Positions 1 to 60,536 of a DNA stretch of 60,536 bases are shown piece by piece. The position numbers and the translations under genes were made by a program. Where the stretch lies: the IMG/VR virus record IMGVR_UViG_3300044648_000299, positions 1-60,536 of that record. The stretch is one strand, 5' to 3'. Numbering within the stretch: the first letter of the stretch is position 1; the number at the start of each line of letters is the position of its first letter. The notes under the pieces are model-generated. The model searched no databases. It saw nothing but the letters and a program-made list of their open reading frames with translations, and was not told the origin of the DNA. The stretch is from a virus.

Positions 1-127
1 TGGTGCTGGTGTGGGTGCGGCTGGTCGCGGTCGACGCGGTGTCGGCGACCCGCGGCGCGTACGAGCGGTACTACGTGCCCGGTGAGCCCCGCTGGCGGCA
101 CGTGATGTTCGGGTGGTCGCGGTGGCC
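1..127. repeat. Terminal direct repeat, left copy
   Basis: These 127 bases are identical to the last 127 bases of the window. A reading frame continues through the joint, so the two copies look like the overlap left when a circular or circularly permuted molecule is assembled. The overlap size equals a common assembly k-mer (127), which favours an assembly overlap over a biological terminal repeat. The unit length without the duplicate would be 60409 bp. Confidence 0.9.
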
Positions 128-269
128 GCGCGAGGGCGAGCCCCGCTCGCCGGTGCGGGCCACCGCGACCCGAACCGACCGTGAGCCGCCCCCTGCTCTT
201 CCTGCCGCGTCCAGCGGTCAGGCGGAAATTGAAAGTTCCACGATCGTCGTCAACTGGAGGACCCCGTGA
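1..269 (+). CDS. Two-pass membrane protein, C-terminal part (gene spans the joint)
   Basis: This is the end of a 185-residue protein that begins at 60121 and crosses the joint; its codons here start at position 3. The full protein has a hydrophobic N-terminal segment (about residues 3-20), a basic middle, a second hydrophobic segment (about 88-105), then a 70-residue Arg/Pro-rich tail. I do not recognise a family. Its stop (267-269) overlaps the GTG start of the next gene at 266, so the two are translationally coupled. Its position between other membrane proteins and the TraB/FtsK-like gene suggests it belongs to the transfer module. That role is inference. Confidence 0.7.
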   Translation, partial: VLVWVRLVAVDAVSATRGAYERYYVPGEPRWRHVMFGWSRWPREGEPRSPVRATATRTDREPPPALPAASSGQAEIESSTIVVNWRTP

Positions 270-583
270 GCACCCCCGAAACCACCACCACGACCGTCAC
301 CACCGGAGAAGGCGGCCTCGGCGCCTACCGCGCGTTCTGGCAGGGCATCGCCAGCACCGTGCAGCAGGGTGCCAGCTCCTGCGAGGCGACCATCGCCGAC
401 ATGAGCGGCCACGACTGGTCCGGCCCGCCCGTCGAGAACGGCAACCTCGCGATGGAGCTGCTGGGCAGGGCCGCCGACGCGGCCCTTGCGGCGGACGCGG
501 CGCTGGAGGAGTCGATGAAGGTCGCTGAGGCGTACGCCGCTGTGCCGTCCACCGGCGACAAGGAATCCGTCACCAACCTCTGA
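266..583 (+). CDS. Small helical protein of the transfer block
   Basis: A 105-residue protein with a GTG start embedded in the preceding stop (GTGA). After a Thr-rich N-terminus it is mostly helix-forming, with an Ala-rich amphipathic stretch around residues 60-90. It has no membrane segment, cysteine motif or recognisable domain. The size and helical character recall small export-type (ESX/WXG-like) proteins, but the Trp-x-Gly turn is not convincingly placed, so I do not assign that family. It is followed by a 106-base gap and then the translocase gene, probably in the same transcript. Confidence 0.6.
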   Translation: MSTPETTTTTVTTGEGGLGAYRAFWQGIASTVQQGASSCEATIADMSGHDWSGPPVENGNLAMELLGRAADAALAADAALEESMKVAEAYAAVPSTGDKESVTNL

Positions 584-689
584 CCCGAACCCTGCGCCTG
601 GACGAACCCGGTCCACACCCGCGTCACGGCGGAGCGCAGGGGCCACGCCTTGAAGCACCCACCTGCACCACCAGCGAGGAGTCAGCACC

Positions 690-2948
690 ATGACCGACCA
701 GGCGTCGACCACGATCGCGCGCTACGACGTGCCCGAGGGCGTGCTGGCACTGTCGAAGCGCGCCCGCACCGAACGATCCCTGGTGCTCCTGCCGGCCGGG
801 GCAGTCGGGGTGACGACGTACGCGGGCACGGCGCTGCACTCGCAGATGATGGCGGCGATGGCCGTGGGCGGCGCGGACATGCTCCTCGTGGGCGTCGGCG
901 CGGGCGCGGTCACCTCGACGGTGGCGACGGGCGCGGTGCTGCTGACGATGGCGAAGACCGGCACGTTCGAGGCGCTGCCAGCGCTGAAGCGTGTCCTGCT
1001 CGGATCGGCGGGCGCGGGTGCGGCGCTGGCGCTGTTCGGCGGGCACCCGTTGATCGTGGGCGGTTACTGGGTGGCGTCCGCGATCGGCGTGGGTCCGTGG
1101 ATGGCTCGGCGCGCGGCTGCGTGGCACGCGCTGCGGGGCGAGCTGAAGACGCTCCGTGAGCAGGTGCCGCCCGCCCTGCGCGCCGAGGAGGTCGTCGACA
1201 CCACGGACAGCGTCATCGACGGGGAGATCGTGTCCGATGACCCGCTGAACGTCGCCGAGTACGTGCAGCGGTGGGCCGCGGGGGTTGCCGTGCACCACCT
1301 GCCCGGCACGCACCTCACCACGCCGCGCCTGCACGCGGAGGGCCGGATCTCGTTCGTCGTGCAGTCCGGGCCCAAGGGGGTGACGTTGGAGGCTGCCAAC
1401 ACCGCCCGTTCCAAGATCGTCGGCACGTTGAAGCTCGCCCTGCCCGGACCGGACACCGGTGGGCAGGACATCGTGTTCGACCAGCCCACCGACGGCACGC
1501 TGATCGACCGCTCCCAGCTCCGCGCGCAGATCATCAACCTCAACGCCTCGACCGCGGTCAGTCGCCGCGTCACCGCCACCCTCGCCTCTGCCGAGGACAA
1601 CCCGTTCCGGGTCCGCATCGGCGGTTACCTCGACGACGGCTCCGACGCCCACTGGGATCACGCCGATCGCGACGGAGCCTGGTCCGGGGCGATCGTCGCC
1701 GGGACGGGCATGGGCAAGTCCAGTCTCGTGGACGCGCTGGCCTACGGGTCGAAGAAGCTGGGGTTCCAGATCGCGTTCCTGGACCCGCAGCGTGGCGCGT
1801 CGTCGCCGGTGCTGGTCGAGCACGCCGACTACCTGGGGCTCGGAGAGGAGGCGTCGGCACCGATGCTGCGATGGCTGGAGGCCGCCGCTGACCTGCGAGA
1901 GACCTGGATGGCAGCCCACCGCGTCGGGAAGATCACGTGGTGGACGACCGCGCCGTGCCTGCCCGGCGGGGAGCACCCGAACCCGAACTGCCCGTGCGGC
2001 GGAGTCGTCCCACCCGGCATCGACGCCTACATCGAGGAGTGCGATCAGGTGTTCGCGGCGCTGCTGCCCGGCACGAACGTTCGGCTCGGTGTGCCCTACG
2101 GGGCGCTGGCCAAGCGGATCCGCAAGCTCAACATGAAGATCACGGCGGTGACGCAGAATCCTGAGCAGAAGACGTTCGGCGGGTCGGAGCAGCTGCGGTC
2201 GAACCTACCGGTGCGCAACCTCCTGGCGATGCACGTGTCCAGCAACATCTCCGGCACCCTCATCCCCGGTCTGCCCTACAACCCGAAGCTCCTGCCGAAG
2301 ATTTCCGGGCGCGGCTTGATGTGCGGGCAGGGCTCGCGGGTTATGGAGGTGGTGCTGGACTGGGCGCCGCGCCGCGAGGATGCCGAGAAGGCGGGTGACG
2401 GGCCGTTCGTGGAGGACCTGTTCGAGGCGCTGCCGCCGTCGCAGCTGTACGAGCCGGACCGGCTGGCGGCGGTGGAGCACCTGCCTGCTGCGGGTGCGGA
2501 CGCGGCGCAGGTGTCGCAGCGCGCAGCGGAAGAGCGACTGGCGGCGCTGATGGCCGGCGCGACGCCGGTGGCCACGCCGTCAGCTCCAGCTGCGGCGTCG
2601 CTGCCGTCGCCGGTGATGTCGTGGCCGGCGCCGGTGCGGACGCCGAGCGTGGAGGCGCTGGCGGCCGTGCCGTCCAACGCCGAGGAGTTGCAGGCGGCAC
2701 TGGACGACGCAGTCGACCTGGTGGGCCGGGTGCGGGCGGCGGTGCGCGGCGTGCCGGACGAGCAGTGGCTGACGGCGGGCGAGCTGGCCCGGCGCATCGG
2801 CTGGGTGCCGCAGGACGCGGACACCGCGGTGCTGCGAGCACGAGCCCGTGAACTGGCGGCCGGGCTGGCGGGGGCGGGCGTGGAGTTCGTGAAGCGCGAG
2901 GCCGGCATGTCGGTGCGGGCGGGCCAGTTGCGGGCCGCGTGGTCGTGA
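690..2948 (+). CDS. TraB/FtsK-like membrane-anchored DNA translocase
   Basis: A 752-residue P-loop ATPase. Residues about 30-140 hold three or four hydrophobic segments, so the N-terminus is membrane-bound. The motor domain has a Walker A motif GTGMGKSS at 338-345 and a Walker B strand IAFLD at 361-365. A Cys/Pro-rich insert (CLPGG...NCPCGG) follows. The C-terminal 65 residues look like a winged helix, the position of the sequence-reading domain in FtsK and in actinomycete TraB. In Streptomyces plasmids a single TraB hexamer moves double-stranded DNA between hyphae after binding 8-bp repeats. The ATG is preceded by GAGGAG. Neighbouring membrane proteins and downstream 8-bp repeats support a transfer role over a packaging or segregation role. 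The biochemical function is inferred. Confidence 0.8.
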   Translation: MTDQASTTIARYDVPEGVLALSKRARTERSLVLLPAGAVGVTTYAGTALHSQMMAAMAVGGADMLLVGVGAGAVTSTVATGAVLLTMAKTGTFEALPALKRVLLGSAGAGAALALFGGHPLIVGGYWVASAIGVGPWMARRAAAWHALRGELKTLREQVPPALRAEEVVDTTDSVIDGEIVSDDPLNVAEYVQRWAAGVAVHHLPGTHLTTPRLHAEGRISFVVQSGPKGVTLEAANTARSKIVGTLKLALPGPDTGGQDIVFDQPTDGTLIDRSQLRAQIINLNASTAVSRRVTATLASAEDNPFRVRIGGYLDDGSDAHWDHADRDGAWSGAIVAGTGMGKSSLVDALAYGSKKLGFQIAFLDPQRGASSPVLVEHADYLGLGEEASAPMLRWLEAAADLRETWMAAHRVGKITWWTTAPCLPGGEHPNPNCPCGGVVPPGIDAYIEECDQVFAALLPGTNVRLGVPYGALAKRIRKLNMKITAVTQNPEQKTFGGSEQLRSNLPVRNLLAMHVSSNISGTLIPGLPYNPKLLPKISGRGLMCGQGSRVMEVVLDWAPRREDAEKAGDGPFVEDLFEALPPSQLYEPDRLAAVEHLPAAGADAAQVSQRAAEERLAALMAGATPVATPSAPAAASLPSPVMSWPAPVRTPSVEALAAVPSNAEELQAALDDAVDLVGRVRAAVRGVPDEQWLTAGELARRIGWVPQDADTAVLRARARELAAGLAGAGVEFVKREAGMSVRAGQLRAAWS

Positions 2949-2981
2949 CCGCACCCCCACGGCGACTACGGATCGTCACGA

Positions 2982-3011
2982 AAGCCCCTTCCGGTGTCCC
3001 GGAAGGGGCTT
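2982..3011 (+). terminator. Strong hairpin terminator after the translocase gene
   Basis: A perfect 13-bp stem (AAGCCCCTTCCGG and its complement) with a 4-base loop lies 34 bases after the translocase stop. There is no long U tract, as is usual in GC-rich actinobacteria. Confidence 0.75.
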
Positions 3012-3017
3012 CGCCGT

Positions 3018-3223
3018 GTGTTGCAGGACCACCCGTGTCGTGTTGCAGGAGCCTGCAAGACGGCTGCAACACCACCTGCAACACCGTCAAGGCTGTGACC
3101 TGCGAAAACACGGCCAAATCGGGTAGGCTGCAAGACCTGCAACAGCCCGCGCAGACACACCGTTCCGCCCCGGTCACCTGCGGAAACACCCCGGAGACCG
3201 TGTCCGGCCCTCGTGTTGCAGGA
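3018..3223. repeat. Iteron-like array of TGCAACAC / GTGTTGCA elements
   Basis: About ten copies or variants of one element lie in both orientations within 206 bases. GTGTTGCAGGA occurs at 3018, 3040 and 3213. The inverted form occurs as CTGCAACAC (3064), CCTGCAACAC (3075) and CCTGCAACAG (3136). TGCAAGAC variants lie near 3053 and 3128, and TGCGAAAACAC/TGCGGAAACAC variants near 3101 and 3179. A possible -10 box TAGGCT lies near 3124. No gene is visible in the 329 bases from 2949 to 3277. The array could be an operator cluster, a centromere, an oriV or part of a transfer locus; sequence alone does not decide. Confidence 0.75.
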
Positions 3224-3277
3224 ACACCGCCCACCACCCCACCCGCCGTGTACTCACAGTGAGATCGGAGGCCGTTC

Positions 3278-3799
3278 GTGCAGGCCACCCAGACCGACCA
3301 GTCCGGCGCTCTCGCGCTCGTCATCCTCCTCGTGGCGTTCGTGGTGTGGCGGTTCCGCACCACCGACGAGCGCCCCGCCCCGACCGGGGTCCGCCCCGAC
3401 GACGCGGCCGTCCCCGCTCCGGCCGCGCCCGCGGCGGCACCCGAACTGCGGGAGGTGGACTTCGTCCTCGCCCGCTGCGGACACCACGACCACCACCCCG
3501 GCCACGTCCCCACCGCGCCGATCCGGAAACGCACCGCGGGAATGGACGTGCGGGACATGCGGAAGAACGGGTGGGGATCGAACGACCGGATCACCCTGTG
3601 CTATTCCCACAATCTGCTCGGTTCGCAATTGCGGAACGTGCTGTTCGAGTGCGACCGGGGATGCGGTACCCGTGGGGATCTCGACGTCGGAGACGTTGAC
3701 GTGGGGATCGGGGACCTGCGGTACCGGGGATGGCGCAACGACGGGGATCTCCTCGTGTGCCCGTACTGCGCGGGGACCAGGTCCCGGCGCTGGAGGTAG
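3278..3799 (+). CDS. Membrane-anchored putative zinc-ribbon protein
   Basis: A 173-residue protein with a GTG start behind a GGAG ribosome site. Residues about 10-25 form one membrane segment, followed by an Ala/Pro-rich linker. The C-terminal half carries CxxH, a CDRGC pair and a final CPYC, consistent with metal binding. No family was recognised. It follows the translocase and the iteron array, and its 3' half is rich in GGGGATC motifs, which encode Gly-Asp/Gly-Ile turns. It is probably an accessory of the transfer module (inference from position). Confidence 0.65.
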   Translation: MQATQTDQSGALALVILLVAFVVWRFRTTDERPAPTGVRPDDAAVPAPAAPAAAPELREVDFVLARCGHHDHHPGHVPTAPIRKRTAGMDVRDMRKNGWGSNDRITLCYSHNLLGSQLRNVLFECDRGCGTRGDLDVGDVDVGIGDLRYRGWRNDGDLLVCPYCAGTRSRRWR

Positions 3800-3950
3800 G
3801 TCCCCAGATCCCCACGGGAACGGATCCCCACGGGGATATCCCCGCTGGAGTGGCAGGTCCCCACCGGGGCGGTCCCCACGGTCAGGTCCCCACCAAGCAC
3901 GGAAGATCCCCAGATCCCCAGATCCCCAGATCCCCACGGAGGTGGTCCCC
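3800..3950. other. Intergenic region packed with inverted GATCCCC/GGTCCCC motifs
   Basis: This 151-base gap between two plus-strand genes consists largely of GATCCCC and GGTCCCC elements, several forming local inverted repeats with GGGGAT (for example around 3822-3842). It ends with a GGAGGTGG ribosome site for the gene at 3951. Confidence 0.7.
3904..3935. repeat. Four perfect tandem copies of the 8-mer AGATCCCC
   Basis: Four uninterrupted, identical 8-bp units occupy 3904-3911, 3912-3919, 3920-3927 and 3928-3935, just before the ribosome site of the next gene. The 8-bp unit size matches that of known TraB recognition sequences in Streptomyces plasmids, although the sequence differs. Confidence 0.95.
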
Positions 3951-4682
3951 ATGATGGGAAGAACCCACGCGCTCACCGGCCTGTGCGCCGGCCTCGCCCT
4001 GGCACCGGTCGCGGTCGACACCGCAGCGCAGGCCGTGGTCCTGTCGGGAGTGACGGCGGGGTTCGCGCTGCTCCCGGACCTAGACCATCCTGGTGCGCGG
4101 GCGTCGCGGCTGCTGGGTCCGGTGACGGGCGGACTGTCGACGGCGCTGCGGGCGGGAAGCCGGTGGCTGTACGCGAGAACGCGGGGTCCCCGCGACGAGC
4201 GGCATCGTGGGGAGCATCGGCACGCCACGCACACGCTGCTGTTCGCGGTCCTCGTGGGGATCCTCGTCGCCGCGGGGACGAGGGGACTGGGGATGTGGTT
4301 CGTGCTGGGGACCGTGGTGCTGGGGACCGCGCTGGCGAGGGATGCACTTGGGGACTGGGTGCTTCCGGTGGTGGGGATCGCGGGGATCGCGGTGTGGGGA
4401 TCGGCCGGTGGGGATCTCCCTGGGGAGCTGGCGGGGATCGGGGTGTGGTTGGGGATCGCGGCGGGGACCGGGTGTTTCGTGCACTGCTTGGGGGATGCGG
4501 TGACGTTGTCGGGGTGCCCGTTTCTGTTTCCGTTACGGATTCGTGGGGAGACGTGGTTCGAGATTCGGCCGCCGCGTGTTCTTCGTTTCCGGACGGGTGG
4601 GGTTGTGGAGCATCGGGTGGTGTTTCCGGTGTTTGTGGTGATCGCATTTTTGTTGGTGTTTCAGGTGCCGCTGGTTGCGTGA
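3951..4682 (+). CDS. Membrane-bound metal-dependent hydrolase-like protein (DUF457/YdjM type)
   Basis: A 243-residue polytopic membrane protein. The N-terminus MGRTHALTG and the LLPDLDHPGA motif near residue 45, followed by HRHATHT near 90, are the His/Asp signatures of the DUF457 (YdjM-like) inner-membrane family. Several hydrophobic segments follow. Two ATG codons are adjacent (3951 and 3954) behind GGAGGTGG. The coding strand is unusually full of GGGGATC, which forces VGI/GGDL-type turns, so the DNA motif may shape the protein sequence. It ends the rightward transfer block and converges on the leftward gene at 4750. Its role in transfer is unknown. Confidence 0.7.
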   Translation: MMGRTHALTGLCAGLALAPVAVDTAAQAVVLSGVTAGFALLPDLDHPGARASRLLGPVTGGLSTALRAGSRWLYARTRGPRDERHRGEHRHATHTLLFAVLVGILVAAGTRGLGMWFVLGTVVLGTALARDALGDWVLPVVGIAGIAVWGSAGGDLPGELAGIGVWLGIAAGTGCFVHCLGDAVTLSGCPFLFPLRIRGETWFEIRPPRVLRFRTGGVVEHRVVFPVFVVIAFLLVFQVPLVA

Positions 4683-4694
4683 CCTCGGCACGAC

Positions 4695-4722
4695 GAAGGC
4701 CCCCACCGTGGTGGGGGCCTTC
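4695..4722. terminator. Bidirectional terminator between convergent genes
   Basis: A perfect 12-bp stem (GAAGGCCCCCAC and its complement) with a 4-base loop sits between the plus-strand gene ending at 4682 and the minus-strand gene ending at 4750. Confidence 0.85.
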
Positions 4723-4749
4723 TCGCTGTCCCGGTCCGGCGCGGCGGGG

Positions 4750-5118
4750 CTACCAGGTGTCGGGGATGCGGACGACGTTGACGTTGGGGACGCCGGCGGC
4801 GCGGAGGGTGGCGGCGTAGTCGTCGAGCAGCGCCTGCGTCGCGGTGGCGCAGCCGTGCGGGCTGCACTCGAAGATCGTGAAGTTCAGCAGGCCGCCCCAG
4901 GTCACCCAGTCGTCCTTCGCGCCTCGCCGCCACGTGTCGGCGAGCTGGGCGAGTTCGGGGAGCCGGTCGAGCATGTCCTGGATCTTGGCGTGGGCCTGGT
5001 CGCGGTCGAGCGTGGTCTCCTCGCTCATCATCGACTCGGCCCGCGCGTCCTCTGGGACGAGGGTGATGGTGGCGTAGTGCCAGTGCTGCGGGGTGCTCAT
5101 GGCGTTCTGCTTTCTCAT
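4750..5118 (-). CDS. Hypothetical 122-residue protein
   Basis: This gene starts with an ATG that overlaps the upstream stop as ATGA. The protein is soluble, with an acidic helical middle (about residues 35-65) and a C-terminal region containing a Cys-x4-Cys pair (FECSPHGC). No family was recognised. It is the last gene of a three-gene leftward operon driven from 6376-6405 and ending at the terminator at 4695-4722. Confidence 0.65.
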   Translation of the reverse strand: MRKQNAMSTPQHWHYATITLVPEDARAESMMSEETTLDRDQAHAKIQDMLDRLPELAQLADTWRRGAKDDWVTWGGLLNFTIFECSPHGCATATQALLDDYAATLRAAGVPNVNVVRIPDTW

Positions 5119-5690
5119 CGGCTGCGGGCGTAGCCCTCGATGGCGGTGCGGGACCAGCGGGGCGTGCGGCCGACGTAGTGGGCGATGCCGGGCCAGCCCG
5201 CCGGGGGGTTCTTCGTGTAGTTGTAGAGGGTCGCCTTGCTGATCGGCCGCCCGAGGGTGCGCAGCAGGTCGAGGACCTGTTCGCGGGTGATGTAGTCGGT
5301 GTCGTCGACCAGCGCGTCGTCGTCGAGGTCCAGGTCGAGGTGGGCGGGCGCGATCGGCCGGTAGCCCAGGGGCAGCGCCGCGGCGTGCTCCTCCAGCAGG
5401 CTGGCCAGCGTCCACGGGCGGGCGTCGGGCCTGCGGCGGGGCCAGACCATGCGGTTGGCCCAGATGGTGCGGTGGGGGCGGTCCAGGGCGTCGGGGGTGT
5501 GCCAGACGGCCGCGGTCTCGGGGTCGATGCCCATCTCGCGGATGGTGCGCACCGACTCCAGGTGCAGCGAGCAGGGGGTGTGCAGGTCGTTGGCCGACCA
5601 GATGCGGGCGATGGCGGCGGCGGTGGGGCTGAGGTCGTCGAGTTCGACGTGTTCGACGCCTCGGGGGGTTTCGATGGGCACGGTGGGCAT
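5115..5690 (-). CDS. Putative DNA-binding protein with C-terminal HTH
   Basis: A 191-residue protein. The last 60 residues (ITREQVLDLL ... SKATLYNY ... WSRTAIEGYA) have the spacing of a helix-turn-helix of the excisionase/AlpA kind. The N-terminal 120 residues are unassigned and include an acidic LDLDLDDD run. It overlaps the next gene by ATGA and follows a 39-base gap after the operon's first gene. It may regulate its own operon, or the palindrome at 6381 may be its site; both are untested. Confidence 0.6.
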   Translation of the reverse strand: MPTVPIETPRGVEHVELDDLSPTAAAIARIWSANDLHTPCSLHLESVRTIREMGIDPETAAVWHTPDALDRPHRTIWANRMVWPRRRPDARPWTLASLLEEHAAALPLGYRPIAPAHLDLDLDDDALVDDTDYITREQVLDLLRTLGRPISKATLYNYTKNPPAGWPGIAHYVGRTPRWSRTAIEGYARSR

Positions 5691-5729
5691 GGCGGTGTCC
5701 TCGCAGATCGTGGAAGCGGTGGGTGGTGG

Positions 5730-6341
5730 TCAGCCGAAGCAGTGCTCCATCGGGTCGTGGTCCGCGCAGCGGGAGCAGACGCGGCCCAGGATTCCGGAGC
5801 CGTCGGGGACGCTGGTCAGCTCGTCGCTGTAGCGGCTGCACGAGGCGCACCGGCCGCCGCTCGGGCGGTCGGAGTCGTGCATCGGGCGTTCGGCGCGGAC
5901 CCGGGTGAACTCGGCGACGCTGTAGGGCACGGCCGCGTCGGGGAAGGAGCGCAGCACACGGCCGACTCTGACGGTCTCGGTGGTGCCGTCGCGCTTGGTG
6001 ACGGTGACGGGGCTGTAGGTGCGCAGGTCGGCGAGGGGGCCGACGACGAGCCACTGTCCCTGGATGTTGGTGAACAGGGTTTTTCCGGCGCGGACCTGTT
6101 CGTGCATCTCCTGCTTGCGTGCTGCGGTTTCCTGCTGCGTGGCCGCCTTCTTGGTCTCGGCGGCGCGGGTCTGCTCCAGGGTGCTGGCGAGGTCGTTGGC
6201 CGCGGATTGGGCGGCGCGGTTGCAGGCGACGGGGTTGCCCGCGATGGTGATGATGCGGTCGTGGGCGGCGAGGAGCTGTTCGCGGGTGCCGCCGGCGGCG
6301 ATGACGCGGGTGAGGGTGGGGGTGAGGTCGTACTGGGCCAT
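5730..6341 (-). CDS. Hypothetical protein with coiled coil and C-terminal zinc cluster
   Basis: A 203-residue protein whose ATG follows GAGGAG at good spacing. Residues about 50-85 form a charged, Gln/Glu/Lys-rich coiled coil. The C-terminus has CxxC (CASC) and CSRC followed by a final cysteine, suggesting one zinc site. No family was recognised. It is the first gene of a three-gene leftward operon under the strong promoter at 6376-6405, so it is probably the most expressed product of this operon. Confidence 0.65.
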   Translation of the reverse strand: MAQYDLTPTLTRVIAAGGTREQLLAAHDRIITIAGNPVACNRAAQSAANDLASTLEQTRAAETKKAATQQETAARKQEMHEQVRAGKTLFTNIQGQWLVVGPLADLRTYSPVTVTKRDGTTETVRVGRVLRSFPDAAVPYSVAEFTRVRAERPMHDSDRPSGGRCASCSRYSDELTSVPDGSGILGRVCSRCADHDPMEHCFG

Positions 6342-6375
6342 CGTGGGCTCCTCGTGTTGTTGACCTGTTGCACAC

Positions 6376-6405
6376 ATCGTATGAGTTCAACTCATGTGAT
6401 GTCAA
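6376..6405 (-). promoter_or_regulatory. Strong sigma-70-like promoter with palindromic operator in its spacer
   Basis: On the minus strand a consensus -35 TTGACA (6400-6405) and a -10 TACGAT (6376-6381) are 18 bases apart. The spacer carries the perfect palindrome ATGAGTTCAACTCAT (6381-6395), and a further TGAGTTGA half-site overlaps the -35. A repressor bound here would block the polymerase. Transcription should start about 35 bases before the ATG at 6341. Confidence 0.75.
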
Positions 6406-6437
6406 CTCACGCGATTGGGCAACATCTGGACAGCAGA

Positions 6438-6470
6438 GCGCCCCGGCCGCGTCGAAGACGACCGGGGCGC
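6438..6470 (-). terminator. Hairpin terminator after the membrane-protein gene
   Basis: Perfect 9-bp arms GCGCCCCGG (6438-6446) and CCGGGGCGC (6462-6470) lie just beyond the leftward stop at 6489. They separate that gene from the promoter at 6376-6405. Confidence 0.65.
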
Positions 6471-6488
6471 AGACCAGCAACGGCGAAC

Positions 6489-7028
6489 TCAGCGGCGCCG
6501 GGCAACCGCGACGAGCACCGCGGCGGACAGCACGGCCAGCGCCCGGTGCGCGGCGTCGTCCAGCACCATCCACGCCGTGCCCGGCCCCACCGTCCCCGCA
6601 GGCTCGCCGGGCTGCCGCACGACCGTCCCGAAGTCCACGTACCCCTGCTTGCGCGTGAGCCGGACGAACGCCCGCATCAGCGGACCCCGGTCCAGGGCGG
6701 CGTGCGTGATCACGTTGACCGCGCTGGCCGCGAGCACCGCCCCCGCGGGCACACGGAGCCCGCACAGCCGGGCTAGCGCGAGGAACCCGCCGAAGTTCAA
6801 TGCCTCGTGGGTGATCGCGTGGCGACCGGCGGAGATCCACGCTCTGGTGTCGCGGGTGACGGCCCACCTGCTCGGGGTGGGCTGGCCGGTCCAGGGGTGG
6901 ACCAGGTCGCGGCCGGTGTTGCGCTTGTCGAGGGCGTCGTCGGAGCGCTGGCACCAGTTGTCGCAGGCGGGGTGCAGCGCCTCGAAGGTCGCGATGCGGA
7001 GGGCGAGGAGTGCGGCGGGGTGGTCCAT
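6489..7028 (-). CDS. Putative membrane protein of mobile-element type
   Basis: A 179-residue protein from an ATG at 7028. The middle has two or three hydrophobic stretches (about residues 85-125 and near the C-terminus) with spaced His residues (ITHEALN, ITHAALDRG, DDAAHRA), a pattern seen in uncharacterised membrane proteins of actinobacterial integrative elements. It stands alone between two terminators (7066-7103 upstream, 6438-6470 downstream), so it must have its own promoter in 7029-7065, where I see no clear boxes. The function is unknown. Confidence 0.6.
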   Translation of the reverse strand: MDHPAALLALRIATFEALHPACDNWCQRSDDALDKRNTGRDLVHPWTGQPTPSRWAVTRDTRAWISAGRHAITHEALNFGGFLALARLCGLRVPAGAVLAASAVNVITHAALDRGPLMRAFVRLTRKQGYVDFGTVVRQPGEPAGTVGPGTAWMVLDDAAHRALAVLSAAVLVAVARRR

Positions 7029-7065
7029 GCTGGGTGTGCTCCGATCCGTGGGTTTGGGGCGGGCT

Positions 7066-7103
7066 GGCCCGGCGGGTGGCTGTGGAGGCGGACCCGCCGG
7101 GCC
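7066..7103 (-). terminator. Strong hairpin closing the long leftward operon
   Basis: Perfect 12-bp arms GGCCCGGCGGGT (7066-7077) and ACCCGCCGGGCC (7092-7103) lie 8 bases beyond the stop of the MazG-like gene. This is the natural end of the transcript that begins near 16185. Confidence 0.8.
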
Positions 7104-7111
7104 AGGCGGGG

Positions 7112-7447
7112 TCAAGCCGGGCGGGTGTCTCTCCAGCCGCGGGAGTAGACCTTGGCGAGCTTCGCGGCGATCACGGCTTCGAGGTCGATCTTCATCTCGG
7201 CGGCGGTGACGAACGCGGTGATGACGACGTCGGCGAGTTCGTCGTGCATCTCCTCGGCGGTGCCGACGCGGCGGGCCTGCCCGGTGTAGCGGCGGTAGGC
7301 GCCGACGAACTCCCCGACTTCCTCGGCAAGGTTGAGGACCTGGCGCTGCACGGCGGTGTCCGGGTCGAAGCCGGCGTCGCGGAGCTTCCAGGTGATGTCC
7401 TCGGCGATGTCGGGCAGGGACGCGAGGGTGGTCGGGTTGGCGGTCAC
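7112..7447 (-). CDS. MazG-like nucleotide pyrophosphohydrolase
   Basis: A 111-residue protein with the all-helical MazG core: the metal-binding motif LAEEVGEF around residues 42-49 and DELADVV around 70-76, followed by KLAKVYSRGWR. Such enzymes hydrolyse NTPs or dNTPs to monophosphates. Phage copies are thought to adjust nucleotide or alarmone pools of the host. It starts with GTG overlapping the upstream stop (GTGA) and is the last gene of the operon, directly before the terminator at 7066-7103. Confidence 0.8.
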   Translation of the reverse strand: MTANPTTLASLPDIAEDITWKLRDAGFDPDTAVQRQVLNLAEEVGEFVGAYRRYTGQARRVGTAEEMHDELADVVITAFVTAAEMKIDLEAVIAAKLAKVYSRGWRDTRPA

Positions 7448-7644
7448 GGGTTGAGTCCTTCCTCGGGGCGGAGGCCGAGTGCGTCGAGCAACAGGGCCAG
7501 GTCGGCGGCGTCGCGGGCGTGGTTTCCGGCGATGGCCCGCACAGCCCGGCGGCGCTGTGCGGGTGCGACGCGGCCCTGCTGCTCGGTGAGCGGCACGGGC
7601 CGGGCGGTGACGCTGCCGCGGCCAGCAGCGAGATCCGCGCCCAT
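7444..7644 (-). CDS. Small protein next to RusA
   Basis: A 66-residue protein with an ATG overlapping the RusA-like stop (ATGA). The basic middle (PAQRRRAVRAIAGN) is followed by an amphipathic DAADLALLLDALGL helix. Similar short proteins commonly lie beside RusA and MazG genes in actinophages, but I know no function for them. It contains no cysteine. Confidence 0.6.
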   Translation of the reverse strand: MGADLAAGRGSVTARPVPLTEQQGRVAPAQRRRAVRAIAGNHARDAADLALLLDALGLRPEEGLNP

Positions 7645-8084
7645 CACGCCACCTCCACCAGCAGCCACAGCCCGCACGCCGGCGGCGGCAGGATCTCCGG
7701 CATCCGCTTCGTCATGTGCTCCGGCGTGTCATCCGGCACCAGGTGCAGGCCGGGCAAGTCCTTCCGGCCGCGGGCCAACGCGTCGCACATGACCTTCTGG
7801 AGCGCGACGAGGTTGTCCACGTCCGCCCGGCGCCGGTCGCCGGGTGCCCACAGGAGCTGCACGGTGATGTGCTCGCCGGCGGGGATGCGGCCAAGGCGGG
7901 CGAGGAGCACGACGTCCTCGATGACCTGCTTCACGGCGCGGTGGCGGATGGCCCAGTGGCCGGGTCGGGCGTTGCCGCGGAGGGTGTCCCACACGAGGCG
8001 CTTGCGCTTGCCCCGGACGATCTCCCACGCGGTGTCGTAGCGGGGCAGGTTGAGCCGGTAGGTCTGGCCAGTTGAGGGGATCAC
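7644..8084 (-). CDS. RusA-like Holliday junction resolvase
   Basis: A 146-residue protein. The central motif GDRRRADVDNLVALQKVMCDAL, followed by a later DDTPEHM, matches the RusA family, in which spaced aspartates (here D-x-D-N) coordinate magnesium for symmetrical cleavage of four-way junctions. The length fits the family. A GTG start overlaps the upstream stop. Together with the Rad52-like protein at 21156 it would resolve recombination intermediates made during replication. Confidence 0.8.
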   Translation of the reverse strand: MIPSTGQTYRLNLPRYDTAWEIVRGKRKRLVWDTLRGNARPGHWAIRHRAVKQVIEDVVLLARLGRIPAGEHITVQLLWAPGDRRRADVDNLVALQKVMCDALARGRKDLPGLHLVPDDTPEHMTKRMPEILPPPACGLWLLVEVA

Positions 8085-8623
8085 AGGCCCTCCCCGGTGG
8101 CGGCGGGTGAAGACGAGTGCGGCAGCGACGCGAACTCGCGGCCGAGCACGCTGTCCTTCTCGCGGGCGATGTCGTGCTGCTCGACGGTCCAGGTCGCCCA
8201 CTTCCTGAGTTGGCGGGCGCGGGTGTGCAGGAGCTGGCGGGCCTCGAAGCTGAGGATGGGGGTGGGCAGGTTGGCGAGCCGGTCGAGCTCGTCTGCGATG
8301 GCGGCCCAGACCGGTGCGAGGGGGTGCAGGTCCTCAGCAGCGGGGAGGTCTTGCGGTTCCGGGGCCGGGCCGGGACCGGGGTGGACGAGCACGGCCACCG
8401 CGGCGTTCCACGCGGCCACCACGTCGCGCCCCAGCAGGTGGCGCCACCCCTCGCGGCGGGACCTCTCTTCTGTGGCGCGCAGCCACAGCGACAGCGGCTC
8501 CCGCAGCGCCTCGGGTTGCATTGCGCTCAGGTCGTGCACGGCTTCGAGCAGCACGGCCCGGAACCGCTCGACGGTGACGCCGCTCATATCGGAGTCGACG
8601 CGGGGGTACAGGTCGTCAGCCAC
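8081..8623 (-). CDS. Hypothetical 180-residue helical protein
   Basis: A soluble, mostly helical protein with a Pro-rich linker around residues 90-100 (HPGPGPAPEPQ) separating two helical halves. Its GTG start overlaps the upstream gene by 8 bases. No cysteine pairs or catalytic motif are visible and no family was recognised. It sits immediately upstream of the RusA-like gene in the coupled operon. Confidence 0.6.
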   Translation of the reverse strand: MADDLYPRVDSDMSGVTVERFRAVLLEAVHDLSAMQPEALREPLSLWLRATEERSRREGWRHLLGRDVVAAWNAAVAVLVHPGPGPAPEPQDLPAAEDLHPLAPVWAAIADELDRLANLPTPILSFEARQLLHTRARQLRKWATWTVEQHDIAREKDSVLGREFASLPHSSSPAATGEGL

Positions 8624-9008
8624 GGGGGGCCTCCCCAGCAGCGGCGAGCGGGAGGCCGTGTCCGGGCAGGCCCATGCTGTTGCACACGCACCCCTCGACC
8701 GGTCCCCACGACGGGCACAGGCTGCGGTAGTCGGCGTGGTGGCCGCACGGCATGTTGGACGGTGGCGGTCCCTCGCAGTGGGTGACCTGCTTCCCGCAGC
8801 GGCAGCACGCGAGGTACGGGTTGGCGTACACGTCCCCGGTCGCGGGAATGCGGTAGGTGGCTCGGTCAGGCATGGGTGTCTCCCTCAGCAACCCAGCGGC
8901 GGAGAGCGCGTCGGCGATGGCGTCCACGATCGGCGCGTCGAGGTGCTGCCGGGCGATCCACCGGGCGGCCGCGAGCACGCCGCCGTCCGGGGTGGGGTTG
9001 GTGGTCAC
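8616..9008 (-). CDS. Hypothetical zinc-binding protein, 130 residues
   Basis: The N-terminal 45 residues are helical (AARWIARQHLDAPIVDAIADAL). The C-terminal part is cysteine/histidine-rich, with CCRCG, a later C, PCGHH, LCPSW and CVC. This would hold one or two zinc ions. An internal ATG (about 8873) could begin a shorter form carrying only the zinc part. The GTG start at 9008 overlaps the upstream stop. The function is unknown. Confidence 0.55.
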   Translation of the reverse strand: MTTNPTPDGGVLAAARWIARQHLDAPIVDAIADALSAAGLLRETPMPDRATYRIPATGDVYANPYLACCRCGKQVTHCEGPPPSNMPCGHHADYRSLCPSWGPVEGCVCNSMGLPGHGLPLAAAGEAPRG

Positions 9009-9454
9009 GAGCAGGACACCTCCAGGATCGTCATCGGCACCGCACCCGGCGTGTGCTCCTCGCACCACTCGGCTGTCCAGCGCGGCGTGGGGTGGCTCTC
9101 CCACGAGCCCGGCTTCACGCACGGCGGGAGGCCGTAGCGGGCGCACCCGTGCTCGTCGTCCTCGGCGAGGTGGGTGCAGGTGGCGCCGCAGCCGCAGGTG
9201 TCCCACACCGTGGCCCAGCGCGGCGACGCGTCCGCGAGGTCGACCGTCCAGGTGAGGTCGCCGTCGCGGTGGCCTGCGGCACGCCACGCGGCCCGCATCG
9301 TGTCGAGGTGGCGGCGGGCGACCGCCAGCGCCTGCTCCGGGTCGTCGGTGAGAACAGCGATCTGCTCGGTTTCGTCGCCGAGCCAGGAGAGGCGGATGCC
9401 GTCGTACTCGGCATCGGTGTCGATCTGCTCCAGCGGGAGGGGGTTGGTGCTCAC
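9005..9454 (-). CDS. Hypothetical 149-residue protein with Cys-rich patch
   Basis: GTG start overlapping the preceding stop. The first 70 residues resemble a small alpha/beta domain (IRLSWLGDETEQIAVL). The second half carries CGCGATC, a further Cys (HGC), PPC and a late WCEEH, consistent with metal binding. It is one of several Cys/His-rich proteins in this operon, and no family was recognised. Confidence 0.55.
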   Translation of the reverse strand: MSTNPLPLEQIDTDAEYDGIRLSWLGDETEQIAVLTDDPEQALAVARRHLDTMRAAWRAAGHRDGDLTWTVDLADASPRWATVWDTCGCGATCTHLAEDDEHGCARYGLPPCVKPGSWESHPTPRWTAEWCEEHTPGAVPMTILEVSCS

Positions 9455-9735
9455 CGCACACCACCCGCCGGGGTGTCCGAGCAGCACTCAGCGAGCCACC
9501 CCAGCGGCAGCGGCGACGGCAGCCGCAGCGCGGTCCCCGCCTCGAAGCCGTGGCCGCACTGCCCGCACCTGCCGGGGAACTGCGCGGGGAACCAGCCGGG
9601 CCCGGCCAGCAGGCGGGCGCGGTGAGCGTGCTGCTCGCGCGCGGCCTCCTCCTCGACGGTGCGCCCGGCGCGATGCTGGCGGCAGGCGCACTGCTCGACG
9701 AGGAGATCGGTGAGGTCACATCTCGTGTCGCCCAT
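9451..9735 (-). CDS. Hypothetical zinc-ribbon-like protein, 94 residues
   Basis: An ATG start overlaps the upstream stop (ATGA). The N-terminal third has three cysteines (C6, then CAC), the middle is a basic/acidic helix, and the C-terminal third has CGQCGHGF and ECC. This is the layout of a small zinc-ribbon protein. No function is known. Confidence 0.55.
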   Translation of the reverse strand: MGDTRCDLTDLLVEQCACRQHRAGRTVEEEAAREQHAHRARLLAGPGWFPAQFPGRCGQCGHGFEAGTALRLPSPLPLGWLAECCSDTPAGGVR

Positions 9736-9998
9736 CACGCACCGCCCTGCGAGTTGGCTCGTCCGTCCTGAAGGGGGTTGTCGTGCCAGATGACGGTGGT
9801 GCGCCCGTCGTGGCCGTGGATCGCCTCGACAGCGGTCATGCCCTGGGGCCAGGACACCTCGGAGGCGTAGCGGCCGAGCCACTTGATGGTGACGGTGCCG
9901 TCGGGCCAGAGGACTCCGTCGGCGACGTGGCCGGTGCCGGACGCGCCGGTGACGTCCGTGCGGCGGTCGAGCCAGAAGGTGCGCGGGGTGTCAGGCAT
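9735..9998 (-). CDS. Hypothetical 87-residue protein
   Basis: The sequence is beta-rich (TVTIKWLGRYASEVSW) with a central WPDG turn, suggesting a small beta-barrel fold. There is no cysteine and no family was recognised. The ATG lies a few bases inside the end of the upstream gene (stop at 9991), so it is coupled to it. Confidence 0.55.
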   Translation of the reverse strand: MPDTPRTFWLDRRTDVTGASGTGHVADGVLWPDGTVTIKWLGRYASEVSWPQGMTAVEAIHGHDGRTTVIWHDNPLQDGRANSQGGA

Positions 9999-10260
9999 GG
10001 GTGGTCTCCTCGCTCGTGAGCAGGTTTGCCCGTCGCAGCGCGTCGGCGATGTCCGGCACCAGGTGAACCCAGTGCTCATCGAGGTGCGATGCGGCGTGCC
10101 GCACACCGGCGCGCAGCTCCTCGGTGGCCGAGGTGGCGTCGGCGATGGCAATGTGGCTCTTCACCCAGCGGCGGATGAGGTCGTCGATGATGCGGTGCGC
10201 CAGCGGCTCGTCGTAGGCGCTCTTGGCGTACGGCCGGGCAGGCGGGGTGTCAGCGGGCAT
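9991..10260 (-). CDS. Hypothetical 89-residue protein
   Basis: A short helical protein (two amphipathic helices, residues about 20-60). Its ATG at 10260 overlaps the upstream reading frame by 11 bases. The C-terminus (IADALRRANLLTSEE) resembles the IADALSAAGLL segment of the 130-residue protein at 8616, so the two may share a small helical module. Function unknown. Confidence 0.55.
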   Translation of the reverse strand: MPADTPPARPYAKSAYDEPLAHRIIDDLIRRWVKSHIAIADATSATEELRAGVRHAASHLDEHWVHLVPDIADALRRANLLTSEETTHA

Positions 10261-10630
10261 CGGTGGTCTCCTCCACAACGAGGGCGGGCAGGGCGGTGGG
10301 GCGACGGCGCGGCGGGAGGAGGCCCATGCAGCAGAGTCCGCTGTCCCACTCGGCCAGCACCTCGACGCCCGCCGGAGTCAGAACCACGTCCGGGTCGGAC
10401 GTCGACGTCGCCAGCCCGCTCTCCCACACGTCGCTCACAGCGCGCTGGCGACGAGCGTCGGAGGGCAGGTCGGGTGCGATGAGCCAGTCGCGCGGGTCGT
10501 CGGTCGGGGCGATGGTGACGTGTCCGTCGGCGATCGCGATGAGGATGGCGTGGTGCAGGAGCGTGTGCTTCACGGCAGGTCCGTTCCGTCGAAGGTGTCG
10601 AGGTGTCGAGGTGTTGAAGGACGTCTTCAC
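10250..10630 (-). CDS. Hypothetical 126-residue protein
   Basis: The GTG at 10630 overlaps the upstream stop. A second GTG (VKHTLLHHAIL) about 19 codons later is an alternative start. The body alternates short helices and strands with a DVVLTPAGVEVLAEW segment that could be the wing of a winged helix. Direct repeats of GTCGAGGTGT lie near the N-terminal codons. No family is assigned. Confidence 0.5.
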   Translation of the reverse strand: MKTSFNTSTPRHLRRNGPAVKHTLLHHAILIAIADGHVTIAPTDDPRDWLIAPDLPSDARRQRAVSDVWESGLATSTSDPDVVLTPAGVEVLAEWDSGLCCMGLLPPRRRPTALPALVVEETTDAR

Positions 10631-11391
10631 GGCTGGTCTCCTCTCGAGGCGAGGGCTGCGGCGATCTGGCGTGCGTGCGTGTGCGGGGCCTCGCGCACGT
10701 CGGTCTCGGTGACGCCCAGAGGAGCGGCGGCGAGGGCGAGGGACCGGACGAGGTGCTCCCGAATCCGGCGAAGCTCCTCCACCTCGGCGCGCAGCTCGTC
10801 CCGCTCGCGGGCGTAGATCCGCAGGGCCTGCACCGCTGCCTGCACACCGTGCTCGTGGCCGATCGCGTACCGGTCGCCGACCTGGTAGCCCTGGACCTCC
10901 TCGCCCAGCCGCACCACATCGGCCCGCAGCGCGGCCACCAGGTCCACGGCCGTGTAGTAGCCGCGCACCTGGTCGTCGTCGCGCGGCACGCCCAGAGCGT
11001 CGGCCAGCGCGTGGTAGCGGATGCTCAGGTCAGCGCGCATCCCGGCGGCCTCCGCCAGCACCGGGGCGAACAGGCCCACCACCCGATCGACCGCCGCTTC
11101 CACAGCCTCCGGGCGCGTGTCCGCCGTCGACATCAGCTCCGCCACCACCAGCGCCAGCGCGTCCCGATCCGCCGGGACGACCTCGGCGGCCTCGGCGGCC
11201 TCCCGCGCCCGCACCACCAGCGGCCACAGCACCGCCATCGCCGCATCCACACACTCATCGGCAGGCCGACGCGACACCTCCGCCGACACCAACTCCCGCG
11301 CCGCGTCCCGGTCCTGGATGCGAGCCAGCCGGGCCTGCACCTCGGCCACGACCTGATCGTGCGACGGCGGCGGGCTGTCGGGGGCGGTCAC
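10627..11391 (-). CDS. Hypothetical coiled-coil protein, 254 residues
   Basis: A long, acidic, Ala/Glu/Arg-rich protein that is helical throughout, with heptad-like patterns around residues 75-115 and 190-215 (ERDELRAEVEELRRIREHL). There is no catalytic motif. It starts with GTG overlapping the PP-loop protein's stop, and such coupling often marks proteins that act together, but no partner is shown. Function unknown. Confidence 0.6.
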   Translation of the reverse strand: MTAPDSPPPSHDQVVAEVQARLARIQDRDAARELVSAEVSRRPADECVDAAMAVLWPLVVRAREAAEAAEVVPADRDALALVVAELMSTADTRPEAVEAAVDRVVGLFAPVLAEAAGMRADLSIRYHALADALGVPRDDDQVRGYYTAVDLVAALRADVVRLGEEVQGYQVGDRYAIGHEHGVQAAVQALRIYARERDELRAEVEELRRIREHLVRSLALAAAPLGVTETDVREAPHTHARQIAAALASRGDQP

Positions 11392-12422
11392 GCCGCCCGC
11401 TCCGCGTAGTCACTGAACAAATCCGGGCACGACGAGCACAAGGCGCCGGCCGCCGCTGTGGGGGGTTTGAGCAGTGCCCGAATCGCCGGGACGACCTCAC
11501 GCCCCTCCAGCACCGCGGTGACGTGCGGTGCCGCCCAGCCCCACGTGGCCAGCGGGTCAGGAACCCCTGCTGCCCGTGCCGCCTGCTCTAGGGAGGTGAT
11601 CTCGGCGTCCACCTCCGGGTACCAGTCGCGCAGCTGCTGCCGCTCGCCGTCCTTGGCGTAGGAGCCACACAGGCACTCGCCGGACATGTGCAGCACGTCG
11701 GCGACCGGGTTGCGGGGCAGGTCGGGGTGCATCAGGCGGTAGGTGTTCATGTCCAGGGTGGTCCAGTTCGCGATCGGGGACGTCCAGATCACCGAGTCCT
11801 CGCGCTCGTGCAGCGGGATCGGTGTGCGGCCGCGCCGCAGGTTGCCTGCACGACGCGCGGACTCCGCCCGGCGGCGGCCGGCGACGAACACGACGCGCTG
11901 GCGGCGGCCGTTGGTGACGAGTTCGCGGCGGACTTGGCGCAGGGCGCGTTCCTTGATGCGCTGGAACATGCGGTGGTGCTGGGCCGGGCCGGGGAAGCCG
12001 TGGCGGAGCACGAACTCGCGGTAGGTCGATCCGGCGGGTGGGTGGCGCTCCAGCAGGGGCAGGTTCCAGGCGGCGGCGGTGTCGCGGACGAACTGCCGGG
12101 TTTGCTCGATGCCGATTCCGGTGTTGGCGTGCACGGCGTGGGTGACGTGGGTGCGCATGAGGTGGGCGAGGAGGGTGGAGTCGTGGCCGCCGGACCACAG
12201 CAGGCAGGTGGCGGTGATGGTGCGGTCCCCGCGGTGGGCGGCGATGCCGTCGGCGTGGATGCGGTGGGCTTGGGCGATGAGGGCGTGGACGCGCTGCTCG
12301 CGTTGGGGGCGGGTGAGGGTGGCGACGATTGCCGCGGGTGTGGGGGTGTCGAGGGCGGGGTTGAGGGGGTCGCCGGCCCAGGCGTCCGCGACCGGGAACA
12401 GGCCGTCGTCGGGGGCGGTCAC
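11388..12422 (-). CDS. PP-loop sulfurtransferase / PAPS-reductase-like protein
   Basis: A 344-residue protein. The PP-loop SGGHDS lies at about residues 77-82, within LLWSGGHDSTLL, and marks an ATP-pyrophosphatase of the PAPS reductase/DndC/adenine-hydrolase-like group. The usual SGGKDS lysine is replaced by histidine. Cysteines in CLCGSY and LCSSC near the C-terminus could bind a metal centre. In phages such proteins are found widely and have been linked, without proof, to DNA or nucleotide modification (the Dnd phosphorothioate pathway uses a related enzyme). No other dnd gene is visible here. GTG start at 12422, coupled on both sides. Confidence 0.75.
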   Translation of the reverse strand: MTAPDDGLFPVADAWAGDPLNPALDTPTPAAIVATLTRPQREQRVHALIAQAHRIHADGIAAHRGDRTITATCLLWSGGHDSTLLAHLMRTHVTHAVHANTGIGIEQTRQFVRDTAAAWNLPLLERHPPAGSTYREFVLRHGFPGPAQHHRMFQRIKERALRQVRRELVTNGRRQRVVFVAGRRRAESARRAGNLRRGRTPIPLHEREDSVIWTSPIANWTTLDMNTYRLMHPDLPRNPVADVLHMSGECLCGSYAKDGERQQLRDWYPEVDAEITSLEQAARAAGVPDPLATWGWAAPHVTAVLEGREVVPAIRALLKPPTAAAGALCSSCPDLFSDYAERAA

Positions 12423-12892
12423 GGCTGGCTTCCCCCGGACACCCGCACGGGGCAGCCCACGAAGTGCCCGCCGTCGTCGCGCCGTTGCCCGCCGCACATG
12501 CACTCGGTGGTCGGGGTCCACGGCTGGTCCGGGGAGTGCCGGGTGACGATCGTGCCGCCGGGGAGCTTGGACAGGGTGTAGAGGGTGGACCACGGCGAGT
12601 TGTGCGCGGTGGTGCGGACGCTGGGGTGCTGCACGGCCCACTGCTGCCGGGGCTCGGCGGTCGGGGTGGGTGATGCACCCCCAGACGGTGCGGGCGGGTC
12701 GATGTGGTCCGCAGCGGCGGTGATCGCGGCGGCCAGCTCACGCAGCTTCGGCGCGTCCTTGGCGAAGAACGCCTCGATCGGCCACGTCTCCTGGGTGTCG
12801 GTGCCGATGGCGATGGTGACGTCGCTGCTGTCGTCGATGTCCACGGAGATCCAGACGTCGTTGATGCCGACGACGGTGCGGGTGTCGCTCAT
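12419..12892 (-). CDS. Hypothetical 157-residue protein with C-terminal Cys cluster
   Basis: ATG overlapping the upstream stop. The N-terminal 60 residues are a beta-rich acidic domain (VWISVDIDDSSDVTIAIG) followed by a short helix. The C-terminal part has CMCGG and VGCP, likely a zinc site. A Pro/Ala/Ser linker separates the two. No family was recognised. Confidence 0.55.
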   Translation of the reverse strand: MSDTRTVVGINDVWISVDIDDSSDVTIAIGTDTQETWPIEAFFAKDAPKLRELAAAITAAADHIDPPAPSGGASPTPTAEPRQQWAVQHPSVRTTAHNSPWSTLYTLSKLPGGTIVTRHSPDQPWTPTTECMCGGQRRDDGGHFVGCPVRVSGGSQP

Positions 12893-13149
12893 CGGTCCCC
12901 CAGGGCGGTGTGGATCGCGCGGACCGTGGCGCAGCAGGGCGTGGCGGCGTTGAGGTACTGGCCGCACTCCAGGCACTCGGACCAGCGATTGCCGTCCTCG
13001 TCGGGCCGCTCGACCTCGGTGTGCAGGGCGAGCACGGCGAGCAGGGCGGTCCCGTACTCGTCCATCGCGACGCTGTCGGGGCTGCCCTCGGCGGCGTCCA
13101 GGCGCTCGGTGATGCTGGCGCTGAGGTTGCGCGGGGTCGGGATGGGCAT
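12889..13149 (-). CDS. Hypothetical zinc-ribbon-like protein, 86 residues
   Basis: A helical N-terminus (about 50 residues) is followed by a compact cysteine cluster CLECGQYLNAATPCC, the form of a treble-clef or ribbon zinc site, and a C-terminal helix. ATG start, with ATGA overlap to the gene before it. Function unknown. Confidence 0.6.
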   Translation of the reverse strand: MPIPTPRNLSASITERLDAAEGSPDSVAMDEYGTALLAVLALHTEVERPDEDGNRWSECLECGQYLNAATPCCATVRAIHTALGDR

Positions 13150-13496
13150 CAGGACTCCTCCTCCGGGGCGGGCCGATCGGTGACGAGGCCATCGACGAGC
13201 AGGTCCCGCGACGCCGCCAGGGCCAGATGACACGCCCGGTACGTCTCCGCACGGACAGCAGCAGCGGTCCGGGACTCGGCGGTGGTGGCGCTGAGCGTCT
13301 CGTCGAGTGCCGTGGCTGCCGCCGTCTCCCAGGTGCGGATCAGGTGGTTGAGCTCGGCGGTGATGTCGTCGGCGGTGTCGGTTTGCGTGGCGGCGATCTG
13401 TGCCTGGCCCAGGATTTCCAGGTCGCTGATGACGGTGTCGTAGGCGTCGCGCACGAGCCGGTGCAGATCGCGGCCGGGGATCGGGGTGTCGGCCAT
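13149..13496 (-). CDS. Hypothetical helical protein, 115 residues
   Basis: An all-helical, Ala/Thr/Asp-rich protein with no cysteine except near the C-terminus (YRACHLALAAS). ATG at 13496, one base from the upstream stop. The composition suggests a small helical bundle, but no family was recognised. Confidence 0.55.
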   Translation of the reverse strand: MADTPIPGRDLHRLVRDAYDTVISDLEILGQAQIAATQTDTADDITAELNHLIRTWETAAATALDETLSATTAESRTAAAVRAETYRACHLALAASRDLLVDGLVTDRPAPEEES

Positions 13497-13497
13497 G

Positions 13498-13719
13498 TCA
13501 GGACTCCTCAGGGGCGACAGCGGAAGCGGGGGCGAGGAGCTTCGCGGCGATGGCCTGCCTGATCTCCTCGCCGCCCTCCATGCGCTCGGCGAGGTCGAGC
13601 ACGGCGGCCAGGGCGGCGTGGTGCCGGGCGGCCACCTCGGTGCGGTCGGGGTTCTGGGCGTCGTTGACGAGCTGGAGCAGGATCGGGCCACGCACGTCGG
13701 TCGGGATCGGGGTGCTCAT
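13498..13719 (-). CDS. Hypothetical helical protein, 73 residues
   Basis: Short helical protein (LQLVNDAQNPDRTEVAARHHAAL followed by a LDLAERMEGGEEI helix). ATG overlaps the upstream stop (ATGA). It shares the MS/ADTPIP-like N-terminus with its neighbour at 13149, perhaps by duplication of the start region. Confidence 0.55.
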   Translation of the reverse strand: MSTPIPTDVRGPILLQLVNDAQNPDRTEVAARHHAALAAVLDLAERMEGGEEIRQAIAAKLLAPASAVAPEES

Positions 13720-13907
13720 GGGGTGTGGGTCTCCTCGGTCGCGGGGGTGGGGCCGGCCATCTCGGCGTCGGTGACGGGACCGCCGTAACCGCGCGCGATG
13801 GCGGCTTCCACGGCGGCAGCGGTGCGGGTCAACGGGCCGTGCACCGGGTGCTCCCGGTTCTCGGCGATCTCGGCGAGCCAGTGCGGGTTCAGGTGGAGCG
13901 TGCGCAT
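13716..13907 (-). CDS. Hypothetical protein, 63 residues
   Basis: ATG at 13907, four bases after the upstream stop. It begins LHLNPHWLAEIAENREH, followed by an Ala-rich helix and a Pro/Thr tail. Small, soluble, unassigned. Confidence 0.5.
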   Translation of the reverse strand: MRTLHLNPHWLAEIAENREHPVHGPLTRTAAAVEAAIARGYGGPVTDAEMAGPTPATEETHTP

Positions 13908-13910
13908 GGG

Positions 13911-14198
13911 TCAGCCCTCCAGGGCGGTCGGGACGGGGACGTGCTCGGGGCAGTAGTCGCCGTGCTCGTCGCACTGCCAGCCCTGCGTGCGCAGGTAGGC
14001 GCGGGCGACCTCGAAGCGGGCGCGGCGGTCGTCCTCGACATCGACGAGGTAGTCCGCCTCGTGCGTGTCGCCGCAGTGGTCGCAGAACACGCCTACCTGC
14101 GTCGGGTAGTAGTCGCCGGAGCGGATCGCGGTGTTGACGCGGTTGGCCTCGGCGGTGGTCGGGTGCGGGGTGATGAAGCCACGCGGGTCGGTGTCCAC
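13911..14198 (-). CDS. Hypothetical zinc-binding protein, 95 residues
   Basis: A GTG start at 14198 lies 71 bases after the upstream stop, an unusually large gap for this operon. The protein carries CDHCGDTH in the middle and CDEHGDYCPEH near the end, giving four Cys and several His for one zinc site. No family was recognised. Confidence 0.6.
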   Translation of the reverse strand: MDTDPRGFITPHPTTAEANRVNTAIRSGDYYPTQVGVFCDHCGDTHEADYLVDVEDDRRARFEVARAYLRTQGWQCDEHGDYCPEHVPVPTALEG

Positions 14199-14253
14199 GT
14201 CGTGCTCCTCGGGTCGCGGAGGTGGGGTGGGGGTGTCCGCGTGGTGGTGCGGA

Positions 14254-14271
14254 GACCCCCGAAGCGGGGTC
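14254..14271 (-). terminator. Short hairpin between two genes of the operon
   Basis: GACCCCCGAAGCGGGGTC can pair over 7 bases around a CGAA-type loop, at the stop of the gene at 14270-14473 and before the gene starting at 14198. It has no U tract, so it may only weaken read-through or stabilise the message. Confidence 0.5.
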
Positions 14272-14473
14272 AGGCGGCGCGGTAGGTGCGGACGCGCGCT
14301 CCGTCGTCGGCGAGCCACACGCCCGACCGGGCCGGGTCCGGGAAGACCTCGACCGAGCCGATCCGGACACCGGCCGGGGTGCGGACGCCGTCGACCGGGA
14401 CGTACTCGGGCCAGCGGTCGCCGACGCCGACGAAGATGCCGATGTACTGCTCGGCGCGCTCCAGCTCGGTCAC
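14270..14473 (-). CDS. Hypothetical protein, 67 residues
   Basis: GTG start overlapping the upstream stop. A helical N-terminus (TELERAEQYIGIFVGVG) is followed by a beta-rich half (GVRIGSVEVFPDPA ... VWLADDG). Unassigned small soluble protein. Confidence 0.55.
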   Translation of the reverse strand: MTELERAEQYIGIFVGVGDRWPEYVPVDGVRTPAGVRIGSVEVFPDPARSGVWLADDGARVRTYRAA

Positions 14474-14646
14474 TTCTGCTCCTCGGGGTTCGTGGGGGTG
14501 GCGGAGGTGGTCTCGCCGTGGGTGCAGTCGGGGTCGCCGCACGCCGGCGCCCACACGTAGCCGAACTCGTCCGGCTCCTCACCGCGGCACTCGCCGGGAT
14601 CGATGTCCGGGCCGAGGTCCTGGCCGTAGCCCGTCCCGGCGATCAC
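14470..14646 (-). CDS. Hypothetical acidic protein, 58 residues
   Basis: GTG start overlapping the membrane-protein stop. Strongly acidic, with three cysteines and a CGDPDCTHG motif that may bind a metal. Too short to classify. Confidence 0.5.
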   Translation of the reverse strand: MIAGTGYGQDLGPDIDPGECRGEEPDEFGYVWAPACGDPDCTHGETTSATPTNPEEQK

Positions 14647-14879
14647 GACGCGCCACCATCGGTGCGCTTCTCGCGCCGAACCGACACCACGACGGCGCTG
14701 AGAACGCCCAGGAGCACGATCGCGGTCTCGGCACGCCACTCGGTCCACAGATGCGCCACCGGGCCGCTCAGGGCCGACAGGGCGCCCAACAGCCACCCTC
14801 CCGACCCGAACGGGGCGAGGATCAGCAGCCACATCGCCACCGACACGGCCGTGATCGCCGCCAACCTGCGGCGCGTCAC
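14643..14879 (-). CDS. Small membrane protein, 78 residues
   Basis: Two hydrophobic segments (about residues 7-25 and 50-67) separated by a short loop with WTEWRAE, and basic ends (MTRRR... and VRREKR) that would stay in the cytoplasm. GTG start coupled to the upstream gene. The two-pass layout with both ends inside would suit a small regulator of membrane processes; nothing more can be said. Confidence 0.6.
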   Translation of the reverse strand: MTRRRLAAITAVSVAMWLLILAPFGSGGWLLGALSALSGPVAHLWTEWRAETAIVLLGVLSAVVVSVRREKRTDGGAS

Positions 14880-15079
14880 CGGGTCACCGCCACAGCACCG
14901 GACACCGACTCGACCACCAACTGCGGGCGGGCAGGCACCGTGGCGCGGGTGTCCACGGTGACGCCGATGACGTACAGGACCAGGGCGAGCGCACCGAGCG
15001 GGAGCAGCCAGCGGACGTCGTGGACGGTCTGGCCGAGGTAGCCGTCGGACAGCCGGTGCGGCCGGGAGTGGGCGTTCAC
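14876..15079 (-). CDS. Small single-pass membrane protein, 67 residues
   Basis: GTG start overlapping the stop of the zinc protein upstream. One membrane segment (WLLPLGALALVLYVIGVTV, about residues 25-43) follows a His/Arg-rich N-terminus. It is coupled to the next small membrane protein, and the two may work as a pair. Confidence 0.6.
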   Translation of the reverse strand: MNAHSRPHRLSDGYLGQTVHDVRWLLPLGALALVLYVIGVTVDTRATVPARPQLVVESVSGAVAVTR

Positions 15080-15336
15080 GTCGACACCAGCTCTTGGTGC
15101 AGCGTGGTGCACGAGGTGCACGAGCACGTCACGACCGGGCGACCGCCGCCGTGCCACTTCGCGCCGGGCGGGGTGATGGCGGTGACCGGGTTGGCCGCGC
15201 CGTCCCAGGTGGGCAGCAGCTCTGACGCGGTCGCCGTGGTGCGGGTGGTGCAGGGGCACTCCTCGCAGCTGCCGGCGGTGGGGTGGTGGAAGAAGTCGGG
15301 GTGCCCGCAGGCGCAGCGGTGGATGATGATCGCCAT
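15076..15336 (-). CDS. Cys/His-rich zinc protein, paralogue of the one at 19609
   Basis: An 86-residue protein starting IIIHRCACGHPDFFHH, with CEECPC in the middle and CSCTSC plus LHQELVST at the end. It aligns along its whole length with the 81-residue product of 19609-19854 (same IIIHRC start, CxxCPC, LPTWD, YRELVSA-like end), so the phage carries two diverged copies, one in each early operon. The Cys/His pattern would bind two zinc ions. Function unknown. Confidence 0.7.
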   Translation of the reverse strand: MAIIIHRCACGHPDFFHHPTAGSCEECPCTTRTTATASELLPTWDGAANPVTAITPPGAKWHGGGRPVVTCSCTSCTTLHQELVST

Positions 15337-15527
15337 CAGGGTGTCTCCTCGGGCTCGTGGAACTGCTGGAAGACGGGCAGGCCGTACACGGGCTCCTCGT
15401 GGGCGCCGGTCCACGGCGTGCACCACGTGCCGGTCTCGTCGACACGGGTCACCGTGAACAGGGACCCCCAGGCGCGGACGATGTCGCCGACGTGGAGCGG
15501 GGCGGTGGCGCGAAGCAGCGAGATCAC
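15336..15527 (-). CDS. Hypothetical beta-rich protein, 63 residues
   Basis: GTG start overlapping the previous stop, and ATGA overlap with the next gene. The sequence (LHVGDIVRAWGSLFTVTRVDE ... WCTPW) looks like a small SH3-like barrel. No family assigned. Confidence 0.55.
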   Translation of the reverse strand: MISLLRATAPLHVGDIVRAWGSLFTVTRVDETGTWCTPWTGAHEEPVYGLPVFQQFHEPEETP

Positions 15528-15814
15528 GACGCCCTGGCCTCGGCCGTGGACTGCTTGGCGCACTTGCGGCACAGCGGCATGTCCGTGATCGGCTTGACGG
15601 GCACGTAGGACCAGCGGGCCCGGTCGGCGGCGTACCGGTCCTGGTCCATCACGAAGACCGGGGTGGCTTCGGAGTGGCAGAGGGCGGTGCCGGCGCGGCC
15701 GTCCAGGTTGATCTGGCCGGCGGACAGGTCGGCTTCGCGGGCGAGGTGCCGCTTGCGGGCACTGTGGGTGGTGGCCTCGACCAGCTGGCCGGGGCGAGGC
15801 TGCGGGGTGCTCAC
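15524..15814 (-). CDS. Hypothetical protein with C-terminal CxxC, 96 residues
   Basis: GTG start overlapping the upstream stop. The middle has mixed alpha/beta character (LSAGQINLDGRAGTALCH) and the C-terminus has LCRKCAKQ, which with the earlier CH could bind zinc. Unassigned. Confidence 0.55.
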   Translation of the reverse strand: MSTPQPRPGQLVEATTHSARKRHLAREADLSAGQINLDGRAGTALCHSEATPVFVMDQDRYAADRARWSYVPVKPITDMPLCRKCAKQSTAEARAS

Positions 15815-15936
15815 TGCTGGTCTCCGTCCTGCTCGTCGTCGCGGGCGGGGGTCGAGGGCTCGGGCGGGGTGGGGAGTTCGGTGTCCGTGGGCGGGCCCAG
15901 CACGACGCGCTCCGCGAACTCCCGGAAGCCGCCCAT
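15811..15936 (-). CDS. Very small protein, 41 residues
   Basis: A 41-codon frame from an ATG at 15936 that overlaps the upstream stop (ATGA), ending with a TGA that overlaps the next GTG. Perfect coupling on both sides supports it as a real gene. Short N-terminal helix (GGFREFAERVVLG), then an acidic Pro/Asp/Gln tail. No function can be suggested. Confidence 0.6.
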   Translation of the reverse strand: MGGFREFAERVVLGPPTDTELPTPPEPSTPARDDEQDGDQQ

Positions 15937-16154
15937 CACGCGTCGGCCTGCTCGTCGGCCCGGAGTGCGGTGGCCCGCTCGGTCAGGGTGGTGGCGAACT
16001 CGCGGTAGTCCTCGGCGCGGACGCGGTGGCCGGCGTCGGCGAACTCCTGCGCGGTGCCGTCGGCGACGGCGGCGATGCGGTCCAGCTCGTCGGCGGTGGC
16101 GTTCTGGGTGCCGGGCGTCAGGACGGTGGTGACGGACGGTCGGGTGGTGGTCAT
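15936..16154 (-). CDS. First gene of the second early operon, 72 residues
   Basis: A small helical protein (TADELDRIAAVADGTAQEFADAG and a second AEDYREFATTLTERATAL helix) with an ATG at 16154 behind a GGGAGAG ribosome site. It is the first cistron of the long leftward operon that runs to 7112, under the promoter/operator at 16184-16223. Function unknown, but the position predicts early, repressor-controlled expression. Confidence 0.65.
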   Translation of the reverse strand: MTTTRPSVTTVLTPGTQNATADELDRIAAVADGTAQEFADAGHRVRAEDYREFATTLTERATALRADEQADA

Positions 16155-16183
16155 GTGCTCTCCCGTGGTGGGGACGTTCGCTG

Positions 16184-16223
16184 TAACGCCTAATCTACGC
16201 CTAATGACTGCCTAAAAACAAGC
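16184..16223 (-). promoter_or_regulatory. Promoter with 11-bp-period operators for the 16154-7112 operon
   Basis: On the minus strand TTGTTT (-35, 16216-16221) and TAGATT (-10, 16192-16197) are 18 bases apart. Three TTAGGC elements recur at 11-bp steps, one helical turn, so a regulator could stack on one DNA face across the promoter. 28 bases (16196-16223) are identical to 23580-23607 at the head of the other early operon. Confidence 0.75.
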
Positions 16224-16241
16224 GATACGAACATGTCAAAG

Positions 16242-16868
16242 TCAGGACACGTCCGGATGCGTGAACCTCTCGACCTCGGCCAGCGCATCCTCACGCGCAC
16301 CCCGAGGCGTCTCGACGACCACCGCGTCCACGCGAGCCGGATGCGCCGTAGACCTCGTCAGGGCCTTCCCCCGGTGGTCCACGCACGGCTGACCGACACG
16401 GGCACCGCAGTGGCTGCATGGCCGGGACCGCAGTTCACGCCTTACCACCGCCTCGCCCTCCGCGATGTCGTCCACGTCATCCGGAGGCGTGTCACTGCGG
16501 CGGAGCTTGCGGCCCTCCAGGACGGCCTGGACCTGGTCCATGCCGTGCCGGAAGCGCTGCGGGTCGAACGCGACGGGCGGCAGGGCGCGCATCGTGGCTG
16601 CGTTCTCGCCGGTCTTCTCGGCGGCAGTCGGGCGGCGCCGGGCGTTCCACCACTGCACGATGTCCGCGGGGGCGATGGTCTCGCGGCGCTGCGCGTACTC
16701 GTCGGACCGGTAGTGCGCGATCACAGCGTTCTGTGCGGCTTCGATCGGCACGTCGTGCAGGGCCTTCGCCCAGACCTTGCGGATCAGACCGGCCTCGTCG
16801 GGCTGCGGCATCTTCGGGTCCAGGCTGATGGCGATGAGCAGGACACGGCCTGCTTCGTGCTCGTTCAC
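16242..16868 (-). CDS. Phage zinc-binding protein, probable replication accessory
   Basis: A 208-residue protein. The start is a GTG at 16868 overlapping the initiator's stop. N-terminal two-thirds are helical (VWAKALHDVPIEAAQNAVIAHY ... DIVQWWNARRR). The C-terminal third has CSHCGARVGQPC ... HPARVDA, a zinc motif common in actinophage proteins (C-x2-C-x5-C with a downstream H). Coupling to the replication initiator suggests a helper role such as helicase loading, but this is inference from position only. Confidence 0.65.
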   Translation of the reverse strand: MNEHEAGRVLLIAISLDPKMPQPDEAGLIRKVWAKALHDVPIEAAQNAVIAHYRSDEYAQRRETIAPADIVQWWNARRRPTAAEKTGENAATMRALPPVAFDPQRFRHGMDQVQAVLEGRKLRRSDTPPDDVDDIAEGEAVVRRELRSRPCSHCGARVGQPCVDHRGKALTRSTAHPARVDAVVVETPRGAREDALAEVERFTHPDVS

Positions 16869-17851
16869 GCGGAACGCCCTCCTTCGATGACCAGCCAGTC
16901 GTGTGCAGGGCTGGCGGCGTGGTTGCCGATGACGGCTTGCCGACTGGCTTCGTACTGGTCCCAGAACGGGTCGTCGGGCGCGAGAGCAGCGAGGGCCTTG
17001 TCCATGCGCTTCGAGCCGGAAGACACTCGTCCTGGGACTGCTGCTGCGAGGCCAGCACGACGTTCGTCTAGGCGCTTCTGCTCTTTGCGCATCCAGACCT
17101 GCCAGGCACCGCGCCAGTCCTTCTTCCGGGCGTTTTTGGTGGCCTGTCGCCAGTAGTCGACGAAGAGGTCGGTTTCGGCTTGGCCGACGGACGGGGTGTT
17201 CTCCCTGGCCCACTGGATCATCTCGGGCGTCGCGGTGAAGTTGTCGGGGATGCGCGTCGCCTGGCTCGGGGGGGTAGCGCGCTTGCGCGCTACACCCTCC
17301 GAAGGAGGGTGGTTGTTAGTGGGATGGGATGGGATGGGATGGGAGAGCTGGACTCCCTCCGGGACTCCCGCCGGGACTCCCGCGTCTGTCCCTGGGGGAC
17401 ACACATCTTTGACCTGCAGTTCCGCAAAAAACGGGTCATTGGACTCCGGCGGGACTCCGTTATGGTCCGACGGAACTCCGGCAGCCGTACGCGTGTACTT
17501 TTTCCTCTCGTTTTCGCCGGAATCTTTCGGAGCACGCTGTCGGGCCTTCTTCGCGGCCTCCGCAGCACGCCGCTCCTCGACCTGCTGACGAGTTTTGTTG
17601 CGGCCCGGCGCGGCCCAGTCGTGGAACTGATAGCCCCCGCGAACGTCGCGGTGCCACAGTCCGGCCTTGACGAGCCGCTCGGCCTGCGCGGGCGTGCCGA
17701 GCACGGCAACCATGTCGTCGGGCACGTACCCATCGGTGAGCTGCTGAGCGCACCACGAACCTGCGCGGGTCCACAGGCCGATGGCGGCGTTGCCGGCGCG
17801 CACCGCTTTGTGATGGAAGGCGAATCCATCGTCGACGGGGAACCAAGGCAT
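16865..17851 (-). CDS. Replication initiator-like protein (DnaD/lambda-O type)
   Basis: A 328-residue protein. The N-terminal 95 residues (FPVDDGFAFHHKAVRAGNAA ... GYQFHDW) match the winged-helix domain common to phage replisome-organiser proteins. A basic, Ala/Lys/Arg linker follows, then a low-complexity segment rich in GVP and HPIPSHP, then a C-terminal helical region with W-rich motifs (DYWRQATKNARKKDWRGAWQVWMRKEQ) typical of DnaD-like ends. The low-complexity part is exactly where the DNA holds iterons and hairpins (17274-17479), as the lambda origin lies inside gene O. ATG at 17851. No phage helicase or polymerase is encoded, so it probably recruits host proteins. Confidence 0.7.
   Translation of the reverse strand: MPWFPVDDGFAFHHKAVRAGNAAIGLWTRAGSWCAQQLTDGYVPDDMVAVLGTPAQAERLVKAGLWHRDVRGGYQFHDWAAPGRNKTRQQVEERRAAEAAKKARQRAPKDSGENERKKYTRTAAGVPSDHNGVPPESNDPFFAELQVKDVCPPGTDAGVPAGVPEGVQLSHPIPSHPTNNHPPSEGVARKRATPPSQATRIPDNFTATPEMIQWARENTPSVGQAETDLFVDYWRQATKNARKKDWRGAWQVWMRKEQKRLDERRAGLAAAVPGRVSSGSKRMDKALAALAPDDPFWDQYEASRQAVIGNHAASPAHDWLVIEGGRSA
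17274..17479. other. Candidate replication origin inside the initiator gene
   Basis: This 206-base stretch combines several elements. There is a perfect GTAGCGCGC-TT-GCGCGCTAC hairpin (17274-17293) and an ACCCTCC-GAA-GGAGGGT hairpin (17294-17310). Five tandem TGGGA units follow (17320-17344). Five GGACTCC iterons lie at 17350, 17362, 17374, 17441 and 17452, the first three at exact 12-bp steps, plus a GGAACTCC at 17472. A comparatively A/T-rich stretch with a run of six A lies near 17426. The layout matches iteron origins nested in initiator genes. Confidence 0.65.
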
Positions 17852-17889
17852 AGTGCTGGCCTCCTGAGAGGTGCGTAGGGAGGCGGTTG

Positions 17890-18129
17890 TCAGGCCGCGG
17901 TGGTCGTCTTGCGGCGCCGCATCTTCCGGCGCTCGTACTCGGAGGTGCCGCCCCAGATCCCGAAGCGCTCATCGCGCTCCAGGGCGGCAGCGAGGCAGGC
18001 GGTGCGCACTTCGCAGCTACGGCACACGGCCTTGGCGTGACCGTTGGGCTCGCCCTTCTCGGGGAAGAAGGCCTCGGTGCCGATCTCGCGGCAGCGAGCC
18101 TGCTCCTCCCAGTCCTGCCCGGTGCTCAT
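17890..18129 (-). CDS. WhiB-like iron-sulfur transcription factor
   Basis: A 79-residue protein with the four conserved cysteines C13, C36, C39 and C45 (C-x22-C-x2-C-x5-C) that hold a [4Fe-4S] cluster, the GIWGG turn at 57-61 and a basic C-terminal tail (RRKMRRRK) for DNA contact. Wbl proteins bind the host sigma factor region 4. Phage copies can repress host whiB genes and affect septation or superinfection. ATG at 18129 overlaps the upstream HTH gene's stop, so both are made together. A 38-base gap separates it from the initiator gene. Confidence 0.9.
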   Translation of the reverse strand: MSTGQDWEEQARCREIGTEAFFPEKGEPNGHAKAVCRSCEVRTACLAAALERDERFGIWGGTSEYERRKMRRRKTTTAA

Positions 18130-18857
18130 GCCGCGGTCCTCTGCTCCTGGACCGCGTCGCGGCGTGGCTGGTGGATCAGGCGCCACACGAGGGACTGCGC
18201 GGTGCGCCCGGAGATCCGCAGACGGCGTGACATCTCGGTGGGCGAGCTGGTTGCCTCGTAGATGCGACGGGCGGCCTCTTGGCGCTCGGCGCGCGTACCG
18301 AACCCGCTCGGCGCGACGCCAGCAGTCAAGCGCTGCACGACGACCTCGTCCACGACGTCTTCATCCGGCCCTGCGAGGTCTGGCAGCGCGTCTGGGTTGT
18401 CGATGTCTCGACCCCACCATGCGAGCGGCGGGGCATGGCCCGCGGTGCGGGCGCGACTCCTCGTGATGCCGGACGGGCCGGGTGTCATGCTCAGCTCGTC
18501 GTAGATCCGCAGCAGTCGTTGGGCCTTGTCGTACTGAACCCACTTCTGCCGCTTCACCTGGTTGATCGCCTGTGGAGTGGTTCCTGCCCGTCGGGCAATG
18601 TCCTCCAGTGGCCAGCCGATGGCTTGGAGGGCGCAGATGCGGCGCGCGATGCCGACGGCGGGGATGCGGCGGGACGGGAGACGACGGCCGCGGTAGCGCT
18701 TCTGGTAGAGACGGTTTTCTTCCACGGCGTCGGGACAGGTGCACCCGTAGCGGAAGGAGCTGTAGGTGCCATGCCGCTTCAGTCGCTGGTTCTTGCACGC
18801 TGAGCGATCAATTGAACGCCTACTGTCAGTGGGTGTCGCTACCATCTGGTTCTGCAT
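18126..18857 (-). CDS. Dual helix-turn-helix regulator coupled to WhiB
   Basis: A 243-residue basic protein. An early Cys pair (RYGCTC, about residue 40) resembles a small zinc site. A first HTH lies around residues 75-105 (ICALQAIGWPLEDIARRAGTTPQAINQVKRQ). A second, in the C-terminal 60 residues (RRIYEATSSPTEMSRRLRISGRTAQSLVWRL), reads like the HTH of sigma/recombinase proteins. The layout suits a transcription regulator. An ATGA overlap with whiB implies joint control. Its start is an ATG at 18857; a second ATG four codons on is possible. Confidence 0.7.
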   Translation of the reverse strand: MQNQMVATPTDSRRSIDRSACKNQRLKRHGTYSSFRYGCTCPDAVEENRLYQKRYRGRRLPSRRIPAVGIARRICALQAIGWPLEDIARRAGTTPQAINQVKRQKWVQYDKAQRLLRIYDELSMTPGPSGITRSRARTAGHAPPLAWWGRDIDNPDALPDLAGPDEDVVDEVVVQRLTAGVAPSGFGTRAERQEAARRIYEATSSPTEMSRRLRISGRTAQSLVWRLIHQPRRDAVQEQRTAA

Positions 18858-18880
18858 GGCTGACCTCGCAGGGACTCAGG

Positions 18881-18911
18881 GGCCGCGCTCACGGGCAAGG
18901 TGAGCGCGGCC
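18881..18911 (-). terminator. Hairpin between the clamp-like gene and the regulator gene
   Basis: A perfect 12-bp stem GGCCGCGCTCAC (18881-18892) pairs with 18900-18911 around a 7-base loop, 8 bases beyond the leftward stop at 18920. Since genes continue in the same direction it is probably a partial terminator that lowers expression of the regulator, WhiB and initiator genes. Confidence 0.65.
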
Positions 18912-18919
18912 CGACTCGT

Positions 18920-19612
18920 TCAGGCAGCAACGGCCTCGGGCCTGGCGGGTTCAGTGGTGTCGTGGGGCGGAGCGAAGAACGGCACGGAGGCGGCCGACTC
19001 GTTCACCGGCATCAGCAGAGCGCGGTAGCGCTCGCCGACCTGAACGAAGTTCGCCTTCTTCACGCGAACCGTGGTGAACGTGAAGCGCTCGCCACGCCGC
19101 TTGGCAACCGCCAGAGGAACGGAGAGCCACCGAGGGTCGAACGTCACTGCGTCGCCGGTGGCGGCGTCCTCGTCAGGCGCGAACAGCTTCGCCATCTTCG
19201 GGAAGCTGTCGTGCTGGTCCCCAACTGGCACGGTGATCGACACGGCGGGCAGGACGATGTCACCGGGCTGGCGCACGACCAGCTTGTCGTCCGCGATGCT
19301 GAGCTCAGTCAGCAGATTGTTCGCCCGCGTGTAGGGCTTCAGGATCGCCACGATCTGCTTGACGCGGGACAGGTCCAGCCATAGTGGCGCAAGGTCGCCG
19401 CCAGCGTTGATGAACGCTTGCGCAGCGAGAAACCGGTTCGTGCTGGTACCCACGAGCACCTTGGTGCCGTCGTGGTCAGCCAGGTGCAACAACACGCCGT
19501 TGATCATCGGAAGGGCGCTGTCGTCGCTCGCCGACCGCATCAGGTCCACGAGCAGGCCGTGAAACTCAGCGGGATCAACGGTCAGGGACGCGGCGGTCTT
19601 GGTCGTGGTCAC
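18920..19612 (-). CDS. Sliding-clamp-like (DnaN-type) processivity protein
   Basis: A 230-residue protein. The opening AEFHGLLVDLMRSASDDSALPMINGVLLHL ... TSTNRFLAAQAF has the helix-strand pattern and T-DRF-like motif of a beta-clamp N-terminal domain, followed by repeated strand/helix units. It is shorter than bacterial DnaN (about 370-400 residues), so it would have two of the three domains or be diverged. Actinophages carry comparable short clamps. It starts with GTG at 19612 overlapping the upstream stop. No phage polymerase is present, so a partner would have to be the host enzyme. It could also be a decoy. Confidence 0.5.
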   Translation of the reverse strand: MTTTKTAASLTVDPAEFHGLLVDLMRSASDDSALPMINGVLLHLADHDGTKVLVGTSTNRFLAAQAFINAGGDLAPLWLDLSRVKQIVAILKPYTRANNLLTELSIADDKLVVRQPGDIVLPAVSITVPVGDQHDSFPKMAKLFAPDEDAATGDAVTFDPRWLSVPLAVAKRRGERFTFTTVRVKKANFVQVGERYRALLMPVNESAASVPFFAPPHDTTEPARPEAVAA

Positions 19613-19854
19613 GCGGACACCAGCTCTCGGTAGAGGTTGTTGCAGTCGTCGCAGTTGCACAGCGGAATCTGGCTCCACCTGGTGCCCGGCTCGCTGACCG
19701 TGGACACGGGGGCGCCCATGTCGTCCCAGGTGGGCATGACCTCGGACTCACCGGGGACGGCGCCGGTCCTGCACGGGCAGTGCAGGCACGTCGCGCCGTC
19801 GTGGAACATCGCCAGGTGAGTGCAGGTGGTACAGCGGTGGATGATGATCGACAT
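19609..19854 (-). CDS. Cys/His-rich zinc protein, paralogue of the one at 15076
   Basis: An 81-residue protein beginning IIIHRCTTCTHLAMFH, with CLHCPC and a final CNCDDCNNLYRELVSA. It is clearly homologous to the 86-residue product of 15076-15336. Eight cysteines and paired histidines suggest two zinc sites. ATG overlaps the preceding 47-residue gene, and its stop overlaps the clamp start. Function unknown. Confidence 0.7.
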   Translation of the reverse strand: MSIIIHRCTTCTHLAMFHDGATCLHCPCRTGAVPGESEVMPTWDDMGAPVSTVSEPGTRWSQIPLCNCDDCNNLYRELVSA

Positions 19855-19997
19855 CAGTTCTGTCCTTCCTGGGCGGCTTCTTGGCGGCGGTACTCGTCGG
19901 TGAGGGCTTCGGTTGCGAGTCGGGTCGCGGCGGCGATGTCATCGATCTCGGCTTCGAGCTCACCGGACAGCGCTTCGAGGAGTTCGTCGTCGGTCAT
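19854..19997 (-). CDS. Very small acidic protein, 47 residues
   Basis: A 47-codon frame from an ATG at 19997 that overlaps the upstream stop, ending in a TGA that overlaps the next ATG. Coupling on both sides supports it. The product is acidic and helical (TDDELLEALSGELEAEIDDI), a possible small regulator or charge mimic. No family assigned. Confidence 0.65.
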   Translation of the reverse strand: MTDDELLEALSGELEAEIDDIAAATRLATEALTDEYRRQEAAQEGQN

Positions 19998-20338
19998 GCC
20001 GCACGCTCGGCGACGGAGGCGGCGATCCACCACGAGTTCTTCGACCCGTGCCGCGCCTGGTGTCCGCTGGCGACCAGGCCGCGGTGGTCGCAGCGGACGA
20101 TGAGGCCGGTGCGGGCGCGACTCCCGATGACGGAAGCGACCCGGAGGCGCGTGTAGAGCGGGCCGTCCTTCAGGGCGTCGTGGACGGTGTCGGCGGTGAA
20201 CTCGGTGCCGCTGTCGATGAGGGCGTCGACGACGGCCTTGATGCGCTCGGACTCGCCCAGCACAGTGTTGCCGGCGGCGAGGTTCGCTTCGATGCCTTCT
20301 TCACGAAGGCGGAATCCTTCAGTCGCTCCGTTGCTCAT
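19994..20338 (-). CDS. Hypothetical 114-residue protein, possible winged helix
   Basis: ATG at 20338. The middle (IKAVVDALIDSGTEFTADTVHDAL ... RLRVASVIGSRARTGLIV) has the helix-helix-strand pattern of a winged-helix fold, and the C-terminus (RHGSKNSWWIAASVA) contains a WW pair. Similar short proteins lie in early regions of actinophages near HNH and recombination genes. Function unproven. Confidence 0.55.
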   Translation of the reverse strand: MSNGATEGFRLREEGIEANLAAGNTVLGESERIKAVVDALIDSGTEFTADTVHDALKDGPLYTRLRVASVIGSRARTGLIVRCDHRGLVASGHQARHGSKNSWWIAASVAERAA

Positions 20339-20350
20339 GACGCTCTCCGA

Positions 20351-20818
20351 TCAGGCGGCGGCGTTCTGGTTGGGGTGTGGCTCGACCTCGACCCACGACG
20401 TGCCCGGCATCGACCACAGGTCGCCGAACCGCAGAACCGGCCAGCTCTCGGGGGCGATACCGGACGGCACCAGCCAGCCTTCTGCGGTAGCACGGCGCCG
20501 GGCCTGGTGCTCCATCCAGTCGTGGCACGAGTCCGGGGTCGTGGCTGATCCGCAGACCGTCACGAGGTTGGCGAGGGTGTTGGTGCCCTGTCGGCCACGA
20601 GGGAGGCGATGCTGGAGGGAGTACGGGAAGTTGCTGATGTCCCGCCCGCAGCGCTGGCAGGCGTAGTCGTCACGCTGGAGCACGGCGTCCCGCATCGACG
20701 GCGTCGGGCCGGTGTAGCGCGTGACGGTCTTCCTCGGGTTGGTCCGCTTGACCGGGGTCCGCGAGAACTGCGAGCACGACCGCATCGGCGTCTTCCGCGT
20801 GATCTGGGTGCGCTTCAT
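20351..20818 (-). CDS. HNH endonuclease
   Basis: A 155-residue protein from an ATG at 20818. A basic N-terminus (TRKTPMRSCSQF, RTNPRKTVTRY) precedes the nuclease core: QRCGRDISNFPYSLQHRLPRG, the LANLVTVCG turn and CHDWM, with the His of LQHR as general base and paired cysteines for zinc. It lies in the early recombination cluster and may be a free-standing homing or nicking enzyme. The HNH near the terminase (51323) is a different protein. The stop at 20351 lies 12 bases before the next gene. Confidence 0.8.
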   Translation of the reverse strand: MKRTQITRKTPMRSCSQFSRTPVKRTNPRKTVTRYTGPTPSMRDAVLQRDDYACQRCGRDISNFPYSLQHRLPRGRQGTNTLANLVTVCGSATTPDSCHDWMEHQARRRATAEGWLVPSGIAPESWPVLRFGDLWSMPGTSWVEVEPHPNQNAAA

Positions 20819-21159
20819 CCCTGGCTCCCGTACATCGCCCGCACGGATGCGCCGATGGACTGGAGTGCCCGCAGCTCCTCGGACAGCGCGCGGGCGGTGC
20901 GGTCGGCATGACGGAACGCCATCTCGGCCACGTCCCGCGTCTTGCGCTGCTCCTCGGTGGCGATGGTCGCGGCGTACTTCTTCTCGTGCGCCGGTCCCTG
21001 GTGATCGAGGTACGCGTGGGCGAACGCCACGTCGAACAGCCGATCGGCGTCGCGGAACGCGGCCTCGGCGTGCGTGACGACGGTGACGCCGCGGTGGATG
21101 CGGTTCGCGCAATCTCGGATCGACGTCTCGACGTCTACCGGGTTGAGGACTTCGCTCAT
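20815..21159 (-). CDS. Hypothetical helical protein in the recombination cluster
   Basis: A 114-residue all-helical protein (VETSIRDCANRIHRGVTVVTHAEAAF ... EEQRKTRDVAEMAFRHADRTARALSEEL) starting with an ATG that overlaps the Rad52-like stop (ATGA), with the same kind of overlap to the HNH gene. Coiled-coil character suggests oligomerisation. Genes of this kind beside single-strand annealing proteins are often partners in recombination, but nothing in the sequence proves it. Confidence 0.55.
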   Translation of the reverse strand: MSEVLNPVDVETSIRDCANRIHRGVTVVTHAEAAFRDADRLFDVAFAHAYLDHQGPAHEKKYAATIATEEQRKTRDVAEMAFRHADRTARALSEELRALQSIGASVRAMYGSQG

Positions 21160-21875
21160 GCCGCCACCTGCGGCTTCCGGCGAAGGTGGTCCAGGAACTC
21201 GCTGAGCGGCGCGACACCTGCGGTGCGCAGATCCAACTGCTGTCCGCCACTCCACCTGGAGAACTCAGCGGCCGCCTGGGTCGCGTTCCATCCGTGCGCC
21301 TTGCCGACAGCCGTGATCTGACCGCGCAACTCGGTGCGCTGCTCCTCCTCGGTCTGCGGCTCCAGCTCCACGGGGGGTTCGACGAGGTCGGCGTCATCGA
21401 ACTCGGGCAGTGTCGCGTCCGTCATCCACTGCTCCAGCGCGACACCGAACCGCATTGCAGTGGTTTTGATCGCGTCGCTGATGGCTTCCTTGATGGCGTC
21501 GCCACCGGTCTTGCCGTCGGCATGACCGTAGCCCGTGCGGGTCTTCCCGCCGATGGTGAGCGTGATCCACAAGCCGCCGTTCTCATCGAGCATCGGCAGG
21601 TTCGTCGCGGGGTTGATCGCGAGCGGCTCCCAGTCCCACTCGGGGTCCAGGTCCAGCAGTCGTGCGGTGACTCGCGCATGGCCGACGAAGTCGACGTGTA
21701 CGTGCTCGGTGGTCATGGTCCGACCGCACGTGGAGCAGTGCTTCCGGGTGTGAACGTTGCACACGCGAGCGTGAACACGCTGGCAGGACCGGCAGGTGAT
21801 CTGCGGTTTCGAGCCGATATCTTCCGGCGCGAACGGCTCCCGCAGAAGTTGAAGAACCTCAGGATTCACGGTCAT
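21156..21875 (-). CDS. Rad52/Sak-like single-strand annealing protein
   Basis: A 239-residue protein. The N-terminal 60 residues hold a zinc cluster (CRSC, C, H, CSTC). The core has WEPLAINPATNLPML, GGLWITLTIGGKTRTGYG and the helix GGDAIKEAISDAIKTTAMRFGVAL, the pattern of Rad52/RedB-Sak proteins that anneal complementary strands and promote phage recombination. The C-terminal 70 residues are acidic then helical, probably the partner-binding tail. Coupled to its neighbours, it would work with the RusA-like resolvase. Confidence 0.75.
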   Translation of the reverse strand: MTVNPEVLQLLREPFAPEDIGSKPQITCRSCQRVHARVCNVHTRKHCSTCGRTMTTEHVHVDFVGHARVTARLLDLDPEWDWEPLAINPATNLPMLDENGGLWITLTIGGKTRTGYGHADGKTGGDAIKEAISDAIKTTAMRFGVALEQWMTDATLPEFDDADLVEPPVELEPQTEEEQRTELRGQITAVGKAHGWNATQAAAEFSRWSGGQQLDLRTAGVAPLSEFLDHLRRKPQVAA

Positions 21876-22446
21876 CAGCTCCGCCTTCCAGAGCCGGGGT
21901 GAGGATTGCTTGCAGGTCCACGGCGCCGGAACGGATGAGACCGATGACGGCGGGCAGAGCGGTTTCCCGGTTGGGCTTGCAGGCCACGACCGCCGGCGGC
22001 TGTTCGACTACGAATCCGGGGATGTCAGCCTCTCCTCCTGGACCGACTGGCGCTCCTGCGGCGACCGAGTCGGCGCGGAGCTGTTCGACCACTTCGGGGT
22101 GAACCCGGCGCACTCGCTTCAGGAGGTGCCCGGCGTGCTGTATCAGCACATCGACCACCTCGTCGTCGGTTCCGCTGACGACGTAGGTCACGTCGATGTG
22201 CTCGGGATAGTGCTCCGCCATCCACGCGTAGAACGCGCCCTCGTCGGTCACCGTGGCGACCTTCTTCGGGTCCGTCATCCAGACCGGGCCGATCTTCATG
22301 TCACTGTCGTGCGGACTCCGCACCTGCTTGCGGTCTCCGCGGCCCATGTCCGAGCTGAGCCTCGCGCGGGCCTGGTCGTAGGCGTCCAACGCGTAGTCGC
22401 TGATCACTTTGAGGACCGCGACCTGTAGTGCGAGATCGTTGCTCAC
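21859..22446 (-). CDS. Phage early protein, 195 residues
   Basis: GTG at 22446 overlaps the upstream stop. It begins with a helix (VAVLKVISDYALDAYDQARARLSSDM), then a short beta domain (KIGPVWMTDPKKVATVTDEGAFYAWMAEHYPEHI). A family of uncharacterised Streptomyces/phage proteins has this design and usually lies next to single-strand annealing or exonuclease genes. The C-terminal half is acidic. A Gam-like, nuclease-protecting role is possible but not shown. Confidence 0.6.
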   Translation of the reverse strand: MSNDLALQVAVLKVISDYALDAYDQARARLSSDMGRGDRKQVRSPHDSDMKIGPVWMTDPKKVATVTDEGAFYAWMAEHYPEHIDVTYVVSGTDDEVVDVLIQHAGHLLKRVRRVHPEVVEQLRADSVAAGAPVGPGGEADIPGFVVEQPPAVVACKPNRETALPAVIGLIRSGAVDLQAILTPALEGGADDRES

Positions 22447-22805
22447 GATGCCCTCCGGTACTCGCGGTAGGCGGTCAGGAAGTCGGCGTCGGCAAGGACA
22501 CCGAGGACGTGGTCGGCATCCCGATCGGGCGCGATCTCGACTCGGATCTCCTGCACGAACAGTTCCGACGCCCTGGACTTCGCCGTGTCCACCACGTACA
22601 GGGCGCACGCGTAGCAGCAGTGCGCGATGTCGGGCGACGTCGACTCGGTGGGGTTAGCGGCGCCGAACACGCGAACTGCGGTGAACGCGCCCTCGATCGA
22701 GCAGTACGTGCAGTCCTCGCGGGGGATGTCGGGGACGATGTCGATGTCCACGCCCAGCACCTGCGCCATGAATCCGAGGGCCAACGGCCGAGAGTTACTG
22801 GTCAT
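22443..22805 (-). CDS. Hypothetical 120-residue protein with Cys motifs
   Basis: ATG at 22805 with ATGA overlap. Contains DCTYCS, later HCCYAC, and a C-terminal helix (VLGVLADADFLTAYREYRRA). The spacing suggests a zinc site in a small alpha/beta domain. No family assigned. Confidence 0.55.
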   Translation of the reverse strand: MTSNSRPLALGFMAQVLGVDIDIVPDIPREDCTYCSIEGAFTAVRVFGAANPTESTSPDIAHCCYACALYVVDTAKSRASELFVQEIRVEIAPDRDADHVLGVLADADFLTAYREYRRAS

Positions 22806-23263
22806 GCCGACTCCGCATGCCGGATGGGCTCGTCGCGGCCGGAGAGGAACTCCAGCATCGTCCGCCCGTACACCAGGGGGCGGTTGTTGGCGCGTTCGTC
22901 GACGCGCAGCACGCCGGTCGTCAGGAACCGGTGGGCCAGGTCGGGTGACACTCCGAGGAGTTGTGCGACCTGCGCGCGGTAGTACGGCTGGTCCGGGTCG
23001 AGCAGTTCCGGGTCGCGGTGGTCGTTGATGCCGTCCAGCGGGCCGCCGTGGATGTCGATGAGGGTTCCGCCGGCGATGATGTATCCGCGGGCACGTCCTC
23101 CGGTGCGGGCGGGAATGAGGCCGTCGTTGATCAACCGTCGGAAGTGCCGGTCTGCGACCTGCAGGGCCGCTGCTGCGGCGCGGGCGCTGTAGGCGACCTG
23201 GGGGGCGGGTTCGTTGCTCCGCAGGAGGCGTCGCACGAGCGCCGGCTGGAACTCGCCGCTCAT
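22802..23263 (-). CDS. Putative excisionase/HTH DNA-binding protein
   Basis: A 153-residue protein. The first half has a MerR/excisionase-type HTH: YSARAAAAALQVADRHFRRLINDGLIPARTGG, with the wing GRARGYII. A second HTH-like unit follows (YYRAQVAQLLGVSPDLAHRFLTTGVLRVD). It is the second gene of the early operon after the XRE regulator, a common place for cro/xis-type proteins. It could help excision together with the integrase at 25053 or regulate early transcription. Confidence 0.6.
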   Translation of the reverse strand: MSGEFQPALVRRLLRSNEPAPQVAYSARAAAAALQVADRHFRRLINDGLIPARTGGRARGYIIAGGTLIDIHGGPLDGINDHRDPELLDPDQPYYRAQVAQLLGVSPDLAHRFLTTGVLRVDERANNRPLVYGRTMLEFLSGRDEPIRHAESA

Positions 23264-23568
23264 GCGACCACCTGCTGCGGAACATCCCCGCTCCTCTGCG
23301 CGATCAGCGTTGTGACCTGCGCTTCGAGGCTGCGAACCCTCGGGGCCAGCGTTGAGACGGTGGTAGCCGAGGTCAACTTGTGGAGGGCTTCGGTGACGGC
23401 GCGGGCAGATCTGGTGCGTGCACGGCCGGTGAGGTCGGATCGGTATTCCAGGTTCTGCACGGTGGCTCGGGACACGTTGGCCGCGGCTGCGAGGGCCTGC
23501 TGGCTGATGCCAGCGCCCTCACGTGCGGCGCGGAGTCGTGCCCCGTAGAGGAGAGGCTGTGGCGTCAT
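23260..23568 (-). CDS. XRE-family regulator heading the early operon (Cro-like), leaderless
   Basis: A 102-residue protein with an XRE HTH at residues 8-45 (LRAAREGAGISQQALAAAANVSRATVQNLE) and a C-terminal coiled coil (LAPRVRSLEAQVTTLIAQRS) for dimerisation. The ATG at 23568 is chosen because the predicted -10 (23576-23581) puts the transcript start on it, giving a leaderless message. An upstream ATG at 23580 would lie inside the -10 box. It is divergent from the candidate repressor at 23694, so it is placed like Cro. Confidence 0.75.
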   Translation of the reverse strand: MTPQPLLYGARLRAAREGAGISQQALAAAANVSRATVQNLEYRSDLTGRARTRSARAVTEALHKLTSATTVSTLAPRVRSLEAQVTTLIAQRSGDVPQQVVA

Positions 23569-23607
23569 GCTGCCTAACATACGCCTAATGACTGCCTAAA
23601 AACAAGC
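23569..23607 (-). promoter_or_regulatory. Promoter/operator of the first early operon
   Basis: Minus-strand TTGTTT (-35, 23600-23605) and TATGTT (-10, 23576-23581), 18 bases apart, with TTAGGC elements at 11-bp steps. Bases 23580-23607 are identical to 16196-16223. The start point falls on the ATG at 23568. Confidence 0.75.
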
Positions 23608-23693
23608 AGTATGACGCAGGGTGGTGAATCAGGTACTCCGGGTGCAGGAAGCTGCAGCGTTACCGCAAGTCGTCATTGGCAGGTCACGATCCG
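23608..23693. promoter_or_regulatory. Divergent control region, repressor side
   Basis: The 86 bases between the early operator and the rightward repressor gene should hold the maintenance promoter. I see TTACCG (23660-23665) and a weak CACGAT about 20 bases on, but no convincing boxes and no ribosome site, so this promoter is not defined. Confidence 0.35.
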
Positions 23694-24269
23694 ATGCGGA
23701 ACGATGCGCCCATGAAGCATGGGGAGCGCGACCCCGCAACCGGAGCCCGGCACCTCGCCGAACTCCTGCAGCGAGCACTGAAACACGAGACCGAACTCCA
23801 CGGTTCGGAGCCGTCCGAACGGGTTCTGGCACAGAAGGCCGGGATCTCGCCGGAGACCGTGTCGAACCTCCTTCGAGGTCACCTGCGAGGCAAGCCGGAC
23901 CACCCGTGGCGGCCGAAGCCCGGCGCGGTCCGCGCTATAGCGGACGCCCTGTCGGTCAACCAGCGCGAGGCGTTGCTCGTGGTCGGCTACGACCCGGCCC
24001 TGTACTTACCTCCCCCGGCCGCGCAGTCCGAGGAGATGACGGACGCGCGCCTCACTCAGATGATCCGGGGTCTGTCGAGGGACGACAAGGTGTTGCTGTG
24101 GCACTTGGCCGGCCGCCTTCTTCGGGGCCCGGACACGGGCGACGCCCACCCCGTGTCTCATGAGGTGGGCGTCGAGTCGCACGGCGAGACCGTTTCCGGG
24201 GGGAACCAGTCACACGGGGAAGACGAGGCCGGTCCCGCCGGATCGGGCCCCCGAGAGCCGGTCGCCTAG
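23694..24269 (+). CDS. Candidate lysogeny repressor (HTH)
   Basis: A 191-residue protein divergent from the early operon. Its start is uncertain: ATG 23694 is given, with TTG 23676 and ATG 23712 (MKHGERDP) as options, none with a good ribosome site. An HTH lies near residues 40-62 (ERVLAQKAGISPETVSNLLRGH), then basic KPGAVRAIADALSV. A C-terminal region contains a helix (MIRGLSRDDKVLLWHLAGRLL) and a Ser/Gly/Glu-rich disordered tail. The position, orientation and HTH fit an immunity repressor acting on the 11-bp repeats. That target is inferred. Its TAG stop shares CTAG with the convergent gene. Confidence 0.65.
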   Translation: MRNDAPMKHGERDPATGARHLAELLQRALKHETELHGSEPSERVLAQKAGISPETVSNLLRGHLRGKPDHPWRPKPGAVRAIADALSVNQREALLVVGYDPALYLPPPAAQSEEMTDARLTQMIRGLSRDDKVLLWHLAGRLLRGPDTGDAHPVSHEVGVESHGETVSGGNQSHGEDEAGPAGSGPREPVA

Positions 24270-24514
24270 TTGTTGTTCTGGCGACGGCGAGCGCGGGAGT
24301 CGTCCAGGGCGTCGCCCAGGAGCCCGCGCTCGTCGGAGCCGTTCAATCGCCCGTGCGGGTGCATCCGCACCAGCTCGGTGTAGGGCGTCCCGCCGTTGTC
24401 GTACAGCACCTCGGCGATCGTGATAGACCTGGTGACCAGCCCTCCAGGCCGGATGGACCCGCAGGTCTCCAGGTCTGATTCGATCGCTTCGGCGGATGTG
24501 GTGCGGTCGGACAT
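24266..24514 (-). CDS. Hypothetical 82-residue protein convergent with the repressor
   Basis: ATG at 24514 behind a strong GGGGGAGG site. A small acidic-to-basic protein with a beta segment (LVTRSITIAEVLYDNGG) and a basic C-terminal tail (DDSRARRRQ). Its stop overlaps the repressor stop in one CTAG. Lying between the repressor and attP, it could be made in the lysogen. Function unknown. Confidence 0.6.
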   Translation of the reverse strand: MSDRTTSAEAIESDLETCGSIRPGGLVTRSITIAEVLYDNGGTPYTELVRMHPHGRLNGSDERGLLGDALDDSRARRRQNNN

Positions 24515-24911
24515 CGTGCGCCTCCCCCATGTGACGGGTGTGAGACAAGCCACCCAATCAGACGTTCGGGCTATGTGCTATGCCGTCGGACGAAACAGTA
24601 GCCGGATCGCTCATGTGTACGAACGTCCACCCACATGCGACACGCACGGTGCGCCTGGATTAACCCGTACGGGCTAATGTGTTCACCGTAACCGCAGGTA
24701 ACTGTGGTTGTTGACGAGTCACGTAGATTCTTGTCGGGTGTCAAGATCAATGATCTGTGCGCACCACACTTACACCACAGTTACGATCACTAGCTCTTGT
24801 CCGCCCTGGCGATGCTGTGTCCGCACAAGGCAACTGCTCGTCGTTGTTCTGCTGGTCGGCGCTCGTTGAGTTGAGTGTCCTGCGACGAAGTGCCCGCACC
24901 TGCCATGTGCG
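24515..24911. other. Non-coding attP-flanking region with inverted repeats
   Basis: No convincing gene lies in this 397-base stretch. It contains a perfect CCCGTACGGG palindrome (24664-24673), a GATCAATGATC palindrome (24745-24755) and 11-bp inverted arms (24698-24708 and 24774-24784). A+T content is higher than around it. These are plausible integrase arm or accessory-factor sites. Confidence 0.55.
24698..24784. repeat. Inverted 11-mers GTAACTGTGGT ... ACCACAGTTAC
   Basis: Perfect inverted copies lie at 24698-24708 and 24774-24784, 65 bases apart, upstream of the attP core. Paired, spaced short repeats like these are typical arm-type sites of tyrosine integrases, but direct proof is lacking. 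Confidence 0.55.
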
Positions 24912-24954
24912 CTTGTAATCCGTCAGGTCGTGGGTTCGAGCCCCACCCGCCCCA
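24912..24954 (+). other. attP core: 3' half of a tRNA gene
   Basis: The bases read as a tRNA 3' half: an anticodon-loop-like CTTGTAA, a T arm GTGGG-TTCGAGC-CCCAC (24930-24946), acceptor strand CCGCCCC and discriminator A at 24954. No matching 5' half lies upstream, so it is a fragment, as expected for a phage attachment site that restores the host tRNA after integration. The loop suggests a Thr (TGT) tRNA, but the variable loop is one base longer than usual, so the identity is tentative. The integrase gene follows 98 bases on. Confidence 0.75.
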
Positions 24955-25052
24955 CAGAACACGCAGGTAGAACCCTATGAAGGTCGTGTGCGGACCGGCC
25001 TACACTGGCCTCACACTACGAAAACCACACGCTTACTCCGCAGGGGGCTCAC

Positions 25053-26288
25053 ATGGCGCGACCAGCCCACCCGATCGGCACCCACGGGGTCATCAACGTC
25101 CGTGCCGTCATCGACGGCGTGCCGCGCTCCCTGGCCGATGTCCCCGAAGGCGTCACCCCCACCCGCTACCGCGCATCCACCCGCTACCGCGATGCCGACG
25201 GCAAGACCCGTCCCGTCACCCGCGACGCCGCCACTCCCACCAAGGCCAAGGCCGCACTGCGCCAGGCGTGCCTCCAGCGCGGCCGGTCCCACGCCACCTA
25301 TCTGGCTGGCAATGTGCGCTTCGCCGAGATGAGCGAGCGTTACCTGGCCAAGGTCAAGGCCAAGCGGGCGGCGACCACCTACGACGTCTACGAGTCCTAC
25401 CTGCGCACCATCGTCGTGCCGGCACTCGGCAACCTGCTGCTCCACGAGGTCGACGTCGCCTGCTGTCAGGACTTCATGGACGCTCTCGAACGCCGCAAGA
25501 TGCCGGCCAACACGCGCCGTACCGTGCGCACCGTCCTGCGGGGCGTGCTCCAGCTCGCCGTGCGCGAGAAGGTGTTCGTCCACAACCCGGCCCGCGAGCT
25601 GGAGGTCATCGAAGGCGACACCGAACCGCCGGTCGCATTCACCGCAGTGGAACTCCGAGATTTTCTCGCCAAGCTGGCAGAGGACGAGGTGGCGCAGCGC
25701 ACCAACCTTGGGGACATCGTGCGCACGCTGTTCGCCACCGGCTGCCGGATCGGCGAGGTGCTGGCCCTACGTTGGTGCGACATCAACTTGACCGACGAGC
25801 CTGTGTGGGGCGAGGCAGCGAAGTGGGGGCGCCGCGAGATCCCACCTCACACGTTGTGGGTCAACGGCACCATCGTGCCGGTCAAGGGGGTTGGCGTGCG
25901 GCGCCATCCGGGCAAGACGAAGACCGCGAACCGGATGATCGGCGTGGTGGGCATGCTGGACGTGCAACTGTCGGTGCGGCGCCCGCCAGGGGCGAGCGAC
26001 CTGGAACCGGTGTTCCTGTCGGGCACAGGCGGCTGGATGCATCCGACGACGGTGCAGAAGTCGGTTCGGCGCCTGCGCGACCGCTTGGGCTACCCGGACT
26101 TCACAACGCACTGGGGCCGCAAGACGGTGGCGACGTTCCTGAACACCATGAAGCTGACGGCGCTGGAGGTCGCGGACCTGCTAGGGCACGCCGATCCCAG
26201 CATGACGCAGCGGGTGTACATGGGGCGCGGGCACGTAAGCCCAGACGTGAAGGCCGCACTCGACCGGCTGCACCAGCAGAGCGGCTGA
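25053..26288 (+). CDS. int: Tyrosine site-specific integrase
   Basis: A 411-residue recombinase. An N-terminal arm-binding domain (residues 1-80) and a SAM-like core-binding domain (about 85-175) precede the catalytic domain. Catalytic residues are visible: R232 in GCRIGE, H353 and R356 in HWGR, H379 in LLGHAD and the nucleophile Y389. ATG at 25053 follows AGGGGGC. It sits next to the tRNA-derived attP core, giving a complete integration cassette. A possible -10 TACACT lies near 25011. The terminator at 26357-26391 follows. Confidence 0.92.
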   Translation: MARPAHPIGTHGVINVRAVIDGVPRSLADVPEGVTPTRYRASTRYRDADGKTRPVTRDAATPTKAKAALRQACLQRGRSHATYLAGNVRFAEMSERYLAKVKAKRAATTYDVYESYLRTIVVPALGNLLLHEVDVACCQDFMDALERRKMPANTRRTVRTVLRGVLQLAVREKVFVHNPARELEVIEGDTEPPVAFTAVELRDFLAKLAEDEVAQRTNLGDIVRTLFATGCRIGEVLALRWCDINLTDEPVWGEAAKWGRREIPPHTLWVNGTIVPVKGVGVRRHPGKTKTANRMIGVVGMLDVQLSVRRPPGASDLEPVFLSGTGGWMHPTTVQKSVRRLRDRLGYPDFTTHWGRKTVATFLNTMKLTALEVADLLGHADPSMTQRVYMGRGHVSPDVKAALDRLHQQSG

Positions 26289-26356
26289 CGTGGCGCGGGG
26301 CCGGGGGAGCTGTCAGCGAACATCCCCGATCCGGCCCCGCTGGTCCATGATGCCAG

Positions 26357-26391
26357 AGAGCCCCCGGCGCACACGTCGCGCCGGGGGCTCT
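26357..26391. terminator. Terminator between integrase and the DUF397 gene
   Basis: Perfect 14-bp arms AGAGCCCCCGGCGC (26357-26370) and 26378-26391 around a 7-base loop, between convergent genes. It probably works in both directions. Confidence 0.85.
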
Positions 26392-26404
26392 GCTGTGCCC
26401 GGTG

Positions 26405-26590
26405 TCAGCCGAGCTGGTTGTGCTTCACCGCGGTCAGGAACTCGGCCGTCGCGCCGGCCGGGAACCTGAGCTGCGGGCCCTGCGGGTTCTTCGAGTCACG
26501 CACCAGCAACACACCAGGCTGGCAGGCGAGCTCTACACAGTTGCCGCCCTCTGCCTGTGAGCGAGCGGCCGTCTTCCACACAAGGTCCAT
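26405..26590 (-). CDS. DUF397 protein
   Basis: A 61-residue protein with the DUF397 signature: WKTAARS, GGNCVELA, VLLVRDSKNPQGPQLRFP and a C-terminal F-x-TAVK helix. DUF397 proteins are almost always paired with a Scr1/WhiJ-type XRE regulator, as here (26612). The pair behaves like an antitoxin/regulator unit controlling development or stress in streptomycetes. ATG at 26590 follows AAGGG; a GTG three bases upstream is possible. Both genes could be prophage-expressed cargo. Confidence 0.85.
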   Translation of the reverse strand: MDLVWKTAARSQAEGGNCVELACQPGVLLVRDSKNPQGPQLRFPAGATAEFLTAVKHNQLG

Positions 26591-26611
26591 CACACACCCT
26601 TCTACGCGTCC

Positions 26612-27478
26612 TCACGCATTGCGTGCCAGCGTAGACAGGTATGCAACGGTCTCGTCAGGTGACATGGACATGCTGGTCAGACGCGTGAAGATGTCCCGGT
26701 AGCGCTGCAAGTCACCCTCGCGGGTGAGCTGACGCCCCGATCGGTCGTCCTCCAGGTACACCGCGTCAAGGCTCGGCTCGTCCTTCACGGTGAGGGCGTA
26801 GAACGGGACGCCCATCGCCGGGTGCGCGCCCGAGCTGAACGGCAACACCTGCACTGTGACCTGCGGGTCCGACGCCACCTTGACGATGTGCTCCAGCTGG
26901 CCGCGCCACGCCTCCGGGTCGCCGACCGGCCGCATCAAGACCGCCTCGTTCAGGATGACCCGCATCGTGGGCACACCACCGTCGACGAGGTGCCGCTGCC
27001 GGGCGAGCCGGAACTGCACCAGCCGCGCCGTCGCCTCCTCGGTGGCGTCCGGGACGGCCGCGGCGCGGAACCCGCGGATGTAGCCCTCCGTCTGGAGAAG
27101 GCCGGGCACCAGCTCGGTCTCGAACAAATCCAGGCCGGTGGCGACGGACTCGCGGCCGAGGAGCTCCTTGAACCACGGCTCGGGGCCGAACTCCGCCCAC
27201 CAGCCCGGTGCTGCGCCGCGCTCTGCTTCCTCTACCAACTCGTCCTCCAGGTCCTTGGCGCCGTAGAACGCGGCGAGGAGCCGCACGTGCGCGACCTTGG
27301 CGGACGTCCTGCCGTTTTCGATGCGGCTGATGGTGGCCTTGTCGACCCGAAGGTACTGCGCGGCGTCGAGCATCTCCTTGCCCGCGGCCATGCGGAGCTG
27401 ACGGAGGCGCGCACCGAGCCGGATGCGGATCATGAGGGTGCCGCCGTCGCGGGTCTTGCGCGTCTCGGTCCTGGTCAT
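26612..27478 (-). CDS. Scr1/WhiJ-type XRE regulator (DUF5753)
   Basis: A 288-residue protein. N-terminal XRE HTH at residues about 20-75 (LRQLRMAAGKEMLDAAQYLRVDKATISRIENGRT) is followed by a long C-terminal domain with the family marks GWWAEFG, the ETELVPGLLQTEGYIR segment, the RLARQRHL helix and VQVLPFSSGAHPAM, ending in YLEDDRSGRQLT. It is the usual partner of the DUF397 protein encoded 21 bases downstream. ATG at 27478. It may control itself and perhaps the divergent small-gene operon starting at 27663. Confidence 0.88.
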   Translation of the reverse strand: MTRTETRKTRDGGTLMIRIRLGARLRQLRMAAGKEMLDAAQYLRVDKATISRIENGRTSAKVAHVRLLAAFYGAKDLEDELVEEAERGAAPGWWAEFGPEPWFKELLGRESVATGLDLFETELVPGLLQTEGYIRGFRAAAVPDATEEATARLVQFRLARQRHLVDGGVPTMRVILNEAVLMRPVGDPEAWRGQLEHIVKVASDPQVTVQVLPFSSGAHPAMGVPFYALTVKDEPSLDAVYLEDDRSGRQLTREGDLQRYRDIFTRLTSMSMSPDETVAYLSTLARNA

Positions 27479-27662
27479 GTGCTCATTGTGCCCACTCGAT
27501 CAAGTGATGTCCCCACATGTCACCTGTCAGATGCAATGCATTTGGGTGTTGCACAAGCTAGTGTGCTGGAGCGGGGGGTTCGCGCCCCTCCGCAGCCTCG
27601 CCCCAGGGGAATCGTCCTCGCGCACAACCTGGGGCGAGGCCCCACCACAGGAGGTGACAGCG
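27479..27662. promoter_or_regulatory. Divergent control region with leader hairpin
   Basis: The 184 bases between the XRE regulator and the rightward small genes hold no gene. Near 27503-27530 there is an imperfect dyad (GTGATGT...ACATGTCAC). Near the rightward start, perfect 13-bp arms GCCTCGCCCCAGG (27595-27607) and 27628-27640 form a stem with a 20-base loop, followed by AGGAGGTGA, the ribosome site for 27663. The stem could act as an attenuator. Confidence 0.6.
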
Positions 27663-27914
27663 ATGGAAGCCGCAGCCTGGACCGTGGTCCTCGCCGTGGG
27701 CCTCTCCCTCGCCGCCCTGCTGTTCCTCGTCACGAACCTGCAAGTCGAGCAGCGGCGCGAACACCGCCACCACGAGCTCGCTGCACGCCCCGATGTCCCC
27801 CCGGCCGGGGCGGCGCAGCGAAGCGCGGCCGGCCGACCTCACCCCGCGGGCAGCCCCCAGCCCGACGAGGACCGGCCGGCCGCGCACCATCACCGCCGCA
27901 AGGAGCACCCATGA
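27663..27914 (+). CDS. Small single-pass membrane protein, 83 residues
   Basis: ATG behind a near-perfect AGGAGGTGA. One N-terminal membrane segment (AAWTVVLAVGLSLAALLFLV, about residues 3-23) is followed by a charged, His/Arg/Pro-rich cytoplasmic tail. First gene of a rightward operon of small genes. Its stop overlaps the next ATG (ATGA). No family was recognised. Confidence 0.65.
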   Translation: MEAAAWTVVLAVGLSLAALLFLVTNLQVEQRREHRHHELAARPDVPPAGAAQRSAAGRPHPAGSPQPDEDRPAAHHHRRKEHP

Positions 27915-27976
27915 GACGTCTCATCGATGCCATCGACACCCTCATCGAGCGCTGCCTGTACGGGAGAGCCGCATGA
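27911..27976 (+). CDS. Micro-gene, 21 residues
   Basis: A 21-codon frame whose ATG overlaps the previous stop and whose TGA overlaps the next ATG, so it sits exactly between two coupled genes. The peptide begins RRLIDAIDTLIERCLYG, an amphipathic helix. It may be a real micropeptide or only a translational relay for the next gene. Confidence 0.5.
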   Translation: MRRLIDAIDTLIERCLYGRAA

Positions 27977-28200
27977 GCGGCCTCATCCTCCCCGCGTCCG
28001 CCGAGGTGCAGCTCATCCTGCGGCACTACAACGCGGTCGAGCGCATCATGCACGGCTCTGACGACGTCGAGGCGCGGACCGTGCGGGCCGACGAGTACAT
28101 GGTGCAGGTCCGCGCCCGCTGCGGGCAGCGCGTCCATGACGCGATCCTGGTGATGCTGGCCCAGGCGCGCCAGATCGCGCCGCCGTTCGCTCTCCAGTAG
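27973..28200 (+). CDS. Hypothetical helical protein, 75 residues
   Basis: ATG overlapping the micro-gene stop. Entirely helical, with one cysteine (ARCGQRVHDAILVMLAQARQ). Unassigned. It belongs to the rightward accessory operon. Confidence 0.6.
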   Translation: MSGLILPASAEVQLILRHYNAVERIMHGSDDVEARTVRADEYMVQVRARCGQRVHDAILVMLAQARQIAPPFALQ

Positions 28201-28262
28201 GCACCGCCGGCCGGTAGTCCCGGGTACCGTCAGGCGTCACGCACCCCAGCAGGGAGACGACC

Positions 28263-28505
28263 GTGACCGCACCCACCCGCGACCTCGTGGACGTCGCCAC
28301 CATCTACGCATCCACCCGGCACCTCGCTCACCCCCGCCATCTCGACCGGGTGTCCGCCGACACTGCTGGTCGGGCAGGTAGGGCCCTGTGCGGCAGCATC
28401 GGCTGGGACCAGACCGGGCGGGACTGGCTCGTCGGCACACCCGCCTACCGGGTCGACATCGCCGGGCTCCAGCTGTGCGCGACGTGCGCGAAGGCCGCCC
28501 CGTGA
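28263..28505 (+). CDS. Hypothetical 80-residue protein with CxxC
   Basis: GTG start behind AGGGAGACG. A mixed alpha/beta protein (WLVGTPAYRVDIAGLQLCATCAKAA) with a C-terminal CATC motif that, with an earlier cysteine (ALCGS), may bind zinc. The stop overlaps the next GTG. No family assigned. Confidence 0.55.
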   Translation: MTAPTRDLVDVATIYASTRHLAHPRHLDRVSADTAGRAGRALCGSIGWDQTGRDWLVGTPAYRVDIAGLQLCATCAKAAP

Positions 28506-28663
28506 ACACGACCAGCGCGCCCATGATGCGCTCCCGGCAGTCCGGCACGTCCTGCCCGCACCACGGCACCCGCTGCGCCCCCGACGAGTGGCGGCGGCAC
28601 GCCGTCGTCCGCGCTCAGGAGAAGCGGCAGTGGCGCGACGAGGTTCAGCGGGGCCGCTGGTGA
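28502..28663 (+). CDS. Hypothetical basic protein, 53 residues
   Basis: GTG overlapping the previous stop. Contains CPHHGTRCAPDEW then a basic helix (RRHAVVRAQEKRQWRDEVQ). The Cys/His group may hold zinc; the helix could contact nucleic acid. The stop overlaps the next GTG. Confidence 0.55.
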   Translation: MNTTSAPMMRSRQSGTSCPHHGTRCAPDEWRRHAVVRAQEKRQWRDEVQRGRW

Positions 28664-28881
28664 CCAGGCCGCCCCGCATCCCGCCCGGCGCAGGCATCGA
28701 CTGCTGGCACTGCCACGCCGACCTCCTCCCCGGCGACCACATCATCCGCGTGTGCGTCCTGTGCTACCGCGACCTCCGCTGGCCCCGCGAACCCGTCGAC
28801 GTCGTGATCGAGCGCGCCGACACAGCCCGCCGGGAGTGGCTACAGCGGCTCGACGCAGCCGTACACCTCACACTGCCCTGA
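28660..28881 (+). CDS. Hypothetical zinc-finger-like protein, 73 residues
   Basis: GTG overlapping the previous stop. CWHCHADLLPGD and VCVLCYRDL give two CxxC pairs about 15 residues apart, a probable zinc finger, followed by a helix (VDVVIERADTARREWLQRL). Function unknown. Confidence 0.6.
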   Translation: MTRPPRIPPGAGIDCWHCHADLLPGDHIIRVCVLCYRDLRWPREPVDVVIERADTARREWLQRLDAAVHLTLP

Positions 28882-28941
28882 AACGCCCTGGCCGGTCGGA
28901 GCGATCCACCCCAGGACACCGCCAGCGCCAGGGAGCCTCTC

Positions 28942-29244
28942 GTGACCGAGCCCGCGTTCAGCCCCACCACCAACAGCACCGGACAGACCACCGACGCCGG
29001 CCCGCCCTGGAACACCGACCTCGCCACCGCATCCCTCAACCGCATCCGCAACGCCCCCACCATCGACGCCGCCCACGCCCAAGCCACCGTCGAAGCCGTG
29101 ATCCTGCTGCACTCCATCCGCCGCATCCTGCTCTGGGCCGCCGTCATCATCCTCACCATCGCCCTGATCTTCGGCCTGACCTGGGGCATCGTCGCCGCCC
29201 AGAGTGACGAGGTCGACTGCCCCACCTACTCCAGCCGCTGCTGA
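28942..29244 (+). CDS. C-terminal-anchored membrane protein, 100 residues
   Basis: GTG start. A Thr/Ala/Pro-rich and helical soluble N-terminal part is followed by one membrane segment (ILLWAAVIILTIALIFGLTWGIV, about residues 63-85) and a short tail with two cysteines. Last gene of the rightward operon, followed by the terminator at 29255-29284. Small membrane proteins expressed from prophages can act in superinfection exclusion; that is only a possibility here. Confidence 0.6.
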   Translation: MTEPAFSPTTNSTGQTTDAGPPWNTDLATASLNRIRNAPTIDAAHAQATVEAVILLHSIRRILLWAAVIILTIALIFGLTWGIVAAQSDEVDCPTYSSRC

Positions 29245-29254
29245 ACGCACGAAA

Positions 29255-29284
29255 GCGCCCCCACCGCCGAAGCGATGGGGGCGC
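29255..29284. terminator. Terminator between the accessory operon and the late operon
   Basis: Arms GCGCCCCCA (29255-29263) and TGGGGGCGC (29276-29284) pair perfectly between two convergent transcripts. Confidence 0.75.
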
Positions 29285-29312
29285 AGACGTGCAGTCGATC
29301 AGGGATGGACGG

Positions 29313-29672
29313 TCACACGCTCGACAGCCTCGCCGAGTCCACAGGCGGCTCCGGCGCCACGACGTTCTGCCGCACGAAGAACGCACCCAGCGCGGTCACC
29401 ACCGCCAACACCGCCACCTGCGTCGTATCCGGCACGTGCATCCCCAGCGAGATCACCAGCGCGAACACCGCCTTGATCAGCCCAGTCAGCGCCGGCAGCG
29501 CGGCATCCACCGACACCATCGCCGCCGTCGCGAACCCGCCGGCGGCCAGCAGCGCCGCGTTCACGTAGCCCTGCACCTCGGGCGTCAGGTTGAAGAACAG
29601 CGCGACCCCCTGAAACAGGGTCACCAGCATCGCGAACGCCACCGCGGGCTCACGCCCGAACACCCTGCGCAT
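29313..29672 (-). CDS. Holin-like membrane protein
   Basis: A 119-residue protein with three hydrophobic segments (about residues 12-30, 38-58 and 64-100) and a short polar C-terminus. Its ATG at 29672 overlaps the endolysin stop, the usual place for a holin in actinophages. It would open the membrane so the amidase reaches the wall. It is the last gene of the late leftward transcript. Families of small phage holins differ too much for a firm assignment by eye. Confidence 0.7.
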   Translation of the reverse strand: MRRVFGREPAVAFAMLVTLFQGVALFFNLTPEVQGYVNAALLAAGGFATAAMVSVDAALPALTGLIKAVFALVISLGMHVPDTTQVAVLAVVTALGAFFVRQNVVAPEPPVDSARLSSV

Positions 29673-30574
29673 CACGCCTCCGTCTCGGTGGTCAGCGCCG
29701 CCAGGATCGAGTCCAGCTTCGAGTCCAGCTCGGCGATCTTCGCGTTCGTGTCGGCCTGCGCCTGCACGAACTTGTCGTCCAGTTCCGCCACACGCTTCTC
29801 GGTCCACTGGCCGATGACCTCGTTCGGGACGTCCTGGCCCTTCCAGTTCGTTCCGTTGACCAGGTCGTCGACCTTGCCGCTGATCTCGTCCACGCGCTGC
29901 TCGATCGCGTTGAGCACGGCCTGCGCGGCGACGTCCGTGCCGTGGTAGTTCGTGATGCCGATGTCGCGCATGTGGTTGGGCACGTCGTCCTCCTGCTGCT
30001 GCTTGGCCCCTGAGACGAAGCTCAGGATTCGGGTCACATCAAGAGCGCCGGGATCCCAGTGGTTGTCCGGCGCCGGAAGGTGCTGGTGGCCCAGCCACCC
30101 AGAGAAGTCACGCAACCCCGCCGCAGACAGACGGATCGGCGACGAAGCCGACGCCAGCGTGATGCCGCTGCGCTCGTCCTTGAAGCCTCCGCCGATCACC
30201 CGCCGCGGGATGCCGAACGCCCGCTCCAGCGGCGCGATCACGTCCTGCGCGATGTTCCGCAGCGCCTGCTCCGACCAGCCGCGGGTCTCGCGGGCGAACC
30301 CCACCAACTCGACCTGGACCATGAAGTCGTCGTCGTTGCCGTCCATCGCCGAGTACGCGGCCCGGTCCAGCCGGACGTGCTGCACGCCGCGCCGGTTGCG
30401 CCAGTCGTAGATCAGGTGCGGCGGGTAGGGGGCGTAGGCGGACATCGCACCCGCGATCGAGCCGCCCTCGGTGGTGTGGAGGCAGCCCTTCGGGTTGTGC
30501 GTGTACTGGTAGGGCTTGCCGCCCAGGCCGCGGTACTCGTGCCGTTCGTAGCCCGGCAGCCATGCGTCGACCAT
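29672..30574 (-). CDS. Endolysin, N-acetylmuramoyl-L-alanine amidase-like
   Basis: A 300-residue enzyme. The N-terminal 180 residues carry amidase_2-type zinc ligands: the His in KGCLHTTEGGS near residue 33 and the C-terminal HWDPGALD near 172, with the fold marks ... HLIYDWRNRRGVQHV and FMVQVELVG. A linker (SGAKQQQEDDVPNHMRDIG) leads to a C-terminal coiled coil (residues about 220-295), unusual for a wall-binding domain; it may form oligomers. It cuts the amide bond between muramic acid and the stem peptide at lysis. Confidence 0.85.
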   Translation of the reverse strand: MVDAWLPGYERHEYRGLGGKPYQYTHNPKGCLHTTEGGSIAGAMSAYAPYPPHLIYDWRNRRGVQHVRLDRAAYSAMDGNDDDFMVQVELVGFARETRGWSEQALRNIAQDVIAPLERAFGIPRRVIGGGFKDERSGITLASASSPIRLSAAGLRDFSGWLGHQHLPAPDNHWDPGALDVTRILSFVSGAKQQQEDDVPNHMRDIGITNYHGTDVAAQAVLNAIEQRVDEISGKVDDLVNGTNWKGQDVPNEVIGQWTEKRVAELDDKFVQAQADTNAKIAELDSKLDSILAALTTETEA

Positions 30575-30577
30575 GTG

Positions 30578-31270
30578 TCAGCTCCCTCCTCTGAGGGTGA
30601 TGTCCGCCAGTGCCCTGCCGGGCATCAGGCAGTCCAGATCGGTTGCCTGCGGACCACCCGCAGGACTGGTCACGCCGGGCACCTGGCCGGTCGTCGAGTA
30701 CTGGTGCAGCACGACGCGCTCCGGCTCGTACCAGGTGCGGCCCGCCCACTCCTCCGCCGGCGTGCCGGCCGGGCGGGCGTAGCGCTCGGAGTGGCCGACC
30801 CAGCAGCGCACCCACTCCGGCCACGAGGTCGTCCCGCCGAGCAGACCGCCGAAGTAGGAGCCGGAGCTGTAGACGAGCAGCGGGAGGCCGCACAGGTCCC
30901 GGTAGGCGGCCAAGAACTCCCGCGTCCACGTCGGCCAGTCGACGCGCGCGTCTGCCGCCCTGTCCCCGGTCGGCTCGATGTCGATCGCAGGCCACAACCG
31001 CCCCGGCGACGACAACCCGAGGTGTGCGAGCAGGCCCACGAACCGGCGGGCCTCCGTCGCCGGCGACCACCGCGGCGGGTTCGCACGCAGGTAGCCGCCC
31101 AACAGCCGCCCCGTGCGCGAACCCTCACGAACGTTGAGCTCGGCCTGGTTGTCGATCTGCTGCTCGCGCCAGTCCAGCATCCCGATCAGCGCGAACTCCC
31201 GCTCCATCGGAACCGCATCCCAGTCGACGCGCTGGAAGCGCGCCACATCCACGCCACGAATCACGCGCAC
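30578..31270 (-). CDS. GH25-like lysozyme (second lysin or virion hydrolase)
   Basis: A 230-residue protein with glycoside-hydrolase-25 features: the RGVDVARFQ start with a catalytic-type Asp, PAIDIEPTG (D-x-E pair) near residue 93, PLLVYSSGSYF, and the C-terminal HQYSTTGQVPG ... DLDCLMPG motif. It would cut the glycan strand, complementing the amidase encoded 3 bases downstream. Two GTG starts are possible; 31264 has the better GAGG spacing. Two lysins in tandem are common in actinophages. Confidence 0.8.
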   Translation of the reverse strand: MRVIRGVDVARFQRVDWDAVPMEREFALIGMLDWREQQIDNQAELNVREGSRTGRLLGGYLRANPPRWSPATEARRFVGLLAHLGLSSPGRLWPAIDIEPTGDRAADARVDWPTWTREFLAAYRDLCGLPLLVYSSGSYFGGLLGGTTSWPEWVRCWVGHSERYARPAGTPAEEWAGRTWYEPERVVLHQYSTTGQVPGVTSPAGGPQATDLDCLMPGRALADITLRGGS

Positions 31271-31306
31271 CTCACAAAACAGGGGAGAAGAACCGGGGAC
31301 GAAAGG

Positions 31307-31663
31307 TCACTTGCGACGAAGCCGTTCGTTCTCGTCGCGCAGCTCACCCATCTCCTTCGACATCTGATGCACCTGCCCCCGCAGCTCCTGCACCTCCGCC
31401 TGCGCCGCAGCCAGCTGCTGCTCCAGGGCGGTAGCCCGCCGTACCAGCGGCTCCAGCAGCACGATCGACGCGTCCGACAGGACCTTCCGTGCCGAAGCGT
31501 CGGCGAGGTCTGCGTCCTCGTCGGCCTTCTTCGCCTCGGACACGGTCTTGCGGCTCACAGCGCGCACCGTCAGCAGTGACGACAGCCCCGCAGAGCCCAG
31601 CACCGCGACGATCAGCATGATCGCGATGCTCCACGCCAGAGGAAGCCCAGCTGGAGGTGTCAT
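31307..31663 (-). CDS. Membrane/coiled-coil protein of the lysis cassette
   Basis: A 118-residue protein with one N-terminal membrane segment (about residues 10-30) and a long coiled coil (about 40-118, ALEQQLAAAQAEVQELRGQ ...). This design is like actinophage DUF2746-type proteins and spanin-like factors found near lysins. The ATG overlaps the upstream stop. Likely a lysis helper; evidence is positional. Confidence 0.65.
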   Translation of the reverse strand: MTPPAGLPLAWSIAIMLIVAVLGSAGLSSLLTVRAVSRKTVSEAKKADEDADLADASARKVLSDASIVLLEPLVRRATALEQQLAAAQAEVQELRGQVHQMSKEMGELRDENERLRRK

Positions 31664-32115
31664 GACGCCTCCAGCTCGTCGCCCAGCCCGACCGCTATGG
31701 CCGCCTGCGCGATCACCCTCGCCTCGCCGGGAATGCGCAGCGCCCGCAGAATGTGCGCGATCGACAGGAAGCACACCAGGAGCGTGAAGAGGAACCCGTC
31801 GGTGCCGAGCTTGGCGAACACCACGAGGCCGTAGCCGATCCAGGCCGCGGATTGCAGCCACAGGCCGGACGCCTCGATGTGCAGGCCCATCAGGCGGCGC
31901 CAGGGCAGGAAGATTCCGCTGAGCGCGATGCACGACGACACCAGCGTCGCCCCGAAGAACACCAGGGCCCAGCCGGGGCCGAGCGAGGCGAGAACAGGCG
32001 GAGTCACGCCGTCATCGGTGAAGAGCTCGCCGAGGAGCCCGCCGGCCCCACCGAAGAGACCTACGGCGAGCATGGCGATCTCATGCTCGCGCCTACCAGA
32101 GCGATTCACGATCAT
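31660..32115 (-). CDS. Four-pass membrane protein of the lysis cassette
   Basis: A 151-residue protein with four hydrophobic segments (about residues 14-30, 45-65, 85-105, 108-125) and a short C-terminal helix. It is coupled by ATGA to the coiled-coil membrane protein. It could be a second holin or an antiholin. No strict family motif is visible. Confidence 0.65.
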   Translation of the reverse strand: MIVNRSGRREHEIAMLAVGLFGGAGGLLGELFTDDGVTPPVLASLGPGWALVFFGATLVSSCIALSGIFLPWRRLMGLHIEASGLWLQSAAWIGYGLVVFAKLGTDGFLFTLLVCFLSIAHILRALRIPGEARVIAQAAIAVGLGDELEAS

Positions 32116-32263
32116 CTCCGTCCTTCCCCCCGACCGTTCTCTTGCTGTGGGTCAGAACGGAGCCATCCCCCAGATGAGCGTCGTTCTCGATGTAGCAACT
32201 TCCGTGATCAACACGAACTACCTGGTGAGCGCCACGCGGGCGCGACCACCAGGGGGAGATCGC
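32116..32263 (+). promoter_or_regulatory. Upstream region of the inserted secreted-protein gene
   Basis: No gene lies in these 148 bases, which are less GC-rich than the flanks (for example around 32190-32225). They should hold a rightward promoter for the gene at 32264. I see no clear -35/-10 pair. The AGGGGGAG ribosome site lies at about 32251. Confidence 0.4.
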
Positions 32264-32689
32264 ATGGAAAGACGCGCCAGTGCCTACGCCGCCGCGGCGG
32301 CCGTCACCGCCGTCCTCATCGGAGGCGGCATCGCGCTCGCCTCCGCCGACACGCCCGCACCCGCCACGCCCGTCGAGCAGTTGCAGGTCGCCGACACCAC
32401 CACGACCAGCGGCAGTGTCGAACCCACCACCACCGCGGTCGAGCCGACGACTGCCGACACCACCGATCCCGCACCGGCGGCGCCGGTCGACGCGCCCGCA
32501 CAGCAGGTGCCCGCGCCGGCCGCACCGGCGGATACTCAGGTCATGACCACGACCGAACCGCCCGTGCAGCCCGAGCCGCAGCCGGACCCCGTGCCCGTCG
32601 AGCGCACCCCGGACGACTACTACGACGGGCCGCCGCCGGACGCCCCCGAGCCCAACCAGCCCCCGCCGCCCCCGCCTCCCGGCGGCTGA
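32264..32689 (+). CDS. Secreted Pro/Thr/Ala-rich protein on the opposite strand
   Basis: A 141-residue protein with a signal peptide (MERRASAYAAAAAVTAVL ... ALASA, cleavage near residue 28) and a low-complexity chain rich in Thr, Ala, Pro and Asp/Glu, ending in a poly-Pro run and Gly-Gly. It would be exported and extended through the cell wall. It is the only plus-strand gene inside the 23-kb leftward late region, inserted between the minor tail genes and the lysis cassette, a typical moron arrangement. It may alter the lysogen surface. Confidence 0.7.
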   Translation: MERRASAYAAAAAVTAVLIGGGIALASADTPAPATPVEQLQVADTTTTSGSVEPTTTAVEPTTADTTDPAPAAPVDAPAQQVPAPAAPADTQVMTTTEPPVQPEPQPDPVPVERTPDDYYDGPPPDAPEPNQPPPPPPPGG

Positions 32690-33406
32690 TCAGGGACTCT
32701 GACGCTGGGTCCACTTGAACGTGCCGCCCACGGACCCGGCGCCAGAGGTCCGCTGCACCTGGAGTTCGAGCCGGTGGTAGGAGTTGTAGTCGCCGGGGAT
32801 CGTCAGCGTCTGGAACGACGTCCAGCCGAACATGCCCGCCGTGATCGGGATGACGCTGCCCGTGGCCACGCCGTCGATCGTCCACCTCGCGTTCCCGGTG
32901 CCCGACGAGTTCGAGATCAGGAGCGCCTCGACCTCGAACGCGGGCTGTTGCTTCAGCACGTACCCCGTGGACTGCACCGACACGTAGCCCGCGCTCGTCG
33001 TGTTCGGGATACCTGCGGCCAACACGTTCACCACCGGCCCGGACAGCCACGGCCGCGCCAGGCCCTGGCCCGAGACGGCGTCGTTGGAGATCACGACCTG
33101 CTCGTCCTGCGCCCGCAGGCTGAAGAACTGCTCACCCGACGGCAGCGTGCTGATCTCGAACGCGGTTACGCCGTTGTCCCTGCCGATCTCCACGTAGTAC
33201 TTGTCCAACGCCCCCTTGCCGACGTGGAACAGCACCGCGCCCGACGGGTGCCGCACCGTCAGCTCCCCGCCGTCCTGGATCGTCACCCCGCCCTGCGGGA
33301 TCACCACCGACCTCGACGTCCGCCCGCGCACCTCCGCCCGCAGGTCCGCGATCTCGCGGCGCAACTGCTCCACGATGTCGCTCCGGGGTGTCGGCTCCAG
33401 CGGCAT
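32690..33406 (-). CDS. Minor tail / tail-tip protein, 238 residues
   Basis: An N-terminal coiled coil (IVEQLRREIADLRAEVRG, about residues 10-30) precedes beta-rich segments with SVVIPQGGVTIQDGGELTVRHPSGAVLFHVG, a form seen in actinophage minor tail proteins, and a C-terminal beta-sandwich-like part (RLELQVQRTSGAGSVGGTF) that may bind carbohydrate. ATG overlaps the previous stop. It is the last structural gene before the lysis genes, so a receptor-contact role is likely. Confidence 0.65.
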   Translation of the reverse strand: MPLEPTPRSDIVEQLRREIADLRAEVRGRTSRSVVIPQGGVTIQDGGELTVRHPSGAVLFHVGKGALDKYYVEIGRDNGVTAFEISTLPSGEQFFSLRAQDEQVVISNDAVSGQGLARPWLSGPVVNVLAAGIPNTTSAGYVSVQSTGYVLKQQPAFEVEALLISNSSGTGNARWTIDGVATGSVIPITAGMFGWTSFQTLTIPGDYNSYHRLELQVQRTSGAGSVGGTFKWTQRQSP

Positions 33407-34590
33407 CAGGTACCTCCCCGAACCGGCGCGGTGGTGATCGTCACGGTGTCCGAGGCGTCCCCGGCGATGTGCGTGATCCGGCGCCGGTACAAGCCGTTGT
33501 CGTACCACCAGTGCCCCGACAGGCGCACGTTGACCCAGTCGCCGCGCCGGTACGACCCGAGTACCGGTGTGGCGTTCGCCCGGACCCGCATCTGCCACGA
33601 CTCGATCGCGTGCTGGTAGGCGGCGACGTCTGCTTCCGCGTAGGCGTCCGCGGTCGGCTCTTCCTTGACCGTCCCGTGTCCGGAGTTGATGCGTTCCAGC
33701 AGCGGCACCCCGGCGTTGACAAGGGTCGGATCGTAGGCCGAGCCGATGATCTTGCCCTGGTCCATGCCGTCACCCGGCACGTACGCCCGCTGCGCCATCG
33801 CGCTGGAGTCGCTGTCCGGCTCGACGTCCTCCAAGTTCGCGCCGAGGTTCCACACCCAGTCCGCGCCCTGCTGCCCGAGGTACGGCTCGCCGATGTCCAC
33901 CCGCAGCCGCACCCACTGCTGATCCGCCGACAGCACCGGCGTCACCGTGATGTCCGGGCCGTCCTCCGTCTCGCCGAGCTGCCGCAGCCGCTCCGCGTAC
34001 GTGCCCAACTCGAAGCCCAAGTAAGCGCGGACGTTGTCGCCGTCGTTCGTCACCGGGAACGCCAAGTCCAGCGGCAGTTCGGCACCCGCCTCCGCTGTGG
34101 CCTGCACGAACAACGCGCGAGCGATGGCCGCCTTGGACGCCGGTCCGAGGGGGGTGTCCGCTGCCGGCGCCGCCGGGTTCTGCCACTCGCCCGGCTTGAC
34201 GACGATGCGGCGGCGCAGCAGCGCGGCAAGGTCACCGCAGCCGATCTGGCACGTCGTCGGCGTCGGCTTGTGGGTGATGACGTAGCCGTAGGCGATGGCC
34301 TGCGTTCCGTAGACCGCGACCAGCATGAACCGCCAACCGATGTCCGTGATCGCCCGCAGCCGTCGCGTCACCGACCGGTCGTCCGTCCCCGGCGGGCCGT
34401 CCAGCGCCACCGTCACCCGGAACTCCGCACCGGAGTCGAACGCCAGCGGCAGCGACCACTGCAACCCGGCCAGCGGCAACCTGCCCACCACCCGGCCCGT
34501 GCGGGACTCCGCCACCAACAACTGCCACTCCGGGGACACCGCCGGCGCCGCAGCGCCGACACTGAGCGCCGACGCTCCGAAGCTCGTCAT
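33406..34590 (-). CDS. Minor tail protein (Gp37-like, tail-associated)
   Basis: A 394-residue protein. WQLLVAESRTGRVVGRLPL and a beta-rich region followed by DLAALLRRRIVVKPGEW and a C-terminal SYRRGDWVNVRLSGHWWYDNGLYRRRITHI resemble the siphovirus ReqiPepy6 Gp37-like tail protein family, which forms the baseplate hub after the distal tail protein. The ATG overlaps the upstream stop. It lies in the usual order after Dit and the 378-residue protein. Confidence 0.75.
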   Translation of the reverse strand: MTSFGASALSVGAAAPAVSPEWQLLVAESRTGRVVGRLPLAGLQWSLPLAFDSGAEFRVTVALDGPPGTDDRSVTRRLRAITDIGWRFMLVAVYGTQAIAYGYVITHKPTPTTCQIGCGDLAALLRRRIVVKPGEWQNPAAPAADTPLGPASKAAIARALFVQATAEAGAELPLDLAFPVTNDGDNVRAYLGFELGTYAERLRQLGETEDGPDITVTPVLSADQQWVRLRVDIGEPYLGQQGADWVWNLGANLEDVEPDSDSSAMAQRAYVPGDGMDQGKIIGSAYDPTLVNAGVPLLERINSGHGTVKEEPTADAYAEADVAAYQHAIESWQMRVRANATPVLGSYRRGDWVNVRLSGHWWYDNGLYRRRITHIAGDASDTVTITTAPVRGGT

Positions 34591-35726
34591 CAGGCGATCT
34601 CCAGCACGGCCGAGATCACCACGTTCGAGTTGGTGTCCAGCGTGTACTGGCCGCCGATCGACGGGATGCCCGTGCCCGGCACGCCCGGCGAGTTCGCAGA
34701 ACGCAGCGCCGCCAGACTCGACACAGCAGCCGACTCCGGCATGAACGCCTGAATCGTCGTCGTACCACCGGGCGCGTAGACCACGCCGGGGTAGATCGCA
34801 CCGCTAGGCCCGTTGTAGAGCTTCACCGAGCCGGTCTGCTCCGGCGCGGCCGAGCTGATCGCCATGCCCGCCGGCAGCCCGAACAGCACCGTGCCGGACT
34901 TGGTGTCGTTGCCGCTGCCGATCTCCATCCTGATTCGCAGAATCAGTGTCTTCCCGAGGCGCACGTACCTGCCGATGATGGAGCCGCCCGAGCCGAGGAC
35001 CAGCGCACCACCGGTCGCGGTCACGGTCGGGGTGTAGGCCGTCCACGCGCCGGGCCGCACCAGCGGCACCCACGCCGTCCCGTCCCACTGGTCCAGGCCG
35101 CCCGTGGCGCTCGGGATCTTCAGGTCCCACGGGTGCGTACCAGCAGCGGCCGTGTTGTTGAAGTCGTTCCGCGGCGCGCCGGCCGCAGCCGTGTAGACCC
35201 GCCGATCGGTGATTTTTCCCGAGGCGATCGACGTCACCCCGGCATCCACCCGCACGTCCGCCAGGAAGATGTAGCTCGGGATGGCCGCGGTCGACGGGCC
35301 GACAGGCGAGGCGCTCGGCGTGCCCTTCACGACCTCGACCCCGGCGCCCTTGGACCACGTGCCGTTGGACGCGTCCCCGAGGTCGGAGTCCCGCACCCGG
35401 TAGATGATCGTGTCGATCCGCGGGTTCGTTGCGTCCGCCGGCTCGATGTCCACCGTGCCCGCCGTCGGGAGCGCGCACTCGTAGCCGTATTCGTTCGCCC
35501 GGTGCACCACGCACGCGCCCGGTGAGATCCGCACCGCCATCGACGCCGACGGAGTCGTTGCCGACACCAGCAGTCCCGTGCCGCCCAGACCCGGCAGCAC
35601 ACCACCATCAGCCATCACCGCGGAGGCGTTCAGTCGCATCGCCGTAGCCATGCCGGCGCGCGCCTCACGCGGACTGACCGCCTTGTCCACGAACCAGGGG
35701 TCCGCCCCTTGGAGGACAGCAGCCAT
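34590..35726 (-). CDS. Baseplate/minor tail protein, 378 residues
   Basis: The ATG at 35726 is chosen because GGGAGGT lies 7 bases before it. The first 100 residues (FVDKAVSPREARAGMATAMRLNASAVMADGGVLPG ... VHRANEYGYECALPTAGTVDI) are characteristic of actinophage tail proteins of the baseplate/fibre-connector type. The rest is beta-structured with Gly/Thr/Ser-rich loops and may contact the receptor. It follows the distal tail gene by 54 bases. Confidence 0.7.
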   Translation of the reverse strand: MAAVLQGADPWFVDKAVSPREARAGMATAMRLNASAVMADGGVLPGLGGTGLLVSATTPSASMAVRISPGACVVHRANEYGYECALPTAGTVDIEPADATNPRIDTIIYRVRDSDLGDASNGTWSKGAGVEVVKGTPSASPVGPSTAAIPSYIFLADVRVDAGVTSIASGKITDRRVYTAAAGAPRNDFNNTAAAGTHPWDLKIPSATGGLDQWDGTAWVPLVRPGAWTAYTPTVTATGGALVLGSGGSIIGRYVRLGKTLILRIRMEIGSGNDTKSGTVLFGLPAGMAISSAAPEQTGSVKLYNGPSGAIYPGVVYAPGGTTTIQAFMPESAAVSSLAALRSANSPGVPGTGIPSIGGQYTLDTNSNVVISAVLEIA

Positions 35727-35779
35727 CGTCAGACCTCCCAAGGGTCAACCAGCAGGTGAGGGGAAGAGGGGGAGAAGAG

Positions 35780-36703
35780 TCACCACCAGGCGGGGCGCAG
35801 GTACACCGCGACCGCGCCCAGCGGGTTGTTCGACGCGGCCCGGAACACCCACGAGCGCGTCTCGCCGGGCCCGACGCGCGGCCAGTCACCGACGATCGCC
35901 AGTAGATTCCCGCGGTCCGCCGTGCCGCCCAGCAGCACCGCCTGACCCGGATAATCCATCGCGGTGAACGAGTCGCAGTTGATGACCACGTGCTCACCGG
36001 ATTCGAGGACGCCGTCGTAGCGCACGATCTCGCCGGTCGTGATGTCCGACAGCTCCGGCGACTCCAGCGGCCCCACGAACTCGATCACCGGATACGCGTC
36101 CGCCGTGCCCGAGTTCGTCACCGACACGATCCCGGTCGCCCCGACACCGCCCGCATCCAGACCGCCCACCGTCGTGGCGTCCAAACCACCCACGGTCGTC
36201 GCGTCCAGGCCGCCCGGCGGATCCACCGGCAGCCCCGTACCCGCAGGCGACCCCCACAAGCCGTGGCGCCGCGGATCGGCCGCCACCAGCGTCAACTGCC
36301 ACTCCCACGTGCGCGGAGACAGCAGCCGAACCCGCGGCTTGTCGCCGAGCTCCACCATCGCCGTCCGCGTCATCGTCGGCTCGGCCACCGTCAGCTCGTG
36401 CTGCCCGCCATCGGACAGCAGCCCGTTGAACCGGTCGATCGCCGCGTGCGCCAACTCCACCGTCGGAGCGCGACCACTTCCACGCAGCGTCACCACCCGC
36501 GCATCACGCGAGTTCGGCGACCGCCACACCCCGTGCCCCGTCTCGCGCGCCACATGCCGCAGACGAACTCCCGGCGCGTCGAACCACCCGGAATCCACGT
36601 CCGTGCCGTCCCGGCTGCCGGTGAACCACCGCACCCCGTCGTCATCGACGATGTTGGCCGTCCAGCCGTCGACGTCCCACGTGGGCAGCGTGATCACCGC
36701 CAT
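35780..36703 (-). CDS. Distal tail protein (Dit-like)
   Basis: A 307-residue protein. The ATG at 36703 follows AGGAGGT; an upstream start at 36712 has no ribosome site. The N-terminal half (VVTLRGSGRAPTVELAHAAIDRFNGLL) is a typical siphoviral tail-hub domain, and the C-terminal half is a galectin-like beta domain (GETRSWVFRAASNNPLGAV). Between them is a Gly-rich linker with tandem GGLDATTV units (about residues 165-185). It caps the tail tube and receives the tape measure's end. Confidence 0.8.
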   Translation of the reverse strand: MAVITLPTWDVDGWTANIVDDDGVRWFTGSRDGTDVDSGWFDAPGVRLRHVARETGHGVWRSPNSRDARVVTLRGSGRAPTVELAHAAIDRFNGLLSDGGQHELTVAEPTMTRTAMVELGDKPRVRLLSPRTWEWQLTLVAADPRRHGLWGSPAGTGLPVDPPGGLDATTVGGLDATTVGGLDAGGVGATGIVSVTNSGTADAYPVIEFVGPLESPELSDITTGEIVRYDGVLESGEHVVINCDSFTAMDYPGQAVLLGGTADRGNLLAIVGDWPRVGPGETRSWVFRAASNNPLGAVAVYLRPAWW

Positions 36704-36715
36704 GACCAGCACCTC

Positions 36716-39700
36716 CTACAGAGTGCGCAGCTGCCACGCCTGCTGGGCGGTCGTGACCTGACCGATCTCGTAGGCCGTCTGGTCGTTGCGCACCACGTAG
36801 GTGTTGTTGATCTGCGGTGCCAGGCCCGTCGCCGAAGTCACCGCCGAAGCGCCGGCGTTGGCGAACCCGCCCACCGCGAACCGGCGCGCAACCTCGAAAC
36901 CCATCCGTCTCGCGGTCTCCATCAGCAGGCTCACCGACCGCTGCGACCGGTTGATCGGGATGTACGCCTCGTCGTCCACCAGTCGGTCCCCGACGATCCG
37001 CCATGTGTTCGGCGGCACGATCGTCGCCACCCCGCCGCGCATCGGTGTGAGCCGGTGCACCCCGCCCGCCGCGTACGCCGCGGCGAACAGGTTGCCGTCG
37101 TGGGAGTAGGCCGCCTGACCTGGCTTCGGGGCCCCTGCCCCGGTGCCAGGATCGTGGTAGACGATGTTGACCGTCTTGGTGGCCGGCGTAGCCAGGAACG
37201 CGGCCAGCTCGTTGCGCGCCCGGTCGGAGTTCGCTGTGATCGTCACGTTGTTCGGCGTGGTCGTCACCGTGTAGCCCAGGTCGATGAGCTTGGCTTTCGC
37301 CTCGTCCGACAGCGACCGGACCGTGATCGGCTTGTCCGGCGGCACCCGGTCCACCAGTGCCTTCAGCACGATCAGCTCTTGCTGCGTGTCCGACATGCCC
37401 GGTGCCTGGATTAGCGTCGACAAGGTCGACGGGATCAGTTCGTACCGGTCGGCCAGCATCTCTGCCTGCTCGGACGTGAGCCCGAGCTGAGCGGCCTGCG
37501 CCACGAACGCGTCCCGTGCGGACGCCGCCGCTGACGTGGCCTTCGCCAGCGCTGACGGCACCGACTCGCCCTGAGCGATAGCCATGTCGTAGGTCTTCTG
37601 CGCCACGTCCGCCGTGCCCGCCGAAATGTCCTGAAGTGACTCGAACAGGGTGCGGCCGTTCGCGACCGTCGTGTTGATCGACCCGTCAGCACGGATCAGG
37701 GCGTCGCCCCAGCCCTTGGTCTTGTCGACGTTGTCGCCGAACGCCTCCCCCAGACGGGCGAGCTGCTCGTTCAACTTCGACTGCGCCGCCTCCAACGTGA
37801 TCTGCCCACCCGACAGGGCATCCATCGCGTCCTTCAACGCCCGCGCCTTCTCATCCGCCGACGCAGTGCTGTCGGCCAGCACCTCCATCGCCGCACCGAA
37901 CGACCGGCCCGCGTCCGTGGCGTCCACCATCGACGCCGACCCCGACTTCAACGCCGCTTCCAACTCGGCGTTCTTCTGCTGCGCCGCGGTGTACTCCGGC
38001 AGCAGACCGGACAGCTGCTCCCGCAGCTCCTGCGCCTTGTCGGCCATCGGGTTCTGCCCGGCGACCTGCCCCTCCAACTGCCCCTGGCCTTCGATGGCCT
38101 TCAGGTAGGAGTCGATCGCGCCGTTGACCTGCCCCAGCGCGTCCCGATTGCCCAGGTAGGCGTCCGTCAGCACGTCAATCGGGATGCGCAGGTCACGAGC
38201 CAGATCAGCCGCACCCTCGTCCTGGAGTCGCTTCGTGGCCATCATGCGGATGTTCTCGGTGATGGCCCCGTTGGAATCCCGCAGCGCTGACGCGAGGCTG
38301 TCGACCGCAGAGCGGTGCCGGGCAGCGTCCTGCGCGGCCTCCTGCTGGCTGGCGCCCAGCAGCGACAGGCCGATCGCGGCACCCGCGATGGCGATGCCGA
38401 ACGGGCCGCCGAGCGCGGCGACGAGGCCGCTGGCCCCGAGGCGAAGCGCAGTCCCGCCGGCCGCGGCCGCGCCTGCGGCCGTACCGAACCGGGTGGCACC
38501 CGCAGACGCCTGGTCGAACGAGCTCGCCATCGCTGAGAGCGCCGGAGACCGCTCCACCAGCGTGCCCAGCGCGGCGGACATGCGGCCGATCGGCTCGCCC
38601 GCCGCCGCAGCACCGGCACGGATCGCCGTGGCCTGATCGCCGAACTCTCGTGCCGCCGCGACCGCCGGGACGGTGCTCGTGCGGTAGGCGGCCATCGCCG
38701 AACCGAGACGGCCGATCTCCTCGCCGTTCTGCGCCGCCAACTGCCGCTGAACTGCCATTTCGCCGCTGAACTGCCTCAGCCCCGACAAGGCGGTCGTGTT
38801 GCCCAGCGCCTGCTGTGCGACACGGAACGCCACCAGCGCGATGACCGCGGTCTGCACCGGGCCGGGCAGCTCGGAGAAGCCCTGCACCAGGGCGCCCAAG
38901 AGCTGCCCGATCGGCACCAGGATCGACGACGCCAACTTCAGCACGTCCCCGGCGACCCCGACAGCAGCGCCGAACGCGCCCACCACGCCCGCGCCGTCGC
39001 CTGCCTCGCGGACCACCGCAGCCACACCGGTCGCGACCGGGCGCACCGCGGCCACCGTGTTGTCCAGAACGTCGGTGAAGTCGTCGAACAACTCGATCGA
39101 GGTGTTGATCAGCTCGTTGAGAGGACCGACCCCTGCACGCGCCAGCGGCGCCAAGATGTCCCGTGCCGCATCCGCCACGACAGCCCCGCGGGAACGGATC
39201 GCCTCCGCCAGCCGCGGCCCGTACACCTCGGCCACGGCGACACCGGTCGCCAAGCCCTTCTCGACCGTCGAACCGAAGTCGCCCACGAACGACGCCGCGG
39301 CCAGGACCAGCCGCTCCAGGTAAGGGGCGATCGACTCGTAGATCCCCAACCCCGCGTCCTCGGCCTGCGAGCGCAGCTTGTCCAGCGCCCCGCCGAGACC
39401 CTGCGTCTTCGCCGCCGCCACATCAGCGGCACCGCCCTGCCGGTTGACGGCAACAGCCATCTCGTCGAACGCCGACGCGCCACCGGACGCCAGGGCGACG
39501 ATCGCGGACAGGGGTTCGCGACCGAACGCTGTCGCCGCCGCCGACGCGAACTGCTCGTCGGTCATCCGGCCCTGCGCCGCAGTCAGCTGCTCGATGACCG
39601 TGCGCAGACCGACGAATCGGCCCTGCGAGTCGAACGCGACCACGCCGAGCTCGGTCAGCGCCGCCGCTGCGGGCTTCGACGGCGCCGCCAGCGACGCGAG

Positions 39701-40384
39701 CATCCCCCGCAGCGCCGTACCAGCACTGTCGGCCTGGATACCGTTGTTAGCCAGCAGACCGACAGCCGTCGCGGTGTCCTGGATCGAAATCCCGACACTG
39801 GCGGCAACCGGGCCGACGTACTTCAACGCCAGCGCCACGTCCGTGATCGACCCGGACGCGGCGTTCGCAGTGTTGGCCAGCGTGTCCGCCACCAGCGTGG
39901 CGTCCGACGCCTGCAACCCGAACTGATTGATGGCCGCCGACTGGATCTCCGCCGCCGCAGCGCCCTCGATCTGCGCCGCCGCCGCCAGCTGGATCGTGCC
40001 GCGGGCCGCCTCCATCGACTCCGCCAGCGTGAGGCCGCCCTTGGTGAGCTCCAGCATCACCGCCGCGGCGTCCGCACCCGACGTCGCCGGCAGCGACAGG
40101 TCCGAGCCCAGTGCGCGAGCGGCGTTGCCGACCGCGACCATCTGCGCCCCGGTCGCACCGGACACGGCTTGCAGTTCGTTGAGGGTCGACGTGTAGTCGA
40201 TGCCGAGCTTGATGGCCGCGCCGATCCCGACCGACGCGACACCGATGCCGGCGGCGACCGCCACACCGATCGCCCGCCCGGCGATCCCGGCCACGCCGAC
40301 CGATGAACGCAGCCCCGACTCCAACTGCCGCGGGAAGCCGCGGACGTCGGGCTCTACCGGGATGCGGACGACGCCACCGGGCAT
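36716..40384 (-). CDS. Tape measure protein
   Basis: A 1222-residue protein, the longest of the window. A phage TP901-type tape-measure core lies near residues 60-340 (LNELQAVSGATGAQM, GTALRGMLASLAAPSK, SAVAALASGG-like segments), with Ala/Gly-rich helices and several hydrophobic stretches at about 30-60 and 600-680. The N-terminus (VVRIPVEPDVRGFPRQLESGL) is common in actinophages. Its length sets tail length; about 1.5 Angstrom per residue would give a tail near 180 nm. ATG at 40384 follows the chaperone genes. Confidence 0.92.
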   Translation of the reverse strand: MPGGVVRIPVEPDVRGFPRQLESGLRSSVGVAGIAGRAIGVAVAAGIGVASVGIGAAIKLGIDYTSTLNELQAVSGATGAQMVAVGNAARALGSDLSLPATSGADAAAVMLELTKGGLTLAESMEAARGTIQLAAAAQIEGAAAAEIQSAAINQFGLQASDATLVADTLANTANAASGSITDVALALKYVGPVAASVGISIQDTATAVGLLANNGIQADSAGTALRGMLASLAAPSKPAAAALTELGVVAFDSQGRFVGLRTVIEQLTAAQGRMTDEQFASAAATAFGREPLSAIVALASGGASAFDEMAVAVNRQGGAADVAAAKTQGLGGALDKLRSQAEDAGLGIYESIAPYLERLVLAAASFVGDFGSTVEKGLATGVAVAEVYGPRLAEAIRSRGAVVADAARDILAPLARAGVGPLNELINTSIELFDDFTDVLDNTVAAVRPVATGVAAVVREAGDGAGVVGAFGAAVGVAGDVLKLASSILVPIGQLLGALVQGFSELPGPVQTAVIALVAFRVAQQALGNTTALSGLRQFSGEMAVQRQLAAQNGEEIGRLGSAMAAYRTSTVPAVAAAREFGDQATAIRAGAAAAGEPIGRMSAALGTLVERSPALSAMASSFDQASAGATRFGTAAGAAAAGGTALRLGASGLVAALGGPFGIAIAGAAIGLSLLGASQQEAAQDAARHRSAVDSLASALRDSNGAITENIRMMATKRLQDEGAADLARDLRIPIDVLTDAYLGNRDALGQVNGAIDSYLKAIEGQGQLEGQVAGQNPMADKAQELREQLSGLLPEYTAAQQKNAELEAALKSGSASMVDATDAGRSFGAAMEVLADSTASADEKARALKDAMDALSGGQITLEAAQSKLNEQLARLGEAFGDNVDKTKGWGDALIRADGSINTTVANGRTLFESLQDISAGTADVAQKTYDMAIAQGESVPSALAKATSAAASARDAFVAQAAQLGLTSEQAEMLADRYELIPSTLSTLIQAPGMSDTQQELIVLKALVDRVPPDKPITVRSLSDEAKAKLIDLGYTVTTTPNNVTITANSDRARNELAAFLATPATKTVNIVYHDPGTGAGAPKPGQAAYSHDGNLFAAAYAAGGVHRLTPMRGGVATIVPPNTWRIVGDRLVDDEAYIPINRSQRSVSLLMETARRMGFEVARRFAVGGFANAGASAVTSATGLAPQINNTYVVRNDQTAYEIGQVTTAQQAWQLRTL

Positions 40385-40411
40385 GACACCTCCCAGTGGA
40401 TGCGTGGAGGG

Positions 40412-40882
40412 TCAGGCCCAGTCGTTCGCCATCAGCCACTCGTCGAGCACGTCGTCCGGGTTCAGTTCGTCGACGCTGGGTTCGGCGGGCAGCAGGTAGG
40501 GCGACATGCGGTCCGCGAACTCGTGCAGCCGGTCGACGCTGTGCTTCCACGGCCGGTGTGCGATCGGCGGCACCGGCGGGAACGGCGGCGGTTTGATCCC
40601 CGCCGCGTCGGCGCGTTCACGCTGCGCCACCACGTCCGGATCCTCCGGATCGACAGTCCGGTCGGACCACAGCAGACCCAGGCGGTATGCCTGCTGCTCC
40701 AGCAGCAGGGCGGTGTTCTCCTCGTGCGCACCCCACGCCTGCAACTCGTTGACGTGGGCCACGAGGTCCAGCGCGGGCATCGTGACGATGCAGTCGCGCA
40801 GGTCGAGCCGGTAGTGGCGCCGGAAGCCGGTGAGGGTGGCGTCCCACTCGTGTCCCAGGACCCGAGTCAGGACGCCGAGGAT
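40412..40882 (-). CDS. Tail assembly chaperone T extension, made by -1 frameshift
   Basis: A 156-codon frame with no good start of its own, entered from the upstream chaperone by a -1 slip at 40882-40888. The first codons after the slip read ILGVLTRVLGHEWDATLTGF. The part is helical with a Pro-rich stretch (PPPFPPVPPI) and ends DELNPDDVLDEWLMANDWA. As in lambda gpGT, the fusion would bind the tape measure and recruit tail-tube subunits. An internal ATG (40780) exists but lacks a ribosome site. Confidence 0.8.
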   Translation of the reverse strand: MLGVLTRVLGHEWDATLTGFRRHYRLDLRDCIVTMPALDLVAHVNELQAWGAHEENTALLLEQQAYRLGLLWSDRTVDPEDPDVVAQRERADAAGIKPPPFPPVPPIAHRPWKHSVDRLHEFADRMSPYLLPAEPSVDELNPDDVLDEWLMANDWA

Positions 40883-41379
40883 CCCCCCTGGTCTGCGTCC
40901 TCGTCCTCGGCCTGGTAGCCGTGGCGCTCCAGGATGTCCTCGTCGGCGAGCGCGAACTCGCGCAGCGCCGCAGAAGCGCGGTAGATGCTGGCCTGCACAA
41001 GCATGGAGTGCAGCTTCGGCAGGTCGCCGATCACCGCGTCCAGTTCGGATGCGGCCGTGCCGTAGGGCAGCGGGGTCGGTTCGGGACGCGGACCGGCCTT
41101 CGCCGGTGTCGTCTCGGCGGCTTCGCGGGCGTCCATCGCCCGGTCCATCGCGACGATGTCCTTGCGAGTGCCGACGAGGTACGTCCAGATGGCCTTCAGG
41201 TCACCGGTGCGCATGAAGTACAGGCAGCGGACGACCTGGCGGGTGGTGAGGTCGGTGCGGATTTGCCACGTCCGGCCGGCGAGGGTGACCGGACGTGGCT
41301 TCAGCAGGCGTGCGGAGAGCAGCGCGTCGAGATCCAACGCGCCGCCCGCCACGGCCTCGGTGTTCTGGGTGCCCTGCAT
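40867..41379 (-). CDS. Tail assembly chaperone G
   Basis: A 170-residue protein between the major tail and tape measure genes, the invariant place of the lambda-G-like chaperone. It begins LDLDALLSARLLKPRPVTLAGRTWQIRT and has a helical middle and an acidic C-terminus (HGYQAEDEDADQGG) that contains the slip site just before its TGA. Most ribosomes should make this form and a minority the longer GT fusion. Confidence 0.85.
   Translation of the reverse strand: MQGTQNTEAVAGGALDLDALLSARLLKPRPVTLAGRTWQIRTDLTTRQVVRCLYFMRTGDLKAIWTYLVGTRKDIVAMDRAMDAREAAETTPAKAGPRPEPTPLPYGTAASELDAVIGDLPKLHSMLVQASIYRASAALREFALADEDILERHGYQAEDEDADQGGSSAS
40882..40888 (-). promoter_or_regulatory. Slippery heptamer G GGG GGA (programmed -1 frameshift)
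   Basis: On the minus strand the in-frame codons CAG GGG GGA form a canonical X-XXY-YYZ heptamer, 13 bases before the stop of the first chaperone. The -1 frame is open for 156 codons to 40412, ending 27 bases before the tape measure start. Confidence 0.85.
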
Positions 41380-41394
41380 GGTCGTGCTCCTCGG

Positions 41395-41994
41395 TCAGGC
41401 GGCGAGCGGGTTGTAGTTCGAGTAGCGGCGCACGGCCTTGCCGCCGTCGGCCGGGGCGAGCGGCTTCAGCCGGAACGGCACCCGAGCGAGTTCGGCGCCG
41501 TCCATCGTCTCCGTCGGCAGGTTGTCCAGCGTGCACCGCGGAATCCACAGGGAGTTCTTCGAGACGTTGTCCGCGGCCCGCAACTGGAGCAGGATGCTGA
41601 ACTCCTCGTCGTCGCCCTCGGTCCACTCGTAGACGTCGGTGTCGGTGCCGACCTCGGCGATCGAGCCGCCCAGCAGCATCGTCAGCACCGTGGCCTTGGT
41701 CTTGATGTCGACGGCCTCGAACGCGATGACGTCGGACTTCTTGCCCTTGTGCAGGTAGTAGTCGTCGTCGGAGTTCCAGATCGTCTCCGGGGTGTTGTCC
41801 TGGCTGCGGTCGCGGGAGAACCCAGCCTTGATGCCGCCGAAGGCGAGCATCGCCGTCACGCCGTTGGTGGGTGCGGTGCCGAACAGGCCACCGGCGGTGT
41901 TGTCGGCGACGGGCATGGTGGCGTTCGCGGCACCGCGGAACGCATCACCGGTGATCCACTTGATCGCGTTGCTGGAGTCGGCCTTGCTGGCCAT
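41395..41994 (-). CDS. Major tail protein
   Basis: A 199-residue protein located between the tail terminator and the chaperones. It has the beta-sandwich pattern of siphoviral tube proteins, with FGGIKAGFSRDRSQDNTPETIWNSDD near the middle, the acidic VYEWTEGDDEEFSILLQL and C-terminal VPFRLKPLAPADGGKAVRRY typical of actinophage major tail proteins. ATG at 41994. It would polymerise into the tail tube. A large hairpin precedes it (42043-42090), and expression is expected to be high. Confidence 0.85.
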   Translation of the reverse strand: MASKADSSNAIKWITGDAFRGAANATMPVADNTAGGLFGTAPTNGVTAMLAFGGIKAGFSRDRSQDNTPETIWNSDDDYYLHKGKKSDVIAFEAVDIKTKATVLTMLLGGSIAEVGTDTDVYEWTEGDDEEFSILLQLRAADNVSKNSLWIPRCTLDNLPTETMDGAELARVPFRLKPLAPADGGKAVRRYSNYNPLAA

Positions 41995-42042
41995 GTCTCA
42001 TCCCTTCCTGCGCGTAGCGCCCGCGCGCAGGCGGGCCTGAAG

Positions 42043-42090
42043 TGCCCTGCACGGGCCGAAAATGGGTGTCCCGCCCGACCGTGCAGGGCA
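42043..42090 (-). terminator. Large inverted repeat before the major tail gene
   Basis: Perfect 12-bp arms TGCCCTGCACGG (42043-42054) and 42079-42090 around a 24-base loop. They lie in the 112-base gap between the tail terminator gene and the major tail gene. They may stop part of the upstream transcript, or stabilise the 5' end of the tail message. Confidence 0.6.
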
Positions 42091-42106
42091 GCAGGCGGGC
42101 GGGACG

Positions 42107-42538
42107 TCAGAAGGCCTGGCCGGACAGCTCGACGCGCGTGTAGGCGCCGAACAGCACCGCGGAGTCGGAGCGGTCCCGGTCAGGCAGATGCGGGGCGATG
42201 TCGATGACGCGGGTACCGAACCCGTAGTTCTGCCAGCGGTGCACCTCGACGGAGCCGAGGACACGCGCGGCGTGAGAAGCGATCATCCACACGACGCCCT
42301 TGACGTCCCGGTCAGGCAACTTCGGGCCCCACCCGGACACCTGGATCATCGGCCTGGACGACACGCCGGCGTCGTCGTCGAACACCACACCGGGTGGCCA
42401 CACCACCGCGTAGGGCTGCGACACATCGTCAGGGGCTTCGGAGTCCACCCGGCCGCCGCACGCCGTCATGAAGTCGACGTCGGCCCGCAGCAGCTCCAGG
42501 ACCGCGCCCTGCACCCAGGGGAACAGGGGGCCGGTCAC
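42107..42538 (-). CDS. Tail terminator protein
   Basis: A 143-residue protein (GTG start overlapping the upstream stop). It begins WVQGAVLELLRADVDFMTACGGRVDSEAP ... YAVVWPPG, the pattern of DUF3168-like tail terminators that close the tail tube and join it to the head. Position immediately before the major tail protein supports this. No catalytic residues. Confidence 0.7.
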   Translation of the reverse strand: MTGPLFPWVQGAVLELLRADVDFMTACGGRVDSEAPDDVSQPYAVVWPPGVVFDDDAGVSSRPMIQVSGWGPKLPDRDVKGVVWMIASHAARVLGSVEVHRWQNYGFGTRVIDIAPHLPDRDRSDSAVLFGAYTRVELSGQAF

Positions 42539-42843
42539 TGCGACTCGTCCGCTTCGTAGATGCCGCGGCGCCGTGCGGCGTTGACGTGGCCCATGTGCGG
42601 TGGGGTGTCCGAGGTGCCGAACGTGATGTAGCTGGCCGCCGGGTCCGTGTTCACCGACGCCGGCGGATCACTCCCCGCCTCTACCCCGAACGACGAGGCG
42701 TACGACCCCGTCAGCGTCGGCGCCGAGGCAGCACCCTCCGCTGAGATGTCGCCCGCGATCTGCACCCGATCCGGGAACGACAGCTCCTCTGCCAGACGGC
42801 GGGCCTCACCGTCGAACACGATCACCTCGACACCGCGAGCCAT
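42535..42843 (-). CDS. Tail completion / neck protein
   Basis: A 102-residue protein starting MARGVEVIVFDGEARRLAEELSF with an ATG that overlaps the previous stop (ATGA). The position between the head-tail stopper and the tail terminator matches the HK97 gp10-like neck protein. The C-terminus contains DTPPHMGHVNAARRRGIYE. Family by position and general form only. Confidence 0.65.
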   Translation of the reverse strand: MARGVEVIVFDGEARRLAEELSFPDRVQIAGDISAEGAASAPTLTGSYASSFGVEAGSDPPASVNTDPAASYITFGTSDTPPHMGHVNAARRRGIYEADESQ

Positions 42844-43214
42844 CACGCCCCCTGCATGTCGGAGATCAGCAGCAGCGTGGCCGAGGTGAACGGGCGCCGC
42901 ACTGCGGGCTTGCCCTCGACCCGCCACACCGCACCCGGCCCGCCGAGCACACCGCCCACGTCGACCACTTCGGTCTTCGCGGACACCACCGTGCCGGGAG
43001 GGAACAGGACGTCCCCGAGGGTTGTGGTGAACGACGAGGACCCCTCGACCTCGCTAGCGGACGACACGTTCGTCGTGGCCCGCTGCGACAGCCGGCACGG
43101 CTGACCCGTCACCACCACCGGTGAGCCCAGCACCGGCCGCCCGGTCACCGGGTCAGGCGTTGACGCTGTCCCCGGATGCCGCAGCGTCACCTTGTGCGGA
43201 AACTTGGGACGCAT
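42843..43214 (-). CDS. Head-tail stopper protein
   Basis: A 123-residue beta-rich protein beginning MRPKFPHKVTLRHPGT, with DVLFPPGTVVSAKTEVVDVGGVL, a form typical of head-closure (stopper) proteins. It overlaps the small protein gene upstream by 62 bases in another frame, which is unusual for this tightly packed phage. A later GTG (VTLRHPG) would reduce the overlap only slightly, so I keep the ATG. Confidence 0.65.
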   Translation of the reverse strand: MRPKFPHKVTLRHPGTASTPDPVTGRPVLGSPVVVTGQPCRLSQRATTNVSSASEVEGSSSFTTTLGDVLFPPGTVVSAKTEVVDVGGVLGGPGAVWRVEGKPAVRRPFTSATLLLISDMQGA

Positions 43215-43392
43215 CCGGAGCCACCTCCTCCGCCAGCTGCACCGTGCCGTTCTCCAGGCCCTCGCGCACCCACTTCGCGTCCGCCGACGCGTAGTGCGGG
43301 TTGCCCTGCCGCTTGCCGTTGTCGTTGAGCTTGTACACCGCGACCAGCCCGCTCTTGGGCTGCTCGGTCTGCTTCTTGGCGCTGGTGGCCAT
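43153..43392 (-). CDS. Small head protein, 79 residues
   Basis: A Lys/Gln/Ala-rich protein (SAKKQTEQPKSGLVAVYKLNDNGKRQGNPHYASADAKWVREGLE) with an acidic tail. The ATG lies 4 bases from the upstream stop. Small proteins of this type lie beside connectors in actinophages, and it may be a head-fibre or connector accessory. Its 3' end overlaps the stopper gene by 62 bases. Confidence 0.6.
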   Translation of the reverse strand: MATSAKKQTEQPKSGLVAVYKLNDNGKRQGNPHYASADAKWVREGLENGTVQLAEEVAPDASQVSAQGDAAASGDSVNA

Positions 43393-43395
43393 GTC

Positions 43396-43785
43396 TCACC
43401 CCGGTCGGATCGAGAAGGCGCGCGTCGTGCGCGCCTCGGACTCTGGTGTCAGGTCAGCGAGCTCCGCATCCGTCAGATCCAGCCCGGCCGCCGCCGCCTT
43501 CGTCAGCCGGTACGACCACTCCGGGTACTGCTCCGACTCGTACCCCGCACCGGCCTCGTAGGACGACAGGAGCCGGGACGCGACCTGCCGGACCACGTCC
43601 CGCACCCACAGCGCGTCCAGCGTGCCCGCAGCTATCCACTCGTCGATCAGCGGGCGTCGCTTGCGGATCAGGCGGGAGATCGCGCCCAGAAACTCCTGCA
43701 TCTGAGCCCGCTCCGGACTACCCGGCTCGAACTCGGCTTTCAGCCAGACGGCCACGTCCTCCACCGTGGCGAACGACGCGGCCAT
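43396..43785 (-). CDS. Head-tail connector (Gp15/Gp19-like)
   Basis: A 129-residue helical protein: FATVEDVAVWLKAEFEPGSPERAQMQEFLGAISRLIRKR, then VVRQVASRLLSSYEAGAGYESEQYPEWSYR, a signature seen in the Gp19/Gp15/Gp42 family of head connectors. It follows the capsid protein and LEM/HeH-like protein, as expected for an adaptor that sits on the portal. Confidence 0.75.
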   Translation of the reverse strand: MAASFATVEDVAVWLKAEFEPGSPERAQMQEFLGAISRLIRKRRPLIDEWIAAGTLDALWVRDVVRQVASRLLSSYEAGAGYESEQYPEWSYRLTKAAAAGLDLTDAELADLTPESEARTTRAFSIRPG

Positions 43786-43791
43786 CTCGCC

Positions 43792-44073
43792 TCACCCCTT
43801 CGCGCTGTCGACCAGGGCGATCACGTCGTCCCTGCTCGCATCGTCGGGCACCACGATGTCGAGACCCTCGGCGTACGCCTTCCACGCCTCCAGCCCCGAC
43901 CCCTTGCCGGACCGCGGCGGCTCCTCCGACTCGCCTTCCGACGACTCCGCCACCTCGCCAGCAACCCACGCCTTCGGGTTCGTGATCCGGCCCGCCACAT
44001 CCGACGGCACCTCGTCCTCCGGCCCGAACACCCGCCCGTCCACGTGCACGAACCCCGCCAGCCGCCGCATCAC
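43792..44073 (-). CDS. Head-associated protein with C-terminal LEM/HeH-like domain
   Basis: A 93-residue protein. The N-terminal 35 residues (VHVDGRVFGPEDEVPSDVAGRITNPKAW) are a short beta element common in actinophage head proteins. After an acidic Ser/Glu linker, the last 35 residues (LEAWKAYAEGLDIVVPDDASRDDVIALVDSA) form a helix-extension-helix motif. It overlaps the capsid gene stop by 4 bases. Likely a small head fibre or decoration piece. Confidence 0.65.
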   Translation of the reverse strand: MMRRLAGFVHVDGRVFGPEDEVPSDVAGRITNPKAWVAGEVAESSEGESEEPPRSGKGSGLEAWKAYAEGLDIVVPDDASRDDVIALVDSAKG

Positions 44074-45086
44074 AGCACGTCCGCGACGAACGACAGGTCC
44101 GGGTCACCCAGGATCGGCAGAGCGATCGCCGACCCGATCGTGAACACCCGGATCGGCGTGGTCTTCTGCTTGAACGCGCCCACCACCAGCCCCGGCAGAT
44201 CAGCGCCACCGAAGCCGTACTCCGGCTCCTGCGCCTCCAGCGTCGTGCCGTACAGCGTCGCTCCCAACGCGTTGCCCCGCGGCGGCAGCAGCAGCACCTT
44301 GTCCGCCGCGATGTAGCGCTGCACCGTGCCAGCCCGCCGCGCCTTCGCGTCGTACACCGTGATCGGCGGCAGGTCGAAGTCCGCCAGCACCGTGTTCAGC
44401 TGCGTCACCGTCACCTGAGGCGCGGTGGCCGCGAGCGGGAACACCTGCCCCTGGACCTCGGCGTTGCGCAGCAGGTGCCCGCGGGCCTGGAGAGACATCA
44501 GGATCGCGCCGGGGCGCTGACCGTTGGTCTCCGCGTAGGTGTCCGACCACGCTTGCAGGTCGCTGATCGGCGTCGAGGTGGCGTGATCGGACCACGCCAC
44601 GGCCGCGGTCACGCTGTGCGTGCCGGACCGGGCGAAGTCGACCGTGGCCTGCACGCCGCGTTCGTTGAGCGTCACCGTCGCCGAGACCAGGGCCTCCGCA
44701 CGCGCGTACTCCATGCGGATGTCGATCTGCTTGGCGATGCGCGCCGCGTCCCGCAGCAGCAGGTTCCGGATCTCCTCGCCCGCGTTGCGCAGGCGCAGGT
44801 TGTTGTACTCGTCCAGCACGTACTGCTGGCCGATCGGGGGCAGCTCACCGGTCACCCGGCTGATGCCCTCGCGGGCGCCGAAGCCCGGCTCGGCGTCGTA
44901 GGCGCGGAACTCCGCGGCCTCCAGCAGCCCACCGCCACCGCGGTTGAAGCGGTAGACCAGGTCGTTGACCGGCTGGTAGGGGAACCAGTCGGCCAGGGAC
45001 AGTTCGTTCTCCGGCCGGTCTTGCAGTGCCGCACGGGCGTAGCCGCTCAGTTCGGGGGGAGTGACGTACTCGTCGTAGATGTCCAT
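44070..45086 (-). CDS. Major capsid protein (phage capsid E-like)
   Basis: A 338-residue protein with the gpE-family order: N-terminal arm (YVTPPELSGYARAALQDRPENELSL), E-loop/P-domain with LRLRNAGEEIRNLLLRDAARIAKQIDIRMEYARAEAL, A-domain with TPISDLQAWSDTYAETNGQRPGAILMS, and the C-terminal VVGAFKQKTTPIRVFTIGSAIALPILGDPDL. No protease-cleaved delta domain is seen; the separate scaffold gene (45509) fits that. ATG at 45086. It should be the most abundant virion protein with the major tail protein. Confidence 0.9.
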   Translation of the reverse strand: MDIYDEYVTPPELSGYARAALQDRPENELSLADWFPYQPVNDLVYRFNRGGGGLLEAAEFRAYDAEPGFGAREGISRVTGELPPIGQQYVLDEYNNLRLRNAGEEIRNLLLRDAARIAKQIDIRMEYARAEALVSATVTLNERGVQATVDFARSGTHSVTAAVAWSDHATSTPISDLQAWSDTYAETNGQRPGAILMSLQARGHLLRNAEVQGQVFPLAATAPQVTVTQLNTVLADFDLPPITVYDAKARRAGTVQRYIAADKVLLLPPRGNALGATLYGTTLEAQEPEYGFGGADLPGLVVGAFKQKTTPIRVFTIGSAIALPILGDPDLSFVADVL

Positions 45087-45102
45087 CTAGTACAGCCCTC
45101 CC

Positions 45103-45492
45103 TCAGTAGAAGATGATCCGGCCGGCGACGTCGACCTGACCGGCCGCGTCGACGGGAACGGGGAGCTTGGCGTTGACGACCTTGCCGTGGTCGAGCATCG
45201 CCCCGACGGGGTCGATGGTGTTGACCGACGGCGCGGACACCGCGGCGAACAGGAAACCGGCCAGGGTCTGACGGCCGTCGGCCGCGGCGTTGTCGTAGGG
45301 CCCGTACTTGCCCGTGGCGGTGATCTTCGCGAGGGCGATGCCGCTCTTGAAGAACCCGTTGGGGTAGTGCGTGGCCGGGGTGAAAGTCGAGGTGTCGAGC
45401 GTGACGCTCGCGCACTCCCCGACACCGTGACGAGACCCCAGCCAGGACTGGTCGTCCACGGCGAACGTCTCGGTCCTCAGCGTGAGGTCCAT
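45103..45492 (-). CDS. Head decoration protein
   Basis: A 129-residue protein with STFTPATHYPNGFFKSGIALAKITATGKYGPYD, the beta-tulip-like signature of HDPD/lambda-gpD-type decoration proteins, encoded directly before the capsid gene. It would bind trimeric sites on the mature capsid and stabilise it. ATG at 45492. Confidence 0.8.
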   Translation of the reverse strand: MDLTLRTETFAVDDQSWLGSRHGVGECASVTLDTSTFTPATHYPNGFFKSGIALAKITATGKYGPYDNAAADGRQTLAGFLFAAVSAPSVNTIDPVGAMLDHGKVVNAKLPVPVDAAGQVDVAGRIIFY

Positions 45493-45508
45493 GTTGTCCC
45501 TTTCAGGG

Positions 45509-46129
45509 CTAGTTCTGCTTCTGGTGCTGCTTCCGGTAGATCTCCATCCCGGCCGCGACGGACGCGGTGTTGGGCGGAGTGACCGGTGCGCCCTGACCGG
45601 GCAGCGGAGCGGGAGGCGTCGGCCCAGCGGACTTCGCGGCGACGAGCGCCGCCACGGACTCCGCCTGCTGCTTCAGGGCCGCCTCGTCGGTGGCCGTGAG
45701 GAGCAGCAGGTACTCCGCGGGGATCGAGTGCTCCGCTGCCGCCTGGAGGCGCAGTCGCTGCGTCCTCTCGGTGGCCAGTGCCTCTTCCGCCGCGGTGGCG
45801 CGGGCACGCTCGCGTTCCAGCTCGGTCAGGTTCTGCTGCTCCTGCTCGGCCTTCCACCGGGCGAGCTCGTCACGTTCCCGCTCCGCCGCAGCAGCGCGTT
45901 CACGCTCGGCCTGCAACGCGCGCAGGCCAGGCTCACCGAGAGGAGCGTCGAGCGGGTCGGGTGCCGCCGGTGGCGTCGCGCCTACCGGGGGAACCGCGGG
46001 GGGAGCAGCGGGGGCCGCCGGAGCCGGCGGGGTGTCCTCGGCGCCACCAGCGATCGCGAACACGGGCCCGCGGGAGGTGTGGCCGATGATGGTGCCCGGC
46101 GCAGGCCAGGCGTGGGTGCGGTCGGGCAT
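45509..46129 (-). CDS. Scaffold protein
   Basis: A 206-residue protein. The first 75 residues are Pro/Ala-rich, followed by a long charged coiled coil (LRALQAERERAAAAERERDELARW ... LTELERERARATAAEEALATERTQR) and a helical C-terminus (NTASVAAGMEIYRKQH). This is the DUF4355-like scaffold design, located between the MuF-like protein and the decoration/capsid genes. It should guide capsid assembly and be lost on maturation. Confidence 0.82.
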   Translation of the reverse strand: MPDRTHAWPAPGTIIGHTSRGPVFAIAGGAEDTPPAPAAPAAPPAVPPVGATPPAAPDPLDAPLGEPGLRALQAERERAAAAERERDELARWKAEQEQQNLTELERERARATAAEEALATERTQRLRLQAAAEHSIPAEYLLLLTATDEAALKQQAESVAALVAAKSAGPTPPAPLPGQGAPVTPPNTASVAAGMEIYRKQHQKQN

Positions 46130-46168
46130 CGCGCCGTCTCCGTAGGGTTGGGCCCTGCGCGTCGCGCG

Positions 46169-47146
46169 TCAGAGCAGATAGCCGAACCGCCTGAGCTGCC
46201 GGAGCACCTCGGCGGCGTCCCACCCGGCCAACTCGGCCTGGCGGAAGATCTCGTCCGGCATCAGCCGGGGTGTGCGGGCGTTCGTGTACCGGCCCGTCCT
46301 GGTTACGCCCTCAGAGGCGAGGCGCTGACCGGCCAGCCCGCGGACCGTGGTCCCGGTCGTGGTGGCCTGCACCTGCTGCCCGTAGGCGGTCACCGTGGTC
46401 ATGCCCTGCTGGGCGTTGACGACCTGGCTCATGTCCGCGCCTAGTCGGATCGCCTCAGCACCGGCCTCGGTGAAAATCCGGTCCTGCTCCTCCGTAGAGA
46501 GCGACCGGAAGTAGTCCTCTGGCCGTGTCGTCCAGTCGCCGGAGTCCTCGGCAGCCGGGATGTGCAGGCAGTCGCAGTTTGGATGGCGCTTGAACGCCTT
46601 CAGGCGGTAGTAGCGTCGCCCGGCAAGGATTGCGCACCGCCCACACGACGGATGCTTCAGCATCCGCACGTAGTTCTTCGCGCTTCGCCGGGCCTGCATC
46701 CCGGTCTGCACCGCTGACCGGCCGATGTCTCGCACTCCAGCCGCCGTGACCGACTGCGCCACGAACGCGAACTGCGACAGCATCTGGGACTGCGACAAGC
46801 CGCGCGTGGTCACCGAGTTCGGCGCGTACACGAGGTTGAGCAGCCACGACCCGCCACCGTCGGTCAGGTCCGCGAACGCCTGTGGGTTGACCGCAGCCAC
46901 CGCACCGGGGTCGGCACCCTGGGCGTCCAGCACCTCGTCCAGGTAGCCGTCCGCGAGCGTCGCCGCGGCCACCTGGAGCGCGAGGAGCTGGGCTCCCATG
47001 TCGGCCACCACGTCACGCCACACCTCCGGACGCCCCCGAGCCACCCGCAAGCCCTGCGTGACCAGGGCCAACGCGGAGAGGGTGAGCTGCTTCTGTGCCG
47101 CGGAGTGAGCGAGAGCGACCTCAGCCACCCGCGGCGGCAGCACCAC
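46169..47146 (-). CDS. MuF-like minor head protein
   Basis: A 325-residue protein that follows the portal gene, overlapping it by 26 bases. Helical N-terminal region with Ala/Leu repeats, then HPSCGRCAILAGRRYYRLKAFKRHPNCDCLHIP, the Cys/His cluster of VG15/MuF-type head proteins that attach to the portal inside the capsid. The C-terminus has IFRQAELAGWDAAEVLRQLRRFGYL. It is probably ejected with DNA or helps portal incorporation. GTG start at 47146. Confidence 0.78.
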   Translation of the reverse strand: MVLPPRVAEVALAHSAAQKQLTLSALALVTQGLRVARGRPEVWRDVVADMGAQLLALQVAAATLADGYLDEVLDAQGADPGAVAAVNPQAFADLTDGGGSWLLNLVYAPNSVTTRGLSQSQMLSQFAFVAQSVTAAGVRDIGRSAVQTGMQARRSAKNYVRMLKHPSCGRCAILAGRRYYRLKAFKRHPNCDCLHIPAAEDSGDWTTRPEDYFRSLSTEEQDRIFTEAGAEAIRLGADMSQVVNAQQGMTTVTAYGQQVQATTTGTTVRGLAGQRLASEGVTRTGRYTNARTPRLMPDEIFRQAELAGWDAAEVLRQLRRFGYLL

Positions 47147-48545
47147 CCACCCCCGTCAACGCCGACCCCGTCGTTGCCGCGAGGCGCACGTTCTGGGCGA
47201 TCGCCACCGGGTTGTACTGGCGGGCTCTGCGTTCCCGCATACCGCGCTTCTCCTGCTCGGAGTAGCCGACGTCAATCCATCCCTGCTCGTCGTCGATCAG
47301 GCCCGACTGAATGCCCTTCACGGCAGCGTCCATCTTCGACGCCAGAGTCGGGGTCGCGGCGTTGCGCCACTTCGACTCCAGCCCTGCGATCTCAGCCGGG
47401 TCGTTGCCGAGGATCGTCCACACGATGCGCTGCGCCCGCTCCCACGCGCCGCCCATCCACAGCTGTCGCTTCTCGGTGCGGCGCACCAGCCGCTCCAGGG
47501 AGAAGTTGATGGACTCCGCCGACGGCGGGTTGTCGCTGGAGTAGCCCATGTAGTTCGGGGGCAGCCCGTACACCGACGCGGCGAGCGTGGCCAGCATCTT
47601 CACCGACTCGTGGAAGTTCCGCAGGTCAGAGGCGCTGAACTGGCCCAGCTTCACCTCGGGCGCTTCCGACATGCCGTCGTCGCTCTTGGCGTGCGGGACC
47701 GCCCACACATCGCCCAGGGCGACCTTCCACAGCGGGATCTCCTGGCCGTTCTCGTCGACGAAGTCCTTCTGAGAGACGCCCACCGCGTACTTGCGCGGCA
47801 CGGCGTGGTGCTCGCCGGCGGCCATCATGTTCGTCGCGAACTGGTTCGCGCCGTCCACCAGCGGCTTGATTGCCACCAAGTCGCTACGGCCGGTGCCGCG
47901 GCGTGGCTTGTTCAGCATCGGCACGATCGGGATGCTCGGCAGCGTCGGGTCCTGCGCGATCCGGTCCGCCCAATCACCCAGCTTCGTCTCGGAGACGATC
48001 TCGCCGTTCTCCAGCTCGAACGCCCGGCCAGGCAGGTACAGCGCACCGAACGTGTCCACCGACCCCGGCGCGTCGTCCTGCCACACCCGGACACCCGCGA
48101 TCGGCTGCCGGGTCCGCGGGTCGATCTCCACCGCGACCTGGTCGCAGTACTCCGTGGTCACCATCGGATAGGCGCCATCACCAGGGCCGACCATGATGAA
48201 GTGCTGCCCCGACGTCATCGCCGCCAGGTGCGCCTCGCTGGAGTACTCGTCCAGGTCGTTCGCCTGCCACGTGGCCACCAGCTCGTCGACCTGCGTGTCC
48301 CGGTCGGCCATGAGGAACGTCTCCAGGATGAGGCGTTCCTCGACCGACTCCAGCACCAGCTCAGGCCACGAGATCATCAACGCCGGGAACCGCTCGCCCT
48401 GCTCCTGGAGGATCTTCGCCACGTAGTACAGCGGCTGCTCCAGGTCGACGTACTGCCACCAGTTCACCGCCGCGGTGCGCTGAAGCATCCGCCGCACGTT
48501 CAGGCGGTAGTACCACTCCTCGGGCTTCAGGTCCGACAGCTTCAC
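47121..48545 (-). CDS. Portal protein (SPP1 gp6-like)
   Basis: A 474-residue protein. It opens with KLSDLKPEEWYYRLNVRRMLQR, has the stem region with NEKPRRGTGRSDLVAIKPLVDGAN-like wording (PMLNKPRRGTGRSDLV), the FHESVKMLATLAASVYGLPPNYMGYSSDNPPSAESINF motif typical of Gp6-family portals and a C-terminal basic crown. GTG at 48545 follows AGGAGGTCC. It forms the dodecamer through which the terminase pumps DNA. Confidence 0.92.
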   Translation of the reverse strand: MKLSDLKPEEWYYRLNVRRMLQRTAAVNWWQYVDLEQPLYYVAKILQEQGERFPALMISWPELVLESVEERLILETFLMADRDTQVDELVATWQANDLDEYSSEAHLAAMTSGQHFIMVGPGDGAYPMVTTEYCDQVAVEIDPRTRQPIAGVRVWQDDAPGSVDTFGALYLPGRAFELENGEIVSETKLGDWADRIAQDPTLPSIPIVPMLNKPRRGTGRSDLVAIKPLVDGANQFATNMMAAGEHHAVPRKYAVGVSQKDFVDENGQEIPLWKVALGDVWAVPHAKSDDGMSEAPEVKLGQFSASDLRNFHESVKMLATLAASVYGLPPNYMGYSSDNPPSAESINFSLERLVRRTEKRQLWMGGAWERAQRIVWTILGNDPAEIAGLESKWRNAATPTLASKMDAAVKGIQSGLIDDEQGWIDVGYSEQEKRGMRERRARQYNPVAIAQNVRLAATTGSALTGVGGAAAAGG

Positions 48546-48554
48546 GCGGACCTC

Positions 48555-50225
48555 CTACCTGCGAGAAGAGACCACCACGCGCCGCTGCGAGGTGTCGTCG
48601 TCGGTCGCGCCGGCCAGACGCGCATCGGACCGGGCCTCGTGCGCGAGGACCGAGCACACCGCAAGGTCGATCTTCTGGTGCTCCGAGGGCTTGCCCAGGC
48701 CGTACCGCTCACCCGGCTTCGCCACCCTCCGGGCGTTGCCCACGTGGATACCGGTGACCTTGCAGTCGTCGTGGGTGATGACCAGAGGCAGGTCAGCGAC
48801 GAACCGCTTCAGCGACTCGTGCATCTGCACCGGCCGGTTCGTCTCCCACTTGATCACCCGCTTCTCGCCGTACTGCAACTGCCAGCCCTCGATCTCCGTC
48901 TTCCACTCGCGCACGTCGCAGTACATCCGCAGCACGCGGTAGGTCGACATCAGGTGGTCCAGGGCCGCCGCGACCTCCAGCCGGGGGATCTCGCTCGAGA
49001 ACTTGGTCGGATCCCAGATCGTCGGCTGGTCGTCCGGGCCGAACGTCGGCGTGAACTGGAAGCCGTCCAGCGTCTCTGCCCGGATCGCCGTCCAGTCCCC
49101 GGTATCGCTGCCGTCGAAGCCCAGGCAGATCTTCGTCTTCGCCGGGACGATCCGCGGCGGCAACCCCAGAGCCCTGCGGCCCCGGCTGTCCCACAGCCCG
49201 TCCTTGAGCCAAGACCCAGTACCCGACGTGCAGCGATTGCCGTAGAACCGCTCCGCCTGCGCCGGGTCCTTCTCCGCGATCTCCGCCGCCTCGGCCTCGA
49301 TCGCGTCCAGGTCGATGTGCCCGCCACGCTCCCGCAGCGAGTTGCCGTACACGTAGCGGTGGATCTGCGCCCGCTCCCGCTTGTTCCTGTACGACAGGTG
49401 CTTCGGCGCCTGCGGGTGATACCGGAACACGTCCTTCGACGTCGACTCCGCCGTCTGCTGCGCGACGCTGTTCTCCGCCGGGTCGTAGGCGTTCGTCGTC
49501 TCCTCGGCCCGGCCACCCATGCCCGACAAGCCGCGGCGCTGCGTCGACGCCACCTTGTCCATCTTGTTCGACACCGTCCAGATGCCGACCTCGTCCTGCG
49601 GCACGAACGTCACACGCTGCCCCAGCCGGGACTGCGCCGACGACGTCACCGTGTCGATCCGCCCGCCGTTCGGGAGTCGGATGAACTCCTCACCCGTGCG
49701 CGGGATGACCTCCGACAGCGGACCCTTCTCGATCATCGGCCGCAGCGCGTCGTAGACGTTGTCCGTCTGCTCCTCGGAGAACGCCGTGATCTGGATCAGC
49801 GGAGTCGGCCACGGCATCCCCATCGGCTCGCCCGGCTCGTACTCGTAGATCCAGCCACAACCGCAACCGTGGTGGCGGCAGTCGTAGACCTCCCCGCCCT
49901 TCGCCCATCCGGCGAACAGCGCAGGACCCACACCCTCCAGGCACACGTGCGCCGCCGTGTACGGCCCCTTGCCCGCCTTCTGCGGTAGCACGATCTGCGA
50001 CCGCCGGTAGTAGAACGCCGGCGCCAGGATCGGATTGGACGGCACCCACAGCGCCGTGGGCTTGACCCGGTAGAAGTTCGCCAAGCACCAGGCCTGCCAG
50101 TCGATCAGCTCGAACGGCTCGCCTTGCCGGAACCCGTCCGGGATGACGCAGTGGTGCTCCGTCCAGTCCAGTGCGACGAACAGCGTGGGGAAGTCGACGA
50201 CGAACGGATCAGGCGCCGTCGCCAT
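48555..50225 (-). CDS. terL: Terminase large subunit
   Basis: A 556-residue packaging motor. ATPase: a Walker A variant QKAGKGP at about 82-88, Walker B VTFVPQDE at 205-212 with catalytic E212. Nuclease: aspartates in CLGFDGSDTGDW, the MYCDVREWKTEIEGW region and HQKIDLAVCSVL near the C-terminus. A Cys/His insert (CRHHGCGCGW, 116-125) inside the ATPase part looks like a zinc site and is common in actinophage terminases of this type. ATG at 50225 overlaps the small-subunit gene by 17 bases. Headful packaging would fit the circular assembly, but this is not shown. Confidence 0.93.
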   Translation of the reverse strand: MATAPDPFVVDFPTLFVALDWTEHHCVIPDGFRQGEPFELIDWQAWCLANFYRVKPTALWVPSNPILAPAFYYRRSQIVLPQKAGKGPYTAAHVCLEGVGPALFAGWAKGGEVYDCRHHGCGCGWIYEYEPGEPMGMPWPTPLIQITAFSEEQTDNVYDALRPMIEKGPLSEVIPRTGEEFIRLPNGGRIDTVTSSAQSRLGQRVTFVPQDEVGIWTVSNKMDKVASTQRRGLSGMGGRAEETTNAYDPAENSVAQQTAESTSKDVFRYHPQAPKHLSYRNKRERAQIHRYVYGNSLRERGGHIDLDAIEAEAAEIAEKDPAQAERFYGNRCTSGTGSWLKDGLWDSRGRRALGLPPRIVPAKTKICLGFDGSDTGDWTAIRAETLDGFQFTPTFGPDDQPTIWDPTKFSSEIPRLEVAAALDHLMSTYRVLRMYCDVREWKTEIEGWQLQYGEKRVIKWETNRPVQMHESLKRFVADLPLVITHDDCKVTGIHVGNARRVAKPGERYGLGKPSEHQKIDLAVCSVLAHEARSDARLAGATDDDTSQRRVVVSSRR

Positions 50226-50667
50226 CGACGACCTTGAACCTCTCGCGCGCCGACCTGCGTGCCGCGGGCGGCTTCACGGACGGAGACGAGTCAGCAGCAG
50301 CCTCGATCCGCCAGCGGTTCGCCCGCATCCCCGGAGTGGACAGCCCGAGTGAGTCGCCCATCTGCCTCACCAGCGTCCCGACCGTGACCTTCGACTCGGG
50401 CTTCTCCGCCTCGACCAGGCGTCGCACGTACAGTGCGACCTCGTGCTCCTGGTGGAAGCGGGCCCACATGAACGCCTGCGGCTTCGCCCACAGCTCCGTC
50501 CACAACGCCAGCTCCCGCTCGTCCGCATCGGTCAGCGGCCACTGCGGCGCGGGAACCTGCCGGCCCGCCGCAGGCAGGACGGTCCACTCGCCGGCGTCGC
50601 GTTCCCGTGCGAGCGCGTTCGGGTCCGGCGGTGGGCCGGACCGGGTGCGTGCTCCGCCCTTGGGCAT
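50209..50667 (-). CDS. terS: Terminase small subunit
   Basis: A 152-residue protein. ATG at 50667 is preferred over the GTG at 50676, which would lie in the ribosome site GGAAGGTG. It starts MPKGGARTRSGPPPDPNALARERDAGEWTVLP, a signature of actinophage small terminases, with a central helical oligomerisation part and a C-terminal ARRSARERFKVVDGDGA tail. It would bind pac DNA and load the large subunit. The upstream gap of 220 bases may hold the late promoter and pac site. Confidence 0.82.
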   Translation of the reverse strand: MPKGGARTRSGPPPDPNALARERDAGEWTVLPAAGRQVPAPQWPLTDADERELALWTELWAKPQAFMWARFHQEHEVALYVRRLVEAEKPESKVTVGTLVRQMGDSLGLSTPGMRANRWRIEAAADSSPSVKPPAARRSARERFKVVDGDGA

Positions 50668-50676
50668 GGTGATCAC

Positions 50677-50887
50677 CTTCCATCAGCCGCATCGCGCGGC
50701 GTCCGGGAAGCTCGGGGCGTCGCGCCGTCGAGCCGGAAGTTCTGAAGCCGCCGCACCGGCGAGACGCCTTGCTCACGGCGGGGCGTCGGGGGTGGGGGGA
50801 GGGGGCACCCCCTGGGGTGCAGGTCAGGGGGGTGATCGACCGGGTTGGTTGATCATCTGGAGGGGGTTGCGGGACGCCCGGTGATGA
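50677..50887. other. Gap before the terminase, with hairpin
   Basis: No gene is visible in this 211-base region. It contains a GCACCCC-CT-GGGGTGC hairpin (50805-50820), G-rich runs and TGATCA-type palindromes near 50850 and 50884-50891. It may contain the packaging site or a late promoter. Confidence 0.5.
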
Positions 50888-51139
50888 TCACGTGATGTGG
50901 TCGAGGTGGTCGTTGGTCCAGCGCTCCTGCATCAGCGCGGCGTGGTGTGTGCGGTCCCCGTGTGGTGCGTCGCGGTAGCCGTCGAGGTCGACGTGCTTGG
51001 TCCGCTGTGCTTGGAGGATGCGGGCGAGGGTGGATGCGTGGACCCAGTCGCGTCGCCGCAGTCCGTGCTTGCGTGCGTACCGTCGGGCTGCGCGCTTGGT
51101 GGGTGCGCAGATGACGGTGATGGTGCGCTTGCTGCTCAC
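50888..51139 (-). CDS. Hypothetical basic protein, 83 residues
   Basis: GTG at 51139 coupled to the upstream gene. The first half is strongly basic (APTKRAARRYARKHGLRRRDWVHASTLARILQAQR), suggesting DNA or RNA binding; the rest is polar with many His and Asp. Placed between the HNH gene and the terminase, it may take part in packaging, but no family was recognised. Confidence 0.6.
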   Translation of the reverse strand: MSSKRTITVICAPTKRAARRYARKHGLRRRDWVHASTLARILQAQRTKHVDLDGYRDAPHGDRTHHAALMQERWTNDHLDHIT

Positions 51140-51321
51140 GTGCGATCAGCGGCCTGGTCCGGCTCCTTGGCCAGACGGATGAGTCCCTTGCTGCGCATCC
51201 ATGCCCAGACGAAGCCCAGTCTGGAAGTCACCGGGGTCTCGTCGAACCACTGTGGTGTGAGCAGCGGGATTGGCCAGAAGCGGTAGGCCCACCACTCGCC
51301 TCGGTACTGATCACGGGCCAT
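51136..51321 (-). CDS. Hypothetical Trp-rich protein, 61 residues
   Basis: ATG at 51321. Six tryptophans in 61 residues (GEWWAYRFWPIPLLTPQWFDETP ... FVWAWMRSKG). Soluble but aromatic, unassigned. It follows the HNH gene by one base. Confidence 0.55.
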   Translation of the reverse strand: MARDQYRGEWWAYRFWPIPLLTPQWFDETPVTSRLGFVWAWMRSKGLIRLAKEPDQAADRT

Positions 51322-51322
51322 G

Positions 51323-51649
51323 TCAGCGCGCTCCCTTCCTGCTGTTGCAGGATCGACAGAGCGCTTGCAGTTCGGCCGATGGTCGCCCGGTGTGGGACAC
51401 GGGGATGACGTCGTCGGCGACGAGGTCGGTGGCTTCGTGTGCGGGGCGTTGCCAGCCGGGGCACCAGTTGCCGTGCTGTGCCCGGTGTCGACGCACCACG
51501 GCTGCTCTGCGTTTCCGCTCTGCGTGGGTGCGAGCGATCTTGGTGGGGACGGTGCGGTGCTGGCGTCTGCTGGTCTCGCGCCGGTGTTGGTCGCACTGGC
51601 CGCGGTCGACGAGTTCGGGGCAGCCGGGGGTGGAGCAGACACCAGCCAC
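51323..51649 (-). CDS. HNH endonuclease near the terminase
   Basis: A 108-residue protein, GTG at 51649. An N-terminal zinc pair (CSTPGCPEL) and CDQH, a basic helix (RKRRAAVVRRHRAQHGNWCPGWQ), then VADDVIPVSHTGRPSAELQALCRSCNSRKGAR with the HNH catalytic His and the closing CRSCNSRK. HNH proteins next to terminases are needed for specific end cutting in HK97-like phages. This one may do so, although it lies three genes upstream of terL. Confidence 0.85.
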   Translation of the reverse strand: MAGVCSTPGCPELVDRGQCDQHRRETSRRQHRTVPTKIARTHAERKRRAAVVRRHRAQHGNWCPGWQRPAHEATDLVADDVIPVSHTGRPSAELQALCRSCNSRKGAR

Positions 51650-51659
51650 GGCGCACCTC

Positions 51660-51848
51660 CTACTGCTCGTGCCGCTCTCGCCCGTCGAGGCTGTGGTGCA
51701 CGACCAGCCAGCTGTCCCCTCCCCGTGTGCGGGGGACGTGTTCGACGGTGGGTATGCACACGCAGTCGTCGCCGTCGTGCGTGATGAGGTCGTTGACGGG
51801 CAGGACTTCGGTGCCGTGGTCGGTGTTCTGTGCGAGCCACGTGGTCAT
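51660..51848 (-). CDS. Hypothetical protein, 62 residues
   Basis: ATG overlapping the fibre gene stop (ATGA). A beta-rich chain (TEVLPVNDLITHDGDDCVCIPTVEHVP) with a CVC pair. Unassigned; part of the transcript that leads into the terminase genes. Confidence 0.55.
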   Translation of the reverse strand: MTTWLAQNTDHGTEVLPVNDLITHDGDDCVCIPTVEHVPRTRGGDSWLVVHHSLDGRERHEQ

Positions 51849-52927
51849 CGGTGGTTCCTGACCTGCCACCGGAACGGGTAGGCGCTGCTGTAGTAGAGCT
51901 TGCCGCTGGTTCCGGTGGTGCGGATGGCGAGGACGACGTGGACCTGGCCGTCGGTGTCGATCAGGTCGGGGGTGACGGTGGCTGCGGCGTACCAGCCGGT
52001 GGGGCGCAGGCCGGGGTAGAGCGCGGGGTCGCCTTCGGGGCTGGGTGTGCTGGTCTCGGTGGAGCCGAACCACACGAGCGCGCCGTCAACGGTGATGGCG
52101 ATCTCGTAGAAGCTGTCGTTGTCGGCGAGGCTGAGCCACCCGCCTTGGATTTGGAGTTCGTCGCCGGGCTGCGCGTCGATGGCGAGTTCTCCGACGGGCG
52201 CGTACTGCTGCCACACGCCACCCGTGTTGGGGAGGTTGTCGCCGGCAGGGGTGCCGGTGGTGACGCGGGCGCGGACTTGGTGGCTGCGGTACTGGGGGTG
52301 CGGGTCGGCGGCCTGCGCGTGGGCGGTGAGTGCGTCGCCGAGTTCGGTGGTGGTGACGAGGTCGACGAGGGCGAGGGGCTGGACGTAGCGCGCGTCACCG
52401 CGGGTCTGTGTCAGGTAGTGGGGGTGGTCGTCGTCGGTGAGGCCGGTGAGCTGACCGTGGTCGGTGGTGCCGCCTCCGGTGCTGCTGGCGCCGCCTGTTT
52501 CGAGGTTGTCGAGGCGGGCGTCGATGGCGGCGAGTGCGGTGTCGAGGCCGGTGATCTCGGCGATCTGGTGGAGGTGGCCGAGGAGCGCGAAGAACTCGAC
52601 CTGTGCTGCTGCGGCGGCGGCGCGGTAGGTGTCGGCGAAGTGCAGTTCGCCGTCTCCGGCTGTGACGGTGAGGAGGTAGACGTCCTTCAGCACGTCGGTG
52701 TCGATGCGGACGACGTAGTGCCAGGCCGCGGCGGGCAGGACGATGTTGAACGCACCGGCGGTGAGGGTGGCGGTGAGGGGCCGGTCGGGGCCGATGACGA
52801 CGTTGTTGGTGGCGTCGTAGAGCGGTTGGGACAGGGTGAAGGTGAGGGTTCCGGTGGCGGGGTTTCCGTCGGGTCCGAGGATGGTGCCGGTGTAGGTGCG
52901 GGTGGTGATGGCGGGCGGGAAGGGCAC
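51845..52927 (-). CDS. Tail fibre/collar-type adhesin
   Basis: A 360-residue protein. GTG at 52927 follows GGGAGG. The N-terminal 130 residues form a carboxypeptidase-like beta fold (TRTYTGTILGPDGNPATGTLTF) used as fibre anchors, then a helix (IAEITGLDTALAAIDARLDNLET), then the fibre-type repeat HGQLTGLTDDDHPHYLTQTRGDARY, and a C-terminal jelly-roll-like part (GELAIDAQPGDELQIQGGWLSLADNDSFYEIAI) that may bind sugar. It lies upstream of the terminase, apart from the other tail genes, so it could be added cargo or a head fibre. Confidence 0.7.
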   Translation of the reverse strand: MPFPPAITTRTYTGTILGPDGNPATGTLTFTLSQPLYDATNNVVIGPDRPLTATLTAGAFNIVLPAAAWHYVVRIDTDVLKDVYLLTVTAGDGELHFADTYRAAAAAAQVEFFALLGHLHQIAEITGLDTALAAIDARLDNLETGGASSTGGGTTDHGQLTGLTDDDHPHYLTQTRGDARYVQPLALVDLVTTTELGDALTAHAQAADPHPQYRSHQVRARVTTGTPAGDNLPNTGGVWQQYAPVGELAIDAQPGDELQIQGGWLSLADNDSFYEIAITVDGALVWFGSTETSTPSPEGDPALYPGLRPTGWYAAATVTPDLIDTDGQVHVVLAIRTTGTSGKLYYSSAYPFRWQVRNHR

Positions 52928-52953
52928 CTGTACCTCCCGGTTGGTGTTCGCGG

Positions 52954-52985
52954 GCCCGGCCAGGTACCGCCGTGCCTGGCCGGGC
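52954..52985 (-). promoter_or_regulatory. Leader hairpin of the fibre gene
   Basis: Perfect 11-bp arms GCCCGGCCAGG (52954-52964) and 52975-52985 with a 10-base loop lie 26 bases before the GTG at 52927. They may be a terminator of an upstream transcript or a control stem for translation. Confidence 0.55.
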
Positions 52986-53232
52986 GCCGCGCTCGACCTG
53001 CCCCCCGCAGGGCAGGGAGTGGGTCCCGGCGCTGCGCGGTGCGCCGGGGTTGGGTGGTCAGGGCCTGGCCGTGTTCTGGTCCGTGTTCGGGAGGGACTGG
53101 TTCCAGTTCGTGCGGCCCTGACCGGTCTGTGGATGCGACGAAGCCCCCGTGACCGTGTGGTCTGCGGGGGCTTCGGATGCATCGCGCGTTGGGGACAGTT
53201 CACCAACATCGACAAGATAGCTTCGCTGCTGG
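52986..53232. other. Intergenic region before the late genes
   Basis: No supported gene lies between the leader hairpin and the exoribonuclease-like gene (247 bases). It holds the terminator at 53139-53175 and, presumably, a leftward promoter for the fibre-terminase transcript, for which I find no clear -35/-10 boxes. Confidence 0.5.
53139..53175 (-). terminator. Terminator of the 57.5-53.2 kb operon
   Basis: Perfect 11-bp arms CGAAGCCCCCG (53139-53149) and 53165-53175, located 58 bases beyond the leftward stop at 53233. Confidence 0.75.
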
Positions 53233-53814
53233 TCAGTGCGCAAGTGGACGCGGTCGGGGCGTGTTGGCCTTGGTGTTCAGGTAGGCGCGCTTGACGGCGT
53301 TGTGGCGGGCGTCGGCGAGGGCGTTGTGGTGGCCGTCGGGCTGCTGCGGGAGTTCGTCCCACGGCACGCCGAGTCGGAGCGCTTCCTGCTGGATGTCGCA
53401 CGTGAACATCGGTATCCCCTCGGGGAGGTCGATCATGCGTCCCCAGAGCTGGCAGAGGGCGACGTGGTCGTACGCGCCGTAGTCAGCCCACAGGACCGGT
53501 CGCCCGGCGGCGAGGAGGAACGCCTCGACCTCGGCGGCGATCCGGGCGCGCGGCTTCACCAACCCGCTGTTGTAGTCGAACAACCAGCTCTGGGGCATGT
53601 GGTTGTTCCAGTCGCCGTACGGCTTCGGCAGCGACGGGACGACGTTGTCCATGAGCCACTGGTTCTTGCGGATGCGGCGCTCCAGCTTGCCCCTGGTCGC
53701 GTCGCGGCTGATGGCGTAGTACTCGCGGCCGTCGTCGGCGACGATCCCGATCGAGATCAGCTCGATGGTGCGGCCGTCCTCCAGGAACTCCAGGTCGTAG
53801 TCGTACTCGGTCAC
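53233..53814 (-). CDS. DEDD-type 3'-5' exoribonuclease-like protein (Rv2179c family)
   Basis: A 193-residue protein starting YDYDLEFLEDGRTIELISIGIVADDGREYYAIS, where the early Asp/Glu replaces the usual D-x-E of motif I (FLE/D-x-E), followed by VLWADYGAYDHVALCQ (motif II) and the late HNALADARHNAVKRAYL (motif III H-x4-D). This is the signature of the Rv2179c/polyadenylate-specific exoribonuclease group of the RNase H fold. GTG at 53814, coupled to the HTH gene. A phage copy could degrade or edit host RNA after infection. Confidence 0.85.
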   Translation of the reverse strand: MTEYDYDLEFLEDGRTIELISIGIVADDGREYYAISRDATRGKLERRIRKNQWLMDNVVPSLPKPYGDWNNHMPQSWLFDYNSGLVKPRARIAAEVEAFLLAAGRPVLWADYGAYDHVALCQLWGRMIDLPEGIPMFTCDIQQEALRLGVPWDELPQQPDGHHNALADARHNAVKRAYLNTKANTPRPRPLAH

Positions 53815-54014
53815 GATGCCTCCTGGTGGGCGTGCGGTGGGTGAAGCCGGTCGTAGGTGGCTTGGGCTTCGTTGAGGTCCCAGAGTCGTGCGCGGGCGGT
53901 GCCGTAGGGGGTCCAGTGGTTGAGGCTGGCCCATCTGGCGATGGTGCCCTTGGAGACGCCGTAGGCGAACGCGACGGTCTCGACGTCGACCAGCCTCTTC
54001 CGCTGCTTGATCAC
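53811..54014 (-). CDS. Small HTH protein (MerR-like)
   Basis: A 67-residue protein with a MerR/AlpA-type HTH: VDVETVAFAYGVSKGTIARWASLNHWTPYG. GTG at 54014 overlaps the upstream stop and its own stop overlaps the exoribonuclease start. A likely local regulator or DNA-binding accessory. Confidence 0.65.
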   Translation of the reverse strand: MIKQRKRLVDVETVAFAYGVSKGTIARWASLNHWTPYGTARARLWDLNEAQATYDRLHPPHAHQEAS

Positions 54015-54673
54015 GATGCTGCTCCTGCCAGCCGGGTCCAGGTCGCGGGCGGCCAGGTCGCGCCGCACCCGGAGCAGATGACCGGGGCTCCGGGGGTGGT
54101 GTGCCACAGCGCCGTCCCGCACGTCTGGCCATCGGTGGCCTCGGGGCAGTAGCCGACCGGGCGTGGCTTGGGGGTGTGGTCTTCGACGCTCATCTCCTCG
54201 CAGGCGCGTCGGATGACCTGGTGGACCTGGGCGACGGCGTGGCAGGCGTCGGCGGCCCAGTCCTGGCGGAGGGTGAAGTCGGCCCACCGGGTGAGGTACC
54301 GGGCGGCGGGGGCGACGGCGAGGAGGTGGGTGTCGGTGTTGCCGACGGCGGTGCGGATGGCGGTGACGATCTCGCCGAGGGCGCGACGGGGGTTGAGGAG
54401 GTCGCCGTCTTCGTGCCAGGAGGTTCGGGGGTCGGTGAGGGCGACGATGGTGAGGTTGACGGGCGAGGGTGAGTGGATGCGGCCGACTCGTCCGACGGTG
54501 TCGCGCTTGACGGGGAGTCGGGCGGTGAGGGTGTCGAGCCAAGACCAGTGGCTGGGGATGTAGGCGAGGTGGTCGCGGTAGGTGTCGGCGGTGTGCTGGC
54601 AGGTGCGGAGGCCGTCGGCTGCGAGGCGGGGTGTGGTGCGGGTGCGGCAGGGGTGGCAGATGCAGTCGGTCAT
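54011..54673 (-). CDS. Hypothetical 220-residue protein with two Cys clusters
   Basis: ATG at 54673. N-terminal CICHPCRTR and C-terminal GYCPEATDGQTC ... CSGCGATW flank a mostly helical middle (LNPRRALGEIVTAIRTAVGNTDTHLLAVAPAARYL). The Cys pattern suggests two zinc ribbons. Related uncharacterised proteins are common in actinophages and Streptomyces. Function unknown. Confidence 0.6.
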   Translation of the reverse strand: MTDCICHPCRTRTTPRLAADGLRTCQHTADTYRDHLAYIPSHWSWLDTLTARLPVKRDTVGRVGRIHSPSPVNLTIVALTDPRTSWHEDGDLLNPRRALGEIVTAIRTAVGNTDTHLLAVAPAARYLTRWADFTLRQDWAADACHAVAQVHQVIRRACEEMSVEDHTPKPRPVGYCPEATDGQTCGTALWHTTPGAPVICSGCGATWPPATWTRLAGAAS

Positions 54674-55131
54674 GGTCTCCACTCCGCTCGGTAGCCCTCG
54701 TGGTGCTGGTAGGCCAGGGCGAGGGTCTTCATGGTGCGCTCGACAGCGGCATCGCGGCCGCAGTCGCATTGGCCGCCCGCGTCGTCACGGTGGCAGGTGT
54801 CGCCGTCTCGTTCTTCGGTGGCGGCGGGGCAGGTGAACCAGCCGTCGCCCTCGACGACGAGGTGCTTGCGGGCGAGAGCGTCTTCCAGCAGGGCGGTCTG
54901 CGCCTCGCACTGGGCCAGCACGGCGTGCGGGTCGTTCTCCAGGATGTGAGCGATGGACTCGTCCTCGAAGACGTGGCCGATGTGGGGCGTGATGGTGTGG
55001 CCTCTACCGGAGGAGTGCTGCTGTGATCCCCAGCCGTCTTCGGGGTCGTGCTGGAGTGCGGCGGCAGCAGCGGCGATCTGGCGGCGAGCCTCGATGCGGT
55101 CGCGGAGCCAGGGCAGCAGGTCGTCATCCAC
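54670..55131 (-). CDS. DUF6221-like protein
   Basis: A 153-residue protein typical of the DUF6221 family, found in many actinobacteria and their phages: LLPWLRDRIEARRQIA, HIGHVFEDESIAHILENDPHAVLAQCEAQTALL, then a Cys cluster and LALAYQHHEGYRAEWRP at the end. The role is unknown. GTG at 55131 overlaps the preceding gene by 8 bases. Confidence 0.8.
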   Translation of the reverse strand: MDDDLLPWLRDRIEARRQIAAAAAALQHDPEDGWGSQQHSSGRGHTITPHIGHVFEDESIAHILENDPHAVLAQCEAQTALLEDALARKHLVVEGDGWFTCPAATEERDGDTCHRDDAGGQCDCGRDAAVERTMKTLALAYQHHEGYRAEWRP

Positions 55132-55564
55132 GGGGCACCTCGATGTCCTGGCCCAGGAGAAGTCGCAGGGCGTTCGGGGATACCTGCACGGCCTCGAAGA
55201 CCAGCGGGGGCAGGTCGATGGGACTGTTCCAGGGGCGGTTGGGCTCGTCGTGCTCTTGCGGTGTGAGGGGCGCTGGGGGCAGCAGCGGGCCGGTCACGAA
55301 GTGGACGTTGGCGAGGGCTTGCCGGTCTTGTGGGTCGAGGGTGACGGGCTGCCGGGTGTCGGCGTAGCGGACGCGTCGGGGTGCGCCGAAGTGCAGGCCG
55401 GGGTTGTGGTGCTGCGGGTCGACGTGGACGCGAGCGGAGGCCCAGGCGTGCTGGCAGGCCTCAGAGCAGAAGTCGTCCGAGGGGGAGTTGCGGAGAGGTT
55501 CGCCGCAGCGGTGGCAGCCGGTGGCGGTGTCGATGCGGCGGAGGGTGGCGTCGAGGTCGTTCAC
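55124..55564 (-). CDS. Hypothetical zinc protein, 146 residues
   Basis: GTG at 55564 with AAGGGGAC upstream. An early FCS-like zinc motif (CHRCGEPLRNSPSDDFCSEACQHAWASA) is followed by a polar region and a C-terminal LPPLVFEAVQVSPNALRLLLGQDI. First gene after the extended -10 promoter at 55616. Unassigned. Confidence 0.6.
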   Translation of the reverse strand: MNDLDATLRRIDTATGCHRCGEPLRNSPSDDFCSEACQHAWASARVHVDPQHHNPGLHFGAPRRVRYADTRQPVTLDPQDRQALANVHFVTGPLLPPAPLTPQEHDEPNRPWNSPIDLPPLVFEAVQVSPNALRLLLGQDIEVPRG

Positions 55565-55615
55565 GGTGTCCCCTTCGGCGGTCGGGGTCGTCCGGTGAGC
55601 GGACGTGTGTGTCCG

Positions 55616-55624
55616 ATTATCGCA
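55616..55624 (-). promoter_or_regulatory. Extended -10 promoter (TGC-GATAAT)
   Basis: Minus-strand GATAAT (55616-55621) is preceded by TGC, an extended -10. No clear -35 lies upstream. It would start a transcript about 45 bases before the GTG at 55564. Confidence 0.45.
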
Positions 55625-55677
55625 CTTGAGGTGCCCGTTTGGGTGAGTGCTGCTGCCGGGTGTCGGCCGGGTAGCAG

Positions 55678-55713
55678 CACGGCCCCGCAGCCGGATGGGC
55701 GTACGGGGCCGTG
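55678..55713 (-). terminator. Terminator after the secreted-protein gene
   Basis: Perfect 10-bp arms CACGGCCCCG (55678-55687) and 55704-55713 lie 16 bases beyond the leftward stop at 55729. Confidence 0.7.
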
Positions 55714-55728
55714 AACGAACCGGGTGTG

Positions 55729-56139
55729 TCAGCGGTGTTCGATGATGAGGTCCAGCCCTCGATCCGGGTGGTAGGTCCAGGACGCCTTGTAGGTGCTCCA
55801 CGAGTCCTCGACGACGCCGTCGAGCGCACGAGTCCGGTCGATTTTCGCTATGACGGAATCGGGGGCGTGCAGGGCGGTCATGACGCACGCGACGTTCTTC
55901 AGGCCGGCGTCGGTGGTGACGCCGTCGTAGGTGATGGAGGAGCCGTCGGCGGCGAGGTCGGCGTGGCTGGTGGTTTTGCAGTCGGTGGCCGCGGTGGTGA
56001 GGGGGTCTTCGGGTTGTTCGGTCGGAGCCGCGCTGGTGGTGGCTAGTTGGGTGGTGGCGTAGGCGACGTACCCGGTGCCCGCGGTGGCGAGGAGGACGGT
56101 GCCGATGGCTGCGGCGAGGGTGCGGGGCGGGGTTGTCAT
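55729..56139 (-). CDS. Secreted or membrane-anchored protein, 136 residues
   Basis: ATG at 56139. An N-terminal hydrophobic segment (TLAAAIGTVLLATAGTGYVAYA, about residues 6-27) is a signal peptide or anchor. The rest is a small alpha/beta domain (VTTDAGLKNVACVMTALHAPDSVIAKI ... WTYHPDRGLDLIIEH) with one cysteine pair (C53, C84). It ends in its own terminator and stands apart from the next gene, so it is probably a single-gene unit. Possible surface-modifying cargo. Confidence 0.65.
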   Translation of the reverse strand: MTTPPRTLAAAIGTVLLATAGTGYVAYATTQLATTSAAPTEQPEDPLTTAATDCKTTSHADLAADGSSITYDGVTTDAGLKNVACVMTALHAPDSVIAKIDRTRALDGVVEDSWSTYKASWTYHPDRGLDLIIEHR

Positions 56140-56196
56140 GTGGGCTCCTGGTGGCGGTGGTGTGTCTGGTGTGTGTCGCCGTGGCCCTGGGGTGTG

Positions 56197-56442
56197 TTAG
56201 CTGTCCTTTTTCTGTCCGGCGGTGGGTTTGAGGGCGTGGGGTGCGTCGCGGAGCGGGTCGAGCTGGGCGAGGTTGATGTTGCGCATCCGCTCGACGGGCA
56301 CGTGGAACTTTTCCCACTCGCGGGTCATGTGGGTGCTACCGGGGTGAGGGAGCATCCAGCAGGGGGTGCCGTCGGAGCGTTCGGCCGGGCACGACGTGGC
56401 GGCAGGGGGTTCGCACTCGGGCAGCGGACGCAGCTCAGGCAC
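56197..56442 (-). CDS. Hypothetical protein, 81 residues
   Basis: GTG start overlapping the upstream gene's end by 8 bases. N-terminal cysteines (ECEPPAATSCPAERSDGTPCWMLPHPGSTHMTR) match a short actinobacterial zinc-like motif, then a polar helix. Function unknown. Confidence 0.55.
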   Translation of the reverse strand: MPELRPLPECEPPAATSCPAERSDGTPCWMLPHPGSTHMTREWEKFHVPVERMRNINLAQLDPLRDAPHALKPTAGQKKDS

Positions 56443-57256
56443 CTAGCTCCTCCTCGTGCTGGTTCAACACGGCCTGCGTGCCGACGAAGTCCGCCCCGTC
56501 GTGCTGGCCACCCGCGTTCATGATCCCGGTCGGAGCCCAGCCCGCGCCGACGAACCCGCGAGCCTGCTCGATCGTCATGGGCTGCCGCTTCGGCCCGGCC
56601 GCTTGGCCGCCTGCGGTGGTGGTGAGCCAGCGGGCCAGGGCTTCGGCGTCGGGGAACACCGGGGAGACGGGGGAGCCTTCGGACACCGTCTCCCACATCT
56701 GCCAGCCCCCGCCCTCGGGAGGGTCAGTCGCCACCCACGCTTCTCGTTCGGCGCGCTGCCCCTCGTATCGCTCGTGCTCGCCGTGCCCCTCGCAGTGCTC
56801 GCACATTCCCCAGGTGTCCAGACCGGACGCCTTCACGATGGCCTTGTAGAGGTCGTACTCGGCATTGGGTCCGCCGAATCCGCCGATCTGGTTGGGTTCG
56901 CACCGGGAGATGCCAGCGAGGAGTTGGGTGATGTCGGCGCTCGGGCGCATCACGTCGTAGTCGTTGGACGCGAACGGGCGGTGTTGGTCCCGGTCGGGCC
57001 GCCACTTGATGGGCGGGTAGGCGTCGTTCGCGAGCCACGGGTGCATGGGCTTGCCGCGTTCTTGGTCGCGTACATCGGTGGCGAGCATGGCGATGCGGGA
57101 GCAGAGGAGGTAAAGCCAGCGGGAGGACCAGGTTTCTCCGCCGTTGCACTGGTCGCAGGGCTTGCCGTGGAGTGATTCGGGGGTGAGGTAGCCCTCCCAA
57201 ACCTTGCCGATGGGCCAGTCGAAGTTGAGCGGGACTCTGCGGATTTCACGGCCCAT
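56435..57256 (-). CDS. Phage protein of unknown function, 273 residues
   Basis: ATG at 57256. Begins GREIRRVPLNFDWPIGKVWEGYLTPESLHGKPCDQCNGGE, a signature of uncharacterised proteins widespread in phages, with two zinc-like clusters (CDQCNGG and CEHCEGHGEH) of DnaJ type and a C-terminal helical part. It may bind nucleic acid or fold other proteins, but no role is shown. Overlaps the HTH gene by 11 bases. Confidence 0.7.
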   Translation of the reverse strand: MGREIRRVPLNFDWPIGKVWEGYLTPESLHGKPCDQCNGGETWSSRWLYLLCSRIAMLATDVRDQERGKPMHPWLANDAYPPIKWRPDRDQHRPFASNDYDVMRPSADITQLLAGISRCEPNQIGGFGGPNAEYDLYKAIVKASGLDTWGMCEHCEGHGEHERYEGQRAEREAWVATDPPEGGGWQMWETVSEGSPVSPVFPDAEALARWLTTTAGGQAAGPKRQPMTIEQARGFVGAGWAPTGIMNAGGQHDGADFVGTQAVLNQHEEELGA

Positions 57257-57500
57257 CGGGTTCCTCCTCGGTCGTGGCCTGCTCCAGCGGGAACGTGGGC
57301 CAGTGCTTCTTCGGGTTCGCCGCGTGCCATGCCCGCACCTGGTCGGCGACCTCCGCATCAACGAACAGCGGCGTCTTCGGGACGTCTCTCAGTGTGTACG
57401 CCGGTAGGCGACCGGCTCGGTACTGGAGGCGCAGGGCGCGCGCTGAGATCCCGAGCTGCTCGGCGAGGTCTGTGAGGGCTACCGGCCGTCTGTGCGTCAC
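57246..57500 (-). CDS. Small HTH protein heading the leftward operon
   Basis: An 84-residue protein with an HTH: VALTDLAEQLGISARALRLQYRAGRLPAYTL and a wing-like KTPLFVDAEVADQVRAW. GTG at 57500 is the likely start. First gene of the 57.5-53.2 kb operon, divergent from the transfer block. It may bind the palindrome at 57581-57606 and control both directions. Confidence 0.65.
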   Translation of the reverse strand: MTHRRPVALTDLAEQLGISARALRLQYRAGRLPAYTLRDVPKTPLFVDAEVADQVRAWHAANPKKHWPTFPLEQATTEEEPDGP

Positions 57501-57660
57501 AACTCGGAAGTCTGCCCCGGGGTGATCGTCACGTCTGCCCTTGCTGGGCAAAAGCGCTGATGTCGGGGGCGGCATGGATCAAAGACTACCAAGCATGGAA
57601 GTCTTTTGCTACAGTCGACCACACACCGCCACCGCCCGACCACCGGAGAGGACGTCCGAG
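57501..57660. promoter_or_regulatory. Divergent control region of the transfer block
   Basis: The 160 bases hold the inverted repeat AAAGACT (57581-57587) ... AGTCTTT (57600-57606) and, on the plus strand, a possible -10 TACAGT (57610-57615). No gene lies here. It is the natural switch between the leftward HTH operon and the rightward transfer block. Confidence 0.6.
57581..57606. promoter_or_regulatory. Operator-like palindrome AAAGACT/AGTCTTT
   Basis: A perfect 7-bp inverted repeat with a 12-base spacer, just upstream of the possible -10 at 57610. Centre-to-centre spacing of about 19 bases suits a dimeric HTH protein; the product of 57246 is the nearest candidate. Confidence 0.65.
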
Positions 57661-57747
57661 ATGCCGAGGAAGTGCAAGGACTGCAAGGACCAGGGCGGCT
57701 GCTCGGACGGCTGCTGCCCGTGCGAGACCTGCGGCAAGACGGGCTGA
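57661..57747 (+). CDS. Cysteine-rich micro-protein, 28 residues
   Basis: A 28-codon frame with seven cysteines (positions 5, 8, 14, 18, 19, 21, 24) plus Lys/Asp/Gly, giving CxxC, CC and CxxC groups for one or two metal sites. ATG at 57661 starts the rightward block. The cysteine density and constant reading frame argue for a real metal-binding peptide. No family is assigned. Confidence 0.65.
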   Translation: MPRKCKDCKDQGGCSDGCCPCETCGKTG

Positions 57748-57752
57748 CCACG

Positions 57753-57920
57753 ATGCGCATCTACACCGACCCCGCCGAGGCGGCCCGGTACGCCGACCTC
57801 GCACAGGAGCAGCTCCAGCGGGAGATCCGCCACTCCGTCGAGACCACCGATCCCGCCAGGCGCGACGAACACCTCGACTTCGCGGACTGGTTCGCCGAGT
57901 TCGCCGCCGACCACCGCTGA
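57753..57920 (+). CDS. Hypothetical protein, 55 residues
   Basis: ATG at 57753, five bases after the micro-protein stop. Acidic and helical (IYTDPAEAARYADLAQEQLQREIRH and HLDFADWFAEFAADH). Unassigned small cytosolic protein of the transfer block. Confidence 0.6.
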   Translation: MRIYTDPAEAARYADLAQEQLQREIRHSVETTDPARRDEHLDFADWFAEFAADHR

Positions 57921-57938
57921 TCCGAGAGGACACCCCGC

Positions 57939-58244
57939 ATGACCACCGCCCAGCAGGTCCACCAGACACCTGAGACGGCGCTGCGCGACGTCCGCCGACA
58001 GATCAACGACACCTGGCAGGAACTGCACCGCGACGGCGTCGACTGGAACCCCACCGCAATGCGGCTGCTCAGCCTCCACACCGACTACCTCGCCGCCGCC
58101 TACCAGATGGACCGGATGACCGAGATCCGCGAGGGCTTCGGGTTCTGCCGCGACACCGAACGCGGTGCCGAGCAGTTCGTGAAGGCCCAGCGCGAGCAGC
58201 TGAGCCTCGTGTCCGCGTCGGTCCGGACGCAGGCCAGCCGATGA
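57939..58244 (+). CDS. Hypothetical helical protein, 101 residues
   Basis: ATG behind GAGAGGAC. Helical throughout (LRDVRRQINDTWQELHRDGVDWNPTAMRLLSLHTDYL ... GAEQFVKAQREQLSLVSASVR). One cysteine. The stop overlaps the next ATG. No family was recognised. Confidence 0.6.
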   Translation: MTTAQQVHQTPETALRDVRRQINDTWQELHRDGVDWNPTAMRLLSLHTDYLAAAYQMDRMTEIREGFGFCRDTERGAEQFVKAQREQLSLVSASVRTQASR

Positions 58245-58393
58245 GCATGACGCAGAGGATCGCCGACCTCGCCAAGACCAACCCTCAGGCGGCGCGCACC
58301 CAGTACGACCGGCTCGACCCCGACGAGAAGCACCGCGTCCGCGACGAGACCGACCACGTCGCCCGCAGAGTGTTCGGCGACGAGCCGAAATGA
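58241..58393 (+). CDS. Hypothetical protein, 50 residues
   Basis: ATG overlapping the previous stop (ATGA). A short basic-acidic helical peptide (TQRIADLAKTNPQAARTQYDRLDPDEKHRVRDE). Followed by a hairpin. Unassigned. Confidence 0.55.
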   Translation: MSMTQRIADLAKTNPQAARTQYDRLDPDEKHRVRDETDHVARRVFGDEPK

Positions 58394-58397
58394 GCCC

Positions 58398-58441
58398 CCG
58401 GTGGGCGGCCTGCTGACCTGGACGTCCGGACCGCCCACCGG
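58398..58441 (+). terminator. Hairpin inside the transfer block
   Basis: Perfect 11-bp arms CCGGTGGGCGG (58398-58408) and 58431-58441 lie directly after a stop and before the next ribosome site. It may attenuate the membrane-protein genes downstream. Confidence 0.6.
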
Positions 58442-58476
58442 GTTCCACCACCCACCTAGCAGGAGGGAGGCAGGGC

Positions 58477-58545
58477 ATGTCTACCACCACCGACGTCAGC
58501 GACATCGAGGCACTGGCGGACGCCGTCGGCGTACTGCGCCGCTGA
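58477..58545 (+). CDS. Micro-gene, 22 residues
   Basis: A 22-codon frame with the best ribosome site of the region (AGGAGGGAGG, 8 bases before the ATG). Peptide STTTDVSDIEALADAVGVLRR. Because such a site precedes so short a frame, it may be a leader peptide that controls the lipoprotein and membrane genes, or a true micropeptide. Confidence 0.5.
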   Translation: MSTTTDVSDIEALADAVGVLRR

Positions 58546-58597
58546 GCCCGCCTCCCCGGTCCCCACCGCCCCCGACCGCACCGACCTGGAGGCCACG

Positions 58598-58861
58598 ATG
58601 CCCGCCCTCCGCACCACCGCCCTCGGCCTGCTCCTCGCCGCCGTCACCACCGGGACGCAGTCCTGCGAGCAGACAGGCGACGCGACCACACCGGTCGTCG
58701 ACGGGCCGTACCTGGAGATGGCCTACACCTGCGACGAGCACGGCGGCCTGATCTGGGTGGAGCCGGACACGCCGCAGACCCGCGAGCAGGCGGTCGTCAA
58801 GTGCGGCCGGCTCGACCGCGAGCTGGACGCCTTGCCCTGGCCCGACGGCATCAACCCCTGA
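58598..58861 (+). CDS. Putative lipoprotein, 87 residues
   Basis: ATG at 58598. N-terminal hydrophobic segment with a lipobox-like end (LLLAAVTTGTQSC, Cys23), so it would be lipid-anchored outside. The mature part is acidic with two further cysteines (C45, C69) likely bridged. In conjugative elements, small lipoproteins can prevent entry of the same element; that is one testable idea. Coupled by position to the DUF2637-like gene. Confidence 0.65.
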   Translation: MPALRTTALGLLLAAVTTGTQSCEQTGDATTPVVDGPYLEMAYTCDEHGGLIWVEPDTPQTREQAVVKCGRLDRELDALPWPDGINP

Positions 58862-58888
58862 CCCACCCCGTCCCGGAAGGACATCTTC

Positions 58889-59653
58889 GTGACCAGCCAG
58901 GCTGACCGCGACCGGCAGACCCTCAGCGCCATCTCCACGGGCGTGTGGGTCGTGGCGTTCGTCGTCATGGCCGTCTCGGCCTCCACCGCAGCGGACCTGA
59001 TGTCCAAGCACGGGATGCAGTGGCGGGCCGGTCTCGCGATCGGCATCGCCACCGACATCGGCCTGTGCATCGGCCTGCTCGGCGACCAGACCCTTGCCCG
59101 CCTGGGCACGAAGTCGGCGTGGTCGACCCGGTTGCGCTGGGTGGGGCTGGGCATGAGCTTGGTGTTCAACTGCACCGACGCCATCGGAGTTGGAGACCAG
59201 CTCGGGGCGGTGCTCCACGGGTCACCGGTGCTGCTGTTGCTCGTGCTCACCGAAGCCGCTCAGGACTACCGCATGAAGTTGGCGCACGTCACCGAGGCCG
59301 CCAAGCCAGCGCCAGTGGGCGTTCAGCGTCAACCTGCTGCTGTTCCTCATGGGGAGCGCCCGTTACAGCCGCCGAGCCCGCCCGCGAAGACCGTGCCGTC
59401 GAAGCCGGTTGCGCCCGCGATCGAGCAGGCCCGCCCCTCGAACGTCACCCCCATACGGGCCACTGGCACTAAGACGCAGAAACAGTTGGTCGACGAATGG
59501 TTCGCCGCCGAAGTCGGCCGCCGCGGCGGTGACCCCGATGCCGTGACGGGCCCGATGCTCGCCGCCCAGTTCAGCGCTCCGCACCTCGCCAAGAAGATCA
59601 CCGATGTCCGGAAGCGGTACCTCGCCGCGAACCCCACCGCAGTCAACCAGTGA
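58889..59653 (+). CDS. DUF2637/Spd-like multi-pass membrane protein
   Basis: A 254-residue protein, GTG at 58889. Four hydrophobic segments (about residues 14-34, 45-65, 88-108, 112-128), with ADLMSKHGMQWRAGLAIGIATDIGL resembling the DUF2637 membrane proteins of actinomycete plasmids. A Pro-rich linker then leads to a cytosolic C-terminal helical part (LVDEWFAAEVGRRGGDPD ... PHLAKKITDVRKRYL) that looks like a winged helix. In such plasmids, Spd membrane proteins help spread DNA between hyphal compartments. The family call is tentative. Confidence 0.6.
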   Translation: MTSQADRDRQTLSAISTGVWVVAFVVMAVSASTAADLMSKHGMQWRAGLAIGIATDIGLCIGLLGDQTLARLGTKSAWSTRLRWVGLGMSLVFNCTDAIGVGDQLGAVLHGSPVLLLLVLTEAAQDYRMKLAHVTEAAKPAPVGVQRQPAAVPHGERPLQPPSPPAKTVPSKPVAPAIEQARPSNVTPIRATGTKTQKQLVDEWFAAEVGRRGGDPDAVTGPMLAAQFSAPHLAKKITDVRKRYLAANPTAVNQ

Positions 59654-59681
59654 GCCCCCACCAGGGCGGAAGGACCTGACC

Positions 59682-60116
59682 ATGAACGGCACCATCGTCA
59701 GCACGAGCGTCGTGGGGTTCGTGCTCCTCACCCTCGGCGCGATCATGATGTGGAAGAAGAAGTCCCTGAAGGTCGTCACCTGGCTGTGGTTCCTCGGCGG
59801 CCTCACCGTCTCCGGTGGCCTCATCGCCACCCTTCAGGACGTCCTGCGCCAGGCCGGAGCTGCCGGCGGGAGCGCGCTGGGCATCGGCGTGAACGTCGTC
59901 CTCGGCGTCGTGGGCCTGGGGGCGCTGTACGTGGCGTGGCTGGAAGCGCCGCTGAAGAAGGGCAAGGGCACCCCGAAGGCTTCCACCCCGTTCCTGGCGC
60001 TGGTCGCCCCGATCCTGATCCTGACCACGACCGGGACCCTGGCCGGGTGGTTCGGGGCGCTGGGTGCGTTCGTCGGCCGCCTCGGCGGGCCGCTGGCCAC
60101 CTTCTTCGGGGCGTGA
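59682..60116 (+). CDS. Four-pass membrane protein
   Basis: A 144-residue protein from an ATG at 59682 behind GGAAGGACC. Four hydrophobic segments (about residues 8-24, 33-50, 65-85, 103-140) with a basic cytoplasmic loop (KKGKGTPK). No cysteine or catalytic motif. It is placed between the DUF2637-like and the joint-spanning membrane proteins, so it may form the transfer membrane complex with them. Confidence 0.65.
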   Translation: MNGTIVSTSVVGFVLLTLGAIMMWKKKSLKVVTWLWFLGGLTVSGGLIATLQDVLRQAGAAGGSALGIGVNVVLGVVGLGALYVAWLEAPLKKGKGTPKASTPFLALVAPILILTTTGTLAGWFGALGAFVGRLGGPLATFFGA

Positions 60117-60120
60117 CGAC

Positions 60121-60536
60121 ATGGGCCTGTTCCTGCTCGTGCTGCTCGTCGCCTGGTTCATCGTCTACCGCACTGGCGCCGACGCGACGTCGATCGCACG
60201 CAGCGGACTGGCCTGGTGCGCGGATCGGCTCGGTGGTGTCGCCGATCGGCTGGCCTCGCGTTCCCCGCTCCTGGCCGGCCTCCTCGGCAAGGGCGCGCGC
60301 GCCGTCGCCGCCAAGCTCAGGCCGCGACACACGCCGATGCAGCCGCGCACCTCCGATGGCCAGGCTCTCCTCAACGCGGCCGGTGGACTGACCGCAGTCG
60401 GGGTGGTGCTGGTGCTGGTGTGGGTGCGGCTGGTCGCGGTCGACGCGGTGTCGGCGACCCGCGGCGCGTACGAGCGGTACTACGTGCCCGGTGAGCCCCG
60501 CTGGCGGCACGTGATGTTCGGGTGGTCGCGGTGGCC
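60121..60536 (+). CDS. Two-pass membrane protein, N-terminal part (gene spans the joint)
   Basis: The ATG at 60121 starts 4 bases after the upstream stop. The frame stays open to the end of the window and continues at position 3 of the left end, ending at 269; the full protein has 185 residues. First membrane segment at residues about 3-20 (LFLLVLLVAWFIVY), a long basic cytosolic part, second segment at about 88-105. Unassigned; see the entry at 1-269. Confidence 0.75.
   Translation, partial: MGLFLLVLLVAWFIVYRTGADATSIARSGLAWCADRLGGVADRLASRSPLLAGLLGKGARAVAAKLRPRHTPMQPRTSDGQALLNAAGGLTAVGVVLVLVWVRLVAVDAVSATRGAYERYYVPGEPRWRHVMFGWSRW
60410..60536. repeat. Terminal direct repeat, right copy
   Basis: Identical to positions 1-127. 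Position 60410 is equivalent to position 1, so the non-redundant circle is 60409 bp. Confidence 0.9.

Follow-up and report, generated by a model that had tools for sequence, protein, structure and literature searches.

Why a temperate siphovirus should carry a membrane-anchored translocase and a row of small membrane proteins beside its virion genes was the question raised by the stretch analysed here. This stretch (the window) is the virus contig of IMG/VR record IMGVR_UViG_3300044648_000299, 60,536 bp in length. An exact 127-bp direct repeat was found at the contig ends (60410-60536 = 1-127), and therefore the contig was taken as a 60,409-bp circle. The window is a circular actinobacterial temperate siphovirus (Caudoviricetes) with terminase, portal, major capsid, tape measure, lysin and integrase genes. 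Head, tail, packaging, lysis and integration genes had been placed on one circle by an earlier, sequence-only reading; all were present, plus a replication initiation gene:

16865-17851, minus strand: replication initiation protein, phage-type
25053-26288, plus strand: tyrosine integrase
29672-31264, minus strand: lysis genes, an amidase-like gene (29672-30574; Amidase_2 match just under the cut-off) and a GH25 lysozyme (30578-31264)
36716-40384, minus strand: tail tape measure protein
44070-45086, minus strand: major capsid protein (Phage_cap_E)
47121-48545, minus strand: portal protein
48555-50225, minus strand: terminase large subunit

The scan of window genes, which covered all but some small ORFs, recognised neither ParA/ParB nor a plasmid Rep; the window thus lacks recognised plasmid replication and partition genes, by which a phage-plasmid is defined, and circularity by itself is no proof of one. 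When an attachment site of the window was sought by DNA search in Pseudonocardiaceae, all matches were short, partial and scattered across many genomes, and they were judged uninformative. ARAGORN and Rfam gave no matches on the window.

Rightward genes ran from about 57.7 kb across the joint to 4.68 kb, in the gene order described before. The block contained a DUF2637-type membrane protein, two membrane proteins, a WXG-like protein, the ATPase, a Cys/His-rich membrane protein and YdjM:

58598-58861, plus strand: g102, small secreted-looking protein (gene call)
58889-59653, plus strand: g103, membrane protein with a conserved C-terminal domain, 3 predicted TM segments
59682-60116, plus strand: g104, membrane protein, 4 predicted TM segments
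60121-60536, then over the joint to 1-269, plus strand: g105, membrane protein, 2 predicted TM segments
266-583, plus strand: g0, WXG100/PPE-like small protein of 105 aa, conserved W-[SG]-G
690-2948, plus strand: membrane-anchored FtsK/HerA-superfamily translocase, 752 aa, predicted C-terminal winged helix
3278-3799, plus strand: g2, one-TM protein, conserved Cys/His-rich C-terminal domain (CPYCAGTRSRxWR)
about 3951-4682, plus strand: YdjM-family membrane metal-dependent hydrolase (PF04307, E=4e-23)

The WXG-like g0, the Cys/His-rich g2, YdjM and two repeat arrays were absent from the earlier description. The product of g102, called a putative lipoprotein there, had a secreted look but a poor lipobox; it was weakly similar to a stretch of the non-phage plasmid pAS20800 (37% over 49 aa). 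As to the DUF2637/Spd-like assignment of g103, DUF2637 was not detected in g103 itself by domain search; its positional ortholog in another phage record, G018, carried DUF2637 (PF10935, E=3e-41) and had the C-terminal domain in common with g103. The two further membrane proteins after g103 were found as described, and g104 was kept in three other phages, with a relative on the Pseudonocardia plasmid pLS2-1 (E=3e-6), which carries the translocase as well.

Comparison with related phages showed that the block was conserved in other temperate phages, the whole of it being colinear in three other phage records (G018, G019 and G020). G018 is a prophage of a cultured Actinosynnema-like strain, integrated in a tRNA-Leu gene with 41-bp attL/attR, and the TerL and portal of G020 belong to families other than those of the window.

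The translocase had a hydrophobic N terminus, a Walker A motif (GTGMGKSS), a Walker-B-like motif (YIEECDQVF) and a single motor domain, followed by the predicted winged helix. The C-terminal 95 residues gave a confident winged-helix model (AlphaFold2 pLDDT 88.8; helix-strand-helix-helix-strand-strand-helix), in agreement with the sequence-only reading; this model had no significant match in the PDB. The full-length AlphaFold2 model, based on an alignment of 4 sequences, was unusable (pLDDT 39.4). The translocase matched none of the Pfam FtsK_SpoIIIE models, PF01580 included, phmmer against the PDB returned noise only, and viral contigs and genome contigs gave no match when scanned with the translocase as a single sequence.

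A merged translocase profile aligned with pIJ101 TraB (2.6e-9 over 268 columns, beginning upstream of the motor) and with pZL12-type translocases (3e-13); at the motor level it also aligned with EccC (3.5e-12) and FtsK (2e-8), and its reversed-sequence controls gave no matches. Clustering with chromosomal FtsK, one outcome that had been allowed for, was not seen: in the motor-domain tree, the window, phage and plasmid translocases formed one 9-row clade (100/99) apart from the chromosomal FtsK and EccC-like rows, while pIJ101 TraB lay outside it, placed weakly beside FtsK. The nearest non-phage relatives were translocases on actinomycete plasmids; no terminase was detectable on those plasmids, and terminases were found in G018, G019 and the plasmid-prophage pGBA129-24a. 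No demonstration of DNA transfer by a member of this exact clade was found in the literature consulted. The label FtsK/TraB-type therefore held for the remote TraB homology, the N-terminal membrane anchor and the predicted C-terminal winged helix, but not for a PF01580-type motor clustering with TraB.

The EccC alignment bears on protein secretion, in which an EccC-like ATPase would export the WXG-like g0 through a type-VII-like mini-system, for example in surface modification or exclusion. The g0 gene lay directly upstream of the ATPase gene in all four phages, several membrane partners occur in the block, and EccC motor profiles aligned well. However, the match of g0 to PPE (E=0.008) was below the cut-off, the EccC-like rows fell outside the clade, and a single motor in place of the multi-motor EccC of type VII systems, together with the winged helix and the DNA repeat arrays, fits a DNA substrate rather than a protein. 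Secretion was accordingly rated as very improbable.

The two repeat arrays downstream of the translocase are a new observation:

2982-3011, plus strand: terminator-like inverted repeat (arms of 13 bp) immediately after the translocase stop
3019-3221, no strand assigned: array A, six TGTTGCAG octamers in both orientations
3095-3111 and 3173-3189, no strand assigned: copies of the motif ACCTGCG[AG]AAA
3507-4551, no strand assigned: array B, TGGGGA 27 times, in 21 cases as TGGGGA[TC]C

Six of the 8 copies of TGTTGCAG in the whole window lay within array A. G020 had 8 copies of the array A motif at the corresponding place, and G019 had 10 of ATGCAAG; the position was kept across phages and the motif was phage-specific. 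ACCTGCG[AG]AAA was common to all four phages in the same intergenic region. By domain-wise identities, the window and G020 were closest in the winged helix and also had the array A motif in common, which fits co-variation; the motor too was most alike in these two, and the identities therefore do not count as independent evidence.

Array B held 21 of the 26 TGGGGAYC copies of the circle inside 1.2 kb, including four tandem 8-bp AGATCCCC at about 3903-3936. Its words ran on the plus strand in the 3' end of g2, on the minus strand in the intergenic gap and on the plus strand in YdjM, and the array was found at the same place, with its polarity kept, in all four phages. The octamers in YdjM exceeded synonymous-codon shuffles in 4/4 phages, and octamer arrays were absent around YdjM homologues without this translocase; the arrays show selection on DNA words inside coding sequence. 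When viral contigs were scanned for GATCCCC triplets, the densest among the matches listed were low-complexity repeats in unrelated contigs, G019 excepted. A CCGTCC-rich stretch of pGBA129-24a, considered as a second array, was rejected because it is part of a long, low-complexity open frame.

Repeat arrays can serve as origins or operators, and FtsK-like proteins occur in other actinophages, for example Hiyaa and Keanu. The ATPase might then move or protect phage DNA in infection, or block superinfection, with the arrays as operators or replication origin. This role was considered quite unlikely. The phage replication initiator lies elsewhere (16865-17851), and the cumulative GC-skew extremes of the window were at about 24 kb and 50 kb and not at 3.5-4.7 kb. 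Array B is located inside the operon and at its 3' end, in part within coding sequence, and therefore is no promoter operator for downstream genes; its use as an origin or promoter operator is less likely.

TraB acts with 8-bp repeats, which are GACCCGGA in the TRS of pSVH1 (PMC5133688, PMC4170104). The motifs of arrays A and B both differ from this word; since TraB loads on such repeats, both arrays are candidate transfer loci. The likeness of the block to actinomycete dsDNA-transfer modules was thus borne out by the plasmid-translocase relatives, the conservation in temperate phages and the candidate octamer arrays. The block is probably, at modest confidence, a plasmid-derived TraB-like dsDNA transfer or spread module on a temperate siphovirus. 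The ATPase would assemble as a membrane-anchored, pore-forming hexamer, and the small membrane proteins of the block, the DUF2637-type one among them, would be its Spd-like partners. The winged helix would load on short repeats next to the ATPase gene, in array A, in the polarised array B or in both. Once excised, the circular phage genome would be pumped by the ATPase through membranes or septa of the hyphae, reaching adjacent compartments or a mating partner.

The same machinery could instead serve segregation or maintenance, the translocase and arrays clearing or distributing, across mycelial septa, a phage genome that replicates or is extrachromosomal, with no transfer to other individuals. 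The translocase is mechanically near FtsK/SpoIIIE, the polarised octamer arrays are like directional loading words, partition genes were not recognised as noted above, and intramycelial spreading has itself been viewed as a stability function (PMC4170104). However, the integrated G018 prophage keeps the entire module, though partition is needless while integrated, and other clade members are plasmid-borne; among these plasmids, at least pAS20800 encodes a ParAB of its own. Segregation was therefore considered unlikely.

The transfer reading was compared with known systems. TraB/clt-TRS/Spd systems (pIJ101, pSVH1) likewise have a membrane-anchored motor, a C-terminal winged helix, adjacent small membrane proteins and 8-bp repeats near the translocase gene. 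The window translocase differs in its clade and in having no PF01580 match (pIJ101 Tra: 9e-10), and the repeats of the window are far more numerous and use other words, with one polarised array in coding sequence. AICEs also combine tRNA integration by a tyrosine integrase (shown for G018 only), a single FtsK-like translocase and a circular excised form; unlike these elements, which carry an AICE Rep and no virion genes, the window has full head, tail and packaging genes and a phage-type replication initiator.

The element had been proposed as a distinct kind of hybrid, a claim overtaken by precedents: pZL12, a plasmid-phage of Streptomyces reported to have a tra locus, published in 2010 (as cited in PMC3583192, PMC5431353 and PMC4487206), and Phi1207.3, an S. 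pyogenes prophage reported to be capable of conjugal transfer (PMC4260502), whose host is unrelated. Both already show a plasmid-phage or conjugative hybrid, and therefore the window is a variant of a known concept. Like the window, pZL12/PhiZL12 (NC_013420) is a circular actinomycete element with phage genes, and its translocase (gp071, 725 aa) also has no PF01580 match and adjoins membrane-type genes; unlike the window, it is 90 kb with ParAB and its translocase is in another clade. No repeat array of the window type was seen in pZL12 at 50-90 kb. The Actinoalloteichus plasmid-prophage pGBA129-24a (NZ_CP016078) is a circle of 59.4 kb whose head and tail genes are homologous to those of the window; it also encodes YdjM, a 4-TM protein and a membrane ATPase of 752 aa. 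By profile this ATPase, unlike that of the window, falls in the pZL12-like group, and the plasmid-prophage has no array B. FtsK-like DNA translocases are also annotated in Thermobifida phage P1312 and Streptomyces phages Hiyaa, Galactica, Keanu and Spocter, but these are in a group other than that of the window. This version of the transfer kit, with its repeat arrays, appears to be undescribed so far.

Since the block resembles the dsDNA-transfer kit of actinomycete plasmids, contact may be a route of spread for the phage in addition to virions. A wider proposal is possible but doubtful: an actinophage lineage with partly unrelated capsid modules would have in common a complete contact-dependent dsDNA transfer module, loaded at the polarised TGGGGAYC array inside the reading frames of YdjM and the adjacent gene, and its genome would spread both as virions and from cell to cell. 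The conserved octamer arrays offer a direct biochemical handle on the loading site. If the module works, phage spread would not be confined to virions, and seeding of a mycelial colony or a mating partner by a lysogen would need neither lysis nor a receptor. This bears on prophage persistence in multicellular actinomycetes, and also on the flow of genes between phages and conjugative elements.

The first and last 127 bp of the single 60,536-bp virus record were identical; therefore, the window is a circle of 60,409 bp, and the end identity looks like an assembler overlap. Gene calling by codon usage showed mostly leftward genes and one rightward operon, which begins near 57.7 kb, crosses the joint, and ends at 4.68 kb. 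Among the leftward genes were those for the terminase, portal, head protease, major capsid protein, tape measure, and lysins, as well as a replication initiator of phage type. Also present were a PAPS-reductase-domain protein among the leftward early genes (11388-12422; PF01507, E=3e-11), with a possible DNA-modification or sulfur-related role, and an Rv2179c-like 3'-5' exoribonuclease (53233-53814; PF16473).

The operon opened with three small genes and one for a short, putatively secreted protein, followed by the genes listed below.

Genes of the rightward operon, in order, and the integrase
58889-59653, rightward, g103, three transmembrane segments, C-terminal domain conserved in relatives
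59682-60116, rightward, g104, four transmembrane segments
60121 through the joint to 269, rightward, g105, two transmembrane segments
266-583, rightward, g0, 105 aa, WXG-like (PPE E=0.008, below the cut-off)
690-2948, rightward, ATPase (translocase) of 752 aa
3278-3799, rightward, g2, one transmembrane segment and a conserved Cys/His-rich end
3951-4682, rightward, YdjM (PF04307, E=4e-23)
25053-26288, rightward, tyrosine integrase

The putative function assigned to this module, with modest confidence, is that of a TraB-like machine for dsDNA transfer and spreading, derived from actinomycete plasmids. Segregation across septa is regarded as unlikely, and a phage-cycle or exclusion role as still less probable. 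The sequence-only reading had placed a DUF2637/Spd-like membrane protein in it; DUF2637 was not detected in g103 itself, but the guess was supported by the ortholog in the sister phage G018, a clear DUF2637 protein (E=3e-41).

The whole block was colinear in three other viral contigs (G018, G019, and G020) at roughly 30-80% protein identity. G018, an integrated prophage within an 8,248,144-bp chromosome, lay between 41-bp attL/attR repeats (G092:C1 6594123 and 6660070), with the end of a tRNA-Leu(CAA) gene at one of them; it and the window had tail and head genes in common, the tape measure at 54%. G019 had its own portal, terminase, and tape measure. In G020, whose 99-bp end repeat likewise marks it as a circle, terminase and portal were of other families. 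The block was therefore better conserved than the virion modules.

The ATPase did not match PF01580, and tblastn found no relative in the phage collection. Seven relatives were located on plasmids of Amycolatopsis, Saccharothrix, Pseudonocardia, Nocardiopsis, Micromonospora, and Verrucosispora. Terminase was not detected in any of the five tested, while the same search detected it in G018, G019, and the Actinoalloteichus plasmid-prophage pGBA129-24a; an SPP1-type portal was not found in pAS20800, CP091383, or pLS2-1. The family is rare: of 390 Pseudonocardiaceae genomes, 2 had strong matches (E<1e-60), and the remaining genomes of the 396-genome phylum sample had none.

The ATPase profile matched the plasmid-group profile at 4e-43. 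The merged profile matched pZL12-type translocases (3e-13), EccC motors (3.5e-12), pIJ101 TraB (2.6e-9 over 268 columns), and FtsK motors (2e-8), and nothing among reversed controls. In the tree, four phage and five plasmid proteins formed one nine-member clade (100/99), apart from the FtsK, EccC-like, and pZL12-type groups. Clustering with chromosomal FtsK, which the sequence-only reading had named as refuting it, was thus not observed, but the protein was not in the TraB clade either. The proposed C-terminal winged helix was borne out by a high-confidence predicted fold of the last 95 residues, with no significant PDB relative. pGBA129-24a carried a different membrane ATPase, also of 752 aa, adjoining its YdjM gene (L009 6568-8826); it was annotated merely as hypothetical and was near pZL12-type translocases by profile.

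In all four phages, g0 (WXG100/PPE-like, conserved W-[SG]-G) lay directly upstream of the FtsK-superfamily ATPase. This pairing is reminiscent of type VII secretion; WXG protein export is judged very unlikely.

TraB loads on 8-bp repeats, such as the pSVH1 word GACCCGGA in clusters of four (PMC5133688; also PMC4170104), and two octamer arrays are therefore candidate transfer loci for the TraB-like machine. Array A (3019-3221) was at the classical position: 6 of the 8 window copies of TGTTGCAG (whole-window expectation 1.06) were within 2949-3277, directly 3' of the translocase. At the same place, G020 had TGTTGCAG 8 times and G019 had ATGCAAG 10 times, with none elsewhere in the contig. ACCTGCG[AG]AAA, often in inverted pairs, occurred in this intergenic region of all four phages (window 3095-3189; L091, L092, L093). 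In pAS20800 (L001 8440-8560), four TGCGAGG words formed an inverted repeat directly 3' of a related translocase. In pLS2-1 (L003 1-2200), which carries a homologous translocase, GGTCCGGAC occurred 19 times in 2.2 kb and 0 times elsewhere in the 21-kb locus; it has CCGGA in common with the pSVH1 TRS.

Array B (3507-4551) was the more conserved. The region 3500-4700 held 21 of 26 TGGGGA[TC]C and 27 of 49 TGGGGA copies, on the plus strand in the end of g2, minus in the gap (with four tandem 8-bp AGATCCCC), and plus in YdjM. The same three-part polarity was at the same place in G018, G019, and G020, as the densest such cluster of each record. Nine copies were counted in the 148-bp gap, where none of 5,000 shuffles gave more than 1. 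Set against 2,000 shuffles of synonymous codons, YdjM had more copies than the shuffles in the window, G018, and G020, and G019 came close to this (p≤0.001). YdjM of pAS20800 and YdjM of L094, comparison records with this translocase absent or a distant one only, showed no excess; therefore, selection acts on the DNA word.

The claim of a distinct kind of hybrid element was anticipated by pZL12, a tra-bearing plasmid-phage published in 2010 (cited in PMC3583192, PMC5431353, and PMC4487206), and by the conjugative prophage Phi1207.3 (PMC4260502). Several actinophages also have genes annotated as FtsK-like. In the open-access papers searched, no account was found of this translocase clade in phages, of the block conserved across different virion types, or of these octamer arrays, which are new in this analysis. 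The block would have been acquired from actinomycete plasmids and would act in these phages as TraB-like machinery that transfers and spreads dsDNA.
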